From the NCBI RefSeq assembly GCF_030704685.1, contig NZ_JAUZDX010000006.1, forward strand, positions 124,001 through 188,000: a stretch of DNA of 64,000 nt. The letters run 5' to 3'. Source of the stretch: Acidovorax sp. A1169. Lineage in GTDB: Bacteria; Pseudomonadota; Gammaproteobacteria; Burkholderiales; Burkholderiaceae_C. A model generated the notes under the pieces. The model saw nothing but the letters and a program-made list of their open reading frames with translations, had not been told where the DNA came from and did not search any database. The number at the start of each line of letters is the position of its first letter. Position 1 is the first letter of the stretch. Positions 1 through 64,000 of this stretch are shown here, piece by piece. The translations under genes and the position numbers were made by a program.

Positions 1-345
1 CTCACAGGCCACGGCGCATACGTGTTCCCTGGCCAGCGCGACCACGGCCGGCCCATGTCGGATAACTCGGTGCGCAGCGCCCTGTATTCGCTGGGCTTCG
101 GTGATGAGCAGTCGTGGCATGGCTTCCGTGCCAGTGCCCGCACGATGCTGGTGGACCAGCTCGATTTGGACCCGCTGGCCATCGAGGCGAACTTGGCCCA
201 CGCGGTGAAGGACTCCAACGGCCGCAGCTACAACCGCACCCAGTACCTCACGAAGCGCTTTGACCAGGTGCAGCAGTGGGCGGACTACCTGGACAAGCTG
301 CGCAAGGGTGCAGACGTGTTGTCAATGCCGCAGCGCGCCGCCTGA
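1..345 (+). CDS. P4-type tyrosine integrase, C-terminal part (cut by window start)
   Basis: The reading frame is open from base 1, so the gene begins upstream of the window and only about 114 C-terminal residues are seen. They carry the end of a tyrosine recombinase catalytic domain: the H-x-x-R box as WHGFR, then an LAHAV segment, then the nucleophile tyrosine in SYNRTQY, and the WADYLDKL tail typical of P4/CP4-57 island integrases. Such enzymes insert genomic islands at tRNA 3' ends, and their gene usually sits just inside one island end, so the attachment site would be to the left of the window. A terminator follows at 372-391. The frame looks intact as far as it is visible. Confidence 0.85.
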   Translation, partial: LTGHGAYVFPGQRDHGRPMSDNSVRSALYSLGFGDEQSWHGFRASARTMLVDQLDLDPLAIEANLAHAVKDSNGRSYNRTQYLTKRFDQVQQWADYLDKLRKGADVLSMPQRAA

Positions 346-371
346 CGGGCGGCACCAGCACCAGACACAAC

Positions 372-391
372 GGGCCGCGAGGCCCTTTTTT
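372..391 (+). terminator. Intrinsic terminator after the integrase tail
   Basis: A GGGCC/GGCCC stem with a GCGA tetraloop is followed directly by six T residues, 27 bases after the integrase stop codon. The stem is short but GC-only. Confidence 0.6.
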
Positions 392-445
392 CATGGGCGC
401 GCGATGGTCGTGCAAATTTCCTTCACCACCATTCCCGGGAAAACC

Positions 446-550
446 GTGGGAACAGTGGGAACAGACACCATGAATCCAGCAGCCATGCGGATTACCGGCC
501 GGTAGCGAGTGGGAACAAAGTGGGAACAGACTGGGAACAGAGTGGGAACA
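446..550 (+). repeat. GTGGGAACA iteron cluster (left)
   Basis: Six copies of a decamer close to GTGGGAACAG start at 446, 455, 509, 520, 531 (CTGGGAACAG) and 542. The last four are spaced exactly 11 bp, about one helical turn, and the first two 9 bp. Phased direct repeats of this kind are typical of replication-initiator or integrase/excisionase binding arrays. The P4 alpha protein is recalled to bind a similar GGTGAACAG-type decamer, so an origin role is an inference. A matching cluster lies at 11278-11367. Confidence 0.7.
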
Positions 551-725
551 CTTTTACATAGTGAGAAAAACACTCACACAACACTGTTTTCTCCCTATTC
601 CCATCCCTTCGCGCCCTCGCTGCCGGCCCTTTGGCCCTTCTGTGCCACCGGCGCACCGACACGCACATTCGTGGAAATGAGCTCGTGAGGGCCTTCCCCT
701 GGAGCCACCTCACCGGCATGCGAGC

Positions 726-741
726 GTGCACACGTGTGCAC
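726..741. repeat. 16-bp palindrome, member 1 of 4
   Basis: GTGCACACGTGTGCAC is a perfect dyad. Close relatives occur at 3155, 5317 and 11067, all inside the island. Confidence 0.6.
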
Positions 742-947
742 TCGGTGACGGAGCTCCCAGCGGCGCCAGCGATGCACGGGGCCGACCTTGCGGCAGGCAC
801 CGTATCGATGTGGATAACTTTTGCCGCTAGCTTGCGCAAAAAATAGGCATCTGCGCATCGGCCGCAAACCTGCATGAATGCTGGGTTTCCCGTAAATGTG
901 CGAAAGTTGTTCACAGTGCACAGTAAATACGACGGGCGTTATGTTTA

Positions 948-981
948 ATAGTGTGCCGTATCTCTATATTTTGCACACTAT
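948..981. promoter_or_regulatory. Operator-like inverted repeat upstream of the first regulator
   Basis: ATAGTGTGC (948-956) and GCACACTAT (973-981) are perfect 9-bp arms separated by 16 bases. A TATATT-like -10 element lies between them. The regulator gene begins 46 bases downstream at 1027. Autoregulation by that HTH protein is an inference. Confidence 0.5.
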
Positions 982-1026
982 CGGGCGAGCGTGCCACAAT
1001 GCTCCACAACGCCAAAGGATGCATTC

Positions 1027-1323
1027 ATGACGCTTGATGAGTTTGACGCCGCGCTGGTCGCACTGGGTTGGAAGGTCAGTGAGTTCTGCAGGGCCACGGG
1101 CTTGCACCGCAACACCCCCAGCCGCTGGCGGAATGAGGGGGTAGAGATACCCGAGTGGGTGCCGCAGCACTTGGGCTTGTTGCTCGATCTGCGGCGCCTG
1201 CATGCGGCGTCTCTGGTACCTCCCAGTCCCAAGGCCGAGGGGTGGCTAGTTCAAGACCTGGCCCGCCTTCACGCTGCCTACCTGGTGCCATCACGCGGAG
1301 ATGGGGGCGATGATGGCCAGTGA
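1027..1323 (+). CDS. Small HTH-type regulator of the island
   Basis: 98-residue protein starting at the ATG in TTCATGACGC. An upstream ATG at 991 lies too near the operator and has no clear ribosome site. Residues about 1-45 form a Cro/CI-like helix-turn-helix (ALVALGWKVSEFCRATGLHR then SRWRNEG, a typical 'plasmid or phage repressor' arrangement). Residues 50-90 contain two leucine-rich LRRLHAASLVP / LARLHAAYLVP near-repeats, which suggests an internal duplication. It overlaps the next gene by 14 bases. An inverted repeat (948-981) just upstream could be its own operator. Function as a lysogeny or copy-control repressor is inferred from position. Confidence 0.6.
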   Translation: MTLDEFDAALVALGWKVSEFCRATGLHRNTPSRWRNEGVEIPEWVPQHLGLLLDLRRLHAASLVPPSPKAEGWLVQDLARLHAAYLVPSRGDGGDDGQ

Positions 1324-2323
1324 GCATATTCCCGCCCCCGCAGGCCCGGATGGGGCTGCTACCGCCCTTGCCACCACGAGAAAGCCCCGGCCGCGGCCGC
1401 CCGAGGTTGTGCCACCCGAAGGCTTCGAATGGCATGTGCAGTCCCCCTATGGCACGCTGAAAAAGGATGGTGGCGGGAAGCTGGTGCGGCTGGAGGATAT
1501 GCACGCCTGGTTGATGCGGCGTGACGGCATCCCTTCAGCCTCGGCAGTGGCAAGAGTGTTCGGCGTGTTCGCGGCCGATACAAATTCCAAGCTGGGGATG
1601 GAGAAGGGGGCTGCAGAGGTGCGAAAGCACCTCTACCTCCTCGATTTGTCGGGCTATGCGCAGCCCATCGCCGGGTTCACGGGCAAGTATTTTTTGGGTG
1701 AAGTCGAGGAGCTGATTCCCTATGTGCCCGACTCTCATTTCGAAAGGGGAACCAAGGAGCTGCTCTTTTACACGCTTGGGCTGATGGCCGGTGAGGTGTG
1801 GGCGCCGCACGCGTGCGAGATTGATTTAAATCACCGCCTGGACGGCTATTGCCCGCAGGGTGACTTTCCCTCTGTCGAAAAGAGCAAAGAGATATTGGGC
1901 CGCTTCGCTGTGCCCTTCATTGCCGCGCATGCGTTATGGGACTGGGGCACTGTTGCCGTGCCTGTAGTTACGGCGGCCGAAGCGGCGCCGGCCGTGGTGC
2001 CCGTTGCGGCCGAGGTCGAAGCCGCGCCAGCCGCTGCGCCTGCTGAGTTGGTAGAGGCCGACGTGGTAAGCCCTGAAACCCTGGTGCGTTACCGTGAGCA
2101 GTTCAAAACTCTGAAGCCACAGAAGCGGCCAAGGTGGACAGAGAAACAGCGGGAGTATCTGCCGGGAGCTGTGCAGCTCCACGGTGGTGCTACCGAGCTG
2201 GGGGAGAAGTTGGGCTTGTCTTACGAGCGCGTGCGAGCCCAGCTCAGCGAGGCTAAAGAGGAGGCTGTAGAACGTGCCAAGGCAACACCCTGGAATGCCG
2301 TACATCCGCGAAAGACCGCATAG
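1310..2323 (+). CDS. Hypothetical island protein with C-terminal HTH-like segment
   Basis: About 337 residues, not recognised. Three in-frame ATGs occur at 1301, 1310 and 1313. The purine-rich GGAGATGGGGGCG favours 1310 or 1313. The N-terminal 30 residues are low-complexity, followed by a compact region (about 40-210) with no known motif. Then comes an Ala/Val/Glu/Pro-rich linker (about 225-255) and a basic C-terminus with a helix-turn-helix-like stretch (GGATELGEKLGLSYERVRAQL splits into two helices). The linker plus terminal HTH suggest a two-domain DNA-binding protein. It overlaps the upstream regulator by 14 bases, so the two are probably co-translated. No close family is claimed. Confidence 0.55.
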   Translation: MMASEHIPAPAGPDGAATALATTRKPRPRPPEVVPPEGFEWHVQSPYGTLKKDGGGKLVRLEDMHAWLMRRDGIPSASAVARVFGVFAADTNSKLGMEKGAAEVRKHLYLLDLSGYAQPIAGFTGKYFLGEVEELIPYVPDSHFERGTKELLFYTLGLMAGEVWAPHACEIDLNHRLDGYCPQGDFPSVEKSKEILGRFAVPFIAAHALWDWGTVAVPVVTAAEAAPAVVPVAAEVEAAPAAAPAELVEADVVSPETLVRYREQFKTLKPQKRPRWTEKQREYLPGAVQLHGGATELGEKLGLSYERVRAQLSEAKEEAVERAKATPWNAVHPRKTA

Positions 2324-2431
2324 CTCCACGCCGCTTGTAGTGCCGACCAACTCCCGGGGCAGGGCTTGGTGTTTGCAGTACCTGCAACCTTCGCAGGCTG
2401 CGCATCGGGTGTCACCTGAAGGCGATAACGC

Positions 2432-2680
2432 ATGAGAAGGCGGCCATCGGTGGTAGTTGAAATTAGGCCGGCAGCGTTGGATGCAACGGGCGCAGCTGCG
2501 TTTGTCGCTCTCTCTGTGCCCACTATGCAGAGGCTAGTGCGCCAAGGCCAGTTCCCGATGCCCCGGCAGCTTTCGGCGAGGCGCGTGGTGTTCCTTGTGC
2601 GCGAGTTGGAGGCTTGGCTGGAAGCGCGGCCCGTTGCCATGCTTCCACCACCTCCAAACGTCGCTAGTAATGAGCACTGA
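2432..2680 (+). CDS. AlpA-like / MerR-type small DNA-binding protein
   Basis: 82 residues. The core is an AlpA/excisionase-type winged helix: a FVALSVPTMQRLVRQGQFP helix-turn-helix, then a QLSARRVVFLVRELEAWLEAR segment, the usual arrangement in which the protein recognises DNA and ends with a W-L-E helix. P4-family AlpA proteins activate the integrase gene or act as excisionase. This is the first of three such small regulators in the island (also 4500-4727 and, on the other strand, 9495-9743). The 108 bases before it hold no gene. No strong ribosome site is visible: the start ATG follows GGCGATAACGC. Confidence 0.65.
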   Translation: MRRRPSVVVEIRPAALDATGAAAFVALSVPTMQRLVRQGQFPMPRQLSARRVVFLVRELEAWLEARPVAMLPPPPNVASNEH

Positions 2681-2955
2681 TTGCACAATTCGAGTGCATA
2701 ATTACTCAACCCTTCACAGGGCCGGTGCGTAAGAACACCATTGGTTCAGAGGTTGCAGCCCCCACCTGAAAGCGGGGCTTTGTCACGCCTAAATTCCTGG
2801 TCGGTGCGCCTGCGCCGCCTCTCATGGTTTCGGGCGGGATGGGGCGAACGGCAACGCCGCCCGCACGGCTGAACCCGTGTTCTTAACATCCCGTCCACCT
2901 GCTGCGCGTAAGAACGCAAACGGTGGCTTCTCTGTCTCGTTCAGGAGCCAAGACC
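2681..2955 (+). other. Leader region before the small-gene train
   Basis: 275 bases without a confident gene. A reading frame is open from about 2789 through 2877 and onwards in frame +3, reading RPPAARKNANGGF around 2892-2930. That peptide reminds me of the 5' part of P4-like ash/icd-type loci, where the leader is translated before a re-start. This is a weak memory-based resemblance. The frame overlaps the genes at 2956 and 3195, the latter in phase. Confidence 0.3.
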
Positions 2956-3192
2956 ATGACTGCCACTACGTCGGCCGGCCGCAGCGCCGCGCCCAAATCG
3001 CCCACCTCGGGCACCCCCGACCCCATCCAGTTGTATGCCGATGCGCACAACGCATTGGCTATGGCACTGCATTACCTGCGCATGCCGCAGGCCAATGTGC
3101 TCGGCGCATCGCGCAAGGCAGTGCAGGCCCTGGCCGCGCTGCGCAGCCTGGCGAGTGCAGACGTGTGCACAAGCCGCGATGGGAGGGCTTGA
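2956..3192 (+). CDS. Small hypothetical protein, first of the small-gene train
   Basis: 78 residues from the ATG at 2956, which has AGGAG nine bases upstream. A further in-frame ATG at 2923 lacks a site. The N-terminus is Ser/Thr/Ala/Pro-rich (MTATTSAGRSAAPKSP). Residues 28-65 form an amphipathic helical stretch (YADAHNALAMALHYL, then ASRKAVQALAALRSL). The 3' end encodes GRA-stop with GGGAGGGCTTGA, which doubles as the ribosome site for the next gene two bases later. The end of the gene also contains the 16-bp palindrome (3155-3170). Not recognised; function unknown. Confidence 0.55.
   Translation: MTATTSAGRSAAPKSPTSGTPDPIQLYADAHNALAMALHYLRMPQANVLGASRKAVQALAALRSLASADVCTSRDGRA
3155..3170. repeat. 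16-bp palindrome, member 2 of 4
   Basis: GTGCAGACGTGTGCAC lies inside the end of the small gene at 2956-3192. The exact reverse complement occurs at 11067-11082. Confidence 0.6.
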
Positions 3193-3194
3193 CC

Positions 3195-3425
3195 ATGGCA
3201 CATCCCCACATGCCGGCCCCGGACACCATGGCCACCTTTGCGGCCTGGCTGGCAGCGCGCCAGCAACGCGCCCTGCAGGGCATGCAGGGCAGCACGGGCG
3301 AGGCCTTCGGCGTGCACTGCGATGCGTTCGCTGCACTGGCCGCCGTGCACCGCGTGGTGCAGCAGTTTGAAGGTGAGCAAGCGGGCCAGGTGACCCTGTG
3401 CGCGCCTATCGATGGGAGGGCCTGA
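3195..3425 (+). CDS. Small hypothetical protein, second of the train
   Basis: 76 residues, starting MAHPHMPAPDT. An AWLAARQQRALQGMQG helix and a HCDAFAALAAVHRVVQQFEGEQ helix make a predicted helical hairpin. The last codons (GRA-stop) again use GGGAGGGC followed by TGA, placing a ribosome site immediately before the next ATG. The start is preceded by GGGAGGGCTTGACC. This frame is an in-phase continuation of the open frame from 2877, so a longer product cannot be excluded, but the start at 3195 fits the repeated junction pattern. No family recognised. Confidence 0.5.
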   Translation: MAHPHMPAPDTMATFAAWLAARQQRALQGMQGSTGEAFGVHCDAFAALAAVHRVVQQFEGEQAGQVTLCAPIDGRA

Positions 3426-3428
3426 GCC

Positions 3429-3719
3429 ATGGCACAAATGCAATGGAGTCGGGGCCAGCTCGCTTGCGCCCTGTCGGAGATTTCACGTACCGCACGGGCC
3501 ATGGAGCGCATCGGCGGTATGCAGCAATCCGCACCACTCAATGGCGATCTTGAGGATGAAGACGCGCTTGCTTTTGCAAGCCGATGCCTTGCGCAGCGGA
3601 TTGGATGGCTTGCAGACATGGCCTCGCAATGCACTGCGCCAGGTGGTGAGTATGTGGACCTCCATTCGCCGCTGGAATGGACGATGCCGCCCGTTTTTGC
3701 GGCCCGTGGGAGGGCATGA
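3429..3719 (+). CDS. Small hypothetical protein, third of the train
   Basis: 96 residues (MAQMQWSRGQLACAL...). It reads as mostly helical with an acidic middle (NGDLEDEDALAF) and a hydrophobic LAQRIGWLADMA helix. Like its two upstream neighbours it ends in GRA-stop within GGGAGGGCATGAG, and the following ATG comes two bases later. The shared ends suggest these genes arose by duplication of a translational cassette even though the proteins' middles differ. Cytoplasmic; no signal or membrane segment; no known family recognised. Confidence 0.5.
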   Translation: MAQMQWSRGQLACALSEISRTARAMERIGGMQQSAPLNGDLEDEDALAFASRCLAQRIGWLADMASQCTAPGGEYVDLHSPLEWTMPPVFAARGRA

Positions 3720-3722
3720 GCC

Positions 3723-4052
3723 ATGGCAATCCCACCACCAAAGGAGTTGCTAGAACTGCGCGAATCAGTGGAGCTGATGGACGCCTTTTCTCAGGATGGC
3801 TTCACTGAAATTGCAACGCTGGCCAGGCTCGCCCTCAGGAGCTTGGAAGCACCGGCCGGGTATCTCCACCTCGATGACATTGGCCATGCTTTGCAGGCAA
3901 TCCATGCCGCTGCGGTGCAGGCTAGGGAGTCAATCCATGACGAAGCCGGGCGAGTGGATTGCGGACACGTGGACGAGGCCGCACAACGGCGCCTCTGTGC
4001 CTGGCAAACCGTTTACGAGAAGGGGGCCATCCATGCTTGCAAATCACACTGA
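3723..4052 (+). CDS. Small hypothetical protein, fourth of the train
   Basis: 109 residues beginning MAIPPPKELLEL. Predicted helices run through residues 7-60 (LRESVELMDAFSQDGF, EIATLARLALRSLEAPAG) and again at 50-72 (DDIGHALQAIHAAAVQAR). Clustered Cys/His residues occur in the C-terminal third (DCGHVDEAAQRRLCAW and the last HACKSH). These could bind metal, but the spacing matches no standard finger. The start follows the repeated GGGAGGGCATGAGCC junction. Its 3' end overlaps the next gene by 20 bases. Function unknown. Confidence 0.5.
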   Translation: MAIPPPKELLELRESVELMDAFSQDGFTEIATLARLALRSLEAPAGYLHLDDIGHALQAIHAAAVQARESIHDEAGRVDCGHVDEAAQRRLCAWQTVYEKGAIHACKSH

Positions 4053-4311
4053 GGATACGGGCGTGACGCTTTCCGAGAAGCGCGAGCGCATTTGCCTGGA
4101 GGTGGCGTGGGAGCTGGACGCACTGGCCAGGCTGCTGCCCGGCCTGGTGCCCAACATCGAAGAGGCGCACGGTGCGCACCACGCGGTGCGAGGAATCGCA
4201 GGACGCTTCCTGCGGCTTGCGGAAGCCCTGATGGGAGCTGTTCAGGCGCCGGCATACCTCGATGAGCACCTGGAGCAAATCATCAGCCTCAAGTCGCCAG
4301 GACAAGGCTAG
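4033..4311 (+). CDS. Small hypothetical protein, fifth of the train
   Basis: 92 residues starting MLANHTEDTG, with an AGAAGGGGG ribosome site ahead of the ATG. It is helical throughout (RERICLEVAWELDALARLLPGL, then HHAVRGIAGRFLRLAEALMG). The reading frame overlaps the preceding gene by 20 bases in another phase, a sign of compact phage-like packing. Its position between the small-gene train and the AlpA-like gene is the only clue to its role. A further 189 bases separate it from the next start. Not recognised. Confidence 0.5.
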   Translation: MLANHTEDTGVTLSEKRERICLEVAWELDALARLLPGLVPNIEEAHGAHHAVRGIAGRFLRLAEALMGAVQAPAYLDEHLEQIISLKSPGQG

Positions 4312-4499
4312 TGAGTCGCCTTGTACGCCGCCTTGCAATGCCTTGCGGTGGGGCGGACCTTCACGGCCTTCGCTCCCTTTGCCGGGCCTTGCACGGACGA
4401 ACACAAGGCGACACAAGGCGCTTGCATTTGAAGAATTGCCGTTCATACCAGCTTGATCCATGTCGGATGCGCTGGGACTCACCTGGAAGGTTCTCCGCA

Positions 4500-4727
4500 A
4501 TGCAAGTTGTTCACTCCACCAAACCCGTTGTTCCCCGTGATCGGTTGCTCCGACTACCCGAGTGTGAGGCCTTGACTGGCTGCAAAAAAAGCACCATCTA
4601 CAAGCTGATGAAAGAAGGCAAGTTCCCCCGGTGCGTGCGCATCACGGCACGCATGGCTGCGTGGCCGGAATCTGCGGTGCTGAACTGGGTGCAAGAGCGC
4701 ATTGCCGGAGTCGAGGTGAAGGCATGA
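4500..4727 (+). CDS. AlpA family regulator
   Basis: 75 residues (MQVVHSTKPVV...). A clear AlpA-type winged helix: LLRLPECEALTGCKKSTIYKL is the helix-turn-helix, followed by the MKEGKFPRCVRIT wing and WPESAVLNWVQERI. This is the standard P4/P2-satellite regulator size and motif order. The start has GGAAGG about 11 bases upstream. The stop overlaps the next start as ATGA. In P4-like elements such proteins activate integrase or excise the element; that role here is by family. The bases upstream (4312-4499) contain no better gene. Confidence 0.75.
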   Translation: MQVVHSTKPVVPRDRLLRLPECEALTGCKKSTIYKLMKEGKFPRCVRITARMAAWPESAVLNWVQERIAGVEVKA

Positions 4728-5026
4728 GCTCACGCAATCACCGATCGGCACACCGTACCCTGGATGCGGGGAACATGGCGCTCTGTGCCAGCGTGGAAGC
4801 TGCGATGCTGGTGCACGCGCGCAACGCGCCTGATTTTGGAACTGGCCGGATCCAGGAGGACGCCCACCTTCGAGCTGCATACATGCAAGCGGCTGCAGCT
4901 ATGCACGCTGCCGGCCTGCAAGCAATGGCGCAGGTCGAGGCCGCGCAGGTGTTGGCGGCTGCAATGGACAGGCGCACGGCAGCTGTAAAGCGACGGAATT
5001 GCACACGGGCGCTGTTGTTCCCATGA
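4724..5026 (+). CDS. Small hypothetical Ala/His-rich protein
   Basis: 100 residues starting MSSRNHRSAH, by the ATGA overlap with the AlpA-like gene. It is strongly alanine-rich and helical (LCASVEAAMLVHARNA, LRAAYMQAAAAMHAAGLQAMAQVEAAQVLAAAM), with a basic tail (DRRTAAVKRRN). Its own stop forms a second ATGA overlap with the next gene, so AlpA, this gene and the next two form one tightly coupled unit ending in the DUF927 gene. No recognised domain. Confidence 0.5.
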   Translation: MSSRNHRSAHRTLDAGNMALCASVEAAMLVHARNAPDFGTGRIQEDAHLRAAYMQAAAAMHAAGLQAMAQVEAAQVLAAAMDRRTAAVKRRNCTRALLFP

Positions 5027-5496
5027 CAGCGCCTATCGCCCCCGGTTCAATCCGTGCAGCCATGTCGCACATACCCGCCAGCCTGGCACGCGACGAGTGG
5101 GCGCGGGTGGGCATGAGCCGTCCTATGAACGAAGCGGATCACGCGGCCCACCTGCAGGCATGGTGCATCTTTCAACACGAAACCCTTTTTGGGCCGCTGG
5201 GGTTTGGCGAGCTGCTGCCGCACCAGTTGGCCGGCGTCGTGGAAAACGAGCGCATGGCCTTCTTCAAGGCGGACCACCTGGCAGAGCAGCGCCTCGATGA
5301 ACTGGCCGAGTTGCTTGTGCAGACGTATGCACCGGTTGCCCCCGAGGTCTGGCGCAAGCTGGATGAGGCTCGCGCTGCCCAGCAAGTGGCAACCACCCAC
5401 GGCGACAGCTGCCGCTACCTGCAGGCGGCGGAGCTGGCCTACCTGCGCCCCATCGTTTGGCGCAATGAAGAGTGGTTCAACCACCCTGGTACATGA
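5023..5496 (+). CDS. Chimeric small protein with a PriCT-like N-terminus
   Basis: 157 residues from the ATG at 5023 (overlapping the previous stop). Its first 31 residues (MTAPIAPGSIRAAMSHIPAS then LARDEWARVGM) closely match the first 31 of the next protein (MTTPITPDLIRAALAHIPAS then LPRDDWARVGM). After that the two diverge: this protein has a helical, acidic body (RLDELAELLVQTYAPVAPEVW) with no recognised domain. The shared opening is the start of the PriCT-2 primase-associated domain, so the gene looks like a fusion of a duplicated leader to another sequence. It ends in ATGA overlap with the DUF927 gene. It contains palindrome member 3 (5317-5332). Confidence 0.6.
   Translation: MTAPIAPGSIRAAMSHIPASLARDEWARVGMSRPMNEADHAAHLQAWCIFQHETLFGPLGFGELLPHQLAGVVENERMAFFKADHLAEQRLDELAELLVQTYAPVAPEVWRKLDEARAAQQVATTHGDSCRYLQAAELAYLRPIVWRNEEWFNHPGT
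5317..5332. repeat. 16-bp palindrome, member 3 of 4
   Basis: GTGCAGACGTATGCAC differs from the member at 3155 by one base. It is inside a coding region. Confidence 0.55.
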
Positions 5497-8423
5497 CAAC
5501 ACCCATCACCCCCGACCTGATCCGCGCAGCCCTGGCGCACATTCCTGCAAGCCTGCCGCGTGATGATTGGGCGCGGGTGGGCATGGCCATCAAGAGCGAG
5601 TATCCCGACACTACGGGCCGGGATCTCTTTGAGGACTGGAGTGCGACCGCAGATACCCACGATGCGCGGGCTACGCGCAGCACCTGGCAGAGCATCAAGG
5701 CGGGCGGCGGTGTCTCCATCAACACGCTGCTCTACATCGCCAAAGAGCACGGCTTCAAGCTGCCCAAGGCCACCGACTTGCCGGCCCCGCCCGACCCTGC
5801 AGAGCTGGCCAGGCGTGAGGCCGAGCGTGCTAAGCAGCGCAAGGATGAACAGAACAGCCGCCAGCTTGCACAAGCTGCAGCGGCAGCCGAGGCACTGGCC
5901 TTGTGGGATGCCGGCAGCGACAGCGGCACTAGCGCTTACCTGGCCCGAAAGGGCGTGCAGGCCTTTGGCGTGCGCTTCACGGCAGATGGCTGGATGCTGG
6001 TGCCGGTGCGTGATGCTGCTGGCAAGCTGTGGAACCTGCAGCGCGTCGCGCCAGAGCGCGCACGGTATGGAACAGACAAGCTGTTTTTGAAGGGCGGGCG
6101 AAAGGCTGGCCTCTGGCACTGGTGCGGTGACCCGGCCGGCGCTGATGTGCTGCTGATCGCCGAGGGCTACGCCACGGCCGCGAGTCTGCACCAGGCCACT
6201 GGCCGGCCTGTTGCCGTGGCCTTCGATGCCGGCAGTCTTGCGCCGGTGGCTAAGGCGCTGCGCCAGGCTTACCCGGCTGCTCTGCTGGTGCTGTGTGGCG
6301 ACGATGACCAAGCCACCGAAGCCCGCACAGGCACCAATACCGGGCGGGTGAAAGCGACGGCTGCAGCGCATGCGGTGGGCGGCCTGGCCGTGTTCCCTGA
6401 GGGCCTGCCCGAGGGCGGCAGCGACTTCAATGACATGGGCCAGGCGCATGGCATGGACGCCGTGAGCGAGTGCATCGAGGCCGCGATACATGCCAAGGCC
6501 ACAGAGCCCGCAGAGCCTGTGGACGAAGGGCAGGGCGGGCCAGGCGGCAATGCGCCCCCGCCTGGCCCGCCTGGCCCGCCTGGTGGTCCTGCTGGGCCTG
6601 GTAGCGGCCGTACGGGGGGCGGTCGATCCTTTGATCCCTTTATCGTTGATGACTCGGGTGTGTTGCATATCGGCGTGGACCGAGAAGGCCAGCCCAAACC
6701 GCCGCAGTGGGTGTGCAGCCGGCTGGATGTGCAGGCTCAAACCCATGATCAGGATGGCGCCAGTTGGGGCTACCTGCTTGGCTTTGCCGATCCCCGGGGC
6801 AATCCCAAGCAATGGGCTATGCCTGCCCGCATGCTGTCGGGTGATGGGGGGGAATACCGCGCTGTGCTGCTGAGTATGGGTCTGCAAATCGCCCCATCGT
6901 CTAGCGCTCGTAATCTGTTGACCCAGTACATCCAGACCCGCCAGCCAGGCGAGTTTGCGAGCTGTACGGACCGCATCGGCTGGCACGGCCGGGCTTTCGT
7001 GCTGCCGCATGAAACCATCGGCGACGATGCCGAGCGCATCGTGTTCCAGTCTGAAAACCAGATGGAGAACACCTTCCGGGTGAAGCACGATGCAGAGGCC
7101 TGGCGCGACCGCATTGGGGCGCTGTGCATGGGTAATTCCCGCCTGGTGTTCGCTGTGGCATCTGCATTTGCTGGGCCGCTGCTGCGCCCTGCAGGCATGG
7201 AGAGCGGCGGCTTCCATTTTCGTGGTGACAGCTCCAGCGGCAAGACCACGGCCCTGCGCCTGGCCGCCAGCGTGTACGGTGGCCCGAGCTACATGCAGCG
7301 CTGGCGCACCACCGATAACGCGCTTGAGGCCATTGCAGCGCAGCACTGCGATTCGCTGCTGATCCTCGATGAGTTGGCGCAGGTAGAGGGCAAGGTTGCA
7401 GGCGAGTGCGCCTACATGCTGGCCAATGAGCAGAGCAAGGCGCGCGCCACACGCAACGGTGCGCCACGTGCCCGCCTGTCCTGGCGCCTGCTGTTCCTGA
7501 GTGCCGGCGAGCTGGGCCTAGCGGACCACATGGCCGAGGGCATGAAGCGCACGCGCACAGGCCAAGAGGTGCGCATGGCCGACATCCCGGCCGATGCTGG
7601 CGCGGGCCTCGGCACGTTTGAGAACCTGCACGACTTTGCTGGTGGTGCTGCCTTCTCAAGTCACCTGACGCGGGAGGCACAGGTTTGCTACGGTGCACCA
7701 GGCCGTGCATTCCTTGAGTGGGCATGTGACAACGCCGAAGGCCTGGGCAAGCGGGTGCGCGCGCGCGTGCAGGCCCTGGCCAGGCAGTGGGTTCCCGATG
7801 GCGCCTCGGGCCAGGTGGAGCGGGTAGCCGCCCGGTTTGCGCTGGTGGGCGCTGCCGGCGAGCTGGCCACCGAAGCGCAGCTTACGGGCTGGCCCGTGGG
7901 TGAAAGCGAGCGGGCTGCATGCGTGTGCTTTGAAGCCTGGATGCGCGCACGTGGTGGAGCTGGCAATGGCGAAGTGGTATCCATGCTGCGGCAGGTGCGC
8001 CGCTTTCTGGAGTCGCATGGTGAAGGCCGCTTCACCTGGTGGCACCGGGCATCCGATGACCATAACGCCAAGACGTTGCAGCGGGCCGGATACCGCCGCC
8101 TGGTGGACAAGGATGGCAAGCCCATCAAGATGGCGAAACAGACGGCCGCGCCTGGAACGTCGGCCAGGGATGCGGAGATATACGAAGCCGCGACCCGTCC
8201 AGACGATGAGAGCACCAGCGTTGAATACTTCGTGCTGCCTGAGGTGTTCCGTGCCGAGGTGTGCCAGGGCTTCGACTACCAGGCCGTGGCCCGTGTGCTC
8301 TTTGAGCATGGGGCGTTGATCCCCGGTGCCGGCCGTGCATACGACTGCAAGCAGCGCTTGCCTGGCTTGGGCCTGTCCAACTGCTACCGCATCTCGCCGG
8401 CACTGTTCGCCATCGACGTGTAG
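5493..8423 (+). CDS. PriCT / Toprim / DUF927 replication-type protein
   Basis: 976 residues, starting at the ATG that overlaps the previous stop. Visible in order: a PriCT-2-like N-terminus (about 1-75); a Toprim fold (about 185-290) with AEGYATAAS giving the catalytic Glu and LCGDDDQ the Asp pair; a Gly/Pro collagen-like linker (about 349-378); and a DUF927 ATPase/helicase-like domain (about 383-800) with a Walker A GDSSSGKTT near 580 and a Walker B LLILDEL near 625. This is the primase-helicase layout used by satellite phages and integrative elements to replicate their own DNA. It is the last gene of an ATGA-linked series. A truncated copy of its 3' 40% lies at 9883-11247. Confidence 0.85.
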   Translation: MTTPITPDLIRAALAHIPASLPRDDWARVGMAIKSEYPDTTGRDLFEDWSATADTHDARATRSTWQSIKAGGGVSINTLLYIAKEHGFKLPKATDLPAPPDPAELARREAERAKQRKDEQNSRQLAQAAAAAEALALWDAGSDSGTSAYLARKGVQAFGVRFTADGWMLVPVRDAAGKLWNLQRVAPERARYGTDKLFLKGGRKAGLWHWCGDPAGADVLLIAEGYATAASLHQATGRPVAVAFDAGSLAPVAKALRQAYPAALLVLCGDDDQATEARTGTNTGRVKATAAAHAVGGLAVFPEGLPEGGSDFNDMGQAHGMDAVSECIEAAIHAKATEPAEPVDEGQGGPGGNAPPPGPPGPPGGPAGPGSGRTGGGRSFDPFIVDDSGVLHIGVDREGQPKPPQWVCSRLDVQAQTHDQDGASWGYLLGFADPRGNPKQWAMPARMLSGDGGEYRAVLLSMGLQIAPSSSARNLLTQYIQTRQPGEFASCTDRIGWHGRAFVLPHETIGDDAERIVFQSENQMENTFRVKHDAEAWRDRIGALCMGNSRLVFAVASAFAGPLLRPAGMESGGFHFRGDSSSGKTTALRLAASVYGGPSYMQRWRTTDNALEAIAAQHCDSLLILDELAQVEGKVAGECAYMLANEQSKARATRNGAPRARLSWRLLFLSAGELGLADHMAEGMKRTRTGQEVRMADIPADAGAGLGTFENLHDFAGGAAFSSHLTREAQVCYGAPGRAFLEWACDNAEGLGKRVRARVQALARQWVPDGASGQVERVAARFALVGAAGELATEAQLTGWPVGESERAACVCFEAWMRARGGAGNGEVVSMLRQVRRFLESHGEGRFTWWHRASDDHNAKTLQRAGYRRLVDKDGKPIKMAKQTAAPGTSARDAEIYEAATRPDDESTSVEYFVLPEVFRAEVCQGFDYQAVARVLFEHGALIPGAGRAYDCKQRLPGLGLSNCYRISPALFAIDV
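7662..7940 (+). repeat. 279-bp block identical to 10303-10581
   Basis: Base-for-base comparison shows no difference over 279 bases at a constant offset of 2641, whereas the sequence on either side differs at many positions. The block is inside the DUF927 gene. Confidence 0.8.
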
Positions 8424-8446
8424 GCGTTGCCCCAGGTCCCCCCATC

Positions 8447-9481
8447 ATGGCAACACCGAAAAAGACAGCCGCCGGCACCTGGCGCATGCAGATCGAGGTC
8501 GGCGGTGTTCGTGACAGCAACACCTTGCCTACCAAGCGCGAGATCCAGGAATGGGCAGCGCGGCGCTCCATCGAACTTAAGGCGGCCGCCTCGGGCCGCG
8601 CTGGCGAACTGCGGTCGCTGCAGGACGTGCTGCAGCGCTATGCCCTGGAGGTGAGTCCGGACAAAAAGGGGTGGCAGAAGGAAGCGATCCGGCTGAAGGC
8701 GTACCAGGGAAAAGCGCATGTGCTGCCACTCAAAAAGGCCATCACGGATCTGACCGAGGCGGATCTAATCGCCTGGCGTGATGACCGATTGAAAAAGGCT
8801 AGCCGGGGTGCTGTGCTGCGGGATATCACACTGCTGGGCTCGGTGCTGGAGCATGCACGGCGAGAGTGGAAGTACATCAGCAGCAATCCCATGCGTGACG
8901 TGTCGCGGCCACAGGAGCCGGACCATCGGGAGAGGTTGATCACTTGGCGGGAAACGAAACAGGTGTTGCGCAAGCTGGGGCACAAGCCCACGCGCCAGGC
9001 CGGCAACGTGCGCTCGGTGAGCCAAGCCGTGGCGCTGTGCTACCTGGTGGCGCTATCGACCGGCATGCGCGCCGGCGAGCTGGCCGGGCTGACCTGGGAC
9101 CGGGTCTACCCCGACTACGTGCGCCTGCGGGTGGCGGACACCAAGACCAGCACAGCGCGCGACGTGCCCCTGTCGCGCCGGGCGCGGGCCTACATTGCGC
9201 GGATGCGGGGATGGGACGATGAGCGGGTGTTCGGCGTTGCGACGGGAAGCCTCGATGCGCTGTTTCGCAAGGCGCGAGTGCGGGCGGGGCTGAGCGGGTT
9301 CACCTTCCACGACTCGCGGCACACGGCGGCCACGATGATCGCCGGCCGCATGCGAAGCCAGCACTTGCCGGCTCAGCAGGCGGTGCTAGACCTGTGCAAG
9401 ATTTTCGGGTGGAAGCGGATTGACCAGGCGCTGGTCTACTTCAACCCTGCAGCCAGCGACATTGCATCGCGGCTGGGCTGA
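8447..9481 (+). CDS. Phage-type tyrosine site-specific recombinase
   Basis: 344 residues, beginning MATPKKTAAGTWRM, 23 bases after the DUF927 gene. It has a short N-terminal arm-binding part, a SAM-like core-binding segment (about 60-150) and a complete catalytic domain. The catalytic residues are Arg208 in STGMRAGEL, Lys233 in DTKTS, H288-x-x-R291 in HDSRH, Trp322 in FGWKR and the nucleophile Tyr331 in VYFNP. All residues for activity are present. It is of a different family from the P4-type integrase tail at the start of the window. Its stop is 13 bases from the convergent HTH gene. In many elements of this type the attachment site lies just beyond the 3' end of such an integrase. Confidence 0.9.
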   Translation: MATPKKTAAGTWRMQIEVGGVRDSNTLPTKREIQEWAARRSIELKAAASGRAGELRSLQDVLQRYALEVSPDKKGWQKEAIRLKAYQGKAHVLPLKKAITDLTEADLIAWRDDRLKKASRGAVLRDITLLGSVLEHARREWKYISSNPMRDVSRPQEPDHRERLITWRETKQVLRKLGHKPTRQAGNVRSVSQAVALCYLVALSTGMRAGELAGLTWDRVYPDYVRLRVADTKTSTARDVPLSRRARAYIARMRGWDDERVFGVATGSLDALFRKARVRAGLSGFTFHDSRHTAATMIAGRMRSQHLPAQQAVLDLCKIFGWKRIDQALVYFNPAASDIASRLG

Positions 9482-9494
9482 TCTGCCGGCCTGG

Positions 9495-9743
9495 TCAGCG
9501 GCGGCCGGCCTCCCACTCCACCACCTCGGCCAGCAGCCATTGGCCGTCGGTCGCGGGCTCGGGGAAGTCCTTGCGGCGGACCATGGCGGTGAGGGTCTTG
9601 CTGCACACGTCCAGGCGCTCGCAAACCTGTTTGCGTGACAGCCTGGCACCCATGGTGCGAGTCAGCTGCAGAACGGTGTCTGTGAGGCGGCCCACCATGC
9701 TGGTGAGGGTGTCGATGCGTTCTATCAGGGCGGTATCGGTCAT
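9495..9743 (-). CDS. HTH protein with N-terminal coiled coil
   Basis: 82 residues on the minus strand from the ATG at 9743, with AAAGG about ten bases upstream. Residues 5-36 make a short heptad-like coiled coil (IERIDTLTSMVGRL, TVLQLTRTM). Residues 37-75 form an AlpA/excisionase-like helix-turn-helix (RKQVCERLDVCSKTLTAMVRR then KDFPEP and WLLAEVVEWEAG). It lies tail-to-tail with the integrase, which suits an excisionase or integrase regulator; that is inference from position. The next upstream sequence is the broken DUF927 copy on the other strand. Confidence 0.65.
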   Translation of the reverse strand: MTDTALIERIDTLTSMVGRLTDTVLQLTRTMGARLSRKQVCERLDVCSKTLTAMVRRKDFPEPATDGQWLLAEVVEWEAGRR

Positions 9744-10302
9744 TCGTTGCCTTTTGTAGGGCAGGGCATTTTGCAGTACCAGGTTGCAGCATCTCGCGCA
9801 GCTTGTGGCGGGGGGCGGCATGTATTGGTGCCTGTGGGCATCGCGAGCGGGTTTGCACATTCGCGGCAATCGCGCCAGAGGCAAAGCTACAGCGCTGCGC
9901 CTGGCCGCCAGCGTCTACGGTGGCCCGAGCTACATGCAGCGCTGGCGCACCACCGATAACGCGCTTAAGGCCATCGCCGCACAGCACTGCGATTCGTTGC
10001 TGATCCTGGATGAGCTGGCACAGGTAGAGGGCAAGGTGGCGGGCGAGTGTGTCTACATGCTGGCCAACGAACAGAGCAAGGCTTGCGCCACACGCAACGG
10101 CGCGCCACCTGCCCGCCTGTCCTGGCGCCTGCTGTTCCTGAGTGCCGGCGAGCTGGGACTAGCGGACCACATGGCTGAGGGCATGAAGCGCACGCGCACA
10201 GGCCAAGAGGTGCGCATGGCCGACATACCGGCCGATGCCGGCGCCGGTCTCGGCGCCTTCGAGAACCTGCACGACTTTGCAAGTGGTGCCGTCTTCTCCG
10301 GC

Positions 10303-10581
10303 CACCTGACGCGGGAGGCACAGGTTTGCTACGGTGCACCAGGCCGTGCATTCCTTGAGTGGGCATGTGACAACGCCGAAGGCCTGGGCAAGCGGGTGCG
10401 CGCGCGCGTGCAGGCCCTGGCCAGGCAGTGGGTTCCCGATGGCGCCTCGGGCCAGGTGGAGCGGGTAGCCGCCCGGTTTGCGCTGGTGGGCGCTGCCGGC
10501 GAGCTGGCCACCGAAGCGCAGCTTACGGGCTGGCCCGTGGGTGAAAGCGAGCGGGCTGCATGCGTGTGCTTTGAAGCCTGG
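10303..10581 (+). repeat. 279-bp block identical to 7662-7940
   Basis: Identical to the DUF927 segment at 7662-7940, with sharp edges at both ends. The flanks differ at many third positions and by whole codons. Confidence 0.8.
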
Positions 10582-11066
10582 CTGCGCGCACGCGGTGGGG
10601 CTGGCAATGGCGAAGTGGTCAGCATGTTGCGTGCCGTGCGGCGGTTCCTTGAGTCGCACGGTGAAGGGCGGTTCACCTGGTGGCACCGGGCATCGGATGA
10701 CCACAACGCCAAGACGCTGCAGCGTGCCGGCTTCCGCCGCATGGTGGACAAGGACGGTAAGCCCATCAAGAGCGATGCAGAGCACCAGCGGGAGTACGGC
10801 GAGTGCATGGCTCCGACCGATGGTGAGTGCGTGAGCGTTGAACACTTCGTGCTGCCCGAGGTGTTCCGTGCCGAGGTGTGCCAAGGCTTCGATTGCCAGG
10901 CCGTGGCCCGTTTCCTTCTGGAGCATGTGGCACTACCCCCCGGCGCCGGCCGTTCATTCGTCTGCAAGCAACGCTTGCCAGGCATGGGCCTGCCCAACTT
11001 CCACCGCATCAGGCCTGCGCTGTTCGCCATCGACGTGCAGCCGGTGGTTCCGGCTTGGCTGGGCTT

Positions 11067-11082
11067 GTGCACACGTCTGCAC
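11067..11082. repeat. 16-bp palindrome, member 4 of 4
   Basis: GTGCACACGTCTGCAC is the exact reverse complement of the member at 3155. A TTGT/ACAA extension is shared too. It lies in the read-through tail of the broken DUF927 copy. Confidence 0.55.
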
Positions 11083-11277
11083 GGCCTGCCGCCAGGCGGT
11101 AGCCACGCCGGCCGCCTGGTGGGGCGGGGCAAGATTTCACCCCGCGCCGCAATTTCTGAAACGCACCAAAATGTGCATCAGCGTTTTTTACGCTCGCGCC
11201 AGAAAGTGGGTTTGAGTTGTAACGGTGACAGGCCCGCACGCCCGTAAATGTGCGGAACTCGCGCTCTTGCCCGAAAT

Positions 11278-11367
11278 TTGTTCCCACTCACGCACGCAGT
11301 GGGAACAGAGTGGGAACGCGCTAAGCCCCTGTTTATGCGGTGTTCCCACTGTTCCCACTGTTCCCAC
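11278..11367. repeat. GTGGGAACA iteron cluster (right)
   Basis: Six copies in mixed orientation: reverse at 11278, forward at 11299 and 11310 (11 bp apart), and three tandem reverse copies at 11341, 11350 and 11359 (9 bp apart). The first pair makes a perfect inverted repeat, GTTCCCACT/AGTGGGAAC. Related GGGGGAACA motifs recur at 11759 and 11771. They match the left cluster at 446-550. Confidence 0.7.
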
Positions 11368-11864
11368 ACAAAAATGCAAGGGGGCGAAGGATGCGGGCTC
11401 GCACGGTTTCGCCCGATGCCCAAAAATGTGCATCTGCCTGCCTTGCTTGGTGCCCTGCAGCCAGCCTGCCAGGCTGGGGTGTGTGGCCTGCCTCGGGGCG
11501 GTAGGGGTGGGGCAAAAGTCTGAGCATCGGTCCTTGGAAACCGACTGTTCAAGTGCCCATTCATGGACAGAAAAAACTACCCCCCTGGGGTTTGGCTGGC
11601 CTGGTCCTGCCCGGGCGGTGGAGGGGGAGGGGGGGGCTTCTAAAGTTTGGAGGTCTTGCCCCGGAAACCGATCAGTTCCCTAAATTTTTACGCGCGCAGG
11701 TTTTGGGGGAGGGGGGTGGGTCAAATGGTGCCGGTGGTTGGGGTAGCAAAACCAAAGCGGGGGAACAAATGGGGGAACATTTGCCTTGCTGAGAAATGGA
11801 AACCTATATTCCATGCGGGCTGCAGAGGGACTTTCAATTGACGCCAGCCCACCATCTCTCGACC

Positions 11865-11900
11865 AAAGGCGCTCATCCTGATCGGATGAGCGCCTTTTTT
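11865..11900 (+). terminator. Strong intrinsic terminator, plus strand
   Basis: A perfect 14-bp stem, AAAGGCGCTCATCC (11865-11878) with GGATGAGCGCCTTT (11884-11897), has a 5-base loop and a continuing T run. No plus-strand gene is seen in the 600 bases upstream, so it may end a non-coding transcript or shield the island. Confidence 0.8.
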
Positions 11901-11950
11901 CTTGGCCAATGCCCGCTGGTTCGCGTCATTTGGCGTTGATTGACGCAAGC

Positions 11951-12463
11951 TCACCCCTGCCGGCGCCGCCACAGCTGCTGCCCCAGGAATCCCACGACCG
12001 CCACGTTGGTCAGCGCCACGGCGGCCGATGCCACGCTCGGGTGGTGCGCGAAGTGCCAGAGCTCGAACGGGATGTACAGCGCGCCCGAGAGCGCGCCCAG
12101 CCACTCGCCCCACCGCCGATCATTCCACAGGCCATAGGCTTCGGTAAAGCGCACCAGCACATAGGCCGTCGCGGCCAGCAACAAGGGACGGAGGTCGGCG
12201 CTGAGCAGTTGGTCGATGTCGGTGAGGACCATGGCAGGGTAGCGGTCACCGGGCTTGAGGCCAATATGGCCGATGAACGAAGCCACGATGTGGTGCAGGT
12301 CGTGGTGCAGCAGGCCCACGAATCCCAGGCTGGCCGCCAGCGCTGCAAAGCCCTTGAGCGCCTCGAATGCGGCGATGGCGCGCAATGCCTGGCGATGGGG
12401 CGGGGCGCCATCGCGTGCAGGCGGCTGGTTCGATGGGGTGGGTCGTCGGTGCATGCCTGCCAT
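11951..12463 (-). CDS. DUF2127 family membrane protein
   Basis: 170 residues with a basic/Pro-rich N-terminal tail, then four predicted membrane segments. These are ALRAIAAFEALKGFAAL, LLLAATAYVLVRFTEAYGLW, WLGALSGALYIPFELWHF and a last VALTNVAVVGFLG. The RFTEAYGLWNDRRWGEWLG and ALYIPFELWH motifs are characteristic of DUF2127, a poorly understood inner-membrane family. A second in-frame Met at the N-terminus would remove the Pro-rich tail, so the start is uncertain. It is transcribed away from the envelope operon's last gene with a 35-base gap, so it may be its final member. It marks the return to core-like DNA after the island. Confidence 0.8.
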   Translation of the reverse strand: MAGMHRRPTPSNQPPARDGAPPHRQALRAIAAFEALKGFAALAASLGFVGLLHHDLHHIVASFIGHIGLKPGDRYPAMVLTDIDQLLSADLRPLLLAATAYVLVRFTEAYGLWNDRRWGEWLGALSGALYIPFELWHFAHHPSVASAAVALTNVAVVGFLGQQLWRRRQG

Positions 12464-12498
12464 CGTAGCTGCGGGCGAGGCGTGCTCTCTCCCTGTCT

Positions 12499-13095
12499 CT
12501 ATCGCCTGGGCTTGCTGGTGCGTGGCGCCCTGGGCGCCGGGCGCGCCAGGTCGGCATTGGTCTGCTCCAGCCAGAGCAGCGCATCCATTTGTGCCATGAA
12601 CCGGCGCAGGTAGTCCGGCGAAAGGGTGCGCATCAGGCCCAGCGAGCGCAGCATGAGCTTGTGCGAGTTGAGGGGGCCGGCGTTCTCGGGCGCCTTGTGC
12701 AGCGCCTGCGTGACCTGCTGCTCGGCGGAGATCTTGGACCAGACCTCGCTGAACTGGCGCACACTCTTCATCTCCGATGTGCTGGTGCTTTCGCTGGTGC
12801 GCACGTGGTCGGCCTCGGCCTGCGCGCGTGCAGCCAGGTCGCGGTTGAGCAGGGCCAGGGGCGAGTCCGTTGCGCAGGTGGCCAAGGGTGGTGCTGGTGG
12901 TGTGGCGGGCGCAGTGCCGGCCCGCGTGGCGTAGTCGGCCACGGCGGCCTGCAGCCGCTGCTGCAGCAGCGCCTGTACGGCGGGCGGCTGCGCCTGCATG
13001 CGCCGCGCCAAAGCCTCCAGGTAGTGGAATCGCGCGGGGTCATGGCCGTCGCTGCCATCCGCCTTCAGTGACTCCAGCGTGGGCTGCTCGCTCAT
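12499..13095 (-). CDS. DUF2894 family protein
   Basis: 198 residues, starting in ATGA overlap with the OmpA-like gene. The N-terminal half is helical (ALARRMQAQPPAVQALLQQRLQ) and joins through a Pro/Ala linker to a conserved C-terminal block (SVRQFSEVWSKISAEQQVTQ, LNSHKLMLRSLGLMRTLSP, DYLRRFMAQMDALLWLE). These blocks are the hallmarks of DUF2894. It has no signal or membrane segment, so it is expected in the cytoplasm. The tail is basic and Pro-rich. It is the fourth gene of the operon DUF3348-DUF802-OmpA-DUF2894, all overlapping by four bases, and likely a cytoplasmic partner of the motor-like membrane pair. Function unknown. Confidence 0.85.
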   Translation of the reverse strand: MSEQPTLESLKADGSDGHDPARFHYLEALARRMQAQPPAVQALLQQRLQAAVADYATRAGTAPATPPAPPLATCATDSPLALLNRDLAARAQAEADHVRTSESTSTSEMKSVRQFSEVWSKISAEQQVTQALHKAPENAGPLNSHKLMLRSLGLMRTLSPDYLRRFMAQMDALLWLEQTNADLARPAPRAPRTSKPRR

Positions 13096-13742
13096 GGCGG
13101 CTTGGGTTTGGTGGCCCGGGGCACAGGTGCCATCTCCACACGCCGGTTCTGCGCGCGGCCCTTTTCGTCGGCGTTGTCGGCCACGGGCTGTTCAGCGCCG
13201 AAGGCGGCGGCGAACACCTGGGAGGAGGGCATGCCCTCTTCGGCCAGTGCGCGCGTCACGGTCAACGCGCGCTGGGCCGAAAGCTCGAGGTTGTCGGCAA
13301 AGCGCTGGTTGCCGCCGCTGCGCAGCAGGGTGTTGTCGGTGAAGCCGCTCACCATCAGCATTTCGTCACGCTCGCGCAGGTACACCAGCAGGGGTTGCAC
13401 CAGGCTTGTCAGCAACTGGCGGCCTTCGGGCCGCAACTCGGCCGAACCCGCCCCGAACAGCACGCTGCCGCTGATGCCGATGCGGCCATTGCTCACGGTC
13501 ACGCGGCCGCTGGCCAGGGGGATGGCCAGGGCCTTCTCCAGGGCCATGCGGCGCTGCTCTTCCATCTGGCGCTTTTCCACTTCCTGCTTGAGGCTGGCCA
13601 CCAGATCGATCTGCACCACCAGCACGCCCACCAGGATCAGCACGAAGGCGCCCAGCAGGCCGGCCATCAGGTCGCCGAAGACGGCCCAGACCGGGGCCGT
13701 CTGTTCGGTGGCGTCGTCCAGGGTGTCGTCGTAGCCGGTCAC
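13092..13742 (-). CDS. OmpA/MotB-like protein, stator B-type partner
   Basis: 216 residues from a GTG start that overlaps the DUF802 stop as GTGA. One membrane helix (about 18-45) carries a conserved Asp in FGDLMAGLLGAF, as do MotB and ZorB at the ion-binding site. It is followed by a coiled linker and a peptidoglycan-binding OmpA-like domain (about 85-205). That domain has VSGFTDNTLL, NLELSAQRALTV and GRAQNRRVEM, the latter two being the NLxLSxxRA and N-x-R-R-V motifs. It would anchor to the cell wall and form an ion channel with the upstream protein. It is a motor-type pair rather than an outer-membrane porin. Confidence 0.85.
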   Translation of the reverse strand: MTGYDDTLDDATEQTAPVWAVFGDLMAGLLGAFVLILVGVLVVQIDLVASLKQEVEKRQMEEQRRMALEKALAIPLASGRVTVSNGRIGISGSVLFGAGSAELRPEGRQLLTSLVQPLLVYLRERDEMLMVSGFTDNTLLRSGGNQRFADNLELSAQRALTVTRALAEEGMPSSQVFAAAFGAEQPVADNADEKGRAQNRRVEMAPVPRATKPKPP

Positions 13743-16678
13743 GCGGCCACTCCCTGCGCCGATGCAGCTGCGGCCGCCTGGCCATGCAGGCGGCGCAGGT
13801 CTTCGACGATGCCCTGTTGCGAGGAGATGCTCAGGTCGATCACCTCGCGCGCCTGGGCCACGTAGTAGGCCAGTTGCTCATCGCTGCGGCCCAGCGACTG
13901 GCCGATGGCGCTTTCGATGCCCTGCAGGCCCTTCACCAGCTTGTCGTTGCTGGCGGTGAACAGGCCCACGCCATGGCTGAACGACTCGCCCAGGCTGGCC
14001 AGCTCCACGGCGCTGGCGGCGACGTGCACGGCCACCTCGTCGACCTTGCCGGCCTGCGTGCCCAGCGCTTCGCTGAACTGCTGGCCGGCCTGTTCCAGCA
14101 CCTGCGTGGCCGAGCCCACCATCGATTCGATGGCCGCACGCTGCTGCCCTGCGGCCTCGTTCACGGAATGCAGCAGGGCGGAGAGCTGCTCCATCATGGC
14201 CGTGCGCTCTTCCAATGCGATGTTGTCGCGCTCGCCCAGGCGCGTCATCTCCTGGCGCAGCTGGGTGATCACCTCGGCTGCAGCTTGCGGCACGTCGGAC
14301 GCCGTCTGCAGCAGCCGCGTGAGCGGCGCTTCGAGGGCCGAGCCCAGCGTGGCCAGATGTCCGGCCACGGCGGCCTGCAGGGTGTCCAGGCGGCCGACCG
14401 CAGCCTGGCCGCGCGCGGCCTCGTCGTCGCGCAGGGCCGCCAGCTCGGTGCGCCACACGCCGGTGAGTGCGTCCATGCGCTCGCCCTGGGCCTGCTCCCA
14501 GCGGGCCTCGGCGTCCACGCGCGCGCGCAGTAGCGCGTCGGACTGCTCCATCAGCCGGGCCGTGCTGCCCAGGGTCTGCTGCACCTGGCCGGACATGCGC
14601 TCGGTCAGCTGGGCGGCGGTGTCTTCGAGGGTGCGGTACAGGCCTTGCTGCAGCTCTGCGGCCTGGGCGCCTGCGCGCTGCAGCTCTGCGGTGACCGTGC
14701 CGGCCATGCCTTCCATGGAGCGGCTCCAGGCCTCCAGGCGCTGCTGGTCTGCCTGCACCTGGGCCGTGTGCGACTGGGCCACAGTGTCCTGCAGCGATGC
14801 CAGCAGTGCGTTGGCGCGCTGTTCGAAGGACTGTGTGGCCGCCTGCAGTGCCCGGTCGAGTTGCGTGGCCGCGCCCTCCAGGGCCTGGCTCACGGCGCGC
14901 TGCTGCTCCACTGTCTGGGTGCCTGCGCGTTGCCATTCGGCAGCGAGGGTGCCGGCCATGCCTTCCATGGACCGGTTCCAGCCTTCCAGGCGCTGCTGGT
15001 CGGCCTGGACCTGGGCCGTGTGGGATTGGGCGACCGTGTCCTGCAGCGATGCCAGCAGGGCATTGGCGCGCTGCTCGAAGGACTGCGTGGCTGCCTGCAG
15101 TGCGCGGTCGAGTTGCGTGGCCGCGCCTTCCAGGGCCTTGCCCATCGTGCGCTGCTGTTCCACCGTCTGGGCGCCTGCGCGCTGCCATTCGGCAGCGAGG
15201 GTGCCGGCCATGCCTTCCATGGAGCGGTTCCAGCCCTCCAGTCGCTGCTGGTCGGCCTGCGCCTGGGCGGTGTGCGATTGCGCCACGGTGTCCTGCAGTG
15301 CGACAAGCAGGGTGCCGGCCCGTTGGTCAAAGGCCTGGCTGGCCGTCTGCAGGGTCTGGCCCAGTTGCTCGGCGGCGCCGGCCAGTGCCTGGCCCGCTTC
15401 GCGTTGCTGTGCCGCGGCCTGGGCGCCTGCGCGCTGCCATTCGGCAGTGAGCGCGCTGGCCGTGCTCTCCATGGATCGGCTCCAGCCTTCCAGCCGCAAC
15501 TGGTCGGCGGCGGCCTGGGCGGCGTGGGATTGGTCCACGGTTTCCTTGAGCGAACCCAGCAGCGCACCGGTGCGCTGCTCGAAGCCCTGCGTCACGGATT
15601 GCAGCGCCCCATCGAGCTGCGCGACCAGATGGCCCTGGGTGTCTTTGTGGCTGTGCAGCGCGTCGGTCCAGGTGGCGGCCACCTGGCGGGCTGTACCCTC
15701 CCACTGGGCGGACAGGGCTTGCATCTGCGCATCGGTGGCCTCGCGCAGGCGCTGGTGCGAGCGCTCGGCCTCCTGTGCCAGGGCGGCCATGGCCTGTTCG
15801 ACCACGGGGCGGATGGTCTCGCCGGCCTGGCGGGCGCTGGTGGTCAGGCTCTCCTGCAGCGACGCGCCCACGGTGCTGGCCAGCGTGGTGTACGCACTGG
15901 CCGCCTCGCGGTGAAAGCCCTGCTGCTGGGTGACCAGTTGCTCGTTGAGCTGCCCATGGCGGCGCTCCAGGCCCTCCATCAGGCCCTGCAGGCGCTCGGC
16001 AATCAGTGGCATGGCCTGGGCCTGGGCCTGCAAGGCGGCAAACATCGCTTCGCGCCGGTGGGTCGCCGAGAAGGGCCGCAGCACGGTGGCGATGCGGGCA
16101 TCGAGCAGGCGCAGTGTCTGCAGACGCTCTCGGCGGGCGATGGCGGACATCAGGCCCAGCATGGCCGAGGTGGCGACGCCGGCCACCGAGGTGCCGAACG
16201 CCAGGCCCAGGCCCTTGATGGGCGCGGCCAGTGCCGCGCGGATGGCCTCGAGGTTGGACGATGCCTCCAGCGCGAACACGGCGCCATTGAAGGTGACCAC
16301 CATGCCCAGAAAGGTGCCCAGCATGCCCAGCATGACCAAGAGGCCCACCAGGTAGGGGGTGAGGGCCGGACCGGGCAGGGCCACGCGCTCGCCTTCGATG
16401 CGCTGGCGCACGGGCGTGCGCAAGGCGGGGTGCAGGCGCTCCAGCCAGGCACCCAGGTCCGCCTGCGGCTGATGAGCCGGGTCGTCGGCCAGCGCCGCAG
16501 CCAGCGAGGTGCTCGCCGAGCGGAACTGCGTCAACTCATAGGCGCCCAGCAGGTACACCCCGGCGATCACCGCTGTCATCGCCAGCGCCAGCGGGCTGGT
16601 CCCCACGAAGCCCCAGGCTACCCATCCCACCACCGCCAGGCCGGCTGCAAACACGCCGGCCATCACACTCTTGTTCAT
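13739..16678 (-). CDS. DUF802 protein, MotA/ExbB/ZorA-like with a long coiled-coil tail
   Basis: 979 residues. The N-terminal 180 hold four predicted membrane helices: two at about 5-48, then VGLLVMLGMLGTFLGMVVTF and IKGLGLAFGTSVAGVATSA. The LGTFLGM and AFGTSVAG pattern is that of MotA/ExbB/ZorA proton-channel subunits. The rest is a very long, Gln/Ala-rich coiled coil. Residues about 350-685 are four tandem 84-residue repeats (252 bp each) that are close to identical in DNA. The last 150 residues are again coiled coil. The order is that of the ZorA subunit of the Zorya anti-phage motor, but no other Zorya gene is here. It overlaps both neighbours by four bases. Confidence 0.85.
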   Translation of the reverse strand: MNKSVMAGVFAAGLAVVGWVAWGFVGTSPLALAMTAVIAGVYLLGAYELTQFRSASTSLAAALADDPAHQPQADLGAWLERLHPALRTPVRQRIEGERVALPGPALTPYLVGLLVMLGMLGTFLGMVVTFNGAVFALEASSNLEAIRAALAAPIKGLGLAFGTSVAGVATSAMLGLMSAIARRERLQTLRLLDARIATVLRPFSATHRREAMFAALQAQAQAMPLIAERLQGLMEGLERRHGQLNEQLVTQQQGFHREAASAYTTLASTVGASLQESLTTSARQAGETIRPVVEQAMAALAQEAERSHQRLREATDAQMQALSAQWEGTARQVAATWTDALHSHKDTQGHLVAQLDGALQSVTQGFEQRTGALLGSLKETVDQSHAAQAAADQLRLEGWSRSMESTASALTAEWQRAGAQAAAQQREAGQALAGAAEQLGQTLQTASQAFDQRAGTLLVALQDTVAQSHTAQAQADQQRLEGWNRSMEGMAGTLAAEWQRAGAQTVEQQRTMGKALEGAATQLDRALQAATQSFEQRANALLASLQDTVAQSHTAQVQADQQRLEGWNRSMEGMAGTLAAEWQRAGTQTVEQQRAVSQALEGAATQLDRALQAATQSFEQRANALLASLQDTVAQSHTAQVQADQQRLEAWSRSMEGMAGTVTAELQRAGAQAAELQQGLYRTLEDTAAQLTERMSGQVQQTLGSTARLMEQSDALLRARVDAEARWEQAQGERMDALTGVWRTELAALRDDEAARGQAAVGRLDTLQAAVAGHLATLGSALEAPLTRLLQTASDVPQAAAEVITQLRQEMTRLGERDNIALEERTAMMEQLSALLHSVNEAAGQQRAAIESMVGSATQVLEQAGQQFSEALGTQAGKVDEVAVHVAASAVELASLGESFSHGVGLFTASNDKLVKGLQGIESAIGQSLGRSDEQLAYYVAQAREVIDLSISSQQGIVEDLRRLHGQAAAAASAQGVAA
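14624..15631 (-). repeat. Four tandem 252-bp repeats inside the DUF802 gene
   Basis: Units run 15631-15380, 15379-15128, 15127-14876 and 14875-14624. The second, third and fourth are near-identical at the start (QLDRALQAATQSFEQRANA in the last two). Each encodes 84 residues, exactly twelve heptads, so unit gain or loss keeps both the frame and the coiled-coil phase. Confidence 0.8.
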
Positions 16679-17499
16679 TCCTGAATACCCGTTCTTTTGT
16701 TCTCGTTGCGGGCTGCTTCCAGCAGCCCCGTGATCGGTTGCAGGCGCACCTGCATTTCTGCCAGCAGCAGGGCCTGCAGGTCCTGCTCGAAGCTGGCCAG
16801 CCAGCCGCCCGCCCGGCGCCAGCGCAGCGGGTCATCGGCCTGGCCCGAATCCTGAAGCCGCGCCTGGTGGGCTTTGCGCAGTTGCACGAAGCGCCGCTCC
16901 AGGTGGCCGGGCAGCGAGGCCCACAGCCGCTGCTCGCGTGCGCCCAGCATCTGCTCCATCACCCCGTCCAGCGCCGCCAACTGCCTGAGCGTGGCCGAGC
17001 CCTTGAGCAGGCCGGCCCGCACCTGGGTGCGCAGTGCCACCAGGCGCATGTCCATCTGCTTTTGCTGTTCCAGGTAGCGTGGCCCGTGGGCCGCGAAATC
17101 GGCCTGGGCTTGCGGGTCGGGCTGCTCGACGGGCGTGTTGTCTGCGCGCTCGCGCACGGGCCTGGCCGGTTTGGCGGGTGCCGTGGCCAGGCGCGTGAGG
17201 TCCGCCTTGGCTTTCTGAAAGAGCTCCTCCAGTGCCAGGGCATCGAGGGCAAGGTCCTGCGGCACTGGTGCCTGCGCGGCGTGGGTCTCGATGGAGCGCA
17301 GCGAGCCGTTGAGCTCGACCGCATCCACCACGCTCAGCCATTGGCCGAGTTGCCCGGCCACATCGCTGCCCACCGACGCGCGCTGCGCCTGCGTCCATTG
17401 CGCAAGCAGGACGACGAGGCGTGAACTATCGAGTCGGTGGGGTAGGGGCATCCGGAAAAAACCAATCCACTGCGCCATGTCCTCTGGGAGGGCTGGCAT
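16675..17499 (-). CDS. DUF3348 family protein, first gene of the motor-like operon
   Basis: 274 residues to the ATG at 17499. Internal Met codons at 17478 (with an AGAGGA site) or 17451, where the family's usual RLDSSRLVVLLAQW opening begins, are likely alternatives. The N-terminus matches the DUF3348 opening (SSRLVVLLAQW, LGQWLSVVDAVELNGSL). A charged/Pro-rich middle (about 105-130) precedes a helical C-terminal half with LRTQVRAGLLKGSATLRQLA and HLERRFVQLRKAHQARL. It has no signal or membrane segment. DUF3348 is typically next to DUF802 in Burkholderiales, and here it overlaps DUF802 as ATGA. Function unknown; a cytoplasmic partner of the membrane motor is the natural guess. Confidence 0.85.
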   Translation of the reverse strand: MPALPEDMAQWIGFFRMPLPHRLDSSRLVVLLAQWTQAQRASVGSDVAGQLGQWLSVVDAVELNGSLRSIETHAAQAPVPQDLALDALALEELFQKAKADLTRLATAPAKPARPVRERADNTPVEQPDPQAQADFAAHGPRYLEQQKQMDMRLVALRTQVRAGLLKGSATLRQLAALDGVMEQMLGAREQRLWASLPGHLERRFVQLRKAHQARLQDSGQADDPLRWRRAGGWLASFEQDLQALLLAEMQVRLQPITGLLEAARNENKRTGIQE

Positions 17500-17626
17500 C
17501 GGGGGCAGTCCCCGGTGGGCAAAACCGCGTATTTTCGTTCATATGGGCCAGCATCCTGAAAAGCGGGGCCCGGGCGTTGCAGGTGTTACATGCCCTGCTG
17601 GCCGAAAAATAGGCGCTGGCGGTGAA

Positions 17627-17680
17627 TTTTTGACAAATAGATGGCAAGGGGATGTCTTTTTCTGCCATTTGTTGTCAAAA
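17627..17680. promoter_or_regulatory. Imperfect inverted repeat in the divergent control region
   Basis: TTTTGACAAATAGATGGCA (17627-17645) and TGCCATTTGTTGTCAAAA (17663-17680) are an imperfect dyad carrying TTGACA on each strand. It lies between the DUF3348 operon and the small Zn-ribbon gene. A divergent operator/promoter is possible, but no convincing -10 is seen. Confidence 0.3.
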
Positions 17681-17763
17681 TTCGCGAAACCATGGATGCG
17701 CGCAGAAGGGGTAATATTCCGGCGCCGGGGTGCAGTGGGCCAGTGCTGTATAAGCAATCAGTA

Positions 17764-17970
17764 ATGCAATCCCCCAAATACTCTCCTGCGAATTCCTGCG
17801 GCTTTTGCGGTGCGACCAGCTACCGCCGCGTCGTGGCACGTGACACCCTGGGGGTTCTGCGCGCCACCGAGCGCCTGCTGTGCACGGGCTGCACGCGCGA
17901 GTTTCCCGATGTGAAGACCTGGCGCCAGGGGCGGCAGGATACGCCTGCGGCCTTTTCTCCTGCAGGGTAG
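17764..17970 (+). CDS. Small putative zinc-ribbon protein
   Basis: 68 residues, from the ATG at 17764. Two Cys pairs, CGFC (residues 12-15) and CTGC (residues 40-43), are 24 residues apart, as in a short zinc ribbon. The intervening segment is basic (YRRVVARDTLGVLRATERLL). The tail is flexible. It lies divergent from the DUF3348 operon and convergent with the TonB receptor gene. Upstream in-frame codons to 17641 add a Cys-poor tail with no better ribosome site. Its role is unknown; nucleic-acid binding is one possibility. Confidence 0.5.
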   Translation: MQSPKYSPANSCGFCGATSYRRVVARDTLGVLRATERLLCTGCTREFPDVKTWRQGRQDTPAAFSPAG

Positions 17971-17992
17971 GGGCAGGTCTTCGCGCTGGCGG

Positions 17993-20113
17993 TTACAGGA
18001 ACTGGGCCCGTAGTCCGAGCATGATTCGCCGGCCGGCGGCGGGCTCGAAAAAGCGGCCATTGCCGTCGTTCACGATGAGCGAGCCGGCGTAGCGCCGGTC
18101 CAGCAGGTTATCCAGGCGCGCCCAGGCCTGCCAGCGCGGGCTCGCGGTGGCTTTGCCGAAGGTGTACCCGGCGCGCAGGCCCACCACCGCAAAGCCGGGT
18201 GCGGCTTCGCTGTTCACATCGTTCGCAAATACCTTGCCGGACACATCCAGCGTGGCGCCCAGTTGCCAGGCGGCGCCGGGCGTGTAGTCCAGCGCCAATT
18301 GCGCCACGTGGCGCGCGGTGCCGGGCAGGCGGTTGCCGGCGGCCACGCGGGCACCCCCTGCACCGCTGTAGGCATCACCGAAGAACGCATCCAGATAGGT
18401 GTAGGCGGCACGCGGCTTCCAGGCGCCGGCCTGCGCGCTCCAGGCCAGCTCCAGCCCACGGCGGCGCACGTTGTCGGCGTTCTGAAAGATGGTGCGGCCG
18501 TTCACCGTGGCGGCGGGCACGATCTCGCTGCGGCTGCGCGCCTCGAACCAGGCGGCCTGCACCTGGTGCACTGCTCCCTGCCACTTGGCACCGATCTCCA
18601 TCTGCCGGCTGCGCGAGGCGCCCAGGCCGAAGTTGGGCCCGGTGTTGTCCCGGCTGTAAGCCATCTCGGCCAGGGTCGGGGTCTCGAAGCCACGGCCCAG
18701 GTTGGCATACAGGTTGAGCTGGTCGCTGGCGCTCCACACCACCCCCAGCACCGGGCTGGTCTGGCGCCAGGTGCGGGCACCGCTGTCGTCGGGGTTGGTC
18801 GGGGTGATGAAGTGGTCGCTCACGCGCATGTCCACGCGACTGCTGCGCAGGCCGGCCACGGCGCGCCAGGTGGGCGTGATCCATGCGTCCACCTGCGCGA
18901 ACAGGTCGGTGTTGCCCGCCCGGTCGCGCTCGTTGCGCCGCAGGGCGCCCGGTGTGCCGTTCTGGTTGACCAGGCCCTGGCGCTGCTCTGCGAGCCGGTC
19001 GGCATCGATGCCCAGGGTCCAGGTGAGCGGCAGGCCCGAGGGTGTCCTGGCGCTGTGCGTCCAGGCCAGGCCCAGGCCGTGGTAGTTGCGGTCCAGGTCC
19101 ACCACGCCGCCTGCGCTGTTCTCGGCCGCGCCGCTGAACGAGAGGTACTGGGTGAGTTGGCGCGTGCCGCCATAGGCGCGTGCGCGCACGCTGTCGGCCG
19201 CGCCCAGTTGCCGCTCCAGCACCAGGCCCCACTGGTTCTGCGCCACCGACTTGCGGGTGCCGAACGTGCTAGCCACCTCGGGCGCCTGGCGTGGGTTGGC
19301 GTTGAACTGCGCGCGCGTCAGGCCCAGCGGGTCCTGCGCACCGGGCTGGTCGTAGAGGTTGATCAGTGCGGTGATCTTCGTGTCCGCATCGGGGCGCGCC
19401 ACCAGCTTGCCGTTGAGGTGGGTGCGCCGCGCGGCGCTGTGCTCGCGCCAGCCGTCGGTCTCGAAACGCGATACGTCCAGCAAGCCGCCCAGCGTGCGGT
19501 CGCCGAAGTCGAACGACACGTCCGCCAGGCGCTGGCCGAACGAGCCTGTCGCGATGGAGGCCTGCGCTGCGCCGCCCTCGCGCGGCTCGCGCGTGGTCAC
19601 GTGCAGCACGCCGCCAGCCGCATTGCCATAGAGCTGGGCCAGCGGGCCGCGCAGCACGTCCACCTGCGCGGCGGACTGCAGCTGCGCCGTGGCTGCCTGG
19701 CCCTGGCCATCGGGCATGGTGGCGGGGATGCCGTCCACCAGAATGCGCACGCCGCGCACGCCGAAGGTGGAGCGGGCGCCGAAGCCGCGCACCGCGATCT
19801 GCAGGTCCTGCGCATGGTTCTGCCGGTCCAGCGCCACCACTCCGGCCTGGCCGGCCAGCAGCTCCGACAGGTTGACCAGTGGCGTGGGCGCGGTGAAGCC
19901 ATCGACCTTCACGCTGGTATGGCTGGCCGCGCTGTCAAAGCGCCGCTGGGCCTGCGCGCTGCCCTGCACTTCGACGGGGGCGAGGGTGCCGCCTTCGCGG
20001 GTCTGTGCGGTGGCTGCGCAAGGCGCCAGACTGGCCAGCGCCGCGAATGCCGTGGAGAGTGCCTGTGCGCGGCGGTTGGCAGGAAGGCGGGGGTGGGCGA
20101 GGGAAGGGGGCAT
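17993..20113 (-). CDS. TonB-dependent outer-membrane receptor
   Basis: 706 residues. A signal peptide runs to about residue 36 (ALSTAFAALASLAPCAATAQ). A TonB-box-like GGTLAPVEVQGS follows, then a plug domain (about 60-170; VRGFGARSTFGVRGVRILVDGIP and RGPLAQLYGNAAGGVLHV are diagnostic). The rest is a 22-strand-type barrel that ends in a terminal Phe-Leu. Such receptors import siderophores, cobalamin or sugars in exchange for TonB energy. Nothing in the sequence fixes the substrate, and no Fur box or partner ABC transporter is seen. It lies tandem to the TelA operon with a 198-base gap. Confidence 0.9.
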   Translation of the reverse strand: MPPSLAHPRLPANRRAQALSTAFAALASLAPCAATAQTREGGTLAPVEVQGSAQAQRRFDSAASHTSVKVDGFTAPTPLVNLSELLAGQAGVVALDRQNHAQDLQIAVRGFGARSTFGVRGVRILVDGIPATMPDGQGQAATAQLQSAAQVDVLRGPLAQLYGNAAGGVLHVTTREPREGGAAQASIATGSFGQRLADVSFDFGDRTLGGLLDVSRFETDGWREHSAARRTHLNGKLVARPDADTKITALINLYDQPGAQDPLGLTRAQFNANPRQAPEVASTFGTRKSVAQNQWGLVLERQLGAADSVRARAYGGTRQLTQYLSFSGAAENSAGGVVDLDRNYHGLGLAWTHSARTPSGLPLTWTLGIDADRLAEQRQGLVNQNGTPGALRRNERDRAGNTDLFAQVDAWITPTWRAVAGLRSSRVDMRVSDHFITPTNPDDSGARTWRQTSPVLGVVWSASDQLNLYANLGRGFETPTLAEMAYSRDNTGPNFGLGASRSRQMEIGAKWQGAVHQVQAAWFEARSRSEIVPAATVNGRTIFQNADNVRRRGLELAWSAQAGAWKPRAAYTYLDAFFGDAYSGAGGARVAAGNRLPGTARHVAQLALDYTPGAAWQLGATLDVSGKVFANDVNSEAAPGFAVVGLRAGYTFGKATASPRWQAWARLDNLLDRRYAGSLIVNDGNGRFFEPAAGRRIMLGLRAQFL

Positions 20114-20311
20114 GGGCGGCTTGGAAGGAGTGGCGCGGCCAGCGTAGCGCAGGATGCCTGCACGGCCTGTCAGCCAATGTCCCTTTGATACGGATTTGCC
20201 TTCAACCGTCTAACTTCGTTGGTCCGCCTTGCCGTGCTACAGCACTGTCTGCGGCCTCCCGCCTGGTTATACGATTGCATGCAAATCCATATGACCGCTC
20301 CGATCCAGCTA

Positions 20312-20992
20312 TCAGGCCATGCCCGCCAGGAAGTCCGGCTGCTGGAACTTCATCTCCAGGAACTTGCCGTTGGCCAGCAGGGCATGCGCATCGGCCCCTG
20401 CGACGTTGGCCACGATCTCGCGCATCTTGCCGTCGAGCAGGGCCAGTTGGTCGGCCAGGATCTGGCGCGCGGTCTTGCCGTCCGTGAGCACATGGGTGGT
20501 GCGAAACGCGGGCGGCAGGGCCACGTAGTTGGCCAGTGTCTCGGGCAGGTAGCGCAGCACCGTCTCGCGCACGGTGAACAGGTTGGCGTCGTGGTGGCTG
20601 CGCTCGCCGAGCAGCCGCGGCAGCACCTCGGCAATGGAGGTGCGCACGCTGCGCAGGTGGCCGTTCATGTCGGACGTGAGGTGCGGCGCAACGCCTGCAG
20701 CCAGGGTGTCCAGCCGGGCCAGCGTCTCTTCGATGGTGAGCGTGTCCTCGATGCGGCGCTCGATCAGGGGCGCCTGGCGGCCGGCCCAGCCCAGCAGCCA
20801 GCCTCCCGCATAGAGCCCGGCGGTAATGATCAGCCAGCCCGGGCCGATGACGCCCGCGAACAGCAGCACCGGCCCGAGCAGCGCCAGCGCGCAGCCGGCG
20901 ATGTTGCCGTTGCTGTACAGGGTGAGCAGCAGCCGCAGCTTGAGCGGGCGGCGGCCCTGCCCGGCCTTGCCGGTGGAGGAAACGGTTGGCAT
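20312..20992 (-). CDS. Membrane protein of the TelA operon, possibly XpaC-like
   Basis: 226 residues from the ATG overlapping the upstream stop (TGATG). Two close membrane helices (about 25-70: NIAGCALALLGPVLLFAGVIG, WLIITAGLYAGGWLLGW) precede a cytoplasmic helical region with IEDTLTIEETLARLDTLAAG and RETVLRYLPETLANYVALPP. That arrangement, plus the TelA partner, resembles the B. subtilis xpaC-yaaN pair, in which YaaN is TelA-like and XpaC is a two-TM protein. The XpaC link is inferred from context and architecture, not from a recognised motif. Confidence 0.6.
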   Translation of the reverse strand: MPTVSSTGKAGQGRRPLKLRLLLTLYSNGNIAGCALALLGPVLLFAGVIGPGWLIITAGLYAGGWLLGWAGRQAPLIERRIEDTLTIEETLARLDTLAAGVAPHLTSDMNGHLRSVRTSIAEVLPRLLGERSHHDANLFTVRETVLRYLPETLANYVALPPAFRTTHVLTDGKTARQILADQLALLDGKMREIVANVAGADAHALLANGKFLEMKFQQPDFLAGMA

Positions 20993-22572
20993 CACTGGTA
21001 ACCCCGGATCTCCTTGAAGACGAGCGCCAGCGCCGCCTTGCGCCCGTCGAACACCCGTCCGCCCGTGAGCTGGGCCAGGGCCCCCATGTCTGCATTGCTG
21101 GCTTCGCCGAACAGGATGGGGAAGACGCGCGTTGCCTGCCCGCTGCCGGCCATGCGGTTGCGGAAGGCGTCGAGGTTCGGGCCATCGGTGTTCACGCCGT
21201 CTGTGAGCAGCACGATGCTCACGTAGCGCTCGGGGTCGCTGGCGCGCTCTTTGGCGGCCAGAGCCTGGGCCTGCAGCAGGGCGGCATAGATGCCGGTGCC
21301 ACCCGAGGCGCTCAACGCATCGGCATAGGCGGTGACCTGGGCCTGGCTGCCCGCCAGCGAGGCGCGCTCGAAGTTGACCCGCACCGGATCGCCCACGGTG
21401 TCGGAGAATGACAGCAGCACCACCCGCTCGCGGCTTTGAAAGCGCGCGTAGCGCGCGCTGGCCGTGCTTGCCTGACCCCCGGCCAGCACCTTCAGGGCCT
21501 CGCGCATGGCGTCGATGCGTGGGCCCTGCATCGATCCGCTGGTGTCCAGCACGAATATCGAGGTGGCGGGCCGGCGCCATTCGCCCTGGTAGGCCGAGAG
21601 CACCGCGTCGATCACTTCCAGCCGGTTGGGAAAGCTCAGCTCCGCCACGGTGTCGCTGGGCAGGCTGGCGGGCAGCATGATGTCGGGCGCCGTGGGGCGC
21701 AGGAAGGCATCGGCAGCCAGTTGGCGCTGCAGCGCAGGCGCCTTGAGGGCGGCCACCAGGCGGTCATAGGCCCCGCGCTGCTCAGCGCGCAGCAGCATCA
21801 GCGGGTAGTCGGCGGAGATCACGCCGTCCCTGGGGTAGACCAGCGCAAGCCCGTCCGCCGCAGCCAGCTTCTCGTTGGTGCGCAGGATCACGGCCTCGTA
21901 GTTGACCATGCCGTCGAGCGCCGCAGGGTCCTTCACGAAAGCTTCGGCCAGCCAGCCCGAGCTGCCGGCCGTGAGCTTCTGGCCCGACAGGAAGGCGGTC
22001 AGCACCTGGGTGTTGACCTCGGCGATGTCCAGGTCCTCTGTCTTGCCGGCCACGGCCGAGGCCACGGCGAACAGCGCGCTCATGCCGGTGTTGGAACTCG
22101 TCGGGTTGGTCATGGCGTAGCGCAGGCGCCCGGCGCCTGCGGCTTTGGCGATGTCGGCCCAGGTCGGGGCCTGCCTGTCCCAGCCCAGCGCGGCGGCCTT
22201 GACCGTCTTGACGCCCAAAGCCACGCGCGAGTAAAAGAGCTTTTCGCGCGCCAGCGGTTTGGCTGCAAGGGCCAGGGCCGGGTAGGCGCCGTTGGGCGGC
22301 AGGATGGCGTCGAACTGCTCTCCGGCGTTGATGCGTTCCACGATGTCCAGCGTGCCCGCATAGGAAAGCTGCAGCCGCACGTTGGCATCGGCGGCCGCTT
22401 TGAGCAGCGCGGGTTCGATGTCCTTGATTTCCGAACCCGCGAGCACGCTGAAGATGGCCTGCGGGGCCGCCGCCTGAGCGGGCGCCGCCGTGCCATCTTC
22501 GCGCTGGCCGCAGCCGGCCAGAGCCAGCATCAGGCCGAGGGCTCCGGCCGCCAGCAGGCGGGCGCGGCGCAT
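20992..22572 (-). CDS. Lipoprotein with solute-binding and von Willebrand A domains
   Basis: 526 residues. A lipobox signal (LALAGC at residues about 16-21) predicts lipoprotein export. The next 290 residues form a periplasmic-binding-protein fold (FSVLAGSEIKDIEPAL, TNPTSSNTGMSALFAVA). From about 340 a VWA domain follows, with a DTSGSM MIDAS motif, the conserved Thr in LLTDGVNTDG, and a final helix. The fusion of a ligand-binding fold with a VWA metal-dependent adhesion fold is unusual. It starts two bases after the TelA stop. Confidence 0.85.
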   Translation of the reverse strand: MRRARLLAAGALGLMLALAGCGQREDGTAAPAQAAAPQAIFSVLAGSEIKDIEPALLKAAADANVRLQLSYAGTLDIVERINAGEQFDAILPPNGAYPALALAAKPLAREKLFYSRVALGVKTVKAAALGWDRQAPTWADIAKAAGAGRLRYAMTNPTSSNTGMSALFAVASAVAGKTEDLDIAEVNTQVLTAFLSGQKLTAGSSGWLAEAFVKDPAALDGMVNYEAVILRTNEKLAAADGLALVYPRDGVISADYPLMLLRAEQRGAYDRLVAALKAPALQRQLAADAFLRPTAPDIMLPASLPSDTVAELSFPNRLEVIDAVLSAYQGEWRRPATSIFVLDTSGSMQGPRIDAMREALKVLAGGQASTASARYARFQSRERVVLLSFSDTVGDPVRVNFERASLAGSQAQVTAYADALSASGGTGIYAALLQAQALAAKERASDPERYVSIVLLTDGVNTDGPNLDAFRNRMAGSGQATRVFPILFGEASNADMGALAQLTGGRVFDGRKAALALVFKEIRGYQ

Positions 22573-22574
22573 GG

Positions 22575-23807
22575 TCACAGCCGGACCTCGGTGCTGGCGC
22601 TGGCCGCCTCGGCCGTGCCGCGTGCACGTTCCAGGTAGGCGCGCGACTTGTCGACTTCGCTGGTCAGCGTGTTCACCGTGGTCTGCATCGAGTCCAGCGC
22701 CTTGAGCTTGAAGTCGGCGATCGTGTCCATGGTCTGGTAGATGTTCTGGAAGGCCTGCTGCAGCTTGGCGATGTCGATGGTGCCCGAGGCCGCCTGCTGG
22801 TGGATGGCCGCGCTCTGGTCGCGCAGCATCTCGCTGGTGGATGCGATCAGGTTGCCGGTGGTGGTGTTGAGTGCGCTGATCTGGTCGAGCACCAGCTTCT
22901 GGTTGGCCAGGGCCTGGGCCACGATCACCGCCGTGCGCAGCGCCGAGATGGTGGTCGTGGTCGCGCGGTCCACGCCCTTCATCAGCTCCAGGTTGTTCTT
23001 GCGGATCATGTCCAGTGCCAGGTAGCCCTGGATGTTCACACTCATCTGCGTGAGCAGATCGGTGACCTTCTGGCGCGTGTAGAACAGCATCTCCTCGCGC
23101 ACCACGCGGGCCTTCTCGGGGTCTGCGGCGTCCAGCGAGTAGGCCTTGGCCTGCAGCTCGGTGTCGAGCTTCTTGCCGATGTGGATGTATTTTTCGAGCC
23201 GCTCCATCAGAGACCACAGGTTCTGCTTTTCCTGGTCGATGGCGGCGTTGTCGCGCAACAATTCGTCCTTGCCGCGCTTGAGGGTCTCGATGATGGCGTT
23301 CAGGTGAGCCTGCGAGGACTGGTAACGGTCAAAGTAGGCCACCAGCTTGCTGCCCATGGGGATGATGCCGAGCAGCTTGCGCACCGAGAACAGGTCGCCC
23401 TGGCGCGAGGGGTCGAGCTCCTCGATCTGCTGGCGCAGGTCGATCAGACCCTGGCCGATCTCCGTGCCCTTGCCGAACAGGCCGTTCTGCATGGACTGCA
23501 CGGGCCTGTCCAGCATGCGGTTGGACACGTTGGCCGATGCCTCGATGTCCTTGTTGCCCATGGAGTGGATGCGCTCCACGGCCTCCTTGAATTTGGGGTG
23601 CTGGCTGTCGCTCTGTGTGATGTCGTCGATGAACTGGCGCACCTGCGTGTCCAGGGCCTGTACGTCCTCGGGCTTCAGGCGCACCCGCCCGCTGGCCGAC
23701 TCGATGGGCACGGCCGCGACCGGCGCAGGGGGTTCCAGCACGAAGGCTGGCGCCGCCGCAGCCATGGCTGGGGGCGGCAGGGTGTCGGGCAGGGAGGTGT
23801 CGGTCAT
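22575..23807 (-). CDS. telA: TelA family (toxic anion resistance) protein
   Basis: 410 residues. The N-terminal 45 are Pro/Ala-rich. The rest is a long helical TelA domain: LKPEDVQALDTQVRQFIDDIT, SNRMLDRPVQSMQNGLFGKG, TEIGQGLIDLRQQIEELDPS and LFSVRKLLGIIPMGSKLVAYFDRY are its diagnostic blocks. TelA/YaaN proteins were named for tellurite resistance but their action is unknown. No membrane segment is seen. Ten bases separate it from the solute-binding protein stop, and two from the next start. Confidence 0.9.
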   Translation of the reverse strand: MTDTSLPDTLPPPAMAAAAPAFVLEPPAPVAAVPIESASGRVRLKPEDVQALDTQVRQFIDDITQSDSQHPKFKEAVERIHSMGNKDIEASANVSNRMLDRPVQSMQNGLFGKGTEIGQGLIDLRQQIEELDPSRQGDLFSVRKLLGIIPMGSKLVAYFDRYQSSQAHLNAIIETLKRGKDELLRDNAAIDQEKQNLWSLMERLEKYIHIGKKLDTELQAKAYSLDAADPEKARVVREEMLFYTRQKVTDLLTQMSVNIQGYLALDMIRKNNLELMKGVDRATTTTISALRTAVIVAQALANQKLVLDQISALNTTTGNLIASTSEMLRDQSAAIHQQAASGTIDIAKLQQAFQNIYQTMDTIADFKLKALDSMQTTVNTLTSEVDKSRAYLERARGTAEAASASTEVRL

Positions 23808-23817
23808 GGGGCAGTCC

Positions 23818-24942
23818 TTACTTGAATCGGGTTTCGATGGCCTCGATCATTCGCTCCAGCCATTCATGGCTGGGCGGATCGATCACGTCCACGAGCACCT
23901 CGGGCACCGCGATGCCGCGCTGGGCCCAGGTTTCGGGCCCCCGTGTGGCGCCACCGGTGCGAAAGCCGTACTCATTGGCCAGGGTACGCAGGGCGGGGTC
24001 GTTCTCCAGCGCTTCGCCCACGCGCACGCCGGCGGGCGTGTAGGGAACCAGCACGTGTTTGGAAAACACCGTCGGCCTGGGGTACATGAGCACCATGTCG
24101 CTCTTGATCTTGTTCGGGTGCTTGAGCCAGAACTCCACCATCTGCGACTCGTAGGCCATGAGCAGCGGTGCCTTGCCCATGCCCAGCGCCAGGTAGTCCT
24201 CGAACGGTCCGGACGAGGACTGTTCCTGGAAACCCTGGCGCAGGAACAGCGGCGCCACCGTGGGCAGCACCCGGTCCACATCGGCCTGGCTCTGCACGAT
24301 CTGCTGGTTGTTGACCAAGTAGCTGGCCAGCGCCAGGTACATGGCGGCGCTGTTGGAGGTGCGCACATCGGTGGAGCTGATCAGCAGCGACTTGTTGGTC
24401 GAGAACGCCTGGCTGCCCTTGAGGTCACGCCAGCGCTTGCCTTTATCTATCAGGTCCATCAGGGCCGGCAGGTCTACCAGGTAATAGATGTCGCCTTGGC
24501 GCTCGGCGATGCCGTTGGCCACCAGGATGTCGGCGATGGGGCGCCAACTGGCCAGCACCATGGGGGTGTAGAAGGGCGTGAACACCGCGCTGGCCTTGGC
24601 CTGCGCCTTGAGCTGCGCGGCGGCGGGTGCACCGGAGGGAAAGCCGAAGTCGTAGGCCTTGGCGTCGTAGCGTCCGGCAATGGCGCGCGAGCCGGCTTTC
24701 TCGATCACCACGGTGATGCCGCGCGCGGCCAGGGCCTGCTGCACGCGCGGGTCGGCAAAGAAGGCCTCCTTCTCCGAGCCGATAAGGCCGCGCGCCTGGA
24801 CCTGCCGGGCCTGCTCGATGCGTGCAGCCTCCTGGGCATTGCGTTCGCCGGTCACGCTGGTGTTGGAGAACCAGATACCCCCCGCGACACCGGCCAGCAA
24901 CAGGGCGGCGAGGAGCGGGGCGACGAACTTGCGGATTTCCAC
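23818..24942 (-). CDS. Membrane-anchored solute-binding protein, first gene of TelA operon
   Basis: 374 residues from the GTG at 24942, which has AGAGG nine bases upstream. Longer in-frame extensions have no site. A single N-terminal hydrophobic segment (FVAPLLAALLLAGVAGGIWF) is a signal or anchor. The rest is a periplasmic type II binding-protein fold with RAIAGRYDAKAYDFGFPSG, STNKSLLISSTDVRTSNSA and MAYESQMVEFWL. The family relates to extracellular solute-binding proteins of ABC systems, but no permease or ATPase gene is here. Together with the next three genes it makes one operon of envelope proteins around TelA. Confidence 0.8.
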   Translation of the reverse strand: MEIRKFVAPLLAALLLAGVAGGIWFSNTSVTGERNAQEAARIEQARQVQARGLIGSEKEAFFADPRVQQALAARGITVVIEKAGSRAIAGRYDAKAYDFGFPSGAPAAAQLKAQAKASAVFTPFYTPMVLASWRPIADILVANGIAERQGDIYYLVDLPALMDLIDKGKRWRDLKGSQAFSTNKSLLISSTDVRTSNSAAMYLALASYLVNNQQIVQSQADVDRVLPTVAPLFLRQGFQEQSSSGPFEDYLALGMGKAPLLMAYESQMVEFWLKHPNKIKSDMVLMYPRPTVFSKHVLVPYTPAGVRVGEALENDPALRTLANEYGFRTGGATRGPETWAQRGIAVPEVLVDVIDPPSHEWLERMIEAIETRFK

Positions 24943-25183
24943 CGGTGGATGCCTCTTGGATTGTGTTTTCTGTGACAACCATGCTAGGGACGATTTGTGA
25001 CAATTTGATTGCAATGATGTGGCAGACGCAGACCCTGAGGCATGCGAGCTGGGCGTGCCAGGGCGCAGGAACCGTGTGAAAACGCAGGGCTTTGCCGCAT
25101 TGCTGTCACATTGGCCTGCGATGGTGGGCAGGTCCGCCGTGTGACCTGGCAACTTGCAGGTTGCTCCTTCCTGCGACCTCCGT

Positions 25184-27508
25184 ATGCCTTCGCAACCCTT
25201 TCCCGCAACCTCCCATTCCCTGGCGTTCGACGACAAGCGCGGCCTAGCGGGCGCACTGCTGTGGATGCTGGTCGCCGAGGCCTCGCAGGCCTATGCGTTT
25301 GGCAGCCTGGACATGAGCCTCATCTGGCCGGCCGACGGTATCGCCATCGGGCTGGTGCTGGCCTACGGGCTGCGCATGCTGTGGTACCTGGGGGCAGCTG
25401 TGGCCTTGTGGCATGCACTGCATGGCATCCCCGTGCTTCAATCGCTGATCGGCGTGCTGGCCCTGGTGGCCGCTGTGTCGCTGGTGTGGTGGCTGGTGCA
25501 GCGTGACCGGCGCAGCGAGGCAGAGCGCAACCCGGTCGCTACGGCCATCCGCTTCCATGCCTTCACCGTGCTGCCGGGGGCGGCGGTCCTCACGGCGTTG
25601 GGCAGCTGGCAGTTTTTGCTCACGCCGGGCGAGCAGCAGGGCGGTGTCCTGCGCGTGGCGGGGGTCATGGGCATGTCCGAAGTGTTTGGCATTTTGCTGT
25701 TCTGCCGGTTGACCGAGCTGGCCGCCCATGCCCTCGATGGAGGCTGGAGGGCGGGCCCGCTGCGCTGGGCACGCTGGCAGACCTTCTGGGTGGCTGGGTT
25801 GGTGGCGGTGATGGCGGTGGCACACTGGGGCCCTTCCCTGGCGGGTATGGGCGTGGGCCCATCGGCGCGCTACATCGTCTTTCTGCTGGTGGCCTGGGCA
25901 GCCTACCGTGGCAGCCCCTTGTTCGTGCACCTGACCACGGCGCTCTCGGCGCTGACCCTGCTGGCGTTTGCGCCGCCTTTGGTGGCCGGCCAAAGCCCTT
26001 ACCTGGTCGTGTTGGACCAGGCCGTGCTCATGGTCTGCCTGGCAGCGCTCAGCTTCTTTGCCTCGGCGACGATGGAGCATCGCCGGCAGATGGAGCGCAG
26101 CCTGCACGAGGCCGCCAGCAACGATGGCCTGACGGGCTTTCTCAACGAGCGCGGTCTGCTCAAGACCCTCCAGGCGGCGGGGCCGGTCCATCTGGTGGGC
26201 ATCAGCCTGCACAACCTGGAGCATGTGGTGGGACTGATCGGCCTGGGCCGCACGCGTGAGATCGAGCAGGACGTGTCGATCTACCTGCGCAACCAATGGG
26301 GTCGCAGCTGCTTTTACGCGCGGCCACGCGATGGCTTCTTCGTGGTGGCGGTGCCTTTGGCAGGGGGCGATGTGAACGCGCGGCTGTTGCAGCTGCGTGC
26401 CGCCCTCGACGGGCGCCGCTATGTCTTTGCCGAGCACAGCGTGCGCATCCAGGCCGCGCTCGGGCTGCTGCCGCTGGACGAGGGGCAGGCCCTGGGCGAC
26501 GACATCCTGGCGGCACTGATGCTGCTGTGCGAGGTGGACGGCGACCCTGCATTGAGCGACCGCCATGCGCAGGGCGGTGACCTGGCACCCGGCCACCTGA
26601 TGCGCATCCGCCGAGGGCAGCTCTCGCAGGTCGAGGCGCTCAAGGACGCGCTGCGTCTGCCGGCCGGCAGCCCCGAGGCCAGTGGCCTGTGGCTGGCCTG
26701 CCAGCCCATCCGCTCGGCGCACGGCGACCACGATGGCGACCTGGGGGTAGAGGTGCTGCTGCGCTGGGCGTCGGGCAACGGATCGAACCACCTGCCTGGG
26801 GAGTTCCTGCCGCTGGCCGAACGCTATGGGCGCATGCCCCAGGTGGACCGGTGGGTCATCACGCAGGTGTTCGCGGCCCTCGTGGCCCATGGCATCACCC
26901 ACAGGGACCTTGGCAAGGTGGCCATCAACCTGTCGGGCTCGTCGGTGTCGGACCCGCGGCTGCTGGCCCACATCGACCAGTGCCTGGCCGCCAGCGGGCT
27001 CGACCCCGCGATGTTCTGCTTCGAGGTCACGGAGACCGCCGGCATCGTGCAGCGCAGCCGCGCGGTGGACCTGCTGGCCAGCCTGCGCGCCATGGGGGCG
27101 CGCACCTCGCTCGATGATTTCGGCACGGGCCTCGCCACTTTCGACTACCTCAAGTCGCTGCCGCTCGATTTCGTGAAGATCGACGGCAGCTTCGTGCGCG
27201 ACGTGCTCTCCTCGCGGGTCGACCAGCGCATCGTGCTGGCCATCTGCGACGTGGCCCGGACCATGGGGCTCACGACCATTGCCGAGTTTGTCGAGACTCC
27301 AGCCCAGCGCTCGCTGCTGGCGGCCTACGGCGTGGACTATGTGCAGGGCTTCGGCATTGCCAGGCCCGTGCCGCTGACACACTACCTGCAGCAACTGGTG
27401 CGCCGCGATCCGCGCTCTGCCACGCAGGCGGCGCCGACCCATGCCATGGCCGGCCGATGGCAGGCAGGGCATGGCCGCCTGGTGCCGGGCATGGCGCCAA
27501 GTGAATGA
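25184..27508 (+). CDS. MASE1-like membrane protein with degenerate GGDEF and EAL domains
   Basis: 774 residues from the ATG at 25184 (an ATG at 25154 would add ten). Seven or eight membrane helices (about 15-290) begin like MASE1 sensors. The GGDEF-like region (about 310-460) has RPRDGFF where GGDEF should be, so cyclase activity is unlikely. The EAL domain (about 490-760) has EVLLRW in place of EALLRW, FEVTET, the metal-binding DDFGTG, KIDGSFV, and FVE plus QGFG at the end. It is therefore probably a c-di-GMP phosphodiesterase with a GGDEF regulatory remnant. It is divergent from the TelA operon. Confidence 0.85.
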   Translation: MPSQPFPATSHSLAFDDKRGLAGALLWMLVAEASQAYAFGSLDMSLIWPADGIAIGLVLAYGLRMLWYLGAAVALWHALHGIPVLQSLIGVLALVAAVSLVWWLVQRDRRSEAERNPVATAIRFHAFTVLPGAAVLTALGSWQFLLTPGEQQGGVLRVAGVMGMSEVFGILLFCRLTELAAHALDGGWRAGPLRWARWQTFWVAGLVAVMAVAHWGPSLAGMGVGPSARYIVFLLVAWAAYRGSPLFVHLTTALSALTLLAFAPPLVAGQSPYLVVLDQAVLMVCLAALSFFASATMEHRRQMERSLHEAASNDGLTGFLNERGLLKTLQAAGPVHLVGISLHNLEHVVGLIGLGRTREIEQDVSIYLRNQWGRSCFYARPRDGFFVVAVPLAGGDVNARLLQLRAALDGRRYVFAEHSVRIQAALGLLPLDEGQALGDDILAALMLLCEVDGDPALSDRHAQGGDLAPGHLMRIRRGQLSQVEALKDALRLPAGSPEASGLWLACQPIRSAHGDHDGDLGVEVLLRWASGNGSNHLPGEFLPLAERYGRMPQVDRWVITQVFAALVAHGITHRDLGKVAINLSGSSVSDPRLLAHIDQCLAASGLDPAMFCFEVTETAGIVQRSRAVDLLASLRAMGARTSLDDFGTGLATFDYLKSLPLDFVKIDGSFVRDVLSSRVDQRIVLAICDVARTMGLTTIAEFVETPAQRSLLAAYGVDYVQGFGIARPVPLTHYLQQLVRRDPRSATQAAPTHAMAGRWQAGHGRLVPGMAPSE

Positions 27509-27601
27509 CATGGTGCAAGGGCCGGAGCCTTTTGTCACGCAATCGCAATATGCGACTTGTAAGCTCTGGTGTCATTCCCTGCCGCATGGGCCATCCCCTT
27601 C

Positions 27602-28861
27602 ATGTCCGAACTCCCCGCCTATCTGCACGACTGCCGCCCGCGTTTTCGCCAGCCCAGCGCTGGAGACATGTGCACCGAGGTGCCCTTCATGGCGGTGGAA
27701 GAGACCAATGAGAAGGTCATGGAGATCTTCAGCGAACACAAGGACCTGATCAGCCTGCCGGTCGTGGAGGGCGGTCGCCCCATCGGCCTGATCAACCGCG
27801 ACATCTTCATGTCCGAGATGAGCAAGCCCTACCGCTGGGAAATCTACGGGCGCAAGAACTGCATCGCCTTCATGGACAAGGCGCCGCTGATCGTCGATGC
27901 CGAGATGGGCATCGAGGAGCTGACCTTCAAGACCGTTGAGTATGGCGAGAAGGCGCTGTCGGACGGCTTCATCGTCGCCCGCGAAGGCGCTTTCGTCGGC
28001 GTGGGCCACGGCCTGCAACTGATGCGCGTGGTGGCCGAACTGCAGGCCGCGCGCAACCGCCAGGTGATGCACAGCATCGAGTACGCCAGCGTGATCCAGC
28101 GCTCCATGCTGCGTGCATCGCGCGATGCCCTGGTGCAGGCACAGGCCGATGCCGACCTGGTGTGGGAGCCGCGCGACGTGGTGGGAGGCGACTTTTACCA
28201 GTTCACCGCCATGCCCGACGGCTGGTTCGCCATGGTGGCCGACTGCACCGGCCACGGCGTGCCGGGCGCCTTCATGACGCTGATCGCATCGAGCACCCTG
28301 GGCAAGGCCATTGAGCAGTACGGACCGCGCGACCCGGCGCAACTGCTCTCCAGCGTCAACCGCAGCATCAAGCAGATGCTCGGCCAGATGGATGGCCAGG
28401 ACGACACCCCGGGATCTGACGACGGCATGGACGCCGCCTGCTTCTGGTACCAGCCAGCCACGCGCGAGCTGCGTTTTGCCGGCGCGAACCTTTCGCTCTT
28501 CGTGCTGGCGCCCGGTGCGCAAGCGGTGCAGGTGGTGGCCGGCGAGCGCAAGGGCGTGGGCTACGTGGACAGTGACTTCGACCACACCTGGACCAACCAG
28601 ACGGTGGCCCTGGCGCCTGGCAGCCTGGTGTTCGTGACCACCGATGGCCTCATCGACCAGGTGGGTGGCCCCAAGGCCATCACCTTCGGCAAGCGCCGCA
28701 TCCAGGAGGTGATCGTGGACCAGCGCGAGCAAACCCCCGCGCAACTGAACGCCGCCATGCAGCAGGCGCTGCAGGATTGGCAAGGCAGCCACCAGCGCCG
28801 CGATGACCTGACCTTCTTCTGTTTTCGGGCCCAGGTTCACACCCCCGGCCCCACACCCTGA
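27602..28861 (+). CDS. CBS-domain PP2C/SpoIIE phosphatase, Sia-type
   Basis: 419 residues. Residues 1-135 make a CBS pair (VPFMAVEETNEKVMEIFSEHK, PVVEGGRPIGLINRDIFM, FIVAREGAFVGVGHG). A short helix (about 145-165) joins to a SpoIIE-type PP2C domain with DVVGGDFY, ADCTGHGVPGAF, TTDGLIDQ and RRDDLTFF, all metal-binding motifs being intact. In Pseudomonas SiaA the same phosphatase is joined to membrane sensor domains, here replaced by CBS. The substrate is most likely the SiaC phosphoprotein encoded eight bases downstream. No strong ribosome site precedes the chosen ATG. Confidence 0.85.
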   Translation: MSELPAYLHDCRPRFRQPSAGDMCTEVPFMAVEETNEKVMEIFSEHKDLISLPVVEGGRPIGLINRDIFMSEMSKPYRWEIYGRKNCIAFMDKAPLIVDAEMGIEELTFKTVEYGEKALSDGFIVAREGAFVGVGHGLQLMRVVAELQAARNRQVMHSIEYASVIQRSMLRASRDALVQAQADADLVWEPRDVVGGDFYQFTAMPDGWFAMVADCTGHGVPGAFMTLIASSTLGKAIEQYGPRDPAQLLSSVNRSIKQMLGQMDGQDDTPGSDDGMDAACFWYQPATRELRFAGANLSLFVLAPGAQAVQVVAGERKGVGYVDSDFDHTWTNQTVALAPGSLVFVTTDGLIDQVGGPKAITFGKRRIQEVIVDQREQTPAQLNAAMQQALQDWQGSHQRRDDLTFFCFRAQVHTPGPTP

Positions 28862-28869
28862 AATCCCGG

Positions 28870-29259
28870 ATGGACAACCTCTACATACCCCCCACACCCA
28901 GCTCGCCGGAAGTGGACTTCAAGTTCGACGAGAACACGCTCAGCCTGCGCGGCGAGTCGTACCCGGAGAATGCCGCCGCGTTCTATGGCGACATCCTGCG
29001 CCAGCTGCAGGCCTACCTGGGCGCCCGCAGCGGCCAGAAGATCCAGGTCAGCATTGCCCTGGCCTACTTCAACAGCTCCAGCACCAAGATGCTGTTCAAT
29101 CTGGTCGGCCTGCTCAGCGATGCGGCGGAGGCGGGCAACGAGGTGGTGCTCAACTGGTTCCACGACGAAGAGGACGACACGATCTTCGAGTTTGGCCAGG
29201 AGCTCAAGGACGACTTCACGGCCATCCAGTTTGTCAACCACGCTGTGAAATCGGCGTGA
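28870..29259 (+). CDS. siaC: SiaC family regulatory phosphoprotein
   Basis: 129 residues with the SiaC/DUF1987 fold (MDNLYIPPTPSSPEVDFKFD, LSLRGESYPENAAAFYG, ALAYFNSSSTKMLFNLVGLL). The Thr of SSSTKML (residue 72) aligns with the SiaC phosphorylation site known in Pseudomonas. In that system the dephosphorylated form binds and activates the diguanylate cyclase SiaD, and the phosphorylated form does not. It is encoded between its likely phosphatase and the cyclase, with gaps of eight and nine bases. The usual SiaB kinase gene is absent here. Confidence 0.9.
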   Translation: MDNLYIPPTPSSPEVDFKFDENTLSLRGESYPENAAAFYGDILRQLQAYLGARSGQKIQVSIALAYFNSSSTKMLFNLVGLLSDAAEAGNEVVLNWFHDEEDDTIFEFGQELKDDFTAIQFVNHAVKSA

Positions 29260-29268
29260 CGGGTTTCG

Positions 29269-29994
29269 ATGTCCGACGCACCTGACCTGTTCGACGCCGA
29301 AAGCCGTGCCTTGCTCGCGGCCCGCCTGGCCTTCGATGATGCGGCCAGCCCCCCGGGGATGCACCGCCATGCCCTGGGCGAACTCCTGACCTCCTACGAG
29401 CGCCTGCTGCGCGAAACGCGCCGCATGGTGCGGCGCAGTGATCGGGCCGAGCTGGAGATGAACCAGCTCAACCAGCGTCTGCAGGACCTCACCGGCCAGC
29501 TGGAGTACCGCGCCACGCACGACCCGCTCACCGGCGTGCTCAACCGTGCGGCCATCATCGAGCGCTCCAACCGCTACCTCGCCAGCGACAGCCTGGCGCT
29601 GATCGTGCTCGATATCGACCACTTTAAGCGCGTCAACGATTCTTTCGGCCATCCGGTGGGCGACACGGTGATCTGCGGGGTGGTGGACTGCCTCAAGGGT
29701 GTGGCACCCTCCATCGCCCAGATCGGGCGCGTGGGCGGGGAGGAGTTCACGGCGCTGCTGCCCGGTCTCTCGCTGGAGTCTGCGGCCCACGCCGCCGAAG
29801 GCATGCGCCGGGCGATTGCGTCCCATGATTTCCAGCTGCCGGACGGCAGCCGCGTGACCGCCAGCTTTGGCGTGAGCTGGCAAGAGCGCGGCAGCAGCTT
29901 CGACGCGGCCTATGGCAGCGCCGACGAGGCCCTGTACCAGGCCAAGCGGGCCGGGCGCAACCAGGTGGCCCGCGCTGCCATGGCCGTGGCCTGA
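29269..29994 (+). CDS. siaD: Diguanylate cyclase, SiaD-like
   Basis: 241 residues. An N-terminal helical coiled coil (about 30-85; LLRETRRMVRRSDRAELEMN, LNQRLQDLTGQL) is followed by a GGDEF domain with DPLTGVLNR, LDIDHFKRVND and the active GGEEF. There is no RxxD product-inhibition site before GGEEF (IAQIGRVGGEEF), so it should not be feedback-limited. The coiled coil is where SiaC would dock. It is cytoplasmic and is the third gene of the Sia-type unit. Confidence 0.85.
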   Translation: MSDAPDLFDAESRALLAARLAFDDAASPPGMHRHALGELLTSYERLLRETRRMVRRSDRAELEMNQLNQRLQDLTGQLEYRATHDPLTGVLNRAAIIERSNRYLASDSLALIVLDIDHFKRVNDSFGHPVGDTVICGVVDCLKGVAPSIAQIGRVGGEEFTALLPGLSLESAAHAAEGMRRAIASHDFQLPDGSRVTASFGVSWQERGSSFDAAYGSADEALYQAKRAGRNQVARAAMAVA

Positions 29995-30060
29995 GGCATT
30001 GCACTGCGCGTGGTGCATTGTCGCCACACCGGCCCGCCATGGGTGCATTTGTCTTTGAAA

Positions 30061-30080
30061 TACTGTATATTTTTACAGTA
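30061..30080 (+). promoter_or_regulatory. LexA (SOS) box
   Basis: TACTGTATATTTTTACAGTA matches the E. coli-type LexA consensus CTGT-N8-ACAG, including the flanking TA/TA. It ends 17 bases before the start codon at 30098. A TTGAAA at 30055-30060 lies just ahead of the box, so the box could overlap a promoter. Confidence 0.85.
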
Positions 30081-30097
30081 TCTAGAAGGAGCCACCC

Positions 30098-30403
30098 ATG
30101 GACACCATCGAAACCACCTACAGCGTCGCCCTGCGCGACTACCCTGAACTGCCTGCCAAAGAGCGCACAGCTGCCGAGGCCCGCTACCTGCGTGTGCTGG
30201 AGCGCAAGCTGGGCGGCCCCGACGTGGTGGCCGACGCGCTGCGTGCCGTGATGCAACTGGAAGAGTCCGATGGCAACGATGTCAGCGCCGAGGACCTGGC
30301 CATGGCCGGCCAGTGGACGAAGGCGGCCAATGCCGCCCGCGAGGCCGGCTACCAGGGCCTGGGCGAGGTCGATGGCGCGTACTTCGAAGTGCGCCTGGCC
30401 TGA
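30098..30403 (+). CDS. Small hypothetical protein behind a LexA box
   Basis: 101 residues, with AGAAGGA eight bases before the ATG. It is acidic and helical (RDYPELPAKERTAAEARYLRV, then VADALRAVMQLEES, MAGQWTKAANAAREAGYQ), with no membrane or signal segment and no recognised domain. The LexA box just upstream predicts DNA-damage induction. Its stop overlaps the start of the next gene as TGATG, so both would be induced together. A role in damage response is inferred from the box only. Confidence 0.65.
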   Translation: MDTIETTYSVALRDYPELPAKERTAAEARYLRVLERKLGGPDVVADALRAVMQLEESDGNDVSAEDLAMAGQWTKAANAAREAGYQGLGEVDGAYFEVRLA

Positions 30404-30705
30404 TGCCGGGCGCAGAGATCGCTGGCATGACGCTCGATCAATGGGCCATTGCAGTGCTCGGCGCCGTGGCCGTGTGGCTGTCCCAGTCCGCCCATGAACC
30501 GGTGCGGCGCTGTGCCTGCCTGGCCGGGTTGATGGCGCAGCCGTTTGCCTTCTACACCGCATGGCAGTTGCAGCACGCGGGGGTGCTGGTGCTGGCGCTG
30601 GTCTTCACCCTGGCGTGGCTGCGGGGCCTGTGGGTGCATTGGCTCGCGCCGCGCCGCCAGGCAGGGGTGGGCACTATCCAGATGGTGCCGGGGCGCAAAG
30701 CCTGA
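30403..30705 (+). CDS. Small membrane protein, second gene of the LexA-box unit
   Basis: 100 residues. Three hydrophobic stretches (DQWAIAVLGAVAVWLSQSA, ACLAGLMAQPFAFYTAWQL, GVLVLALVFTLAWLRGLWVH) are likely membrane segments. The C-terminal tail is basic. It is co-translated with the LexA-box gene (TGATG overlap). An SOS-induced inner-membrane protein could act as a division inhibitor or toxin, but nothing seen proves it. No family is recognised. Confidence 0.6.
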   Translation: MPGAEIAGMTLDQWAIAVLGAVAVWLSQSAHEPVRRCACLAGLMAQPFAFYTAWQLQHAGVLVLALVFTLAWLRGLWVHWLAPRRQAGVGTIQMVPGRKA

Positions 30706-30811
30706 AGCCCGACTCTCTTGCGCCGGCCCATGGCCGCCTGTGCGATGGTCTTAATTTTCTTGACCGCAGCCTCCCCACCTGCCACGTTCGGTGATCTACC
30801 GGAGATTGCCT

Positions 30812-31279
30812 ATGTTCACAGAGAAGATGCCTTCCAACAGCCAGACTGCCTTGCGCAGGGCGCGCGACTGCCATGAAATCCGGCAGGCGTATACCGCGTT
30901 TCTTGCCTCGCTCAAACAGGCCAGTGGCCTGCCGGATGTGGGCTTCTTCGTGGCCGATGTGGGGCAGGACGTGGTGATCACCACGCCCTCGGGTGAGTCG
31001 TCGCCTTACCTGCTGATCTGCAGCGATGGCGCCGAGGCGGTGTGGGGCCGGGTCTTGTTTCTCACGCTCAATCCTCTTACCGGAACCCGGTTGCCCATCT
31101 TTGCCGTGCGCCTTCGCCCCGACGCGGTGGTGCTCAACGACGAAGGTACTCGGGAGTGGGAAGCCAGTTTCAAGGAGGGTGATCCTTTCAACCAGATCGA
31201 GATCAAGCAGTTGGTCTATGAGCTGATGTACGGCCAGATCGCATTCAACAGCAAAGGGCTGATTCCCGAGGACGCCTGA
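30812..31279 (+). CDS. Hypothetical protein, about 155 residues
   Basis: Starts at the ATG with GGAG eight bases upstream. A longer frame from 30791 lacks a site. An N-terminal helical part (ALRRARDCHEIRQAYTAFLAS) is followed by a mixed strand region (VVITTPSGESSPYLLICSDG, GRVLFLTLNPLTGTRLPIFAV). There is no membrane or signal segment. It converges with the AraC-type gene, 26 bases apart. Not recognised. Confidence 0.6.
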   Translation: MFTEKMPSNSQTALRRARDCHEIRQAYTAFLASLKQASGLPDVGFFVADVGQDVVITTPSGESSPYLLICSDGAEAVWGRVLFLTLNPLTGTRLPIFAVRLRPDAVVLNDEGTREWEASFKEGDPFNQIEIKQLVYELMYGQIAFNSKGLIPEDA

Positions 31280-31305
31280 GAAGGGGAAGGGCCGCGGCGC
31301 TGCCG

Positions 31306-32325
31306 TCAGGCGCCTTGCTGCAGCTGCGCCCGGTACTGACCGGGCGGCATGCCGAACCAGCGCTTGCAGGCGCGGAACATGTTGCTCTGGTCGGCAAAAC
31401 CCAGCAGGTCGGCCACTTCGGTCAGGTTGCGGCGGGGGTCGGCCAGGTACTGGCGTGCGAGTTCGCAGCGCGTGTCGTCCAGCAGTTGCTGGTAGGTGGC
31501 CGATTCGGCCTGCAGCCGGCGCTGCAGGGTGCGGTCGGTCATGTTCAGGCGCGCGGCGATGTCGTCGCGGCGCGGCTCGCCCTTGTGCAGGATGCGTGCC
31601 ACCTCGGCGCGCACGCGCGTGCTCGCCAGCGAGTGGCCCAGGTGGTCGAGCTCGGTCTCCACCAGCCGCTCGTGCATGGCCCACAGGCTGGGGTTGTGCG
31701 TGGGGATGTCGGCCAGCATGTCGGCTTCGGCCAGCAGGATGCGGCTGGCCGGCTGCGCGAAGCGGGGCAGCAGGCCGAAGGCTTTTTCGTAGTGTGCCTC
31801 GCTACCAGGGGCCGGCTGTGGCGTGGTCAGTTCCACGGCGATGGGCTTGAGCTCGCGGCGCGTGAGCCAGCCGCACAGCGTGAACAGGGTGAGCAGCGCG
31901 TATTCGACCCGCTGGCGCGGCACCGGGCGCGTACCGCCGATGTGCGCGATGGAGAACCAGTAGCCGCGTGCTTCGCGCTCCAGCTCGAAGGCGGTGCAGT
32001 CGGAGATCACCGCCATGTGGCGCGTGAGGTGCTGAAACCCCACCAGCAGGTTCGGTCCCGATGCGAGCGCGTAGCCCACCACGTCCACGTTGCCGTAGCG
32101 CGCGGTGAGCTGGGGGCACAGCCCCAGGTCCAGCTTGCCAGAGCGCGCCACGGCCAGCTCCCACAGCTGGCTGATCCGGTCCACATCCACGCGTGCATGG
32201 GGCTGCTGCAGGGCCGCCAGGTCGATGCCGGCCTCGCTGCACAGCTCGGCCACGGGCAGGCCTTCGGCAGCCATCATGTCGGTGGTGCCGCGCACCCAGG
32301 CGGCGGAACTTGTGCGGGGAGTCAT
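31306..32325 (-). CDS. AraC family transcriptional regulator
   Basis: 339 residues. The N-terminal 200 are of the arabinose-binding-type ligand domain used by OruR-like regulators (LPVAELCSEAGIDLAALQQP, ARYGNVDVVGYALASGP, FQHLTRHMAVISDCTAFELE). The C-terminal 100 carry two AraC helix-turn-helices (ARLNMTDRTLQRRLQAE, and LTEVADLLGFADQSNMFRAC then KRWFGMPPGQYR). It is transcribed away from the esterase gene, so control of that gene is plausible. The ligand is not known. Confidence 0.9.
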   Translation of the reverse strand: MTPRTSSAAWVRGTTDMMAAEGLPVAELCSEAGIDLAALQQPHARVDVDRISQLWELAVARSGKLDLGLCPQLTARYGNVDVVGYALASGPNLLVGFQHLTRHMAVISDCTAFELEREARGYWFSIAHIGGTRPVPRQRVEYALLTLFTLCGWLTRRELKPIAVELTTPQPAPGSEAHYEKAFGLLPRFAQPASRILLAEADMLADIPTHNPSLWAMHERLVETELDHLGHSLASTRVRAEVARILHKGEPRRDDIAARLNMTDRTLQRRLQAESATYQQLLDDTRCELARQYLADPRRNLTEVADLLGFADQSNMFRACKRWFGMPPGQYRAQLQQGA

Positions 32326-32518
32326 CGGGTTGCGATCGAGGTCACGGTGGGCTCAGGGTTTACGCGAGGTGGGAGCTGAAGTCAGTGTTTTGGCAAGGTT
32401 GCGATAGTAGCGAAAGGCCTGCTCCTTTCCACAATCGGCGTCGAGGTTGTGCCCTGGCGTCACGTTACTGTACACAGAGGCCCGACCCGTTTTGAGAAAA
32501 CCCCAAAGGAGACAAGAC

Positions 32519-34225
32519 ATGGTCGATTCGCGCTGGCGTGTGCAATGCCTGGGAGCAGTCCTTTCCGTGCTGGCGGTGGCCGGCTGTGGCGGTGGTTCGG
32601 GCACCGCGCCCGAGGTGCGCGAGACCGCGTACGGCACGGTGCGCGGCGCCGATGCCAGCGCCACCACGGGCACCTATTCGTGGAAGGGCATCCCCTTTGC
32701 CCGGCCCCCCGTGGGCGAGCTGCGCTGGCAGCCCCCCGTAGCGCCTGTGGCCTGGAGCGGCGAGCGCGATGCCACGCGCTTTGGCAATGCCTGCCTGCAG
32801 ATGGGGCGCCTGTACGGCCCTGGTGCCAACAACCGCTTTGACGACAGCATCGGCCAAACCCTGGGCACGCCCGTGGGCAACGAGGACTGCCTGACGCTGA
32901 ACATCTGGCGCCCTGCGAGCACGCAGGACAACCTGCCCGTGCTGCTGTTCCTGCACGGCGGCAGCGCCATCTCGGGCTACACGGCCGACCCGGTCTATGA
33001 TGGGGCGGCGCTGGCCCGCTCGGCCAACGCCGTGGTGGTCACGGCCAACTACCGGCTCGACGTGCTGGGCTTCTTCCAGATGCCGCAGCTGCATACCGGG
33101 ACGCAGGCCTATACCGGCAACTACGCGCTGCTCGACAACGTGCAGGCCCTGACCTTCATCCAGCGCAACATCGGCAACTTTGGCGGCAATGCGGGCAACG
33201 TCACGCTGATGGGGCAGTCGGCCGGTGCCGGTAACGTGCTGGCGCTGCTCACCTCGCCCCAGGCGGCGGGCCTGTTCCACAAGGCCCTGCCGATCAGCGG
33301 TGGCACCTCGCTGGCGAGCCAGTTGCCTGCAGGCTCCATCCCCACGCTCAACCCTGCCTCCAAATACGCGGGCCAGTCGGCGGCGCTCCTGGCGGCCCTG
33401 GCGCTGGCCGATGGCCTGGCGCCCAATGCTGCGGCCGCTGCGGCGCTGGTGGCTGGCTGGACACCGGCACAGACCGCCAGCTACCTGCGCGGCAAGGACG
33501 GCCGCGTGGTGCTGCAGACGGTGCTGAAAAGCGGGCTCACGGGCTCGGGCCCGATTCCCGACGGCGTGGTGCTGCCGGCAGACCCGATCGCAGAGATGGC
33601 GGCCGGCCGCTACCACAAGGTGCCAGTGCTTTCGGGTTACACGGCCGACGAGGCCAAGTTGTTCGCGCCCTTCCTGGCGTTGCTGGGCGGCAAGCCGGGC
33701 ATGAAGATCAGCGATGCCGAGCGCTTCGCGATGACGCAGGCCTTCAACCCCGATGCGCCCACCACGCTGACGGTGGCGGACATCATCGATGCCTCCTACC
33801 TGCCGGTCACGGCGCCGGCCACGGGCTACAACGCACGCATGAAGCTGCTGGGCAGCGTATTCATCGACCCTAGCCGAGACAGCCTGCTCAATACCCTGCG
33901 CACGCAGCAGACCAACGTCTGGAGCTACCAGTTCAACTGGGCGCAGCAGCCCGCGCCCTGGAACGACGTGTACGGCGCAGCCCACGGCTTTGATCTGCCC
34001 TTCGTGTTCGGCAACTTCGGGCCCTCGCTGCTGGCCAAGGCGGCCAACAGCACGGCCAACCAGCCGGGCCGGCTGGCGCTCTCGGGCGTGATGATGGACA
34101 GCGTGCGTGCCTTCGTGCACACCGGCAATCCCAACCATGCGGGCCTGGGCCAGGATTGGCAGCCGTGGCCGCGCAAGTTCATCTTCGACGCCGACCAGAA
34201 GGCCACGCGCCTGAGCCTCCAGTAA
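32519..34225 (+). CDS. Type-B carboxylesterase lipoprotein
   Basis: 568 residues from the ATG with AAAGGAG seven bases upstream. The N-terminus has a lipobox (VLAVAGCGGG). The rest is a para-nitrobenzyl-esterase/type-B fold: NEDCLTLNIWRP, LFLHGGS (oxyanion hole), the nucleophile in LMGQSAGAGN, an acidic residue in SGYTADEAKLF, and the catalytic His in AAHGFDLPF. It would hydrolyse ester bonds at the outer surface or in the periplasm. The divergent AraC-type gene may regulate it. Confidence 0.9.
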   Translation: MVDSRWRVQCLGAVLSVLAVAGCGGGSGTAPEVRETAYGTVRGADASATTGTYSWKGIPFARPPVGELRWQPPVAPVAWSGERDATRFGNACLQMGRLYGPGANNRFDDSIGQTLGTPVGNEDCLTLNIWRPASTQDNLPVLLFLHGGSAISGYTADPVYDGAALARSANAVVVTANYRLDVLGFFQMPQLHTGTQAYTGNYALLDNVQALTFIQRNIGNFGGNAGNVTLMGQSAGAGNVLALLTSPQAAGLFHKALPISGGTSLASQLPAGSIPTLNPASKYAGQSAALLAALALADGLAPNAAAAAALVAGWTPAQTASYLRGKDGRVVLQTVLKSGLTGSGPIPDGVVLPADPIAEMAAGRYHKVPVLSGYTADEAKLFAPFLALLGGKPGMKISDAERFAMTQAFNPDAPTTLTVADIIDASYLPVTAPATGYNARMKLLGSVFIDPSRDSLLNTLRTQQTNVWSYQFNWAQQPAPWNDVYGAAHGFDLPFVFGNFGPSLLAKAANSTANQPGRLALSGVMMDSVRAFVHTGNPNHAGLGQDWQPWPRKFIFDADQKATRLSLQ

Positions 34226-34257
34226 GCCAGGATCCTGATGCCCCTTTTAATGTCCTT

Positions 34258-34974
34258 TCAGGCGGCTGCGGTGGCGGCGAGGTATGCGCCCAGCGCGTCG
34301 TCGTCCACGATGGCCACCTTGCCGAAATCCAGCGACACGATGCCCATGCCTTCGAGCGAGCGCAGCACGCGGTTGACCGTCTGGCGCGACAGGCCCACGA
34401 GCTGGCCCAGCTCGTCCTGCGTCAGATTCAGCCGGCGCGTGCTGGGCCAGAACAGGCGGCTCAGGTACAGCGCCACGCGGTGCTCGGTGGTCTGCGTGCG
34501 CCCGGCCTCGATGATGCTCATCGCCTGCCCGAGCCGCATGTTCAGGTGCAGCACCAGGAACTGGTTGAAGGCCAGGCTGCTCTCGCGCAGCGCGGCAAAG
34601 ACCGGCAGCGGCAGGCACATGAGGCGGGTAGGGCGCAGGGCCACCACGTGGTACCTGCGCGGCTCGGGCTTCATGGCCGAGCCTTCGCCGAACCATTCGC
34701 CATCGGGCACGCCGATGAAGGCCGAGGAGCGGCCGCGGCTGGCCGGGCTCTGCAGCATCACCAGGCCCGAGAGCACGGCATGCCAGCCCTGCACGGCGCT
34801 GCCGGCGGGCATCATCACCTCGCCCTTGTCGCCGCTTTCCTCGAACACCTCGGCGCGCACGCGCTCCTGCATGGTGGCCGGCAGCCCGGCGAACCAGGGC
34901 TGGGCGGTGATGAAGCGCTGGACGTGCGGGGCGAGGCAGAGCATGCGGCCGATTCTCGCAGCGCAGGGCGGCAT
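34258..34974 (-). CDS. Crp/Fnr family transcriptional regulator
   Basis: 238 residues to the ATG at 34974; the ATG at 34944 is an alternative. The N-terminal 140 form a cyclic-nucleotide-type beta roll (GDKGEVMMPAGSAVQGWHAV, DGEWFGEGSAM). A dimer helix follows, then a C-terminal winged helix (LTQDELGQLVGLSRQTVNRV, LRSLEGMGIVSLDFGKVAIVD). No Cys cluster is present, so it is not an Fnr-type iron-sulfur sensor. It is divergent from the acyl-CoA ligase and converges with the esterase. Control of the ligase is possible. Confidence 0.9.
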   Translation of the reverse strand: MPPCAARIGRMLCLAPHVQRFITAQPWFAGLPATMQERVRAEVFEESGDKGEVMMPAGSAVQGWHAVLSGLVMLQSPASRGRSSAFIGVPDGEWFGEGSAMKPEPRRYHVVALRPTRLMCLPLPVFAALRESSLAFNQFLVLHLNMRLGQAMSIIEAGRTQTTEHRVALYLSRLFWPSTRRLNLTQDELGQLVGLSRQTVNRVLRSLEGMGIVSLDFGKVAIVDDDALGAYLAATAAA

Positions 34975-35160
34975 GCAGGGTAATCCCTTGGCCTTTGTCG
35001 GGCGGGCGACAGGTGTTGGCGCCAAGCGGCCCACGCCGCACACTGCGCAGCCAGGAAACCCGCCTGGCACGCAGCCGAAAGGGGCGCTTCGGAGACCCCG
35101 CAGCAGGCCAGCGCGCGTTACGATGATTGCCCACTTCACCACAACATTCAAGGAGCACAC

Positions 35161-36804
<1,644 letters not shown>

Positions 36805-36992
36805 TCCGGGGCTGCGCTGGACAGGTCTTCGCGAAGGTCGCGAGGGCTGTTGTCAGCGCTGCCCCAGGCTGGTGCGGCGCTCGGGGGAGTGCCCGCCAGT
36901 CACGTGGGCGACGCCGGTAGGGGCAATCCCTGAGGGGCGTCGTGTTGCAACGCGGTACGCTGCGTCGTGTCGATTTACAAGGAGACAAAACC

Positions 36993-38225
36993 ATGAAATT
37001 CGCTATGAAGGCTGTAGCAGCCACCGTCCTGTTGGCGAGCGCTGGCGCCGCATTCGCTCAAAAGGGTGAGACCGTCAAGATCGCCTGGCTCGACCCGCTT
37101 TCGGGTCTGATGGCGGCCGTGGGAACCAACCAGCTCAAGAGCTTCCAGTTCATCTCCGAAGAGTTCAACAAGAAGAACGCTGCCGGAGTGAAGTTCGAGA
37201 TCATCGGCATCGACAACAAGCTCAGCCCACAGGAGACCACCAGCGCACTGCGTTCGGCCATGGACCAGGGCGCGCGCTACGTCGTGCAGGGCAACGGCTC
37301 GGGCCCGGCCCTGGCGATCATGGATGCGCTGGAAAAGCACAACGCACGCAACCCCGGCAAGGAAGTCGTGTTCCTGAACTACGCCGCCGTGGACCCGGAC
37401 CTGACCAACAGCAAGTGCAGCTATTGGCACTTCCGCCTGGACGCAGACACCTCCATGAAGATGGAAGCGCTGACCACCTTCATGAAGGACATGCCCGAAG
37501 TCAAGAAGGTCTACCTGATCAACCAGAACTACGCGCACGGCCACCAGGTCTCCAAGTTCGCCAAGGAGATGATGAATCGCAAGCGTCCGGACGTTCAGTT
37601 CGTCGGCGATGACCTGCACCCCCTGGCCCAGGTGCGCGACTTCTCGCCCTACATCGCCAAGATCAAGCAGTCGGGCGCCGACAGCGTGATCACCGGCAAC
37701 TGGGGTTCCGACCTGGCGCTCCTGATCAAGGCCGCCAACGACGCCGGCCTGAACAACGTCAACTTCTACACCTACTACGGCTCCGTCACCGGCAGCCCGA
37801 CCGCAATGGGCTCGGCCGCCGCTGGCCGCGTGTACATGGTGGCCTACGCGCACATCAACCTGCCGGGCGAAATCAACAAGATCGTGGTGGACTACAAGAA
37901 GAAGTTCAACGACGACATGTACACCGGAGCCGTGTACCACGCCTTCTCCATGCTCACCGAAGCCTTCGTCAAGACCAAGTCCACCGACCCTGTGAAGGTG
38001 GCTGCGGCCATGGAAGGCATGAAGTTCAAGAGCTTCAATGGCGAAGTCGAAATGCGCAAGACCGACCACCAGCTGCAGCAGGGCCTGTTCATCTCCAAGT
38101 GGGAGAAGGCCGGCGGCAAGTTCCCGCTCGACTCGGAAAGCACCGGCTACACCTTTGTGCCGGTGAAGTACTACGAGCCCTTCGTGGCCAGCACGCCCAC
38201 CTCGTGCCAGATGAAGCGCCCATAA
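36993..38225 (+). CDS. livK: Branched-chain-amino-acid-type ABC transporter, binding protein
   Basis: 410 residues from the ATG with AAGGAG upstream; an in-frame ATG at 36942 is not supported. Signal peptide of 23 (MKFAMKAVAATVLLASAGAAFAQ, read in two parts). The rest is a type I periplasmic-binding fold (IAWLDPLSGLMAAVGTNQL, VKKVYLINQNYAHGHQVSKF, NWGSDLALLIKAANDAG). It delivers substrate to LivHM. A terminator-like hairpin (38274-38304) separates it from livH, which would give more binding protein than permease. Confidence 0.9.
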   Translation: MKFAMKAVAATVLLASAGAAFAQKGETVKIAWLDPLSGLMAAVGTNQLKSFQFISEEFNKKNAAGVKFEIIGIDNKLSPQETTSALRSAMDQGARYVVQGNGSGPALAIMDALEKHNARNPGKEVVFLNYAAVDPDLTNSKCSYWHFRLDADTSMKMEALTTFMKDMPEVKKVYLINQNYAHGHQVSKFAKEMMNRKRPDVQFVGDDLHPLAQVRDFSPYIAKIKQSGADSVITGNWGSDLALLIKAANDAGLNNVNFYTYYGSVTGSPTAMGSAAAGRVYMVAYAHINLPGEINKIVVDYKKKFNDDMYTGAVYHAFSMLTEAFVKTKSTDPVKVAAAMEGMKFKSFNGEVEMRKTDHQLQQGLFISKWEKAGGKFPLDSESTGYTFVPVKYYEPFVASTPTSCQMKRP

Positions 38226-38273
38226 GCGGCCATAGGCGCCCATCGGGGCCTGACCAGGCCTTTGCTGCGTATC

Positions 38274-38304
38274 GAGGCCCGACCTGGCTCGGGCCTCTTT
38301 TTTT
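38274..38304 (+). terminator. Terminator/attenuator between livK and livH
   Basis: GAGGCCCGA (38274-38282) pairs with TCGGGCCTC (38289-38297), followed by seven T residues. Partial read-through would set a high LivK to permease ratio. Confidence 0.75.
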
Positions 38305-38326
38305 ACCCTTGACCTGAAAAATTCCA

Positions 38327-39280
38327 ATGAATCCTGAGTTTTTCGTGATCTCCCTGCTCAATGGCGTGAGCTACGGGCTGCTGCTGTTCATGCTGAGCTC
38401 GGGACTCACACTGATTTTCAGCATGATGGGTGTGCTCAATTTTGCACACACCAGCTTCTACATGCTGGGTGCCTACTTCGCCTTCAGCATCTCCAGCGTC
38501 ATCGGCTTCTGGCCGGCGCTGGTGATCTCTCCGCTGGTCGTATTTGCGCTGGGCGCCGCGTTCGAGCGCTACTGCCTGCGCCGCGTGCACAAGTTCGGCC
38601 ACGTGCCTGAGCTGCTCGTGACCTTCGGCCTGTCCTACCTCATCCTGGAAGTCGTGCAACTCGTCTGGGGCCGCGCCACGGTGCCCTACGGCCTGCCCGA
38701 ACAACTGCAGGGCCCGCTGTTCAGCCTGTACGGCACGCAGTTCCCCAAGTCGCGCTCGTTCGTGATGCTGATCGCTTTGCTGATGCTGGTGTCGGTGTGG
38801 CTGCTGCTTACCCGCACGCGCATCGGCCTGGTGATCCAGGCGGCGCTCAAGTACCCCGAGATGGTCGAGGCGCTGGGCCACAACGTACCGCGTGTGTTCA
38901 TGCTGGTGTTCGGCGGCGGCGCGGCCCTGGCCGGCCTGGCCGGCGTGATCGGCGGCAACACCTACGTCACCGAGCCAGCCATGGCGGGCTCGGTCGGCTC
39001 CATCATCTTCGTGGTGGTGGTGGTCGGCGGCATGGGCTCGCTGGCGGGTGCCTTCCTGGCCTCGCTGCTGATCGGCCTGGTGCAGACCTTCGCGGTGGCG
39101 CTCGACTATTCGATGATCCACGTGCTGCGTCCCCTGGGCGTGGCGGTGACCGACCAGACCTTTGGCTACCCCTTGCTCAAGCTCACCATCTCCCAGGTGG
39201 CGCCCATTCTTCCGTACCTGTTCCTGGTGCTCATCCTGATCTTCCGTCCCAAGGGCCTTCTGGGCACCCGCGAGGACTGA
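38327..39280 (+). CDS. livH: Liv-type ABC transporter permease, LivH
   Basis: 317 residues with eight or more membrane segments and the typical start (FVISLLNGVSYGLLLFMLS). The family's cytoplasmic loop is visible as GVLNFAHTSFYMLGAYFAF and in the AGVIGGNTYV / GSLAGAFLASLLIGLVQTF regions. With LivM it makes the channel of the transporter. It starts 22 bases after the livK-livH hairpin, with four bases between its stop and livM's ATG. The ribosome site is weak (TGAAAAATTCC). Confidence 0.9.
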   Translation: MNPEFFVISLLNGVSYGLLLFMLSSGLTLIFSMMGVLNFAHTSFYMLGAYFAFSISSVIGFWPALVISPLVVFALGAAFERYCLRRVHKFGHVPELLVTFGLSYLILEVVQLVWGRATVPYGLPEQLQGPLFSLYGTQFPKSRSFVMLIALLMLVSVWLLLTRTRIGLVIQAALKYPEMVEALGHNVPRVFMLVFGGGAALAGLAGVIGGNTYVTEPAMAGSVGSIIFVVVVVGGMGSLAGAFLASLLIGLVQTFAVALDYSMIHVLRPLGVAVTDQTFGYPLLKLTISQVAPILPYLFLVLILIFRPKGLLGTRED

Positions 39281-39284
39281 TGCC

Positions 39285-40634
39285 ATGACCTCATCCACCA
39301 CCACCGTTTCCGGCGCTGCGCCACAGGCCAGCGCCCCACAGGGCACCTCCCACTACCGGTTCAAGCCGTGGAACGTGGGCCGCTTCGTCGTCTGGTCGCT
39401 GTTCGCCGCGATGCTGATCGTGGCGCCCCACGTGTTCCGCAGCGGCCTGGCGCTGACCATGCTCTCGCAGATCGGCTACCTGATCATCATCTGCCTGTCC
39501 TACAACATCCTGCTGGGGCAGGGCGGCATGCTCAGCTTCGGGCACGCGGTGTACACCGGCCTGGGCTCGTTCATCGCCATCCACGCCATGAACACGGCGA
39601 CCAAGGGGGGGCTGCCCATCCCGCTGGTGCTGATCCCCTTGGTCGGCGGGCTGGCGGGCATGTTCTTCGCCATCCTGCTGGGCTTCGTGACCACCAAGAA
39701 GTCGGGCACCACGTTTGCCATGATCACGCTGGGCATTGGTGAACTGGTGGCCTCCATGGCGCTGATGTTCCCCGAGTTCTTCGGCGGCGAGGGCGGCATC
39801 ACCACCGACCGCGTCTACGGCAAGCCCTTCTTCGGGCTGAATTTCGGCTCGGGCATGCAGGTGTACTACCTGATTGCCGCCTACTGCTTCGTCTGCACGG
39901 CGGCCATGTTTGCCTTCACGGGCACGCCGCTTGGCCGCATTCTGAATGCCGTGCGCGACAACCCTGAGCGTGTCGAGTTCATCGGCTACAACACGCAGCG
40001 CGTGCGCTACTTCGCGTTCATCATCGCGGGCTTCTTCGCCGGCATCGGCGGCGGGCTGGCCACCATCAACTTCGAGATCGTGACCGGTGCCGACAGCGTG
40101 AACGTGCTGCGTTCGGGCGGCTACCTGCTGTTCACCTTCCTGGGCGGGGCCACGTTCTTCTTCGGGCCCATCATCGGCGCCGTGCTGCTGGTGCTGGCCT
40201 CGGTGCTGCTGTCCGAAATCTCCAAGGCCTGGCTGCTGTACCTGGGCCTGGTGTTCCTGTTCATGGTGATGTATGCCCCCGGCGGCATCGCCAGCCTGAT
40301 CATGATGAACCTGCGCCTGGCCAAGTACGGCAAACTGCGCCAGCTCTGGGTGTCCTACCTGGGCCTGGCCGGCACCGGCCTGGTGGCCGTGCTGGGCGCT
40401 GCCTGCATGGTGGAGATGACCTACCACCTGCAGCTCAATGCGGCCCTGGGATCCGAGCTCAAGTTCATGGGCGCCATGATCGATGCCAAGGGCCTCACGG
40501 CTTGGTTCGGTGCGGGCTTCGTGTTCCTCACCGGCCTGGCGCTCTTCGAGATATGCCGGCGCCAGTTCCTGCGCCAGTGGAGCGCCATCCAGGAAGAGAT
40601 CGAACATGCCATCAAGCGGGGGGAGGCACAGTGA
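39285..40634 (+). CDS. livM: Liv-type ABC transporter permease, LivM
   Basis: 449 residues, longer than many LivM proteins through a C-terminal extension of about 110 that carries two more hydrophobic segments (LGLAGTGLVAVLGAAC, WFGAGFVFLTGLALFEIC). The core has LSYNILLGQGGMLSFGHAVY, GTTFAMITLGIGELVASMAL and NPERVEFIGYNTQRVRYFAF, diagnostic for LivM. Its stop is nested in the GTGA overlap with livG. Confidence 0.9.
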   Translation: MTSSTTTVSGAAPQASAPQGTSHYRFKPWNVGRFVVWSLFAAMLIVAPHVFRSGLALTMLSQIGYLIIICLSYNILLGQGGMLSFGHAVYTGLGSFIAIHAMNTATKGGLPIPLVLIPLVGGLAGMFFAILLGFVTTKKSGTTFAMITLGIGELVASMALMFPEFFGGEGGITTDRVYGKPFFGLNFGSGMQVYYLIAAYCFVCTAAMFAFTGTPLGRILNAVRDNPERVEFIGYNTQRVRYFAFIIAGFFAGIGGGLATINFEIVTGADSVNVLRSGGYLLFTFLGGATFFFGPIIGAVLLVLASVLLSEISKAWLLYLGLVFLFMVMYAPGGIASLIMMNLRLAKYGKLRQLWVSYLGLAGTGLVAVLGAACMVEMTYHLQLNAALGSELKFMGAMIDAKGLTAWFGAGFVFLTGLALFEICRRQFLRQWSAIQEEIEHAIKRGEAQ

Positions 40635-41425
40635 GCAATACCATGACCCCTCAAGCGTCCTGCGCGCTCGAACTGCGTGACCTGCGCAAGAGCTTCGGCA
40701 AGACGGAGATCATCCGCGGTGCCAACCTGGTGGTGGCACCCGGCGAGCGCGTGGCCATCATCGGCCCCAACGGCGCCGGCAAGTCCACCCTGTTCAACCT
40801 CATCAGCGGGCGCTTCGCCCCCACCAGCGGCGACGTGATCCTGAACGGCCAGCGCATCAACGGCCTGGCCCCGTACGAGATCAACCGCATGGGGCTGTCG
40901 CGCAGCTTCCAGATCACGAACATCTTCCCCAAGCTGAGCGTGTTCGAGAACCTGCGCTGCGGCGTACTGTGGAGCATGGGCTACCGCTACACCTTCCTGC
41001 GCTTCCTGTCGAACCTGCACGATGCCAACCAGCGCGCCAAGGAGCTCATGGAGATGATCAAGCTCGACAAGAAGCGCGACACGCTGGCCATGAACCTGAC
41101 CTATGCCGAGCAGCGCGCCCTGGAGATCGGCATCACCATTGCCGGTGGCGCCAACGTGATCCTGCTGGACGAGCCCACGGCCGGCATGAGCAAGAGCGAG
41201 ACCACCCGCTTCATCGGCCTCATCAAGGAGGTGACCGAGGGCCGCACCCTGCTGACCGTGGAGCACGACATGGGCGTGGTGTTCGGCCTGGCCGACAAGA
41301 TCGCCGTGGTGGTGTACGGCGAGGTGATCGCCTTCGACACCCCTGACAAGGTGCGCGCCAATGCGCGCGTGCAGGAGGCCTATCTGGGCTCGGCCGTGGC
41401 CGACGAGCAGGGCGCGGGACACTGA
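40631..41425 (+). CDS. livG: Liv-type ABC transporter ATPase, LivG
   Basis: 264 residues from a GTG start (overlapping livM's stop, GGGGGAGG upstream). Walker A GPNGAGKST; family insert with PTSGDVILNGQRINGLAPYEI; signature LTYAEQRALEIGI, with Y for the usual S-G in the C-loop as in other LivG; Walker B VILLDEPTAGMS; H-loop VEHDMGVVF. It powers uptake with LivF. Six bases separate it from livF. Confidence 0.9.
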   Translation: MSNTMTPQASCALELRDLRKSFGKTEIIRGANLVVAPGERVAIIGPNGAGKSTLFNLISGRFAPTSGDVILNGQRINGLAPYEINRMGLSRSFQITNIFPKLSVFENLRCGVLWSMGYRYTFLRFLSNLHDANQRAKELMEMIKLDKKRDTLAMNLTYAEQRALEIGITIAGGANVILLDEPTAGMSKSETTRFIGLIKEVTEGRTLLTVEHDMGVVFGLADKIAVVVYGEVIAFDTPDKVRANARVQEAYLGSAVADEQGAGH

Positions 41426-41431
41426 CTATCT

Positions 41432-42127
41432 ATGCTGAAAATTGACAACCTCCACGCCTACTACGGCAAGAGCCATGTGCTGCATGGCGTGAGCTTCGAC
41501 GTGCAGCCCGGCGAGATCGTGGCGCTGCTCGGGCGCAACGGCTCGGGCCGCTCCACCACTGCCAAGGCCATCATGGGCCTGGTGGACTGGGAGGGCACGC
41601 TCGAGTTCAAGGGCCAGAGCCTCACGGGCAAGAAGGCCTACGAGATCGCCCACCTGGGCCTGGGCTACGTGCCCGAGAGCCGCGACGTGTTTCCCAACCT
41701 TACCGTGCACCAGAACCTGCTGCTGGGCCAGAAGGGCAGCGGCAAGGGCAGCCGCTGGTCGTTCGACGACATGTACGAGATGTTCCCGCGCCTCAAGGAG
41801 CGCCAGCACACCGAGGCGGGCGTGATGTCCGGCGGCGAGCAGCAGATGCTCACGCTGTGCCGCACGCTGATGGGCGACCCCGACCTGATCATCATCGACG
41901 AGCCTACCGAAGGCCTGGCGCCCAAGATCGTCGAGCTGGTGGGGCAGTACCTGCAGACCATCAAGGCGCGCGGCATCTCGGTGCTGCTGATCGAGCAGAA
42001 GCTGACCATCGCCATGAAGATCTCCGACCGCGCGCTGGTGATGGGCCACGGCTCCATCGTCTTCCAGGGCACGCCCGACAGCCTGCGCGCCGACAACTAC
42101 ATCCGCAAGGAGTGGCTGGAGGTCTGA
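41432..42127 (+). CDS. livF: Liv-type ABC transporter ATPase, LivF
   Basis: 231 residues. Walker A GRNGSGRST (an Arg in place of the usual invariant Lys: GSGRSTT instead of GSGKSTT), signature MSGGEQQMLTLCRTLMGDP, Walker B LIIIDEPTEGLAP, switch LIEQKLTIA. The Lys-to-Arg change in the P-loop is worth checking, as it often weakens ATP hydrolysis; some LivF proteins tolerate it. A terminator at 42151 ends the operon. Confidence 0.9.
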   Translation: MLKIDNLHAYYGKSHVLHGVSFDVQPGEIVALLGRNGSGRSTTAKAIMGLVDWEGTLEFKGQSLTGKKAYEIAHLGLGYVPESRDVFPNLTVHQNLLLGQKGSGKGSRWSFDDMYEMFPRLKERQHTEAGVMSGGEQQMLTLCRTLMGDPDLIIIDEPTEGLAPKIVELVGQYLQTIKARGISVLLIEQKLTIAMKISDRALVMGHGSIVFQGTPDSLRADNYIRKEWLEV

Positions 42128-42150
42128 CGACTTCCGGCCAAAGCACGACA

Positions 42151-42186
42151 AAGAGGCGCCTGACAGCTCATGGCGCCTCTTTTTTT
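42151..42186 (+). terminator. Intrinsic terminator after livF
   Basis: AAGAGGCGCC (42151-42160) pairs with GGCGCCTCTT (42172-42181), followed by further T residues. It closes the liv operon. Confidence 0.85.
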
Positions 42187-42263
42187 GCCCGACGAGACTT
42201 TTTTCGACCCAGAGCCATGTCCCCACCGGGACAAATTGACACGCCATGGCCGCGCGAAGTCTC

Positions 42264-42285
42264 TACAATAAAAACGCACGATCGT
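42264..42285 (+). promoter_or_regulatory. Candidate -10 and palindrome before the hydratase/dehydrogenase gene
   Basis: TACAAT (42264-42269) is followed by ACGATCGT (42278-42285), a perfect 8-bp palindrome, about 29 bases before the start at 42314. Fatty-acid regulators of the TetR type often bind such dyads, but the assignment is speculative. The nearest TTGACA is 22 bases upstream, too far for a standard promoter. Confidence 0.3.
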
Positions 42286-42313
42286 TCTTTTTCACTCTCC
42301 AAGGAACAACAGC

Positions 42314-44413
42314 ATGACCGCTGAATACAAAGTCCACGGCTCCGTTGCCGTGATCACCCTGGCCAACCCCCCCGTCAACGGACTGGGCTTGGCAACCCGC
42401 CAAGGCATCGTGGAGGGCCTGGGCCGCGCCAATGCCGATGCAGCGGTCACGTCCATCGTCGTCACCGGCGCTGGCGGTGCGTTTTCCGGCGGCGCCGACA
42501 TCAAGGAGTTCGGCACCGACAAGTCCCTGCAGGAACCCAACCTGCTGTCGGTGATCGCCGCCATCGAGAATTCGTCCAAGCCCGTCGTGGCCGCCGTGCA
42601 CACGGTGGCCATGGGCGGTGGCCTGGAGCTGGCCCTGGGCTGCCACTACCGCATTGCCGCGCCTGGCTGCAGCCTTGCGCTGCCCGAAGTCAAGCTGGGC
42701 CTGATCCCCGGTGCCGGCGGCACGCAGCGCCTGCCGCGCGTGCTGGGCGTGGAAGCCGCCCTGAACCTGATCGTCAGCGGCGAGCCCGTCAAGAGCGAGC
42801 TGATCGCCGCTGTGCCGGGCCAGAAGCTGTTCGACAAGATGGCCGCCTCTGCCGAGGCGCTGGCCGCCGAAGCCCTGGCCTTTGCCCAGAGCGTGGCCGA
42901 CGTGCGTCCGCTGCCGCTGGTGCGCAACCTGCCCTGCAAGCACCCCGAAGGCGATGCGTACTTCCAGTTCGCGCGCAACATGGTCAAGGGCATGGCCAAG
43001 AACTACCCCGCGCCCGCCAAGTGCGTGGACGCGGTCGAAGCCGCCACCAAGCGCAAGTTCGCCGACGGCATGCTGTTCGAGCGCGAGGTCTTCATCAACC
43101 TGATGTGGACCCCCGAGTCGCGCGCCCTGCGCCACCTGTTCATGGCCGAGCGCGCCGCCTCCAAGATCCCCGACGTGCCGTCGGACACGGCGAAGCGCGA
43201 GATCAAGTCTGTCGCCGTGATCGGTGCCGGCACCATGGGTGGCGGCATCTCCATGAACTTCCTGAACGCGGGCATCCCCGTCAAGATCCTGGAGACCAAG
43301 CAGGAAGCCCTGGACCGCGGCGTGGCCACGATCAAGAAGAACTACGAAGCCCAGGTCAAGAAGGGCAAGCTCAAGGAGGACAAGTACGCGCAGCGCATGG
43401 CCCTCTTGACGACCACGCTCGACTACGCCGACCTCAAGGACGCCGACCTGGTGATCGAGGCCGTGTTCGAGGAACTGGGCGTCAAGGAGACCGTGTTCAA
43501 GCAACTCGACGCCGTGATGAAGCCCGGCGCCATCCTGGCCTCCAACACCTCCACGCTGGACGTGGACAAGATCGCCGCCTTCACCAAGCGCCCTGAGGAC
43601 GTGGTGGGCATGCACTTCTTCAGCCCCGCCAACGTGATGAAGCTCCTGGAAGTGGTGCGCGGCGCCAAGACCTCCAAGGACGTGCTGGCCACCGTGATGG
43701 CCATCGGCAAGAAGATCAAGAAGACCTCGGTGGTCTCGGGTGTGTGCGACGGCTTCATCGGCAACCGCATGATCGAGCAGTACAGCCGCCAGGCCGGCTT
43801 CCTGCTGGACGAGGGCTGCACGCCCCAGCAGGTGGACAAGGCCGTCGAGAAGTTCGGCTTTGCCATGGGCCCGTTCCGCATGGGCGACCTGGCCGGCAAC
43901 GACATCGGTTGGGCGATCCGCAAGCGCCGCTCTGTCGAGCGCGCCGACATGAAGTACAGCCGCACGGCCGACAAGTTGTGCGAGCTGGGCCGCTTCGGCC
44001 AGAAGACCGGCGCAGGCTGGTACGACTACCAGGCCGGCAAGCGCGATGCGATCCCGAGCGATCTGGTCAACAAGATGATCGAAGACCACCGCAAGGAGTT
44101 GGGCATCACGCCACGCAAGATCTCCGACGAGGAAATCGTGCAGCGTCTGGTTTTCTCCCTGGTCAACGAAGGCGCGCACATCCTGGAAGACGGCATCGCC
44201 AGCAAGTCCGGCGACATCGATATGGTCTACCTCACGGGCTATGGCTTCCCCATCTACCGCGGCGGCCCCATGCACTACGCCAGCGAAGTGGGCCTGTTCA
44301 ACGTGGTGCAGGCCATGGACCGCTTTGCCAAGAACCCCAACGACGATGCCCAGTTCTGGAAGCCCGCGCCGCTGCTGGCCAAGCTGGCCGCCGAAGGCAA
44401 GGCGTTCGCCTGA
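42314..44413 (+). CDS. Enoyl-CoA hydratase / 3-hydroxyacyl-CoA dehydrogenase fusion
   Basis: 699 residues. The N-terminal crotonase (about 1-190) has VTGAGGAFSGGADIKEFG and LPEVKLGLIPGAGGTQRL. The dehydrogenase part (about 295-690) has the NAD-binding VAVIGAGTMGGGI, VFEELGVKETVFKQLDAV, the catalytic His in VGMHFFSPANVM and PFRMGDLAGNDIGW. It is the FadB/FadJ-type two-step enzyme of beta-oxidation, of the shorter, peroxisome-like length. The thiolase gene follows after 90 bases, so the pair runs the last beta-oxidation steps. Confidence 0.92.
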   Translation: MTAEYKVHGSVAVITLANPPVNGLGLATRQGIVEGLGRANADAAVTSIVVTGAGGAFSGGADIKEFGTDKSLQEPNLLSVIAAIENSSKPVVAAVHTVAMGGGLELALGCHYRIAAPGCSLALPEVKLGLIPGAGGTQRLPRVLGVEAALNLIVSGEPVKSELIAAVPGQKLFDKMAASAEALAAEALAFAQSVADVRPLPLVRNLPCKHPEGDAYFQFARNMVKGMAKNYPAPAKCVDAVEAATKRKFADGMLFEREVFINLMWTPESRALRHLFMAERAASKIPDVPSDTAKREIKSVAVIGAGTMGGGISMNFLNAGIPVKILETKQEALDRGVATIKKNYEAQVKKGKLKEDKYAQRMALLTTTLDYADLKDADLVIEAVFEELGVKETVFKQLDAVMKPGAILASNTSTLDVDKIAAFTKRPEDVVGMHFFSPANVMKLLEVVRGAKTSKDVLATVMAIGKKIKKTSVVSGVCDGFIGNRMIEQYSRQAGFLLDEGCTPQQVDKAVEKFGFAMGPFRMGDLAGNDIGWAIRKRRSVERADMKYSRTADKLCELGRFGQKTGAGWYDYQAGKRDAIPSDLVNKMIEDHRKELGITPRKISDEEIVQRLVFSLVNEGAHILEDGIASKSGDIDMVYLTGYGFPIYRGGPMHYASEVGLFNVVQAMDRFAKNPNDDAQFWKPAPLLAKLAAEGKAFA

Positions 44414-44503
44414 GCGAACCACAGATTGATGCAGTGAAGCCGCACCGGATGCGCACGCCCCTGGCGGCCATCGGTGCGTTCCACCCCTGAAAGGATTTTT
44501 CCC

Positions 44504-45679
44504 ATGACCTCCGCAGTGATCGTTTCCACCGCCCGTACCCCGCTCGCCAAGAGCTGGAAGGGTGCCCTCAACATGACCCATGGCGCCACGCTGGGCGGCC
44601 ATGCCGTTCGGCACGCCATCGAGCGCGCCGGCATCGACGGCGCCGACGTCGAAGACGTCATCATGGGCTGTGCCAACCCCGAAGGCGCCACTGGCGCCAA
44701 CATCGCGCGCCAGATCGCGCTGGCCGCCGGCCTGCCGGTCACGGCATCGGGCGTCACGGTCAACCGTTTCTGCTCTTCGGGCCTGCAGACCATCGCCCTG
44801 GCCGCCCAGCGCATCATCGCTGGCGAAGCCGACGTCTACGTGGCTGGCGGCGTGGAAAGCATCTCCTGCGTGCAGCAGGAAATGAACCTCCACATGCTGC
44901 GCGACCTGGCCCTGGACAAGGTCAAGCCCGAGATCTACTGGAGCATGCTGCAGACCGCCGAGCAGGTGGCCAAGCGCTACAACATCGGCCGTGAAGCCAT
45001 GGACGAGTACGGCGCCGCCAGCCAGCAGAAGGCCTGCGCGGCCCAGGCCGCCGGCCTGTTCGATGCCGAGATCGCCCCCATCACCGTGACGGCTGGCGTG
45101 GCCGACAAGAACCTGGGCCTGATCACCAAGCAGGTGACCCTGAGCAAGGATGAAGGCACGCGCGAAGGCACGACGGTCGAGTCCATCAGCGGCCTGCGCT
45201 CGGCACTGCCCGGCGGCCTGATCACGGCCGGCAACGCCAGCCAGTTCTCCGACGGTGCCGGTGCCTGCGTGGTGGTGAGCGAAGAGTACGCCAGCAAGAA
45301 GGGCCTCAAACCCCTGGGCCGTTTCCTCGGCTTCGCCGTGGCCGGCTGCGAGCCCGATGAAATGGGCATCGGCCCGGTGTTCGCGGTGCCCAAGGTGCTC
45401 AAGAAGCTGGGTCTCACGGTCAACGACATCGACCTGTGGGAGCTGAACGAAGCCTTTGCCGTGCAGGTGCTGTACTGCCGCGACAAGCTCGGGATTCCGG
45501 CCGACCGGCTGAACGTCAACGGCGGTGCCATCGCCGTGGGCCACCCCTACGGCGTGTCGGGCCAGCGCCTGACGGGCCACGCCCTGATCGAAGGCAAGCG
45601 CCGCGGTGCCAAGCGCGTGGCGGTGACTATGTGCATCGGCGGCGGCATGGGCGCTGCGGGCATCTTCGAAGTGCTCTGA
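44504..45679 (+). CDS. Acetyl-CoA C-acyltransferase (thiolase)
   Basis: 391 residues from the ATG with GAAAGGA upstream; an in-frame ATG at 44474 is not favoured. Active Cys in [16 protein letters not shown], His in [17 protein letters not shown], and the second Cys in [11 protein letters not shown]. The GHPYGVSG motif has Tyr for the common Leu. Length and motifs match FadA/acetyl-CoA acyltransferase. It follows the hydratase/dehydrogenase gene and completes the cycle. Confidence 0.92.
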
Positions 45680-45748
45680 TGCGCCGGTGATGGTGGGGCA
45701 GGGGTAGGGCGTAGCGCTTACGTTTGCTCACACCGGGCTTTGGGACAA

Positions 45749-45780
45749 TGCGGGCCGGCCACCCCGGTGGCCGGCCCGCA
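45749..45780. promoter_or_regulatory. Long GC-rich perfect hairpin without T run
   Basis: TGCGGGCCGGCCAC (45749-45762) and GTGGCCGGCCCGCA (45767-45780) are perfect 14-bp arms with a 4-base loop. It lies between the thiolase stop and the start at 45854. No T tract follows, so it is not a standard terminator; it could slow translation or bind a regulator. Confidence 0.5.
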
Positions 45781-45853
45781 GCCGGTGCGCGGCAAGTGCA
45801 ACGCACCGTCCCGGGTCCATAACCATCACCATCGCACCAAGAGAGATCCATCC

Positions 45854-46333
45854 ATGTACACGAAGGTTTGCGCAGCCCTGGCCATCCTGGCCGCCATCAC
45901 CCTGGGCGCTGCGGGCACTGCCCACGCACAGAGCTACCGGCTCAATCAGCCGCTGCCTGAAGACCGCGACACCATCCTGCAGGAAATCAACGTGGCGGCC
46001 GACCTCACCACCGCGACCATCGTGCTGCGCAACACCAGCAAGGAAACCATCGAGGCCTGTGCCCACGCCACCACGCGCACCGAGTCGTTCTCGATCAAGG
46101 ACCTGGATACCGGCAAGGTCTGGAAGCAACTGGGCACCACCGGCCTCAAGGCCTGCGACGAGGGCATGGACACCATCAAGCCCGGCAACCGCAAGACCTT
46201 GAAGGTCCAGTTCCCCGGCCTGCCCGCCACGGCGCGGCGCCTGCAACTGGGCGAGAACAACTGCCAGCCCAAGCCCGATGACGACATGGACTACTGGTGC
46301 TTTGCCGAAGTCGTGCTGACCAACAAGAAGTAG
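45854..46333 (+). CDS. Exported hypothetical protein
   Basis: 159 residues. The signal peptide is cut after about residue 24 (VCAALAILAAITLGAAGTAHAQ). The mature part is of mixed strands with two Cys pairs (CAHATTR, KACDEG and NNCQPKP, DYWCFAE) that could form disulfides, so it is periplasmic or secreted. In-frame codons upstream to 45740 are not supported. No known domain recognised. It lies between the thiolase and acyl-CoA dehydrogenase genes on the same strand. Confidence 0.65.
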   Translation: MYTKVCAALAILAAITLGAAGTAHAQSYRLNQPLPEDRDTILQEINVAADLTTATIVLRNTSKETIEACAHATTRTESFSIKDLDTGKVWKQLGTTGLKACDEGMDTIKPGNRKTLKVQFPGLPATARRLQLGENNCQPKPDDDMDYWCFAEVVLTNKK

Positions 46334-46430
46334 CAACTGCCTGGCATGCGACCGCCGCCCCGTGCGGCGGCGGTGCGGTCCGGTGGTTCATCCCTGCGCC
46401 CCGTGCGCGTTTTCTCCAGGGTTTTCACAC

Positions 46431-48293
46431 ATGAGCCTTCGCCCCACCGTCGAATTCCTTTTGTACCAGTGGCTGCACGCGCAGACCCTGCCCGAGCGCG
46501 AGCGCTTTGCCGACCATTCGCGCGACACCTTCGACGCGGTGCTCGACACCTGCGAGCGCATCGCGCGCGAGAAGTACGCCCCTTTCAACCGCACGGTGGA
46601 CACACAGGAGCCGCATTTCGACGGCGAGAAGGTCACGCTGCCCCAGTGCACGCACGATGCGAACAGGGCCTATGCGGCCTCGGGCATGCTCAGCGCCGCG
46701 CAGGACTACGACATCGGCGGCATGCAACTGCCCTACACCGTGGAGGCCGCAGCCAACAGCTTCTTCGCCGTGGCGTCGATCAGCATGGGCTCGGGCCTGC
46801 TCACGGTGGGCAATGCCAACCTGCTCATGGTGCATGGCACCGAGGCGCAGAAGAGGGTTTTTGCGCTCAATGAATTCTCGGGCCGCTTCTCGGGCACCAT
46901 GTGCCTGTCGGAGCCGCAGGCCGGCTCCAGCCTGAGCGACGTGGCCACGCGCGCCGTGCCCGATGGCGAGGGCTTCGAGAGCGACCCGCTGGGTCCGCGC
47001 TACCGCTTGAAGGGCAACAAGATGTGGATCTCGGCCGGCGAGCATGAGCTCACCGAGAACATCATCCACCTGGTGCTGGCCAAGATCCCCGGCCCCGACG
47101 GCAAGCTGGTGCCCGGCACCAAGGGCATCTCGCTGTTCATCGTGCCCAAGAAGATGGTGGATACCGATGGCCAACTGACCGGGGTGCGCAACGACGTGGC
47201 GCTGGCGGGCCTGAACCACAAGCTCGGCTGGCGCGGCACCACCAACACGCTGCTCAACTTCGGTGAGGGCAAGTACCCGGTCGACGGCCAGGCGGGCGCC
47301 GTGGGCTACCTTGTGGGCCAGGCCGGCAAGGGCCTGCACTGCATGTTCCACATGATGAACGAGGCGCGCATCGGCATCGGCATGGCGGCGACCATGCTCG
47401 GCCTGGCCGGCTACTACGCCAGCCTCGACTACGCCAGGAACCGCCCCCAGGGCCGCCCGGTGCAGGGTCCCAAGGACAAGGAAGCTGCGGCCGCCGCCGT
47501 GGTCAAGGACGTTGCGCAGCCGCAGGTGCGCATCATCGAGCACGCCGACGTCAAGCGCATGCTGCTGGCGCAGAAATCGTATGGCGAGGGCGCGCTGGCG
47601 CTCAACCTGTTCTGCGCGCGCCTGGTGGACGAGCAGGCCACCGGCGATTCGGCTGCGGCCGACGAGGCCCGCCTGCTGCTGGAAGTGCTCACTCCCATCG
47701 CCAAGAGCTGGCCCAGCGAGTGGTGCCTGGAGGCCAACAGCCTGGCCATCCAGATCCACGGCGGCTACGGCTACACGCGCGACTTCCCGGTGGAGCAGTA
47801 CTGGCGCGACAACCGCCTGAACATGATCCACGAAGGCACGCACGGCATCCAGGCCATGGACCTCTTGGGCCGCAAGGTGCTGATGGAAAACGGCCGGGGC
47901 CTGCAATTGCTGGCGGCGCGCATCAACGAAACCATCGAGCGCGCCATCCAGGTGCCAGCCATGGCTGCCCACGCCAATGCCCTGGGCAGCGCGCTGCAGC
48001 AGGTGGGCGCCGCCACCAAGGCCGCCTGGTCCACAGGCCAGCCGGCCGATGCGCTGGCCAATGCAGTGCCCTACATGCAGGCCTTTGGCCACATGGTGCT
48101 GGCCTGGGTGTGGCTGGACGTGGCCCTGGCCACGCTGCAGGCCGACCCTGCGCTGGCGCAGCCCGCGAGTGTGGGCAGAATGGGCGCCATGCGCTTTTTC
48201 TTCCACTACGAGCTGCCCAAGATCGGCGCCTGGCTGCAGGTCGTCAGCACGCGCGACGCCACCTGCGCGGTGTTCCCTGAGGACGCCTTTTGA
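46431..48293 (+). CDS. Acyl-CoA dehydrogenase, DmdC-like long type
   Basis: 620 residues from the ATG at 46431. The order is that of an acyl-CoA dehydrogenase with C-terminal extension: N-terminal helices (about 1-150), the FAD/CoA-binding MCLSEPQAGSSLSD and KGNKMWISAGEHELTENI, the middle beta part, the flavin-binding ARIGIGMAATMLGLAGYYAS, HGGYGYTRDFPVEQYWRDN, and then a C-terminal helical domain of about 110. The long type with this tail includes DmdC (3-methylthiopropanoyl-CoA dehydrogenase); the substrate here is unknown. It ends in TGATG overlap with the next small gene. Confidence 0.88.
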   Translation: MSLRPTVEFLLYQWLHAQTLPERERFADHSRDTFDAVLDTCERIAREKYAPFNRTVDTQEPHFDGEKVTLPQCTHDANRAYAASGMLSAAQDYDIGGMQLPYTVEAAANSFFAVASISMGSGLLTVGNANLLMVHGTEAQKRVFALNEFSGRFSGTMCLSEPQAGSSLSDVATRAVPDGEGFESDPLGPRYRLKGNKMWISAGEHELTENIIHLVLAKIPGPDGKLVPGTKGISLFIVPKKMVDTDGQLTGVRNDVALAGLNHKLGWRGTTNTLLNFGEGKYPVDGQAGAVGYLVGQAGKGLHCMFHMMNEARIGIGMAATMLGLAGYYASLDYARNRPQGRPVQGPKDKEAAAAAVVKDVAQPQVRIIEHADVKRMLLAQKSYGEGALALNLFCARLVDEQATGDSAAADEARLLLEVLTPIAKSWPSEWCLEANSLAIQIHGGYGYTRDFPVEQYWRDNRLNMIHEGTHGIQAMDLLGRKVLMENGRGLQLLAARINETIERAIQVPAMAAHANALGSALQQVGAATKAAWSTGQPADALANAVPYMQAFGHMVLAWVWLDVALATLQADPALAQPASVGRMGAMRFFFHYELPKIGAWLQVVSTRDATCAVFPEDAF

Positions 48294-48496
48294 TGACCGC
48301 ACCGCAGACACTGCAGCGCATGCACCAGCTCATCTGGGCGCTGATCTATGGCGGCCTGTTCGCGCTGGTGCTGGGCATTGCCACGGCCCCGGCGGACGAG
48401 CCGCTGGGCTGGGCCCTGGGGTTCACCGGCGGTGTGCTGGCGGCCGTGGGCGTGGTGTTGATCGGCGTGCGCTCGCGCATGCAGCCCGGCGCCTGA
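48293..48496 (+). CDS. Small two-helix membrane protein
   Basis: 67 residues starting in TGATG overlap with the acyl-CoA dehydrogenase. Two hydrophobic stretches (LIWALIYGGLFALVLGIAT, LGFTGGVLAAVGVVLIGV) mark membrane helices joined by a short acidic loop (APADEPLGW). No known family is recognised; it may modulate or anchor the dehydrogenase. Downstream 135 bases hold no gene. Confidence 0.6.
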   Translation: MTAPQTLQRMHQLIWALIYGGLFALVLGIATAPADEPLGWALGFTGGVLAAVGVVLIGVRSRMQPGA

Positions 48497-48631
48497 GAAT
48501 TGCGGGGCGCCAATCGCGCAGGCGACACGGCCCTGTTTGGTTGCGCCGCACAATGACTGCGCAACCGCCATTTCACATGTGCATGGCGACCACGCCTTGC
48601 GCAGTTACCGACGACCATCCAAGGAGACAAC

Positions 48632-49426
48632 ATGACCACCCGCACCATCCAACAACTGTTCGACCTGACCGGCAAGACTGCCCTGGTGACCGGCGGCTCG
48701 CGCGGCCTGGGCCTGCAGCTGGCGCAGGCGCTGGGCGAGGCCGGCGCCAAGGTGCTGCTGAGCTCGCGCAAGGCGTCCGACCTGGAAGAGGCAGCTGCAG
48801 AGCTGAAGGCCGCCGGCATCGATGCGCAGTGGATCGCCGCCGACTGCTCCAACGAGGCTGACATCCGCCGCCTGGGCGACGAGACCCTGGCGCGCCTGGG
48901 TCATGTGGACATCCTGCTCAACAACGCCGGTGCCGCCTGGGGTGCACCGGCGGAAGACCACCCCGTGGAAGCCTGGGACAAGGTCATGAACCTCAACGTG
49001 CGCGGCTACTTCATCCTGTCGCAGCACATCGCCAAGCACAGCATGATCGGCCGTCGCAGCGGCAGCATCATCAACGTGGCGTCCATCGCCGGCCTGGGCG
49101 GCAACCCCAAGGGCATGAACACCATTGCTTACAACACCTCCAAGGGCGCGGTGATCAACTTCACGCGTGCGCTGGCGGCCGAATGGGGCCAGTACAACAT
49201 CCGCGTCAACGCCATCTGCCCGGGCTTCTTCCCGAGCAAGATGACGGTGGGCACGCTCAAGGCCATGGGCGAGGAGGCGCTGGCCGCCCACGCCCCGCTG
49301 GGCCGCCTGGGCGATGACGAAGACCTCAAGGGCCTGTGCGCGCTGTATGCGTCGGACGCCGGCAAGCACATTACCGGCCAATGGCTGGCGGTCGATGGCG
49401 GCGTGAGCATCGTCACGGGCGGCTGA
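48632..49426 (+). CDS. Short-chain dehydrogenase/reductase
   Basis: 264 residues with a good AAGGAG site. The Rossmann glycine motif TGGSRGLG (about 21-28), NNAGAAWG, ...NVASIAGLGG and the catalytic YNTSK (Tyr about 168, Lys 172) are all in place. PGFFPSKM follows. The fold is of the classical NAD(P)-dependent SDR group, near gluconate 5-dehydrogenase or 3-oxoacyl reductases. Its place between acyl-CoA dehydrogenase and thioesterase genes suggests a beta-hydroxyacyl or alcohol substrate. Confidence 0.85.
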   Translation: MTTRTIQQLFDLTGKTALVTGGSRGLGLQLAQALGEAGAKVLLSSRKASDLEEAAAELKAAGIDAQWIAADCSNEADIRRLGDETLARLGHVDILLNNAGAAWGAPAEDHPVEAWDKVMNLNVRGYFILSQHIAKHSMIGRRSGSIINVASIAGLGGNPKGMNTIAYNTSKGAVINFTRALAAEWGQYNIRVNAICPGFFPSKMTVGTLKAMGEEALAAHAPLGRLGDDEDLKGLCALYASDAGKHITGQWLAVDGGVSIVTGG

Positions 49427-49527
49427 GGCCGGCCAAGGCCTGCGCGCCGGTGGCGCGCGGTCCTGCCATTCAGGGGCAGCAGCAGGGTCTATGCTTGCAG
49501 CTTTCCCTTTGCATTCTGGAGTTGCCT

Positions 49528-49959
49528 GTGCTGAATTTCGGTGTTCCCATTCCTTTTGTCAGCCACCTGGGCTTCACGCTGCACCGCATGGAGCAGGGCG
49601 AGTCGGAGCTGCACTACGAGGCGGCGCCCGAGCACCTCAATTCCTTCGAGGTCACGCACGGCGGCGCCACCATGACCTTGCTCGACGTGACCATGGCCAC
49701 GGCCGCGCGCAGCGAGACGCCGGACCACGGCGTGGTCACCATCGAGATGAAGACCAGCTTCATGCAGGCTGCCCGCGGCCCGCTGGTGGCCAAGGGGCGC
49801 CTGCTGCACCGCACGGCTTCGATGGCCTTTACCGAGGCCTCGGTCCATGACGCCCAGGGCCGGTTGTGCAGCCATGCCACCGGCACTTTCAAGTACGTGC
49901 GCCGCCCTGCGGTGGACCCTGCCACCGGGCAGCCGCTGAAGACCCTCTCCAGCGACTGA
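49528..49959 (+). CDS. PaaI/hotdog-family thioesterase
   Basis: 143 residues from a GTG start (TCTGGAG nine bases upstream). The hotdog motif HGGATMTLLDVTMATAARS is complete, with the catalytic Asp in LLDVTM, and the rest of the sheet (VVTIEMKTSFMQAARGPLVA, ASVHDAQGRLCSHATGTF) is typical of YiiD/PaaI-like acyl-CoA thioesterases. It would release a CoA ester, fitting the beta-oxidation neighbours. Upstream in-frame codons to 49336 overlap the SDR gene and lack a site. Confidence 0.85.
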   Translation: MLNFGVPIPFVSHLGFTLHRMEQGESELHYEAAPEHLNSFEVTHGGATMTLLDVTMATAARSETPDHGVVTIEMKTSFMQAARGPLVAKGRLLHRTASMAFTEASVHDAQGRLCSHATGTFKYVRRPAVDPATGQPLKTLSSD

Positions 49960-50024
49960 ACGCTGCTACTTTTCCTGCGAAGGCCCAAGCCTTCAACGCC
50001 CATTCATTTTTCAAGGAGTTCCCC

Positions 50025-51041
50025 ATGGCCCGCAACCAACAGATCGTTCTCGACAACCGCCCGCAGGGCGAGGCCGTGGCCGGCAACTTCAAGCTCTTGG
50101 CCACCGACACGCCCGCGCTGCAGGATGGCCAGGTGCTGGTGCGTCACCATTTCCTGAGCCTGGACCCCTACATGCGCGGCCGCATGAACGAGAGCAAGAG
50201 CTACGCTGCATCGCAAGGCCTGGGCGAGGTCATGATCGGCGGCACGGTGGGCGAGGTGGCCGAGAGCCAGAACCCCAAGTACGCCGTGGGCGACAAGGTC
50301 GTGGGCATGGGCGGCTGGCAGGAGTACAGCGTGGTCGACGCCAACACGCCCGGTGCCCTGCGCAAGGTGGACACCACGCATGTGCCGCTGTCGCACTACC
50401 TGGGCGCCGTGGGCATGCCCGGCGTGACGGCCTGGTATGGCCTGGTGAAGATCATCGCGCCCAAGGAAGGTGACACCGTGGTGGTGAGCGCCGCCACCGG
50501 CGCCGTGGGCAGCGCCTTCGCCGCATTGGCCAAGGCCCGCGGTTGCCGCGCCGTGGGCATTGCTGGTGGTGCCGAGAAGTGCCGCTACGCGGTCGAAGAA
50601 CTGGGCTTCGACGCCTGCATCGACTACAAGGAACACAGCGACGTGAAGGCGATGTCCAAGGCGCTCAAGGAAGCCTGCCCCAAGGGCATCGACGGCTACT
50701 TCGAGAACGTGGGCGGCTGGATCATGGACGCCGTGATGCTGCGCATGAACGCCTTCAGCCGAGTGGCCCTGTGCGGCATGATCGCCGGCTACGATGGCCA
50801 GCCCCTGCCCATGGCCAACCCGGCGCTGATGCTGATCAACCGCATGAAGATCGAAGGCTTCATCGTCAGCGAGCACATGGAAGTCTGGCCCGAGGCGCTG
50901 AAGGAGCTGGGCACCCTGGTGGGCACCGGCAAGCTGCGCCCGCGCGAGACCGTGGCCGAGGGCATTGCCGCAGCCCCCGAAGCCTTCCTGGGCCTGCTCA
51001 AGGGCAAGAACTTCGGCAAGCAACTGGTCAAACTTATCTGA
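50025..51041 (+). CDS. NADP-dependent medium-chain oxidoreductase, CurA/YncB type
   Basis: 338 residues with a strong AAGGAG. It lacks the Zn-binding residues of alcohol dehydrogenases and shows the nucleotide-binding VVSAATGAVGSAFAALAKAR, the substrate pocket LGAVGMPGVTAWYGLV, and GYFENVGGWIMDAV. This is the leukotriene B4 12-hydroxydehydrogenase / curcumin reductase group, which reduces alpha,beta-unsaturated ketones. It closes 16 bases before the next gene. Confidence 0.88.
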   Translation: MARNQQIVLDNRPQGEAVAGNFKLLATDTPALQDGQVLVRHHFLSLDPYMRGRMNESKSYAASQGLGEVMIGGTVGEVAESQNPKYAVGDKVVGMGGWQEYSVVDANTPGALRKVDTTHVPLSHYLGAVGMPGVTAWYGLVKIIAPKEGDTVVVSAATGAVGSAFAALAKARGCRAVGIAGGAEKCRYAVEELGFDACIDYKEHSDVKAMSKALKEACPKGIDGYFENVGGWIMDAVMLRMNAFSRVALCGMIAGYDGQPLPMANPALMLINRMKIEGFIVSEHMEVWPEALKELGTLVGTGKLRPRETVAEGIAAAPEAFLGLLKGKNFGKQLVKLI

Positions 51042-51057
51042 AAGAGCGCACCCGCAC

Positions 51058-51516
51058 ATGGCGCTGAACCTGCACTGGACCTGGGCCCGCTTCGATGACC
51101 TCGGCGTGCATGCGCTGCACGACGCGCTGGCACTGCGCTGCAAGGTCTTCATCCTGGAACAGGGGCCCTACCAGGACCCGGACGGGGCCGACAAGCAATC
51201 CTGGCACCTGCTGGGCTACGATGGTGCCGGTACGCTGCAGGCCTGCCTGCGCGTGGTGGACCCGGGCGTGAACTACCCCGAGCCCTCCATCGGCCGCGTG
51301 GTGACCGCGAAGGAAGCCCGTGGCGATGGCTCGGGGCGGCTGTTGATGCAGGAGGGCCTGGCCCGCTGTGCGCAGGCCTGGCCGGGCCGCAGCGTGCGCA
51401 TCAGTGCCCAGGCGCACCTGCAGCGTTTTTATGGCAGCCTGGGTTTCGTGGCGGTGTCGGACGAGTACCTGGAGGACGACATCCCCCATATCGAAATGCT
51501 GTGGAGTGCACCATGA
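51058..51516 (+). CDS. GNAT acetyltransferase, ElaA-like
   Basis: 152 residues. The acetyl-CoA loop is visible as GRVVTAKEARGDGSGRLLMQ, and RFYGSLGFVAVSDEYLEDDI is the C-terminal hallmark of ElaA proteins. The N-terminus (LHDALALRCKVFILEQGPYQD) also matches ElaA. Its substrate is unknown. Its stop overlaps the AidB-like start as ATGA, so the two are translationally coupled. Confidence 0.85.
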   Translation: MALNLHWTWARFDDLGVHALHDALALRCKVFILEQGPYQDPDGADKQSWHLLGYDGAGTLQACLRVVDPGVNYPEPSIGRVVTAKEARGDGSGRLLMQEGLARCAQAWPGRSVRISAQAHLQRFYGSLGFVAVSDEYLEDDIPHIEMLWSAP

Positions 51517-53201
51517 CCTCTCTGTCCGCCACGGTTTCAGCCACGCACACGGTCTTCAACCAGAGTGCGCAGTTGGCTGACCTGAACCTGTTCACCAGCA
51601 ACCGGCCGCTGCAGGATGCCGTGGCCCTGCATGCCCCGGCGCTGGACCGCAGCGCGCTCACGGCACTGGGCGCCGAGATAGGCTCGGCCGCGATGCAGGA
51701 GCACGCGCGCCTGGCCAACACCCACAAGCCGCAGTTGCACACGCACGACCGCGTGGGCCGACGCACCGATGCAGTGGAGTTCCACCCCAGCTACCACGCG
51801 CTGATCGGCGTGGCGCTGCGCCACGGCCTGCACGCCACGCCCTGGTCGCGCACGGACGCGGGCGCCGCGCACGCGCATGTGGAGCGCGCGGCGGGCTTCA
51901 TGCTCTTCACCGAGACCGAACCCTCGGTACTGTGCCCCGTCTCCATGAGCTATGCCGTCACCCCGGCGCTGCGCGGCAACCCTGCCGTGTGGGCCGACTG
52001 GAGCGCCGGCCTGGCCAGCACCCGCTACGACCCGCGCCTGGCACTGTTCTCGCAAAAATCCGCGCTCACCATGGGCATGGGCATGACCGAGAAGCAGGGC
52101 GGCTCGGACGTGCGCGCCAACACCACGCAGGCCGTGGCCGACGGCAGCGATGCCTGGGGTGCGCGCTACCGGCTCACAGGCCACAAGTGGTTCTTCTCGG
52201 CCCCCATGTGCGATGCCTTCCTGGTGCTGGCGCAGGCGCCGGGCGGGCTGACCTGCTTCTTCCTTCCGCGCGTGCTGCCAGTAGAAGGCAGCGGCGAAGG
52301 AGCGCTCAACGCCATCCGCATCCAGCGCCTCAAGGACAAGCTCGGCAACCATGCCAACGCCAGCTCCGAAGTCGAGTTCATCGATGCCCTGGCCTGGCGC
52401 GTGGGCGAAGAGGGGCGCGGCGTGGCCCAGATCCTGGAGATGGGCACCATGACGCGACTGGACTGCGCGCTGGGCACCAGCGGCCTCATGCGCCAGGCGC
52501 TGTCGCTGGCGCTGCACCACACGCGCCAGCGCATGGCCTTTGGCAAGAAGTTGATCGGCCAGCCGCTGATGCGCAACGTGCTGGCCGACCTGGCGCTGGA
52601 GAGCGAGGCCGCCACGGCCCTGTCCATCCGCCTGGCCAGCGCCTTCGACAAGAAAGACACCGATCCGCACGAGGCCGTGATGGCCCGCCTGCTCACGCCC
52701 GTGGCCAAGTTCTGGGTCTGCAAGCGCGGCAGCGCGTTCGCGCAGGAGGCCATGGAATGCCTGGGCGGCAACGGCTACGTGGAGGAGGGCGGTGAGGGCA
52801 CCATGGCCCGCATCTACCGCGAGATGCCGCTCAACTCCATCTGGGAGGGTGCGGGCAACATCATGGCGCTGGACCTGCTGCGTGCCGTGCGCCGCGCTGA
52901 TACGGCCGCCGCCCTTGCCGACGAGCTGGCCCCTGCACGCGGCGCCCACCCGGCGCTGGACCGCATGGCCAGCGCGCTGCCGCTGCGCGTGGACGCCATG
53001 ACCACCGAGGCCGAGGCCCGGCGCCTGGCGCAGGACGTGGCCCTGGCCGTGCAGGCTGCGCTGCTGCACAAGAGCGCCCCGGCCAGCGTGTTCGGCGCCT
53101 TCTGCGCATCGCGCCTGGGCGGCGACTGGGGCTACAGCTTCGGCACCCTGGGTGCGGGCGTGGATTTCGACACCTTGCTGGACCGCGCGCTGCCCGCCTG
53201 A
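51513..53201 (+). CDS. aidB: AidB-like acyl-CoA dehydrogenase family protein
   Basis: 562 residues, beginning MTSLSATVSATHTVFNQ. AidB-type blocks: TVFNQSAQLADLNLFTSN, HPSYHALIGVALRHGLHATPW, MGMGMTEKQGGSDVRANTTQ, KWFFSAPMCDAFLVLAQAPGG and YREMPLNSIWEGAGNIMALD. In E. coli, AidB is a flavoprotein of the adaptive response to alkylating agents. A DNA-repair methyltransferase gene lies two genes beyond. It overlaps the GNAT gene. Promoter control by Ada cannot be judged. Confidence 0.88.
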   Translation: MTSLSATVSATHTVFNQSAQLADLNLFTSNRPLQDAVALHAPALDRSALTALGAEIGSAAMQEHARLANTHKPQLHTHDRVGRRTDAVEFHPSYHALIGVALRHGLHATPWSRTDAGAAHAHVERAAGFMLFTETEPSVLCPVSMSYAVTPALRGNPAVWADWSAGLASTRYDPRLALFSQKSALTMGMGMTEKQGGSDVRANTTQAVADGSDAWGARYRLTGHKWFFSAPMCDAFLVLAQAPGGLTCFFLPRVLPVEGSGEGALNAIRIQRLKDKLGNHANASSEVEFIDALAWRVGEEGRGVAQILEMGTMTRLDCALGTSGLMRQALSLALHHTRQRMAFGKKLIGQPLMRNVLADLALESEAATALSIRLASAFDKKDTDPHEAVMARLLTPVAKFWVCKRGSAFAQEAMECLGGNGYVEEGGEGTMARIYREMPLNSIWEGAGNIMALDLLRAVRRADTAAALADELAPARGAHPALDRMASALPLRVDAMTTEAEARRLAQDVALAVQAALLHKSAPASVFGAFCASRLGGDWGYSFGTLGAGVDFDTLLDRALPA

Positions 53202-53239
53202 ATCTCACCAACAACCATTGAACTGCCGGAGAACCCCCG

Positions 53240-54184
53240 ATGACCACGCCCCTGATCCTGCACCATTACCCTTCGTCCCCATTCTCGGAAAAGATCCGTC
53301 TGGCACTGGGCTACAAGCAACTGGCCTGGAAGTCCGTGGTCATCCCCAGCATCGCGCCCAAGCCCGATGTGGTGGCCCTCACGGGCGGCTACCGCAAGAC
53401 GCCGTTCCTGCAGATCGGCGCCGACATCTACTGCGACTCGGCCCTGATCTGCGACGTGCTCGAGCATGTGCAGCCCGAGCCGGTGCTCTACCCGCCGCAC
53501 CTCAAGGGCGTGGCGCGCGTGTTCGCGCAGTGGGCCGACACCACGCTGTTCTGGGCCGCCATGGCCTACAACCTGCAGCCCAAGGGCGCGTCGGCCATGT
53601 TCGCCAACCTGCCCCCTGCCGCAGCGCAGGCCTTTGGCGAAGACCGCCGCGAGATGAGCGCGGGCATGCAGCGCCTGCGCCCGGCTGATGCCACGGGAGC
53701 CTACCGCTCGTACCTGCGCCGCATCGCGCACATGGCCGAAGAGCATGACTTTCTGTTCGGCGCCGAGCCCTGCCTGGCCGACTTCGCCGCCTACCACCCG
53801 CTGTGGTTCACGCGCCAGTGCGTGCCGGTGATGGCCGACATCTTCAGCGCCACGCCCGCCGTGCTCGAATGGATGGACCGCGTGGCGGCGCTGGGCCACG
53901 GCCGCATGGAAAAGCTTACGTCCGAAGACGCCATCACCGTGGCTGCGGGGCTGGACCCGCTGCCGCTGGCCGACGATCTGTTCCAGGACGACCATGGCAT
54001 TGCCCTGGGCAGCCTGGTGACGATTGCCGCCGAGAGCTTTGGCACCGAACCCACGGAGGGCGAGCTGATCGCCGCCACCCGCACCCGCTACACACTGCGC
54101 CGCACCGACCCGCGTGCGGGCTTGCTGCACGTGCACTTCCCCCGGATTGGCTACACATTGCGAAAGGCCGAGAAAGCAACATGA
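53240..54184 (+). CDS. Glutathione S-transferase family protein
   Basis: 314 residues with a GGAG site. The thioredoxin-like N-domain has HHYPSSPFSEKIRLALGYK (a Ser-x-x-Ser in place of Cys), the cis-proline after RKTPFLQIGADIYCDSAL and a helical C-domain with HLKGVARVFAQWADTTLFWA. A further C-terminal 80 residues extend past a typical GST. Substrate unknown; a detoxifying or ligase role is usual. It overlaps the next SDR as ATGA. Confidence 0.8.
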   Translation: MTTPLILHHYPSSPFSEKIRLALGYKQLAWKSVVIPSIAPKPDVVALTGGYRKTPFLQIGADIYCDSALICDVLEHVQPEPVLYPPHLKGVARVFAQWADTTLFWAAMAYNLQPKGASAMFANLPPAAAQAFGEDRREMSAGMQRLRPADATGAYRSYLRRIAHMAEEHDFLFGAEPCLADFAAYHPLWFTRQCVPVMADIFSATPAVLEWMDRVAALGHGRMEKLTSEDAITVAAGLDPLPLADDLFQDDHGIALGSLVTIAAESFGTEPTEGELIAATRTRYTLRRTDPRAGLLHVHFPRIGYTLRKAEKAT

Positions 54185-55086
54185 TCGACGACTTCAAGGG
54201 CAAGACGGCCGTTCTCACCGGCGCGGGCTCGGGCTTCGGCCTCGAATGCGCGCGCATCGGCGCCCGCCTGGGCATGAATTTGGTGCTGGTGGACGTGCAG
54301 CAGGACGCGCTCGACGCAGCCTCTGCCGAGGCGCAGGATGCCGGCGTACAGGTGCTGGCGCGCAAGGTGGACGTGTCCGACGCCGCGCAGATGGAGCAGC
54401 TCGCTGTGGACGTGGAGCAGCGCTTCGGCGCGCCGCACCTGGTGTTCAACAACGCCGGCGTGGGTGCGGGCGGCCTGGTGTGGGAGAACTCGCTGAAAGA
54501 CTGGGAATGGGTGCTGGGCGTGAACCTCTGGGGTGTGGTGCACGGCGTGCGCCTGTTCACCCCCATGATGCTCGCCGCCGCCAAGAAAGACCCCTCCTGG
54601 CGCGGCCACATCGTCAACACCGCCAGCATGGCCGGCCTGCTCGATGCGCCCAACATGGGCATCTACAACGTGAGCAAGCACGCCGTGGTGAGCCTGTCCG
54701 AAACCCTGTACCAGGACCTGGCCCTGGTGACCGACCAGGTCAGCGCCAGTGTGCTGTGCCCCTTCTTCGTGCCCACCGGCATCGCCCAGAGCCACCGCAA
54801 CCGCCCCGGCGAACTGCCGGCCGGCAAGCCCACGCGCAGCCAGCTCATCGGCCAGGCCATGAGCGACAAGGCCGTGGGCAGCGGCAAGGTGACGGCGGCC
54901 GAAGTGGCGCAGAAGGTGTTCGACGCCGCTGCCGCCGGCCAGTTCTACATCTACAGCCACCCCAAGGCGATTGCCTCGGTGCAGACGCGCATGGAAGACA
55001 TCATGCTGGGGCGCAACCCCACCGATCCGTTCGCGGGCAAGCCCGAGATCGGCGAGCAACTCAAGACCGCCTTGCGTGCCGACTGA
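54181..55086 (+). CDS. Short-chain dehydrogenase/reductase
   Basis: 301 residues. TGAGSGFGLECARIGARL is the nucleotide-binding motif; NNAGVGAGG and the catalytic YNVSK (Tyr and Lys) follow. A C-terminal extension carries MSDKAVGSGKVTAAEVAQKVFD and FAGKPEIGEQL. This is the NAD(P)-dependent SDR family with a longer tail. It follows the GST gene in ATGA overlap, so the two probably act on related compounds. Confidence 0.85.
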   Translation: MIDDFKGKTAVLTGAGSGFGLECARIGARLGMNLVLVDVQQDALDAASAEAQDAGVQVLARKVDVSDAAQMEQLAVDVEQRFGAPHLVFNNAGVGAGGLVWENSLKDWEWVLGVNLWGVVHGVRLFTPMMLAAAKKDPSWRGHIVNTASMAGLLDAPNMGIYNVSKHAVVSLSETLYQDLALVTDQVSASVLCPFFVPTGIAQSHRNRPGELPAGKPTRSQLIGQAMSDKAVGSGKVTAAEVAQKVFDAAAAGQFYIYSHPKAIASVQTRMEDIMLGRNPTDPFAGKPEIGEQLKTALRAD

Positions 55087-55102
55087 AAAACGCGGGCCTG
55101 CA

Positions 55103-55654
55103 GTGGCCCAGGGCTTCGCGCTGTTTTCGACGGCGGTGGGGCACTGCGGCCTGGCCTGGAATGGCCCCTTGCTGGTCGGTGTGCAACTGCCCGAGGACGC
55201 GGGCGAGGCGCATACCCGTGCGCGCATGGAGCGACGCTTTCCGGGGGCGCCCGAGTCACCCATGCCACCCGAGGTCGCTGGCTGGGCGGACCGCGTGGTG
55301 GCTTTGCTCGCAGGCGCGCACGACGATTTGCTCGACGTGCCCTTGGCCACCGAGGGCGTGCCGCCCTTCAGTGCCCGCGTGTACGAACTGGCCCGGCGCA
55401 TCCCGCCCGGCAAGACCATGTCCTATGGCGAAATGGCTGCGGCCCTGGGCGAACCCGGCGCCGCACGCGCCGTGGGCCAGGCGCTGGGCCACAACCCGTT
55501 TGCACCGGTGGTGCCGTGCCACCGCATCCTGGCCGCCAACGGCAAGACCGGCGGCTTCTCGGCCGGCGGTGGTGCCGCCACCAAGATGCGCATGCTGGAG
55601 ATCGAGGGCGCGTTTGCCCACGACACGCTGGCTTTGTTCGCGCCGCGCCACTAA
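55103..55654 (+). CDS. ogt: O6-alkylguanine-DNA methyltransferase (Ogt type)
   Basis: 183 residues from a GTG start; upstream in-frame codons overlap the SDR gene. The N-terminal domain is short. The C-terminal winged helix carries SARVYELARRIPPGKTMSYG, NPFAPVVPCHRILAANGKTGG with the methyl-acceptor Cys in PCHR, and FSAGGG. It transfers alkyl groups from DNA to itself. It sits downstream of the AidB-like gene, both being alkylation defence, and converges with the IclR gene with a few bases of overlap. Confidence 0.9.
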   Translation: MAQGFALFSTAVGHCGLAWNGPLLVGVQLPEDAGEAHTRARMERRFPGAPESPMPPEVAGWADRVVALLAGAHDDLLDVPLATEGVPPFSARVYELARRIPPGKTMSYGEMAAALGEPGAARAVGQALGHNPFAPVVPCHRILAANGKTGGFSAGGGAATKMRMLEIEGAFAHDTLALFAPRH

Positions 55655-56433
55655 CCCCGTTTCTTCAACAGAGCCGACCCGCCGCTGGCCATGGCCAGCT
55701 CGTGCGTGGTGTTCAGCAGGGCGGGGCCCAGGGCCTGCATGCGCTCGGGCGTCAGGCGCACCAGCGGGCCGGCAATCGTCACCACGCCGATCACCGTGCC
55801 ATTGCCCCGGCGGATGGGCGCGGCCATGGCCGTCATGGCCGGCGCGAACACCTCGACGATGGTGCTGAAGCCCTGCTGGCGTGCGGTGCGCAGATAGGCC
55901 AGCAGCTCCTTGACCGTGGTCGGGGCATTGGGGCCGTAGTCATCCGGCTTGCCAAAGCCCTGGCGCGATACCAGGGCCAGCGCCTCCTCATCGCTCATGG
56001 TGGACAGCCAGGCATGGCCAGCCGAGCTGCACGAAAGGTTGACCGACAGGCCCATGTCCGGGTCATAGCGCAGCCCGCGCAGCGCTCCCTGCGCCTTGGC
56101 CACGAAGGTCAGTTCGTCCCCATCCACCACCGCCAGGCGCACCAGCTCGCCGGAATCGGCCGCCAGCCGGTCCAAGAGCGGCTGGGCGATGTCCACCACG
56201 CCCGTGGCGCTCAGGAAGCCCAGGCCCAGCGACACCAGCTTGATGGTCAGCATGTAGTTGCCCTGGCTGTGGTCCTGGCGCACGTAGCCACAGCGCACCA
56301 GCTCGGCCAGCAGGCGGTGGGTGGCGCTCAGCGGCATGTCGAGTTCCGAGGCCAGACTCGACAGGGCCTGGCCCTCGGGGTGCGGGGCTAGTTGCTCCAG
56401 GACTTTGAAACTGCGCTCGAGGATGCTGCTCAT
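55651..56433 (-). CDS. IclR family transcriptional regulator
   Basis: 260 residues. An N-terminal winged helix (LERSFKVLEQLAPHPEGQAL, LPLSATHRLLAELVRCGYV with the S-A-T-H recognition helix) is followed by the IclR effector domain (LSCSSAGHAWLSTMSDEEAL, FSTIVEVFAPAMTAMAAPIR and GVVTIAGPLVRL). The effector pocket binds a small metabolite. It is divergent from the TRAP operon, and a TGGAAA-GAG-TTTCCA palindrome lies between them, so it very likely controls that operon. Confidence 0.9.
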   Translation of the reverse strand: MSSILERSFKVLEQLAPHPEGQALSSLASELDMPLSATHRLLAELVRCGYVRQDHSQGNYMLTIKLVSLGLGFLSATGVVDIAQPLLDRLAADSGELVRLAVVDGDELTFVAKAQGALRGLRYDPDMGLSVNLSCSSAGHAWLSTMSDEEALALVSRQGFGKPDDYGPNAPTTVKELLAYLRTARQQGFSTIVEVFAPAMTAMAAPIRRGNGTVIGVVTIAGPLVRLTPERMQALGPALLNTTHELAMASGGSALLKKRG

Positions 56434-56505
56434 GGCGGGTCTCTTTCGGTGATCGTCTTTTGTACTGACGGCAATGTACCAAAATTTGTTAAAGGGTTTC
56501 TACTA

Positions 56506-56520
56506 TGGAAAGAGTTTCCA
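56506..56520. promoter_or_regulatory. IclR-type operator palindrome
   Basis: TGGAAAGAGTTTCCA has perfect 6-bp arms with a 3-base spacer, like the operators of IclR-family proteins. It is 73 bases from the IclR start and 83 bases from the dctP start. Confidence 0.8.
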
Positions 56521-56602
56521 CTTTTTAACTACGATTGGTCCCCATGGCGCAACCGGTCTGCCGGCTGCAGGTCCCTGGTCCGACTTTTGATGGAGATGTC
56601 CC

Positions 56603-57604
56603 GTGAAAAAAACTGCTTGCATCCTGGCGGCCGCCGGCCTGTCCCTTTTGATGGCGTTGCCCGCCGCCGCGCAGCAGGAGCGCGTGATCCGCTTCGGCCA
56701 CCTGAACAACGCCGACCATCCCGTGAGCTTCGGCGTCAAGCGCTTTGGCGAGCTGCTGGCCGCCAAGAGCGGCGGCAAGATGAAGGTCATGGAGTTCCCC
56801 GCCTCTCAGCTGGGCAACGAGATGCAGCAGCAGTCGGCCCTGCAGGGCGGCGTGCAGCAGATGTCGGCACCGGCCACCACCTCGCTGGCCGGCATCGTCA
56901 AGGAATTCGGGCTGGTGGACTTTCCGTTCGCCGTGGCCAACTTCGCCCAGGCCGATGCACTGCTCGACGGCCCGCTGGGCCAGGCGCTGATCGCCAAGCT
57001 GCCCGAAAAGGGCCTGGTGGCCCTGGGCTACTGGGACCTGGGCTTTCGCAACGTGACGAACAGCAAGCGTGCCATCACCAAAGCCGATGACTTCGATGGC
57101 CTCAAGCTGCGCGTGATCCCCAACCCGGTGTTCCTGGAGACCTTCAAGGCCTTCAAGGCCAACCCCGTGCCCATGCCCTTTGCCGAGCTCTACGGCGCAC
57201 TGGAAGCCAAGGCGGTCGATGGCCAGGAGAACCCCTATGCGGTGATCCTGTCGAACAAGATGTTCGAGGTGCAGAAGTACGTGAGCGCCACCAACCACGT
57301 GTATGCCGCCAACATCGTGCTGGTGAGCAAGAAATTCTGGGACCAGCTCACCCCCGCCGAGCAGAAGATGATGAACGACGCCGCCAACGAGGCGCGCGGC
57401 TACCAGCGCCAGGTGAGCCGCGCCGCCGCGCAGCGCTCGGTGGGTGACCTGCAGGCCAAGGGCATGGCCTACAACGAGATCGCGCCCGCCGAGCTGGCGC
57501 GCATGCAGCAGATCGCCAAGCCCGTGATCGAGAAGTTCGCCGCGACTTACGACCCGGCCATCGTCAAGCTCTACAACGACGAGTTGGCCCGCATCCGCAA
57601 ATGA
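56603..57604 (+). CDS. dctP: TRAP transporter solute-binding protein
   Basis: 333 residues with a GATG-CCCGTG start context. Signal peptide of about 24 (ACILAAAGLSLLMALPAAAQ). The mature part matches DctP: HPVSFGVKRFGELLAAKSGG, LRVIPNPVFLETFKAFKANP, VDGQENPYAVILSNKMFEVQ and QKMMNDAANEARGYQRQVS. The conserved Arg (LKLRVI) usually pairs with a substrate carboxylate. It feeds DctQM. Its stop overlaps aroQ as ATGA. Confidence 0.92.
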   Translation: MKKTACILAAAGLSLLMALPAAAQQERVIRFGHLNNADHPVSFGVKRFGELLAAKSGGKMKVMEFPASQLGNEMQQQSALQGGVQQMSAPATTSLAGIVKEFGLVDFPFAVANFAQADALLDGPLGQALIAKLPEKGLVALGYWDLGFRNVTNSKRAITKADDFDGLKLRVIPNPVFLETFKAFKANPVPMPFAELYGALEAKAVDGQENPYAVILSNKMFEVQKYVSATNHVYAANIVLVSKKFWDQLTPAEQKMMNDAANEARGYQRQVSRAAAQRSVGDLQAKGMAYNEIAPAELARMQQIAKPVIEKFAATYDPAIVKLYNDELARIRK

Positions 57605-58071
57605 GCCACCTGGCGCGAAATCCCATGAAAATCCTCGTCCTTCACGGCCCCAACCTCAACCTGTTCGGGCGCCGCGAACCCCATATCTACGGCACCACCA
57701 CCCTGGCGCAGATCAATGAGCGCCTGCAGAAGCTCGCAACCGAGCTCGGCGTGGAACTCGACATCCTGCAGTCCAACCACGAAGGCGCGCTGATCGACTT
57801 CCTGCACGAGCACATCGACGCGGCGCAGGGCGCGCTCGTGAACCCCGCCGGCCTCACGCAGCACGGCGTGCCGCTGCACGACGCGATCAAGGCCATGCCC
57901 TTCCCGGTGATCGAGGTGCACATGTCCAACATCGCCGCGCGCGAGGCCTGGCGCGCGCACTCCATCATCTCGCCGGCCGTCAAGGCCACGGTACAGGGCT
58001 TCGGGCCGCATTCTTACCTGGCAGCGCTGCGCTCGCTGGTCGAAAGCCTGCGCGAGGCCGCCGCACAGTAA
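57601..58071 (+). CDS. aroQ: Type II 3-dehydroquinate dehydratase
   Basis: 156 residues; the ATG at 57601 overlaps the dctP stop, and MKILVLHGPN at 57625 is an alternative start. Active-site motifs are intact: LHGPNLNLFGRREPHIYG with the catalytic Arg and Tyr, NPAGLTQHGVPLHDAIK, and VHMSNIAAREAWRAHSIISPA with the His. It interconverts 3-dehydroquinate and 3-dehydroshikimate, in either the biosynthetic or the quinate-degrading direction. Being inside a TRAP operon points to catabolic quinate- or shikimate-like substrates. Confidence 0.93.
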   Translation: MSHLARNPMKILVLHGPNLNLFGRREPHIYGTTTLAQINERLQKLATELGVELDILQSNHEGALIDFLHEHIDAAQGALVNPAGLTQHGVPLHDAIKAMPFPVIEVHMSNIAAREAWRAHSIISPAVKATVQGFGPHSYLAALRSLVESLREAAAQ

Positions 58072-58122
58072 GGCCCAGGCGGGATGGCTCCCGCCTGCAA
58101 TCTCCCATCCCAAGAGAACAAC

Positions 58123-58698
58123 ATGAATAGATGGATAGATCGCGCCTGCCGCGGCCTGGAGGCGGTGATTGCCGCCCTGCTGGCGCTGATGGTGGTGCTG
58201 GTGTTCGGCAACGTGGTGCTGCGCTACGGCTTCAACTCCGGCATCACCGTGTCGGAAGAAGTGTCGCGCTGGCTCTTCATCTGGATGACCTTCCTCGGGG
58301 CCATCGTCGCACTGCGTGAGCACGGCCACCTGGGGGTAGACATGGTGGTGCAGCGCCTGCCCGCGCTGGGCAAGAAGATCTGCCTGGCCCTTGGGCATCT
58401 GGTGATGCTCTACATCGTCTGGCTGCTGTTCCAGGGCAGCCTGGCGCAGGCGCGCATCAACTGGGACGTGACGGCACCGACCACGGGCGCTTCCATGGCC
58501 ATCGTCTACAGCGCGGGCCTGGTGTTCGCGGTGTGTGCGGCGCTGATCCTGGCCATCGACCTGTACAAGCTGCTCAGCGGCCAGATCGCCGAGGAGGACC
58601 TGGTCATGGTGCAGGAGTCCGAAGAGGCCGTGCAGTTGCAGCAGATCTTGGGCTCTGCAGCGGTCGATGTGCCGCGTGGCAAGGAGGGCGCGCAATGA
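58123..58698 (+). CDS. dctQ: TRAP transporter small permease
   Basis: 191 residues with CAAGAGAAC before the ATG. Four membrane segments (about 10-35, 48-70, 88-110, 130-155) with the family loop VLRYGFNSGITVSEEVSRWL and HLGVDMVVQRLPALGKKIC. The C-terminus is long and acidic (about 40 residues). It pairs with DctM; the stop overlaps dctM as ATGA. Confidence 0.9.
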   Translation: MNRWIDRACRGLEAVIAALLALMVVLVFGNVVLRYGFNSGITVSEEVSRWLFIWMTFLGAIVALREHGHLGVDMVVQRLPALGKKICLALGHLVMLYIVWLLFQGSLAQARINWDVTAPTTGASMAIVYSAGLVFAVCAALILAIDLYKLLSGQIAEEDLVMVQESEEAVQLQQILGSAAVDVPRGKEGAQ

Positions 58699-59975
58699 CC
58701 ATCTTCGTCTTTGTCGGATCGCTGCTGCTGGCCATGGCCATGGGCATCCCGATCGCGTTCTCGCTGCTGGCCAGCGGCGTGGCGCTGATGTGGCACTTGG
58801 ACCTGTTCGACGCGCAGATCCTGGCGCAGAACCTGATCGGCGGGGCCGACAGCTTTCCGCTGCTGGCCGTGCCCTTCTTCATGCTGGCGGGCGAGATCAT
58901 GAACGTCGGCGGCCTGTCGCGCCGCATTGTGGACTTCGCGCTGGCCCTGGTGGGCCATGTCAAAGGTGGGCTGGGCTACGTGACCATCATGGCCGGCTGC
59001 CTGCTTTCGGCCCTGTCGGGCTCGGCGGTGGCCGATGCGGCCGCGCTCACGGCGCTGCTCTTGCCCATGATGGTCAAGGCCGGGCACGACAAGTCGCGTG
59101 CCGGCGGGCTGATCGCGGCCACCGGCGTCATCGGCCCGGTGATCCCGCCGAGCATCGGCCTGGTGATCTTCGGGGTGGCGGCCAATGTGTCCATCTCCAA
59201 GCTGTTCCTGGCGGCCATCGTGCCGGGCATCCTTATCGGTGCCGCGCTGTGGCTGACCTGGGCCTTCCTGGTGCGGCGCGAGAAGATCGTGCCGCCGCCG
59301 CGCAAGTCCGCTGGTGAGATCCTCACGGCTCTGCGCAAGGCGCTGTGGGCGCTGATGCTGCCGGTGATCATCCTCGTGGGCCTGCGCATGGGGGTGTTCA
59401 CGCCCACCGAGGCGGCCGTGGTGGCGGCGGTGTATGCGCTGTTCGTCTCGGCCGTGATCTACCGCGAGATCAGCTGGCGTGACCTGTACGGCATCTTCGT
59501 TGCTGCGGCCAAGACCAGTGCCATCGTGATGTTCCTGATCGCCGCGGCCATGGTGAGCGCCTGGCTCATCACCGTGGCCGACCTGCCTTCCAAGGTGGTG
59601 GGGCTGCTGCAGCCCTTCATGGACAACAAGATCCTGCTGATGGCGGCCATCATGGTGCTGGTGATGGCGGTGGGTACCGCCATGGACATGACGCCCACCA
59701 TCCTGATCCTCACGCCTGTGCTGATGCCGGTGGTGAATGCGGCGGGGATCGACCCGGTCTACTTCGGCGTGATGTTCATCATCAACAACTCCATTGGCCT
59801 CGTGACGCCGCCCGTGGGCACGGTGCTCAACGTGGTCGCGGGGGTGGGCAGGATGTCGATGGACGACGTGACCAAAGGGGTGGTGCCCTTCATGATCGCC
59901 GAGTTCGCCGTCATGTTCCTCATGGTGATATTCCCGTGGCTCGTGACCTGGCCGGCCAAGTTCTTCCACGGGTGA
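58695..59975 (+). CDS. dctM: TRAP transporter large permease
   Basis: 426 residues with about twelve membrane segments. Diagnostic DctM blocks: IGGADSFPLLAVPFFMLAGE, LSALSGSAVADAAALTALLL, GLIAATGVIGPVIPPSIGLV and FIINNSIGLVTPPVGTVLNV. It is the ion-coupled channel. It ends three bases before the convergent KdpE stop. Confidence 0.93.
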   Translation: MTIFVFVGSLLLAMAMGIPIAFSLLASGVALMWHLDLFDAQILAQNLIGGADSFPLLAVPFFMLAGEIMNVGGLSRRIVDFALALVGHVKGGLGYVTIMAGCLLSALSGSAVADAAALTALLLPMMVKAGHDKSRAGGLIAATGVIGPVIPPSIGLVIFGVAANVSISKLFLAAIVPGILIGAALWLTWAFLVRREKIVPPPRKSAGEILTALRKALWALMLPVIILVGLRMGVFTPTEAAVVAAVYALFVSAVIYREISWRDLYGIFVAAAKTSAIVMFLIAAAMVSAWLITVADLPSKVVGLLQPFMDNKILLMAAIMVLVMAVGTAMDMTPTILILTPVLMPVVNAAGIDPVYFGVMFIINNSIGLVTPPVGTVLNVVAGVGRMSMDDVTKGVVPFMIAEFAVMFLMVIFPWLVTWPAKFFHG

Positions 59976-59978
59976 TCT

Positions 59979-60677
59979 TCAGGTCATCAATCGGTAACCG
60001 ACGGCTGTTTCCGTCAGCAGGTGGCGAGGCTGGGCCGGGTCGGGTTCGAGCTTTTGGCGCAGGTGGCCCATGTAGATGCGCAGGTAGTGGCTTTGCTCGG
60101 TGTGCGAAGGGCCCCACACCTCGCGCAGCAACTGGCGGTGGGTGAGCACGCGGCCGGCATTGGCGATCAGCACCGACAGCAGCCGGTACTCGATGGGCGT
60201 GAGGTGAACTTCCTGTCCGGCGCGGTGCACCAGGCGGGTCTGGCGGTCAACGGTGACCTCGCCGAAGGTGAACGAAGTTTCCTCCTCCTGCGATGTGCCG
60301 GTGGCACGTGGCCTGCGCAGGTTGGCGCGCACGCGCGCCATGAGTTCGCCCACGCCGAAGGGCTTGGTCAGGTAGTCGTCGGCACCGGCGTCCAGCGCGG
60401 CGATCTTGTCGGCCTCGCCGATGCGGGCCGACAGCACGATCACCGCCACGGTCGACCACTGGCGCACGTCGCGGATCAGCGTGAGGCCGTCGCCGTCGGG
60501 CAGGCCCAGGTCCAGCACCAGCAGGTCGGGCTTGCGCGTGCCGGCCTCGGTCAGGCCGCGCTGCAGGGTGTCGGCCTCGTGCACCTGCCAGCCCTCGGCT
60601 TCGAGCGCGCCGCGCACGAAGCGGCGGATCTGGGGCTCGTCTTCGATCACGACGGCGACGGGGGCTAGGCTGGCCAT
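59979..60677 (-). CDS. kdpE: KdpE response regulator
   Basis: 232 residues. The receiver domain has the acidic pair in VIEDEPQIRRFVRGALEAEG, the phospho-acceptor Asp in LLVLDLGLPDGDG and the Lys in DYLTKPFGVGELMARV. The C-terminal OmpR-type winged helix has VHLTPIEYRLLSVLIANAGR and THRQLLREVWGPSHTEQSHYLRIYM (read in two parts). KdpE activates kdpFABC at low potassium. It overlaps kdpD by 13 bases, so the pair is co-translated. The C-terminus converges on dctM. Confidence 0.93.
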   Translation of the reverse strand: MASLAPVAVVIEDEPQIRRFVRGALEAEGWQVHEADTLQRGLTEAGTRKPDLLVLDLGLPDGDGLTLIRDVRQWSTVAVIVLSARIGEADKIAALDAGADDYLTKPFGVGELMARVRANLRRPRATGTSQEEETSFTFGEVTVDRQTRLVHRAGQEVHLTPIEYRLLSVLIANAGRVLTHRQLLREVWGPSHTEQSHYLRIYMGHLRQKLEPDPAQPRHLLTETAVGYRLMT

Positions 60678-63379
60678 GCGGGAGGCTCTTTCAGGGGTGG
60701 AGGGGGTCTGCGGGGCAGGCGCAGTGTGAATTCTGCCCCACCCCCATCGGCGTTGCGGGCTTCGATCTGGCCCTGGTGGGCATCCACGATGGCCTTGCAG
60801 ATCGCCAGGCCCAGGCCCACGCCCGGCGTGGCCGATTCGGCCTGCCCGCGTGTGAACTTCTCGAACAGCAGGGCGGCATCGCCCTGCATGCCCTGCGGCA
60901 GGCCGGGGCCGTAGTCGCGCACGCTCAGCACCAGGGCCTCGGGTTCTGCATGGGCCTGTACGCTGATGGGTGGGGCACCGTATTTGGCCGCGTTCTCCAG
61001 CAGGTTCACGAGCACGCGCTCGATCAGCACGGCGTCGAACTCCACCAGGGGCAGGTCGGCCGGGATGCGTGCCTGCACCTCGCGCCCTGCGAGGGCCGGG
61101 CCGGCGGCACGGATGGCGCTGCCCACCACTTCTTCCGTCGACTGCCAGTCCATGCGCAGGTGCACGGCACCGCTTTGCAGGCGTGCCATCTCGAGCAGGT
61201 TGTTGACCAGGGTGTTGAGTTCGCGCGACTGCGCCACCATGGCGGCGGCGGCGCTGGCCTGGTGCGCGGGCAGGGGTGGCATGGCATCGCGCAGCGACTC
61301 GGCCAGGCCGATCAGGCTGGTCAGCGGCGTGCGCACGTCGTGCGAGATCGCCGCGAGCAGGGCATTGCGCAGCCGCTCTGATTCCATCTCCACCACGGCA
61401 CCCTGCGCCACCTCCACGTAGTGCACGCGCTCCAGCGCAATCGCGATCTGGCGCGCCAGGGTATCGAGTTGCTTGGCCTGTTCGGGGATCAGCAGCCAGC
61501 GCGGCTGGGCGGGCCTGAGCGCCAGTACGCCGCGAACGCGCATGGGCGCCTGCAGCGGAACGTAGTGCCAGCTGTGCGCGGCCAGGGTGGTGGTGGCCAG
61601 GCCGGCGGGCTGGGCATTGCGCAGGCACCAGTCCGCAACGGAGGCATCAAAGCCTTCGGGGGCAGGGTCGGGCAGCACCAACTGGTCGCGCGCATCGGTG
61701 GGCAGCACCACGGCCTGGCCGCCGAAGTTGCGTTCTGTTGCCGTGCGGCCCAGCTCCACCACCTGCGAGGCCATGAGCGCAGCCGAGAGGTCGCGCGTGA
61801 GCTCGAACAGCGACTGCGCGCGCTGCTCGCGGCTGGCCGCGATGCGCGCCTGGAAGCGCAGCCCCGCCGTGAGCTGGCCGATGAGCAGGCCCACGGCCAG
61901 CATGACAGCGAAGGTGAAGAAATACTGCACGTCGCTCACGGCGAACGAAAACCGGGGCGGCACGAAGAACAGGTCGAACGACGCCACGTTGAGCACGGCC
62001 GACAGCGCGGCTGGCCCACGGCCCTGGCGCACGGCGACCAGCACCACGCCCATGAGGAACAGCATGACGATGTTCGCCAGCTCGAAATAGCCGTGCAGCG
62101 GCGCGGCCAGCGCCGTGGCCAGCAGGCTCCCGCCCACCGCCCAGGCATAGCGCCGCCAGCTGTGCGGCAGGCTGCTGTCCGGCTCCTCGTCCCCCACACG
62201 TCGCAGGGTCTGCGCAATGCGCCGGGTGCTCGGGGTGTGGCCCACCTCCATCACGTCCAGGGCCGGCGCCAGGGTGGCCAGCTTCTGGGTCATGCCCACC
62301 TGCCATGGCCAGCGGCGGCGCGCCTGGGCGCGGCGGCCTACGATCAGGGTCGCGCAGTTGAGCGCCTGGGCATGCGCCACCAGGGCCGCAGGCAGGTCGT
62401 GCCCGGTGAGCACGGCGGTCTGTGCACCCAGGTCGCCCGCAAGCTGCAGCACGGCCAGGATGCGGTCGCGCTCGGCGGCTGCCAGGCGCTGCAGGCGCGG
62501 CGTCTCCACATAGGCCGCATGCCAGCGCACGTTGAGCTGGCCCGCCAGCCGTGCGGCCGTGCGCACCGTCTGCTCGGCGCCCGCCTGCGGGCCGATGCAG
62601 GCGAGGATGGCGCCGTCGGTGTTCCATGCCGGGGTGATGGATTGCTCGATGCGGTAGCTGCGCACGTCGTCTTCGACATGCTCGGCCGTGCGGCGCAGCG
62701 CCATCTCGCGCAGCGCGATCAGGTTGCCCTTGCGAAAGAAGTTCTGCGCCGCGCGCTCGGCCTGGGGCGCCAGGTAGACCTTGCCGGCTTTCAGGCGCAG
62801 CAGCAATTCGTCGGGCGTCACGTCCACCAGCACCACTTCGTCGGCGCTGTCGAGCACGGTGTCGGGCACCGTCTCGTGCACGCGGATGCCGGTGATGGCG
62901 CCCACCACGCCGTTCAGGCTCTCCAGGTGCTGCACGTTGAGCGTGGTCCAGACGTCGATGCCGGCGTCCAGCAGTTCGCGCACGTCCTGCCAGCGCTTGG
63001 GGTGGCGTGAGCCTTCCACGTTGGAGTGGGCCAGTTCGTCCACCAGCAGCACGGCGGGCTGGCGTGCCAGCGCGGCATCGAGGTCGAACTCGGGCAGGGT
63101 GCGGTCCCGGTAAGGCACTTCGCGCAGGGGCAGGCGCGGCAGGCCCTGGAGCAGCTCGGCCGTCTCGCTGCGTCCATGGGTTTCCACCACGCCGGCCAGC
63201 ACATCGGTGCCTGCGCGGTGGGCGCGCTGTGCGGCGCTGAGCATGGCGTAGGTCTTGCCCACGCCGGCATTGGCACCGAAGTACACGCGCAGGCGTCCGG
63301 TGCGCGCCTGCTGCGCGTCTCGCTGGATGCTCTCCAGCAGTTCATCGGGGTCGGGTCGGCTGTCGCTGTGCAAGGCCAT
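60665..63379 (-). CDS. kdpD: KdpD potassium-sensing histidine kinase
   Basis: 904 residues from the ATG at 63379 (overlapping the small upstream ORF as TGATG). The N-terminal KdpD domain has the Walker A VYFGANAGVGKTYAML and PAVLLVDELAHSNVEGSRHPK. A USP-like domain (about 240-370), four membrane helices (about 400-500), a GAF-like part and a kinase core follow. The core has the phospho-His in AAISHDVRTPLTSLIGL, an N-box (NLLENAAKYG) and a G-box (GVGLGLAICKAIVDAHQG). It senses low potassium and phosphorylates KdpE. Confidence 0.93.
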   Translation of the reverse strand: MALHSDSRPDPDELLESIQRDAQQARTGRLRVYFGANAGVGKTYAMLSAAQRAHRAGTDVLAGVVETHGRSETAELLQGLPRLPLREVPYRDRTLPEFDLDAALARQPAVLLVDELAHSNVEGSRHPKRWQDVRELLDAGIDVWTTLNVQHLESLNGVVGAITGIRVHETVPDTVLDSADEVVLVDVTPDELLLRLKAGKVYLAPQAERAAQNFFRKGNLIALREMALRRTAEHVEDDVRSYRIEQSITPAWNTDGAILACIGPQAGAEQTVRTAARLAGQLNVRWHAAYVETPRLQRLAAAERDRILAVLQLAGDLGAQTAVLTGHDLPAALVAHAQALNCATLIVGRRAQARRRWPWQVGMTQKLATLAPALDVMEVGHTPSTRRIAQTLRRVGDEEPDSSLPHSWRRYAWAVGGSLLATALAAPLHGYFELANIVMLFLMGVVLVAVRQGRGPAALSAVLNVASFDLFFVPPRFSFAVSDVQYFFTFAVMLAVGLLIGQLTAGLRFQARIAASREQRAQSLFELTRDLSAALMASQVVELGRTATERNFGGQAVVLPTDARDQLVLPDPAPEGFDASVADWCLRNAQPAGLATTTLAAHSWHYVPLQAPMRVRGVLALRPAQPRWLLIPEQAKQLDTLARQIAIALERVHYVEVAQGAVVEMESERLRNALLAAISHDVRTPLTSLIGLAESLRDAMPPLPAHQASAAAAMVAQSRELNTLVNNLLEMARLQSGAVHLRMDWQSTEEVVGSAIRAAGPALAGREVQARIPADLPLVEFDAVLIERVLVNLLENAAKYGAPPISVQAHAEPEALVLSVRDYGPGLPQGMQGDAALLFEKFTRGQAESATPGVGLGLAICKAIVDAHQGQIEARNADGGGAEFTLRLPRRPPPPLKEPPAWPA

Positions 63380-63513
63380 CAAGGTTCCTGGGATGTGTTC
63401 ATGGGTCGCCGCTTGCTGCACGGCCGGCGGGCCACCAGCAGCCAAGCCAGCGCCAGCGGCACCAGCAGCACGGCCACCGCGCACAGGGCCGCCAGCAGGT
63501 CATCGCTGGGCAT
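63379..63513 (-). CDS. 44-residue single-helix membrane ORF between kdpC and kdpD
   Basis: The frame from the ATG at 63513 gives 44 residues. One membrane helix (LLAALCAVAVLLVPLALAWLL, shown in family terms as about residues 7-27) follows an acidic start (MPSDD) and precedes a basic tail (ARRPCSKRRPMNTSQEP). It starts three bases after the kdpC stop and its own stop overlaps kdpD as TGATG. Size and helix are like KdpF, but KdpF normally precedes kdpA. It could link the KdpABC pump with the KdpD sensor; that is a guess. Confidence 0.5.
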   Translation of the reverse strand: MPSDDLLAALCAVAVLLVPLALAWLLVARRPCSKRRPMNTSQEP

Positions 63514-63516
63514 GGC

Positions 63517-64000
63517 TCAGCGCAACGCGTCCAGCGCCAGGTTCAGCTGCAGCACGTTGATGCGTGCTTCGCCCACGAAACCCAGCCATGGTAGCTCTAC
63601 CTGCGATTCCACGAGGGCCGCCACCTTGTCGGCGCTCACGCCTTTGGCCTTGGCCACGCGCGCCACCTGGTAGCGTGCGGCGGCAGGGGTGATGTGCGGG
63701 TCCAGCCCGCTGGCCGATGCGGTGACCAGGTCCACGGGCACCGGCGCGGTGTTGCCGGGGTCGGCTTCGCGCAGGGCGGCGATGCGGGCGCTGACGGCGT
63801 CCTTGAGCGCCGGGTTCAGTGGCCCCTGGTTGGAGCCGCCCGAGGCGCTGGCGTTGTAGGGCATGGGCGCAGTGGCCGAAGGCCGTCCCCAGAAATGCCC
63901 GGGCGCGGTGAAGTTCTGGCCGATGAGCTCGGAACCCACGGCCGCGCCATTTTTAACGACCAGGCTGCCATTGGCCTGGTGCGGGAAGGCGGCCTGCGCA
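63517..64000 (-). CDS. kdpC: KdpC potassium ATPase subunit (cut by window end)
   Basis: The frame is open at 64000, so only about 160 C-terminal residues are visible. KdpC motifs: [60 protein letters not shown] and ARVAKAKGV. KdpC helps the KdpB ATPase bind ATP in the high-affinity potassium pump. Its start and the kdpFAB genes should lie to the right of the window. The kdp order kdpC, small ORF, kdpD, kdpE is one operon on the minus strand. Confidence 0.92.

Follow-up and report, generated by a model that had tools for sequence, protein, structure and literature searches.

How does a phage-sensing membrane motor pass its signal into the cell? This open question is raised by a locus of Acidovorax sp. 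A1169, where positions 12499-17499 of the minus strand are filled by four open reading frames with the look of a motor operon. Positions refer to the window, the whole stretch of 64,000 nucleotides that was analysed. The genes are transcribed in the order DUF3348, ZorA, ZorB, DUF2894, and neighbours overlap by four bases each (ATGA, GTGA and ATGA). A sequence-only reading had described a DUF3348-DUF802-OmpA/MotB-DUF2894 operon here, and both its limits, which are exact to the base, and its four-base overlaps are confirmed. The four genes are as follows.

16675-17499, minus strand: DUF3348 protein, 274 aa (Pfam PF11828, 5.4e-54; PADLOC ZorG3, 2.9e-62)
13739-16678, minus strand: ZorA of type III, 979 aa, with a MotA/ExbB-like membrane part and a cytoplasmic tail of about 750 residues (PADLOC ZorA3, 3.2e-281; Pfam DUF802, 2.5e-11)
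13092-13742, minus strand: ZorB of type III, 216 aa, GTG start, with one N-terminal membrane helix and an OmpA-like peptidoglycan-binding domain (PADLOC ZorB3, 5.3e-105; Pfam OmpA, 4.2e-17; NCBIfam NF006547, 341 bits, cut-off 194)
12499-13095, minus strand: DUF2894 protein, 198 aa (Pfam PF11445, 4.1e-50; PADLOC ZorF3, 1.3e-63)

All four proteins match Zorya type III models in PADLOC-DB (E 2.9e-62 to 3.2e-281), ZorA through PDLC00647 (3.2e-281) and three further ZorA3 models (range 1.8e-234 to 3.2e-281), and ZorB through PDLC00651 (5.3e-105). NCBIfam is less informative: ZorA has a weak match to ZorA_2, at 40 bits against a cut-off of 100, and NF006547, a family named “hypothetical protein”, is the sole model above its cut-off among those shown for ZorB. 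The locus thus combines a ZorA of the ZorA3 family, a ZorB with its aspartate and OmpA domain, and flanking DUF3348 and DUF2894 genes. Among the 80 best-matching named relatives, out of at least 434, 73 keep the same four-gene order, far more than chance would give, and in the other seven the locus reaches a contig end. Judged by its sequence, the operon belongs to Zorya type III, a subtype named in 2021. It is under purifying selection, with dN/dS of 0.02-0.45 wherever the ratio exceeds zero. Each of the four genes was compared in 10 close pairs, and two of them in one extra pair; ZorA is represented in these values by its first 390 residues, and in the pair G085-G186 both rows are shifted alike, so that codon is still compared with codon.

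In its accessible text, the paper that named the subtype (PMC8565338) reports 6,401 such loci. In E. coli, at least one phage out of five plaqued less well in the presence of the system of Stenotrophomonas nitritireducens DSM 12575, in which ZorA, ZorB, DUF3348 and DUF2894 genes are likewise grouped. Anti-phage activity was thus seen in the Stenotrophomonas copy, whereas the Acidovorax copy is known from its genes alone. That description, together with the PADLOC matches, rules out an undescribed machine, and the earlier reading was only partly borne out: a motor-type pair with a long tail, two extra proteins and a likely defence role stands, while “unknown purpose” gives way to a system described and phage-tested in 2021 and “distinct machine” is out of date. 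We consider it highly probable that the locus, taken as a whole, encodes an anti-phage system of Zorya type III made of a motor pair, a rod and two helical partners. The type of machine is therefore already known; what is new is a modular, in-phase ZorA tail and a core-like distribution within one genus. No mention of either was found in the open-access literature on Zorya type III, as far as its accessible text goes, and other reports may exist.

The membrane half of the machine carries the residues expected of an ion-driven pair.

13671-13673, minus strand: ZorB D24, the ion-path aspartate, present in 81 of 81 aligned sequences (80 relatives and the window)
16313-16315, minus strand: ZorA T122, the conserved threonine of an LGTFLG stretch, at least 97% conserved in 78 ZorA
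16187-16192, minus strand: ZorA T163-S164 of an FGTSVAGV stretch, at least 97% conserved in 78 ZorA

Residues 100-174 of the window's ZorA align with a type I-like ZorA (E 1e-6), and in this alignment T122 pairs with a threonine and T163-S164 with a TS. PDB chains to which the OmpA domain of ZorB aligns include those of MotB and PomB. A search of ZorA against the MotA/TolQ/ExbB Pfam family gave no match at E 0.1 or better, which is compatible with a distant relation. Primary structure therefore indicates that ZorA and ZorB are a MotA/MotB-like pair with an ion-path aspartate, Ser/Thr-bearing ZorA helices and an OmpA-type domain; the membrane aspartate and the cell-wall-binding domain of the earlier reading are both upheld.

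The same parts are present in Zorya types I and II (PMC11890865; PDB 8VVN and 8VVI), which share the ZorAB pair, the membrane aspartate, the Ser/Thr-bearing helices, an OmpA-type wall-binding ZorB and a rod-like ZorA tail. According to the available portions of PMC11890865, the assembly of these types was solved as 5:2, and D24, peptidoglycan binding and the tail are needed for defence, ZorB D24 being crucial in both types. The flagellar stators MotAB and PomAB likewise have a two-part ion-driven design with a membrane aspartate and a wall-binding OmpA domain, but the locus differs from them in its very long ZorA tail, in an operon free of flagellar genes and in finding no MotA Pfam match (E 0.1).

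Types I and II carry ZorC and ZorD, or ZorE, whereas the two further proteins here are predicted to be all-helical. The DUF3348 model (folded without its first Met) has a pLDDT of 86.6 and a pTM of 0.80; that of DUF2894 has a pLDDT of 80.8, but a pTM of 0.39. Compared with the PDB, the two models gave no convincing relative and no recognisable effector fold, a result that counts against the defence explanation. PADLOC models of ZorC, ZorD and ZorE matched none of the four genes (E 0.1) and none of ten neighbours (E 1e-5), so the locus lacks the ZorC plus ZorD, or ZorE, that beside ZorAB marks types I and II. The earlier statement that no known Zorya effector is present therefore holds for ZorC, ZorD and ZorE in these 14 genes, but it overlooks that the DUF3348/DUF2894 pair itself defines type III. 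The names of the pair are swapped between sources: DUF3348 is ZorF and DUF2894 is ZorG in the accessible text of PMC8565338 and PMC11890865, and they are ZorG and ZorF, respectively, in PADLOC-DB 2.0.0 (models PDLC00652-PDLC00658).

Within the ZorA tail we identified a tandem repeat that is visible in both DNA and protein.

14576-15583, minus strand: four tandem 84-residue modules, ZorA residues 366-449, 450-533, 534-617 and 618-701, encoded by a 252-bp DNA repeat

Tandem Repeats Finder (TRF) reports it in the window's zorA as period 252, 3.7 copies and 81% matches at 14663-15592. Across the genus, 38 loci contain the start of ZorA and 36 its stop; ZorA cut before the stop were excluded, and no module count includes G170, whose zorA is shifted inside the repeat. 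In the 35 whole-readable ZorA a module profile found one, two, three, four and five copies in 3, 13, 16, 2 and 1 proteins, respectively. Raw length ranges from 724 to 1057 residues, and after subtraction of 84 x (n-1), where n is the number of modules, all 35 fall between 719 and 733. Neighbouring modules, whose identity ranges from 32% to 87%, align best at an offset of exactly 84 in every one of the 55 pairs. Start points taken from the profile gave spacings of 84 in 45 pairs, 85 in 7 and 83 in 3, and the deviating values are a matter of match edges. Module number must have changed at least eight times on the operon tree, which includes the first 390 residues of ZorA and hence about 25 residues of the first module. 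In the window's nearest relative (L055, genome G170) the shift of zorA within the repeat, relative to the window, may come from a fault in the assembly or mean that the gene is broken.

Hydrophobic residues in the repeat recur with a period of 84/23 = 3.652, at a power of 5.1 versus 0.1 for 84/24, in keeping with the long coiled-coil-like tail noted earlier. One module is thus 23 turns, so that gain or loss of a module leaves the packing face in phase. If the tails were fully helical, their reach in Acidovorax would run from about 74 to 124 nm. Component size in types I and II is well conserved according to the accessible text of PMC11890865, whereas the tail here varies in whole modules.

Modular tails extend beyond Acidovorax. 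Tandem modules were found in 19 of 54 whole ZorA from outside the genus (L151-L206), and the same test found none in the other 35, which weighs against the proposed reading. The main module lengths of the 19 are 113, 69, 91, 62, 135, 94, 102 and 95 residues, with 84 in one Rhodoferax (L154), which was counted with Acidovorax in the comparison of nine lengths; secondary lags of 40, 58 and 98 (all from one group) and double-length lags were excluded from it. At 3.644 residues per turn, lengths of 84, 113, 69, 91 and 62 correspond to 23.05, 31.01, 18.94, 24.97 and 17.01 turns, and lengths of 135, 94, 102 and 95 to 37.05, 25.80, 27.99 and 26.07, with 94 the poorest fit. Random sets fitted equally well in 1 of 20,000 cases for nine lengths with the period left free, and in 5 of 20,000 when the eight lengths other than 84 were tested at a period preset to 84/23, the control being uniform integers in a model without easier detection of in-phase duplications. 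The nine “lineages” behind these figures are groups formed by module length and record name, with kinship among groups ignored. When each group's own period (3.62-3.64) is used, 135 (37.29), 113 (31.22) and 95 (26.17) fit less closely and 94 (25.97) fits more closely.

Duplications that stay in phase may be more readily detected or better tolerated, and in both cases they suggest a continuous bundle. Type I-like ZorA tails share a similar hydrophobic period (3.61), and no tandem modules were found in any of the 11 that were readable among 12 loci (L222 gave no open reading frame, and L217, L218 and L224 fell below the family cut-off). Whether the type III tail is a phase-locked modular rod, with each module close to a whole number of turns at about 3.64 residues per turn, is in our estimation an evenly balanced matter. 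The same even balance applies to the idea that selection preserves an unbroken rod that stays in register even as its reach changes, which would follow from length changing by whole modules that are each near whole turns.

On the model of types I and II, five ZorA would surround two ZorB. A disturbance of the cell wall caused by phage would then lead ZorB to grip peptidoglycan and the channel to open, and the resulting ion flow would rotate ZorA together with its rod. DUF3348 and DUF2894 would most likely be helical proteins of the cytoplasm that partner the rod, either carried on it or gating it, and replacing the DNA-acting ZorC, ZorD or ZorE, and movement of the tail near the entry site would most likely switch them and so block infection. 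Rod length may evolve by gain and loss of whole modules in Acidovorax and some other lineages with the helical packing kept in phase, as would be expected if the rod must remain an unbroken bundle that passes motion or force.

Expression data from another genus bear on a defence role in two ways. The accessible part of PMC12584637 reports a change, of unstated direction, in the first gene or first two genes of a Zorya III operon when B. cenocepacia is infected. Zorya III is not among the systems that this part calls transcriptionally active, which counts against the defence explanation.

A further challenge comes from distribution. DUF3348 was found in 39 of 47 Acidovorax genomes (that of the window included), one match in each, and in 36 of the 42 of good quality; rpoB itself was recovered from 41 of these 47 drafts. 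All four genes are present at 35 of the 39 loci, and the remaining four are cut by contig ends. Seven genomes without DUF3348 could be placed on an rpoB tree of 39 genomes, where two are paired, four make up a clade and the last is an incomplete draft; in G156, the eighth, rpoB is only partial, and this genome is absent from the placement. The clade of four (G175, G179, G193 and G194) looks like a single loss. Distances of the genes correlate with those of rpoB across 29 genomes (DUF3348 0.60, ZorA 0.59, ZorB 0.60, DUF2894 0.55), and for each gene none of 2000 permutations did as well. The value for DUF3348 also rules out a separate evolutionary course for this gene within the operon. Searches with DUF3348 (at 1e-5) and ZorB (at 1e-30) matched 0 of 50,697 phage records, and 27 of 72,556 plasmid records were matched, those among the 20 matches listed measuring 366 kb to 2.6 Mb and hence being chromid-like.

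We therefore read the operon as resident and mostly inherited in Acidovorax, with several moves, as it occupies at least four different flanking contexts within the genus, mostly clade-bound under our own grouping of neighbours. This near-core, mostly vertical pattern is unusual for a defence gene and counts against the defence explanation. The main rival is accordingly a motor that resides in the cell envelope and does housekeeping work, for which phage protection on overexpression would be a side effect. In its favour are the single match per genome at a frequency close to that of rpoB, the correlation with rpoB distances, the few clustered absences, and the rarity in phage and plasmid records. 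Genome frequency alone is weak evidence because HSDR_N, of type I restriction, is found in 42 of the 47 genomes as well (0-5 matches each), and absence from phages does not distinguish type III because a query with type I ZorA likewise gave no match at 1e-30 among plasmid or phage records. The type I ZorA model itself was over its cut-off in 0 of 47 Acidovorax genomes, with weak matches in 12. Outside the genus the gene is far from universal: of 150 genomes from the wider family 42 carry DUF3348, and it occurs in 13 of 299 across the phylum at E 0.001, 12 of them over the cut-off (own genome included in each count). Given also the several contexts within Acidovorax, and a homologue that protects E. 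coli from phage in the accessible text of PMC8565338, we regard a housekeeping motor as unlikely, and an anti-phage Zorya type III system remains the preferred reading.

The surroundings of the operon are varied. None of the ten neighbours scanned matched a known defence gene (PADLOC, E 1e-5), which counts against the defence explanation. Upstream, at 17993-20113, lies a gene for a PqqU-like TonB-dependent receptor (573 bits against an NCBIfam cut-off of 1200), which adjoins the operon in 3 of 38 other Acidovorax loci, all from the window's clade, some loci being cut by contig ends. Beyond it, a solute-binding/VWA protein (20992-22470) and a TelA toxic-anion resistance protein (22575-23807) are encoded on one shared strand. 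A DUF2127 membrane protein is encoded at 11951-12463, 35 bases downstream of the operon, and among the fetched Acidovorax loci its gene adjoins the operon in G163, G166 and G170 and in no other. An integrated element lies next to these genes at 4311-11247, comprising an AlpA-type regulator (4311-4727), a DUF927/PriCT-2/Toprim replication protein (5472-8423) and an integrase (8447-9481), followed by a second partial copy of the C-terminal part of the replication protein (9784-11247, 86% identical over 404 aa). The arrangement looks like the result of two related elements inserting at one site.

A stator of flagellar or Tol/Ton type that powers motility, secretion or outer-membrane transport would fit the alignment of the ZorB OmpA domain with MotB and PomB chains and the adjoining receptor gene, but it is very improbable given the ZorA3 matches (1.8e-234 to 3.2e-281) of a protein that finds no MotA/ExbB Pfam match at E 0.1, the restriction of that receptor to the three loci of one clade, and an operon with no flagellar or secretion gene.

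In types I and II, tail mutations abolish defence and the tail is only incompletely resolved, according to the accessible text of PMC11890865. Type III rods with one to five whole modules occur in close relatives, so their length and phase could be varied by simple deletion, and the modular tail makes the role of the rod testable, since cuts in phase and out of phase can be compared. If the tail is indeed a phase-locked rod, it would be as expected of a component that conveys rotation or force to a distant point, unlike a floppy tether. Finally, a Zorya type that is resident and mostly inherited within one genus bears on whether such systems are mobile defence genes or a standing part of the cell.
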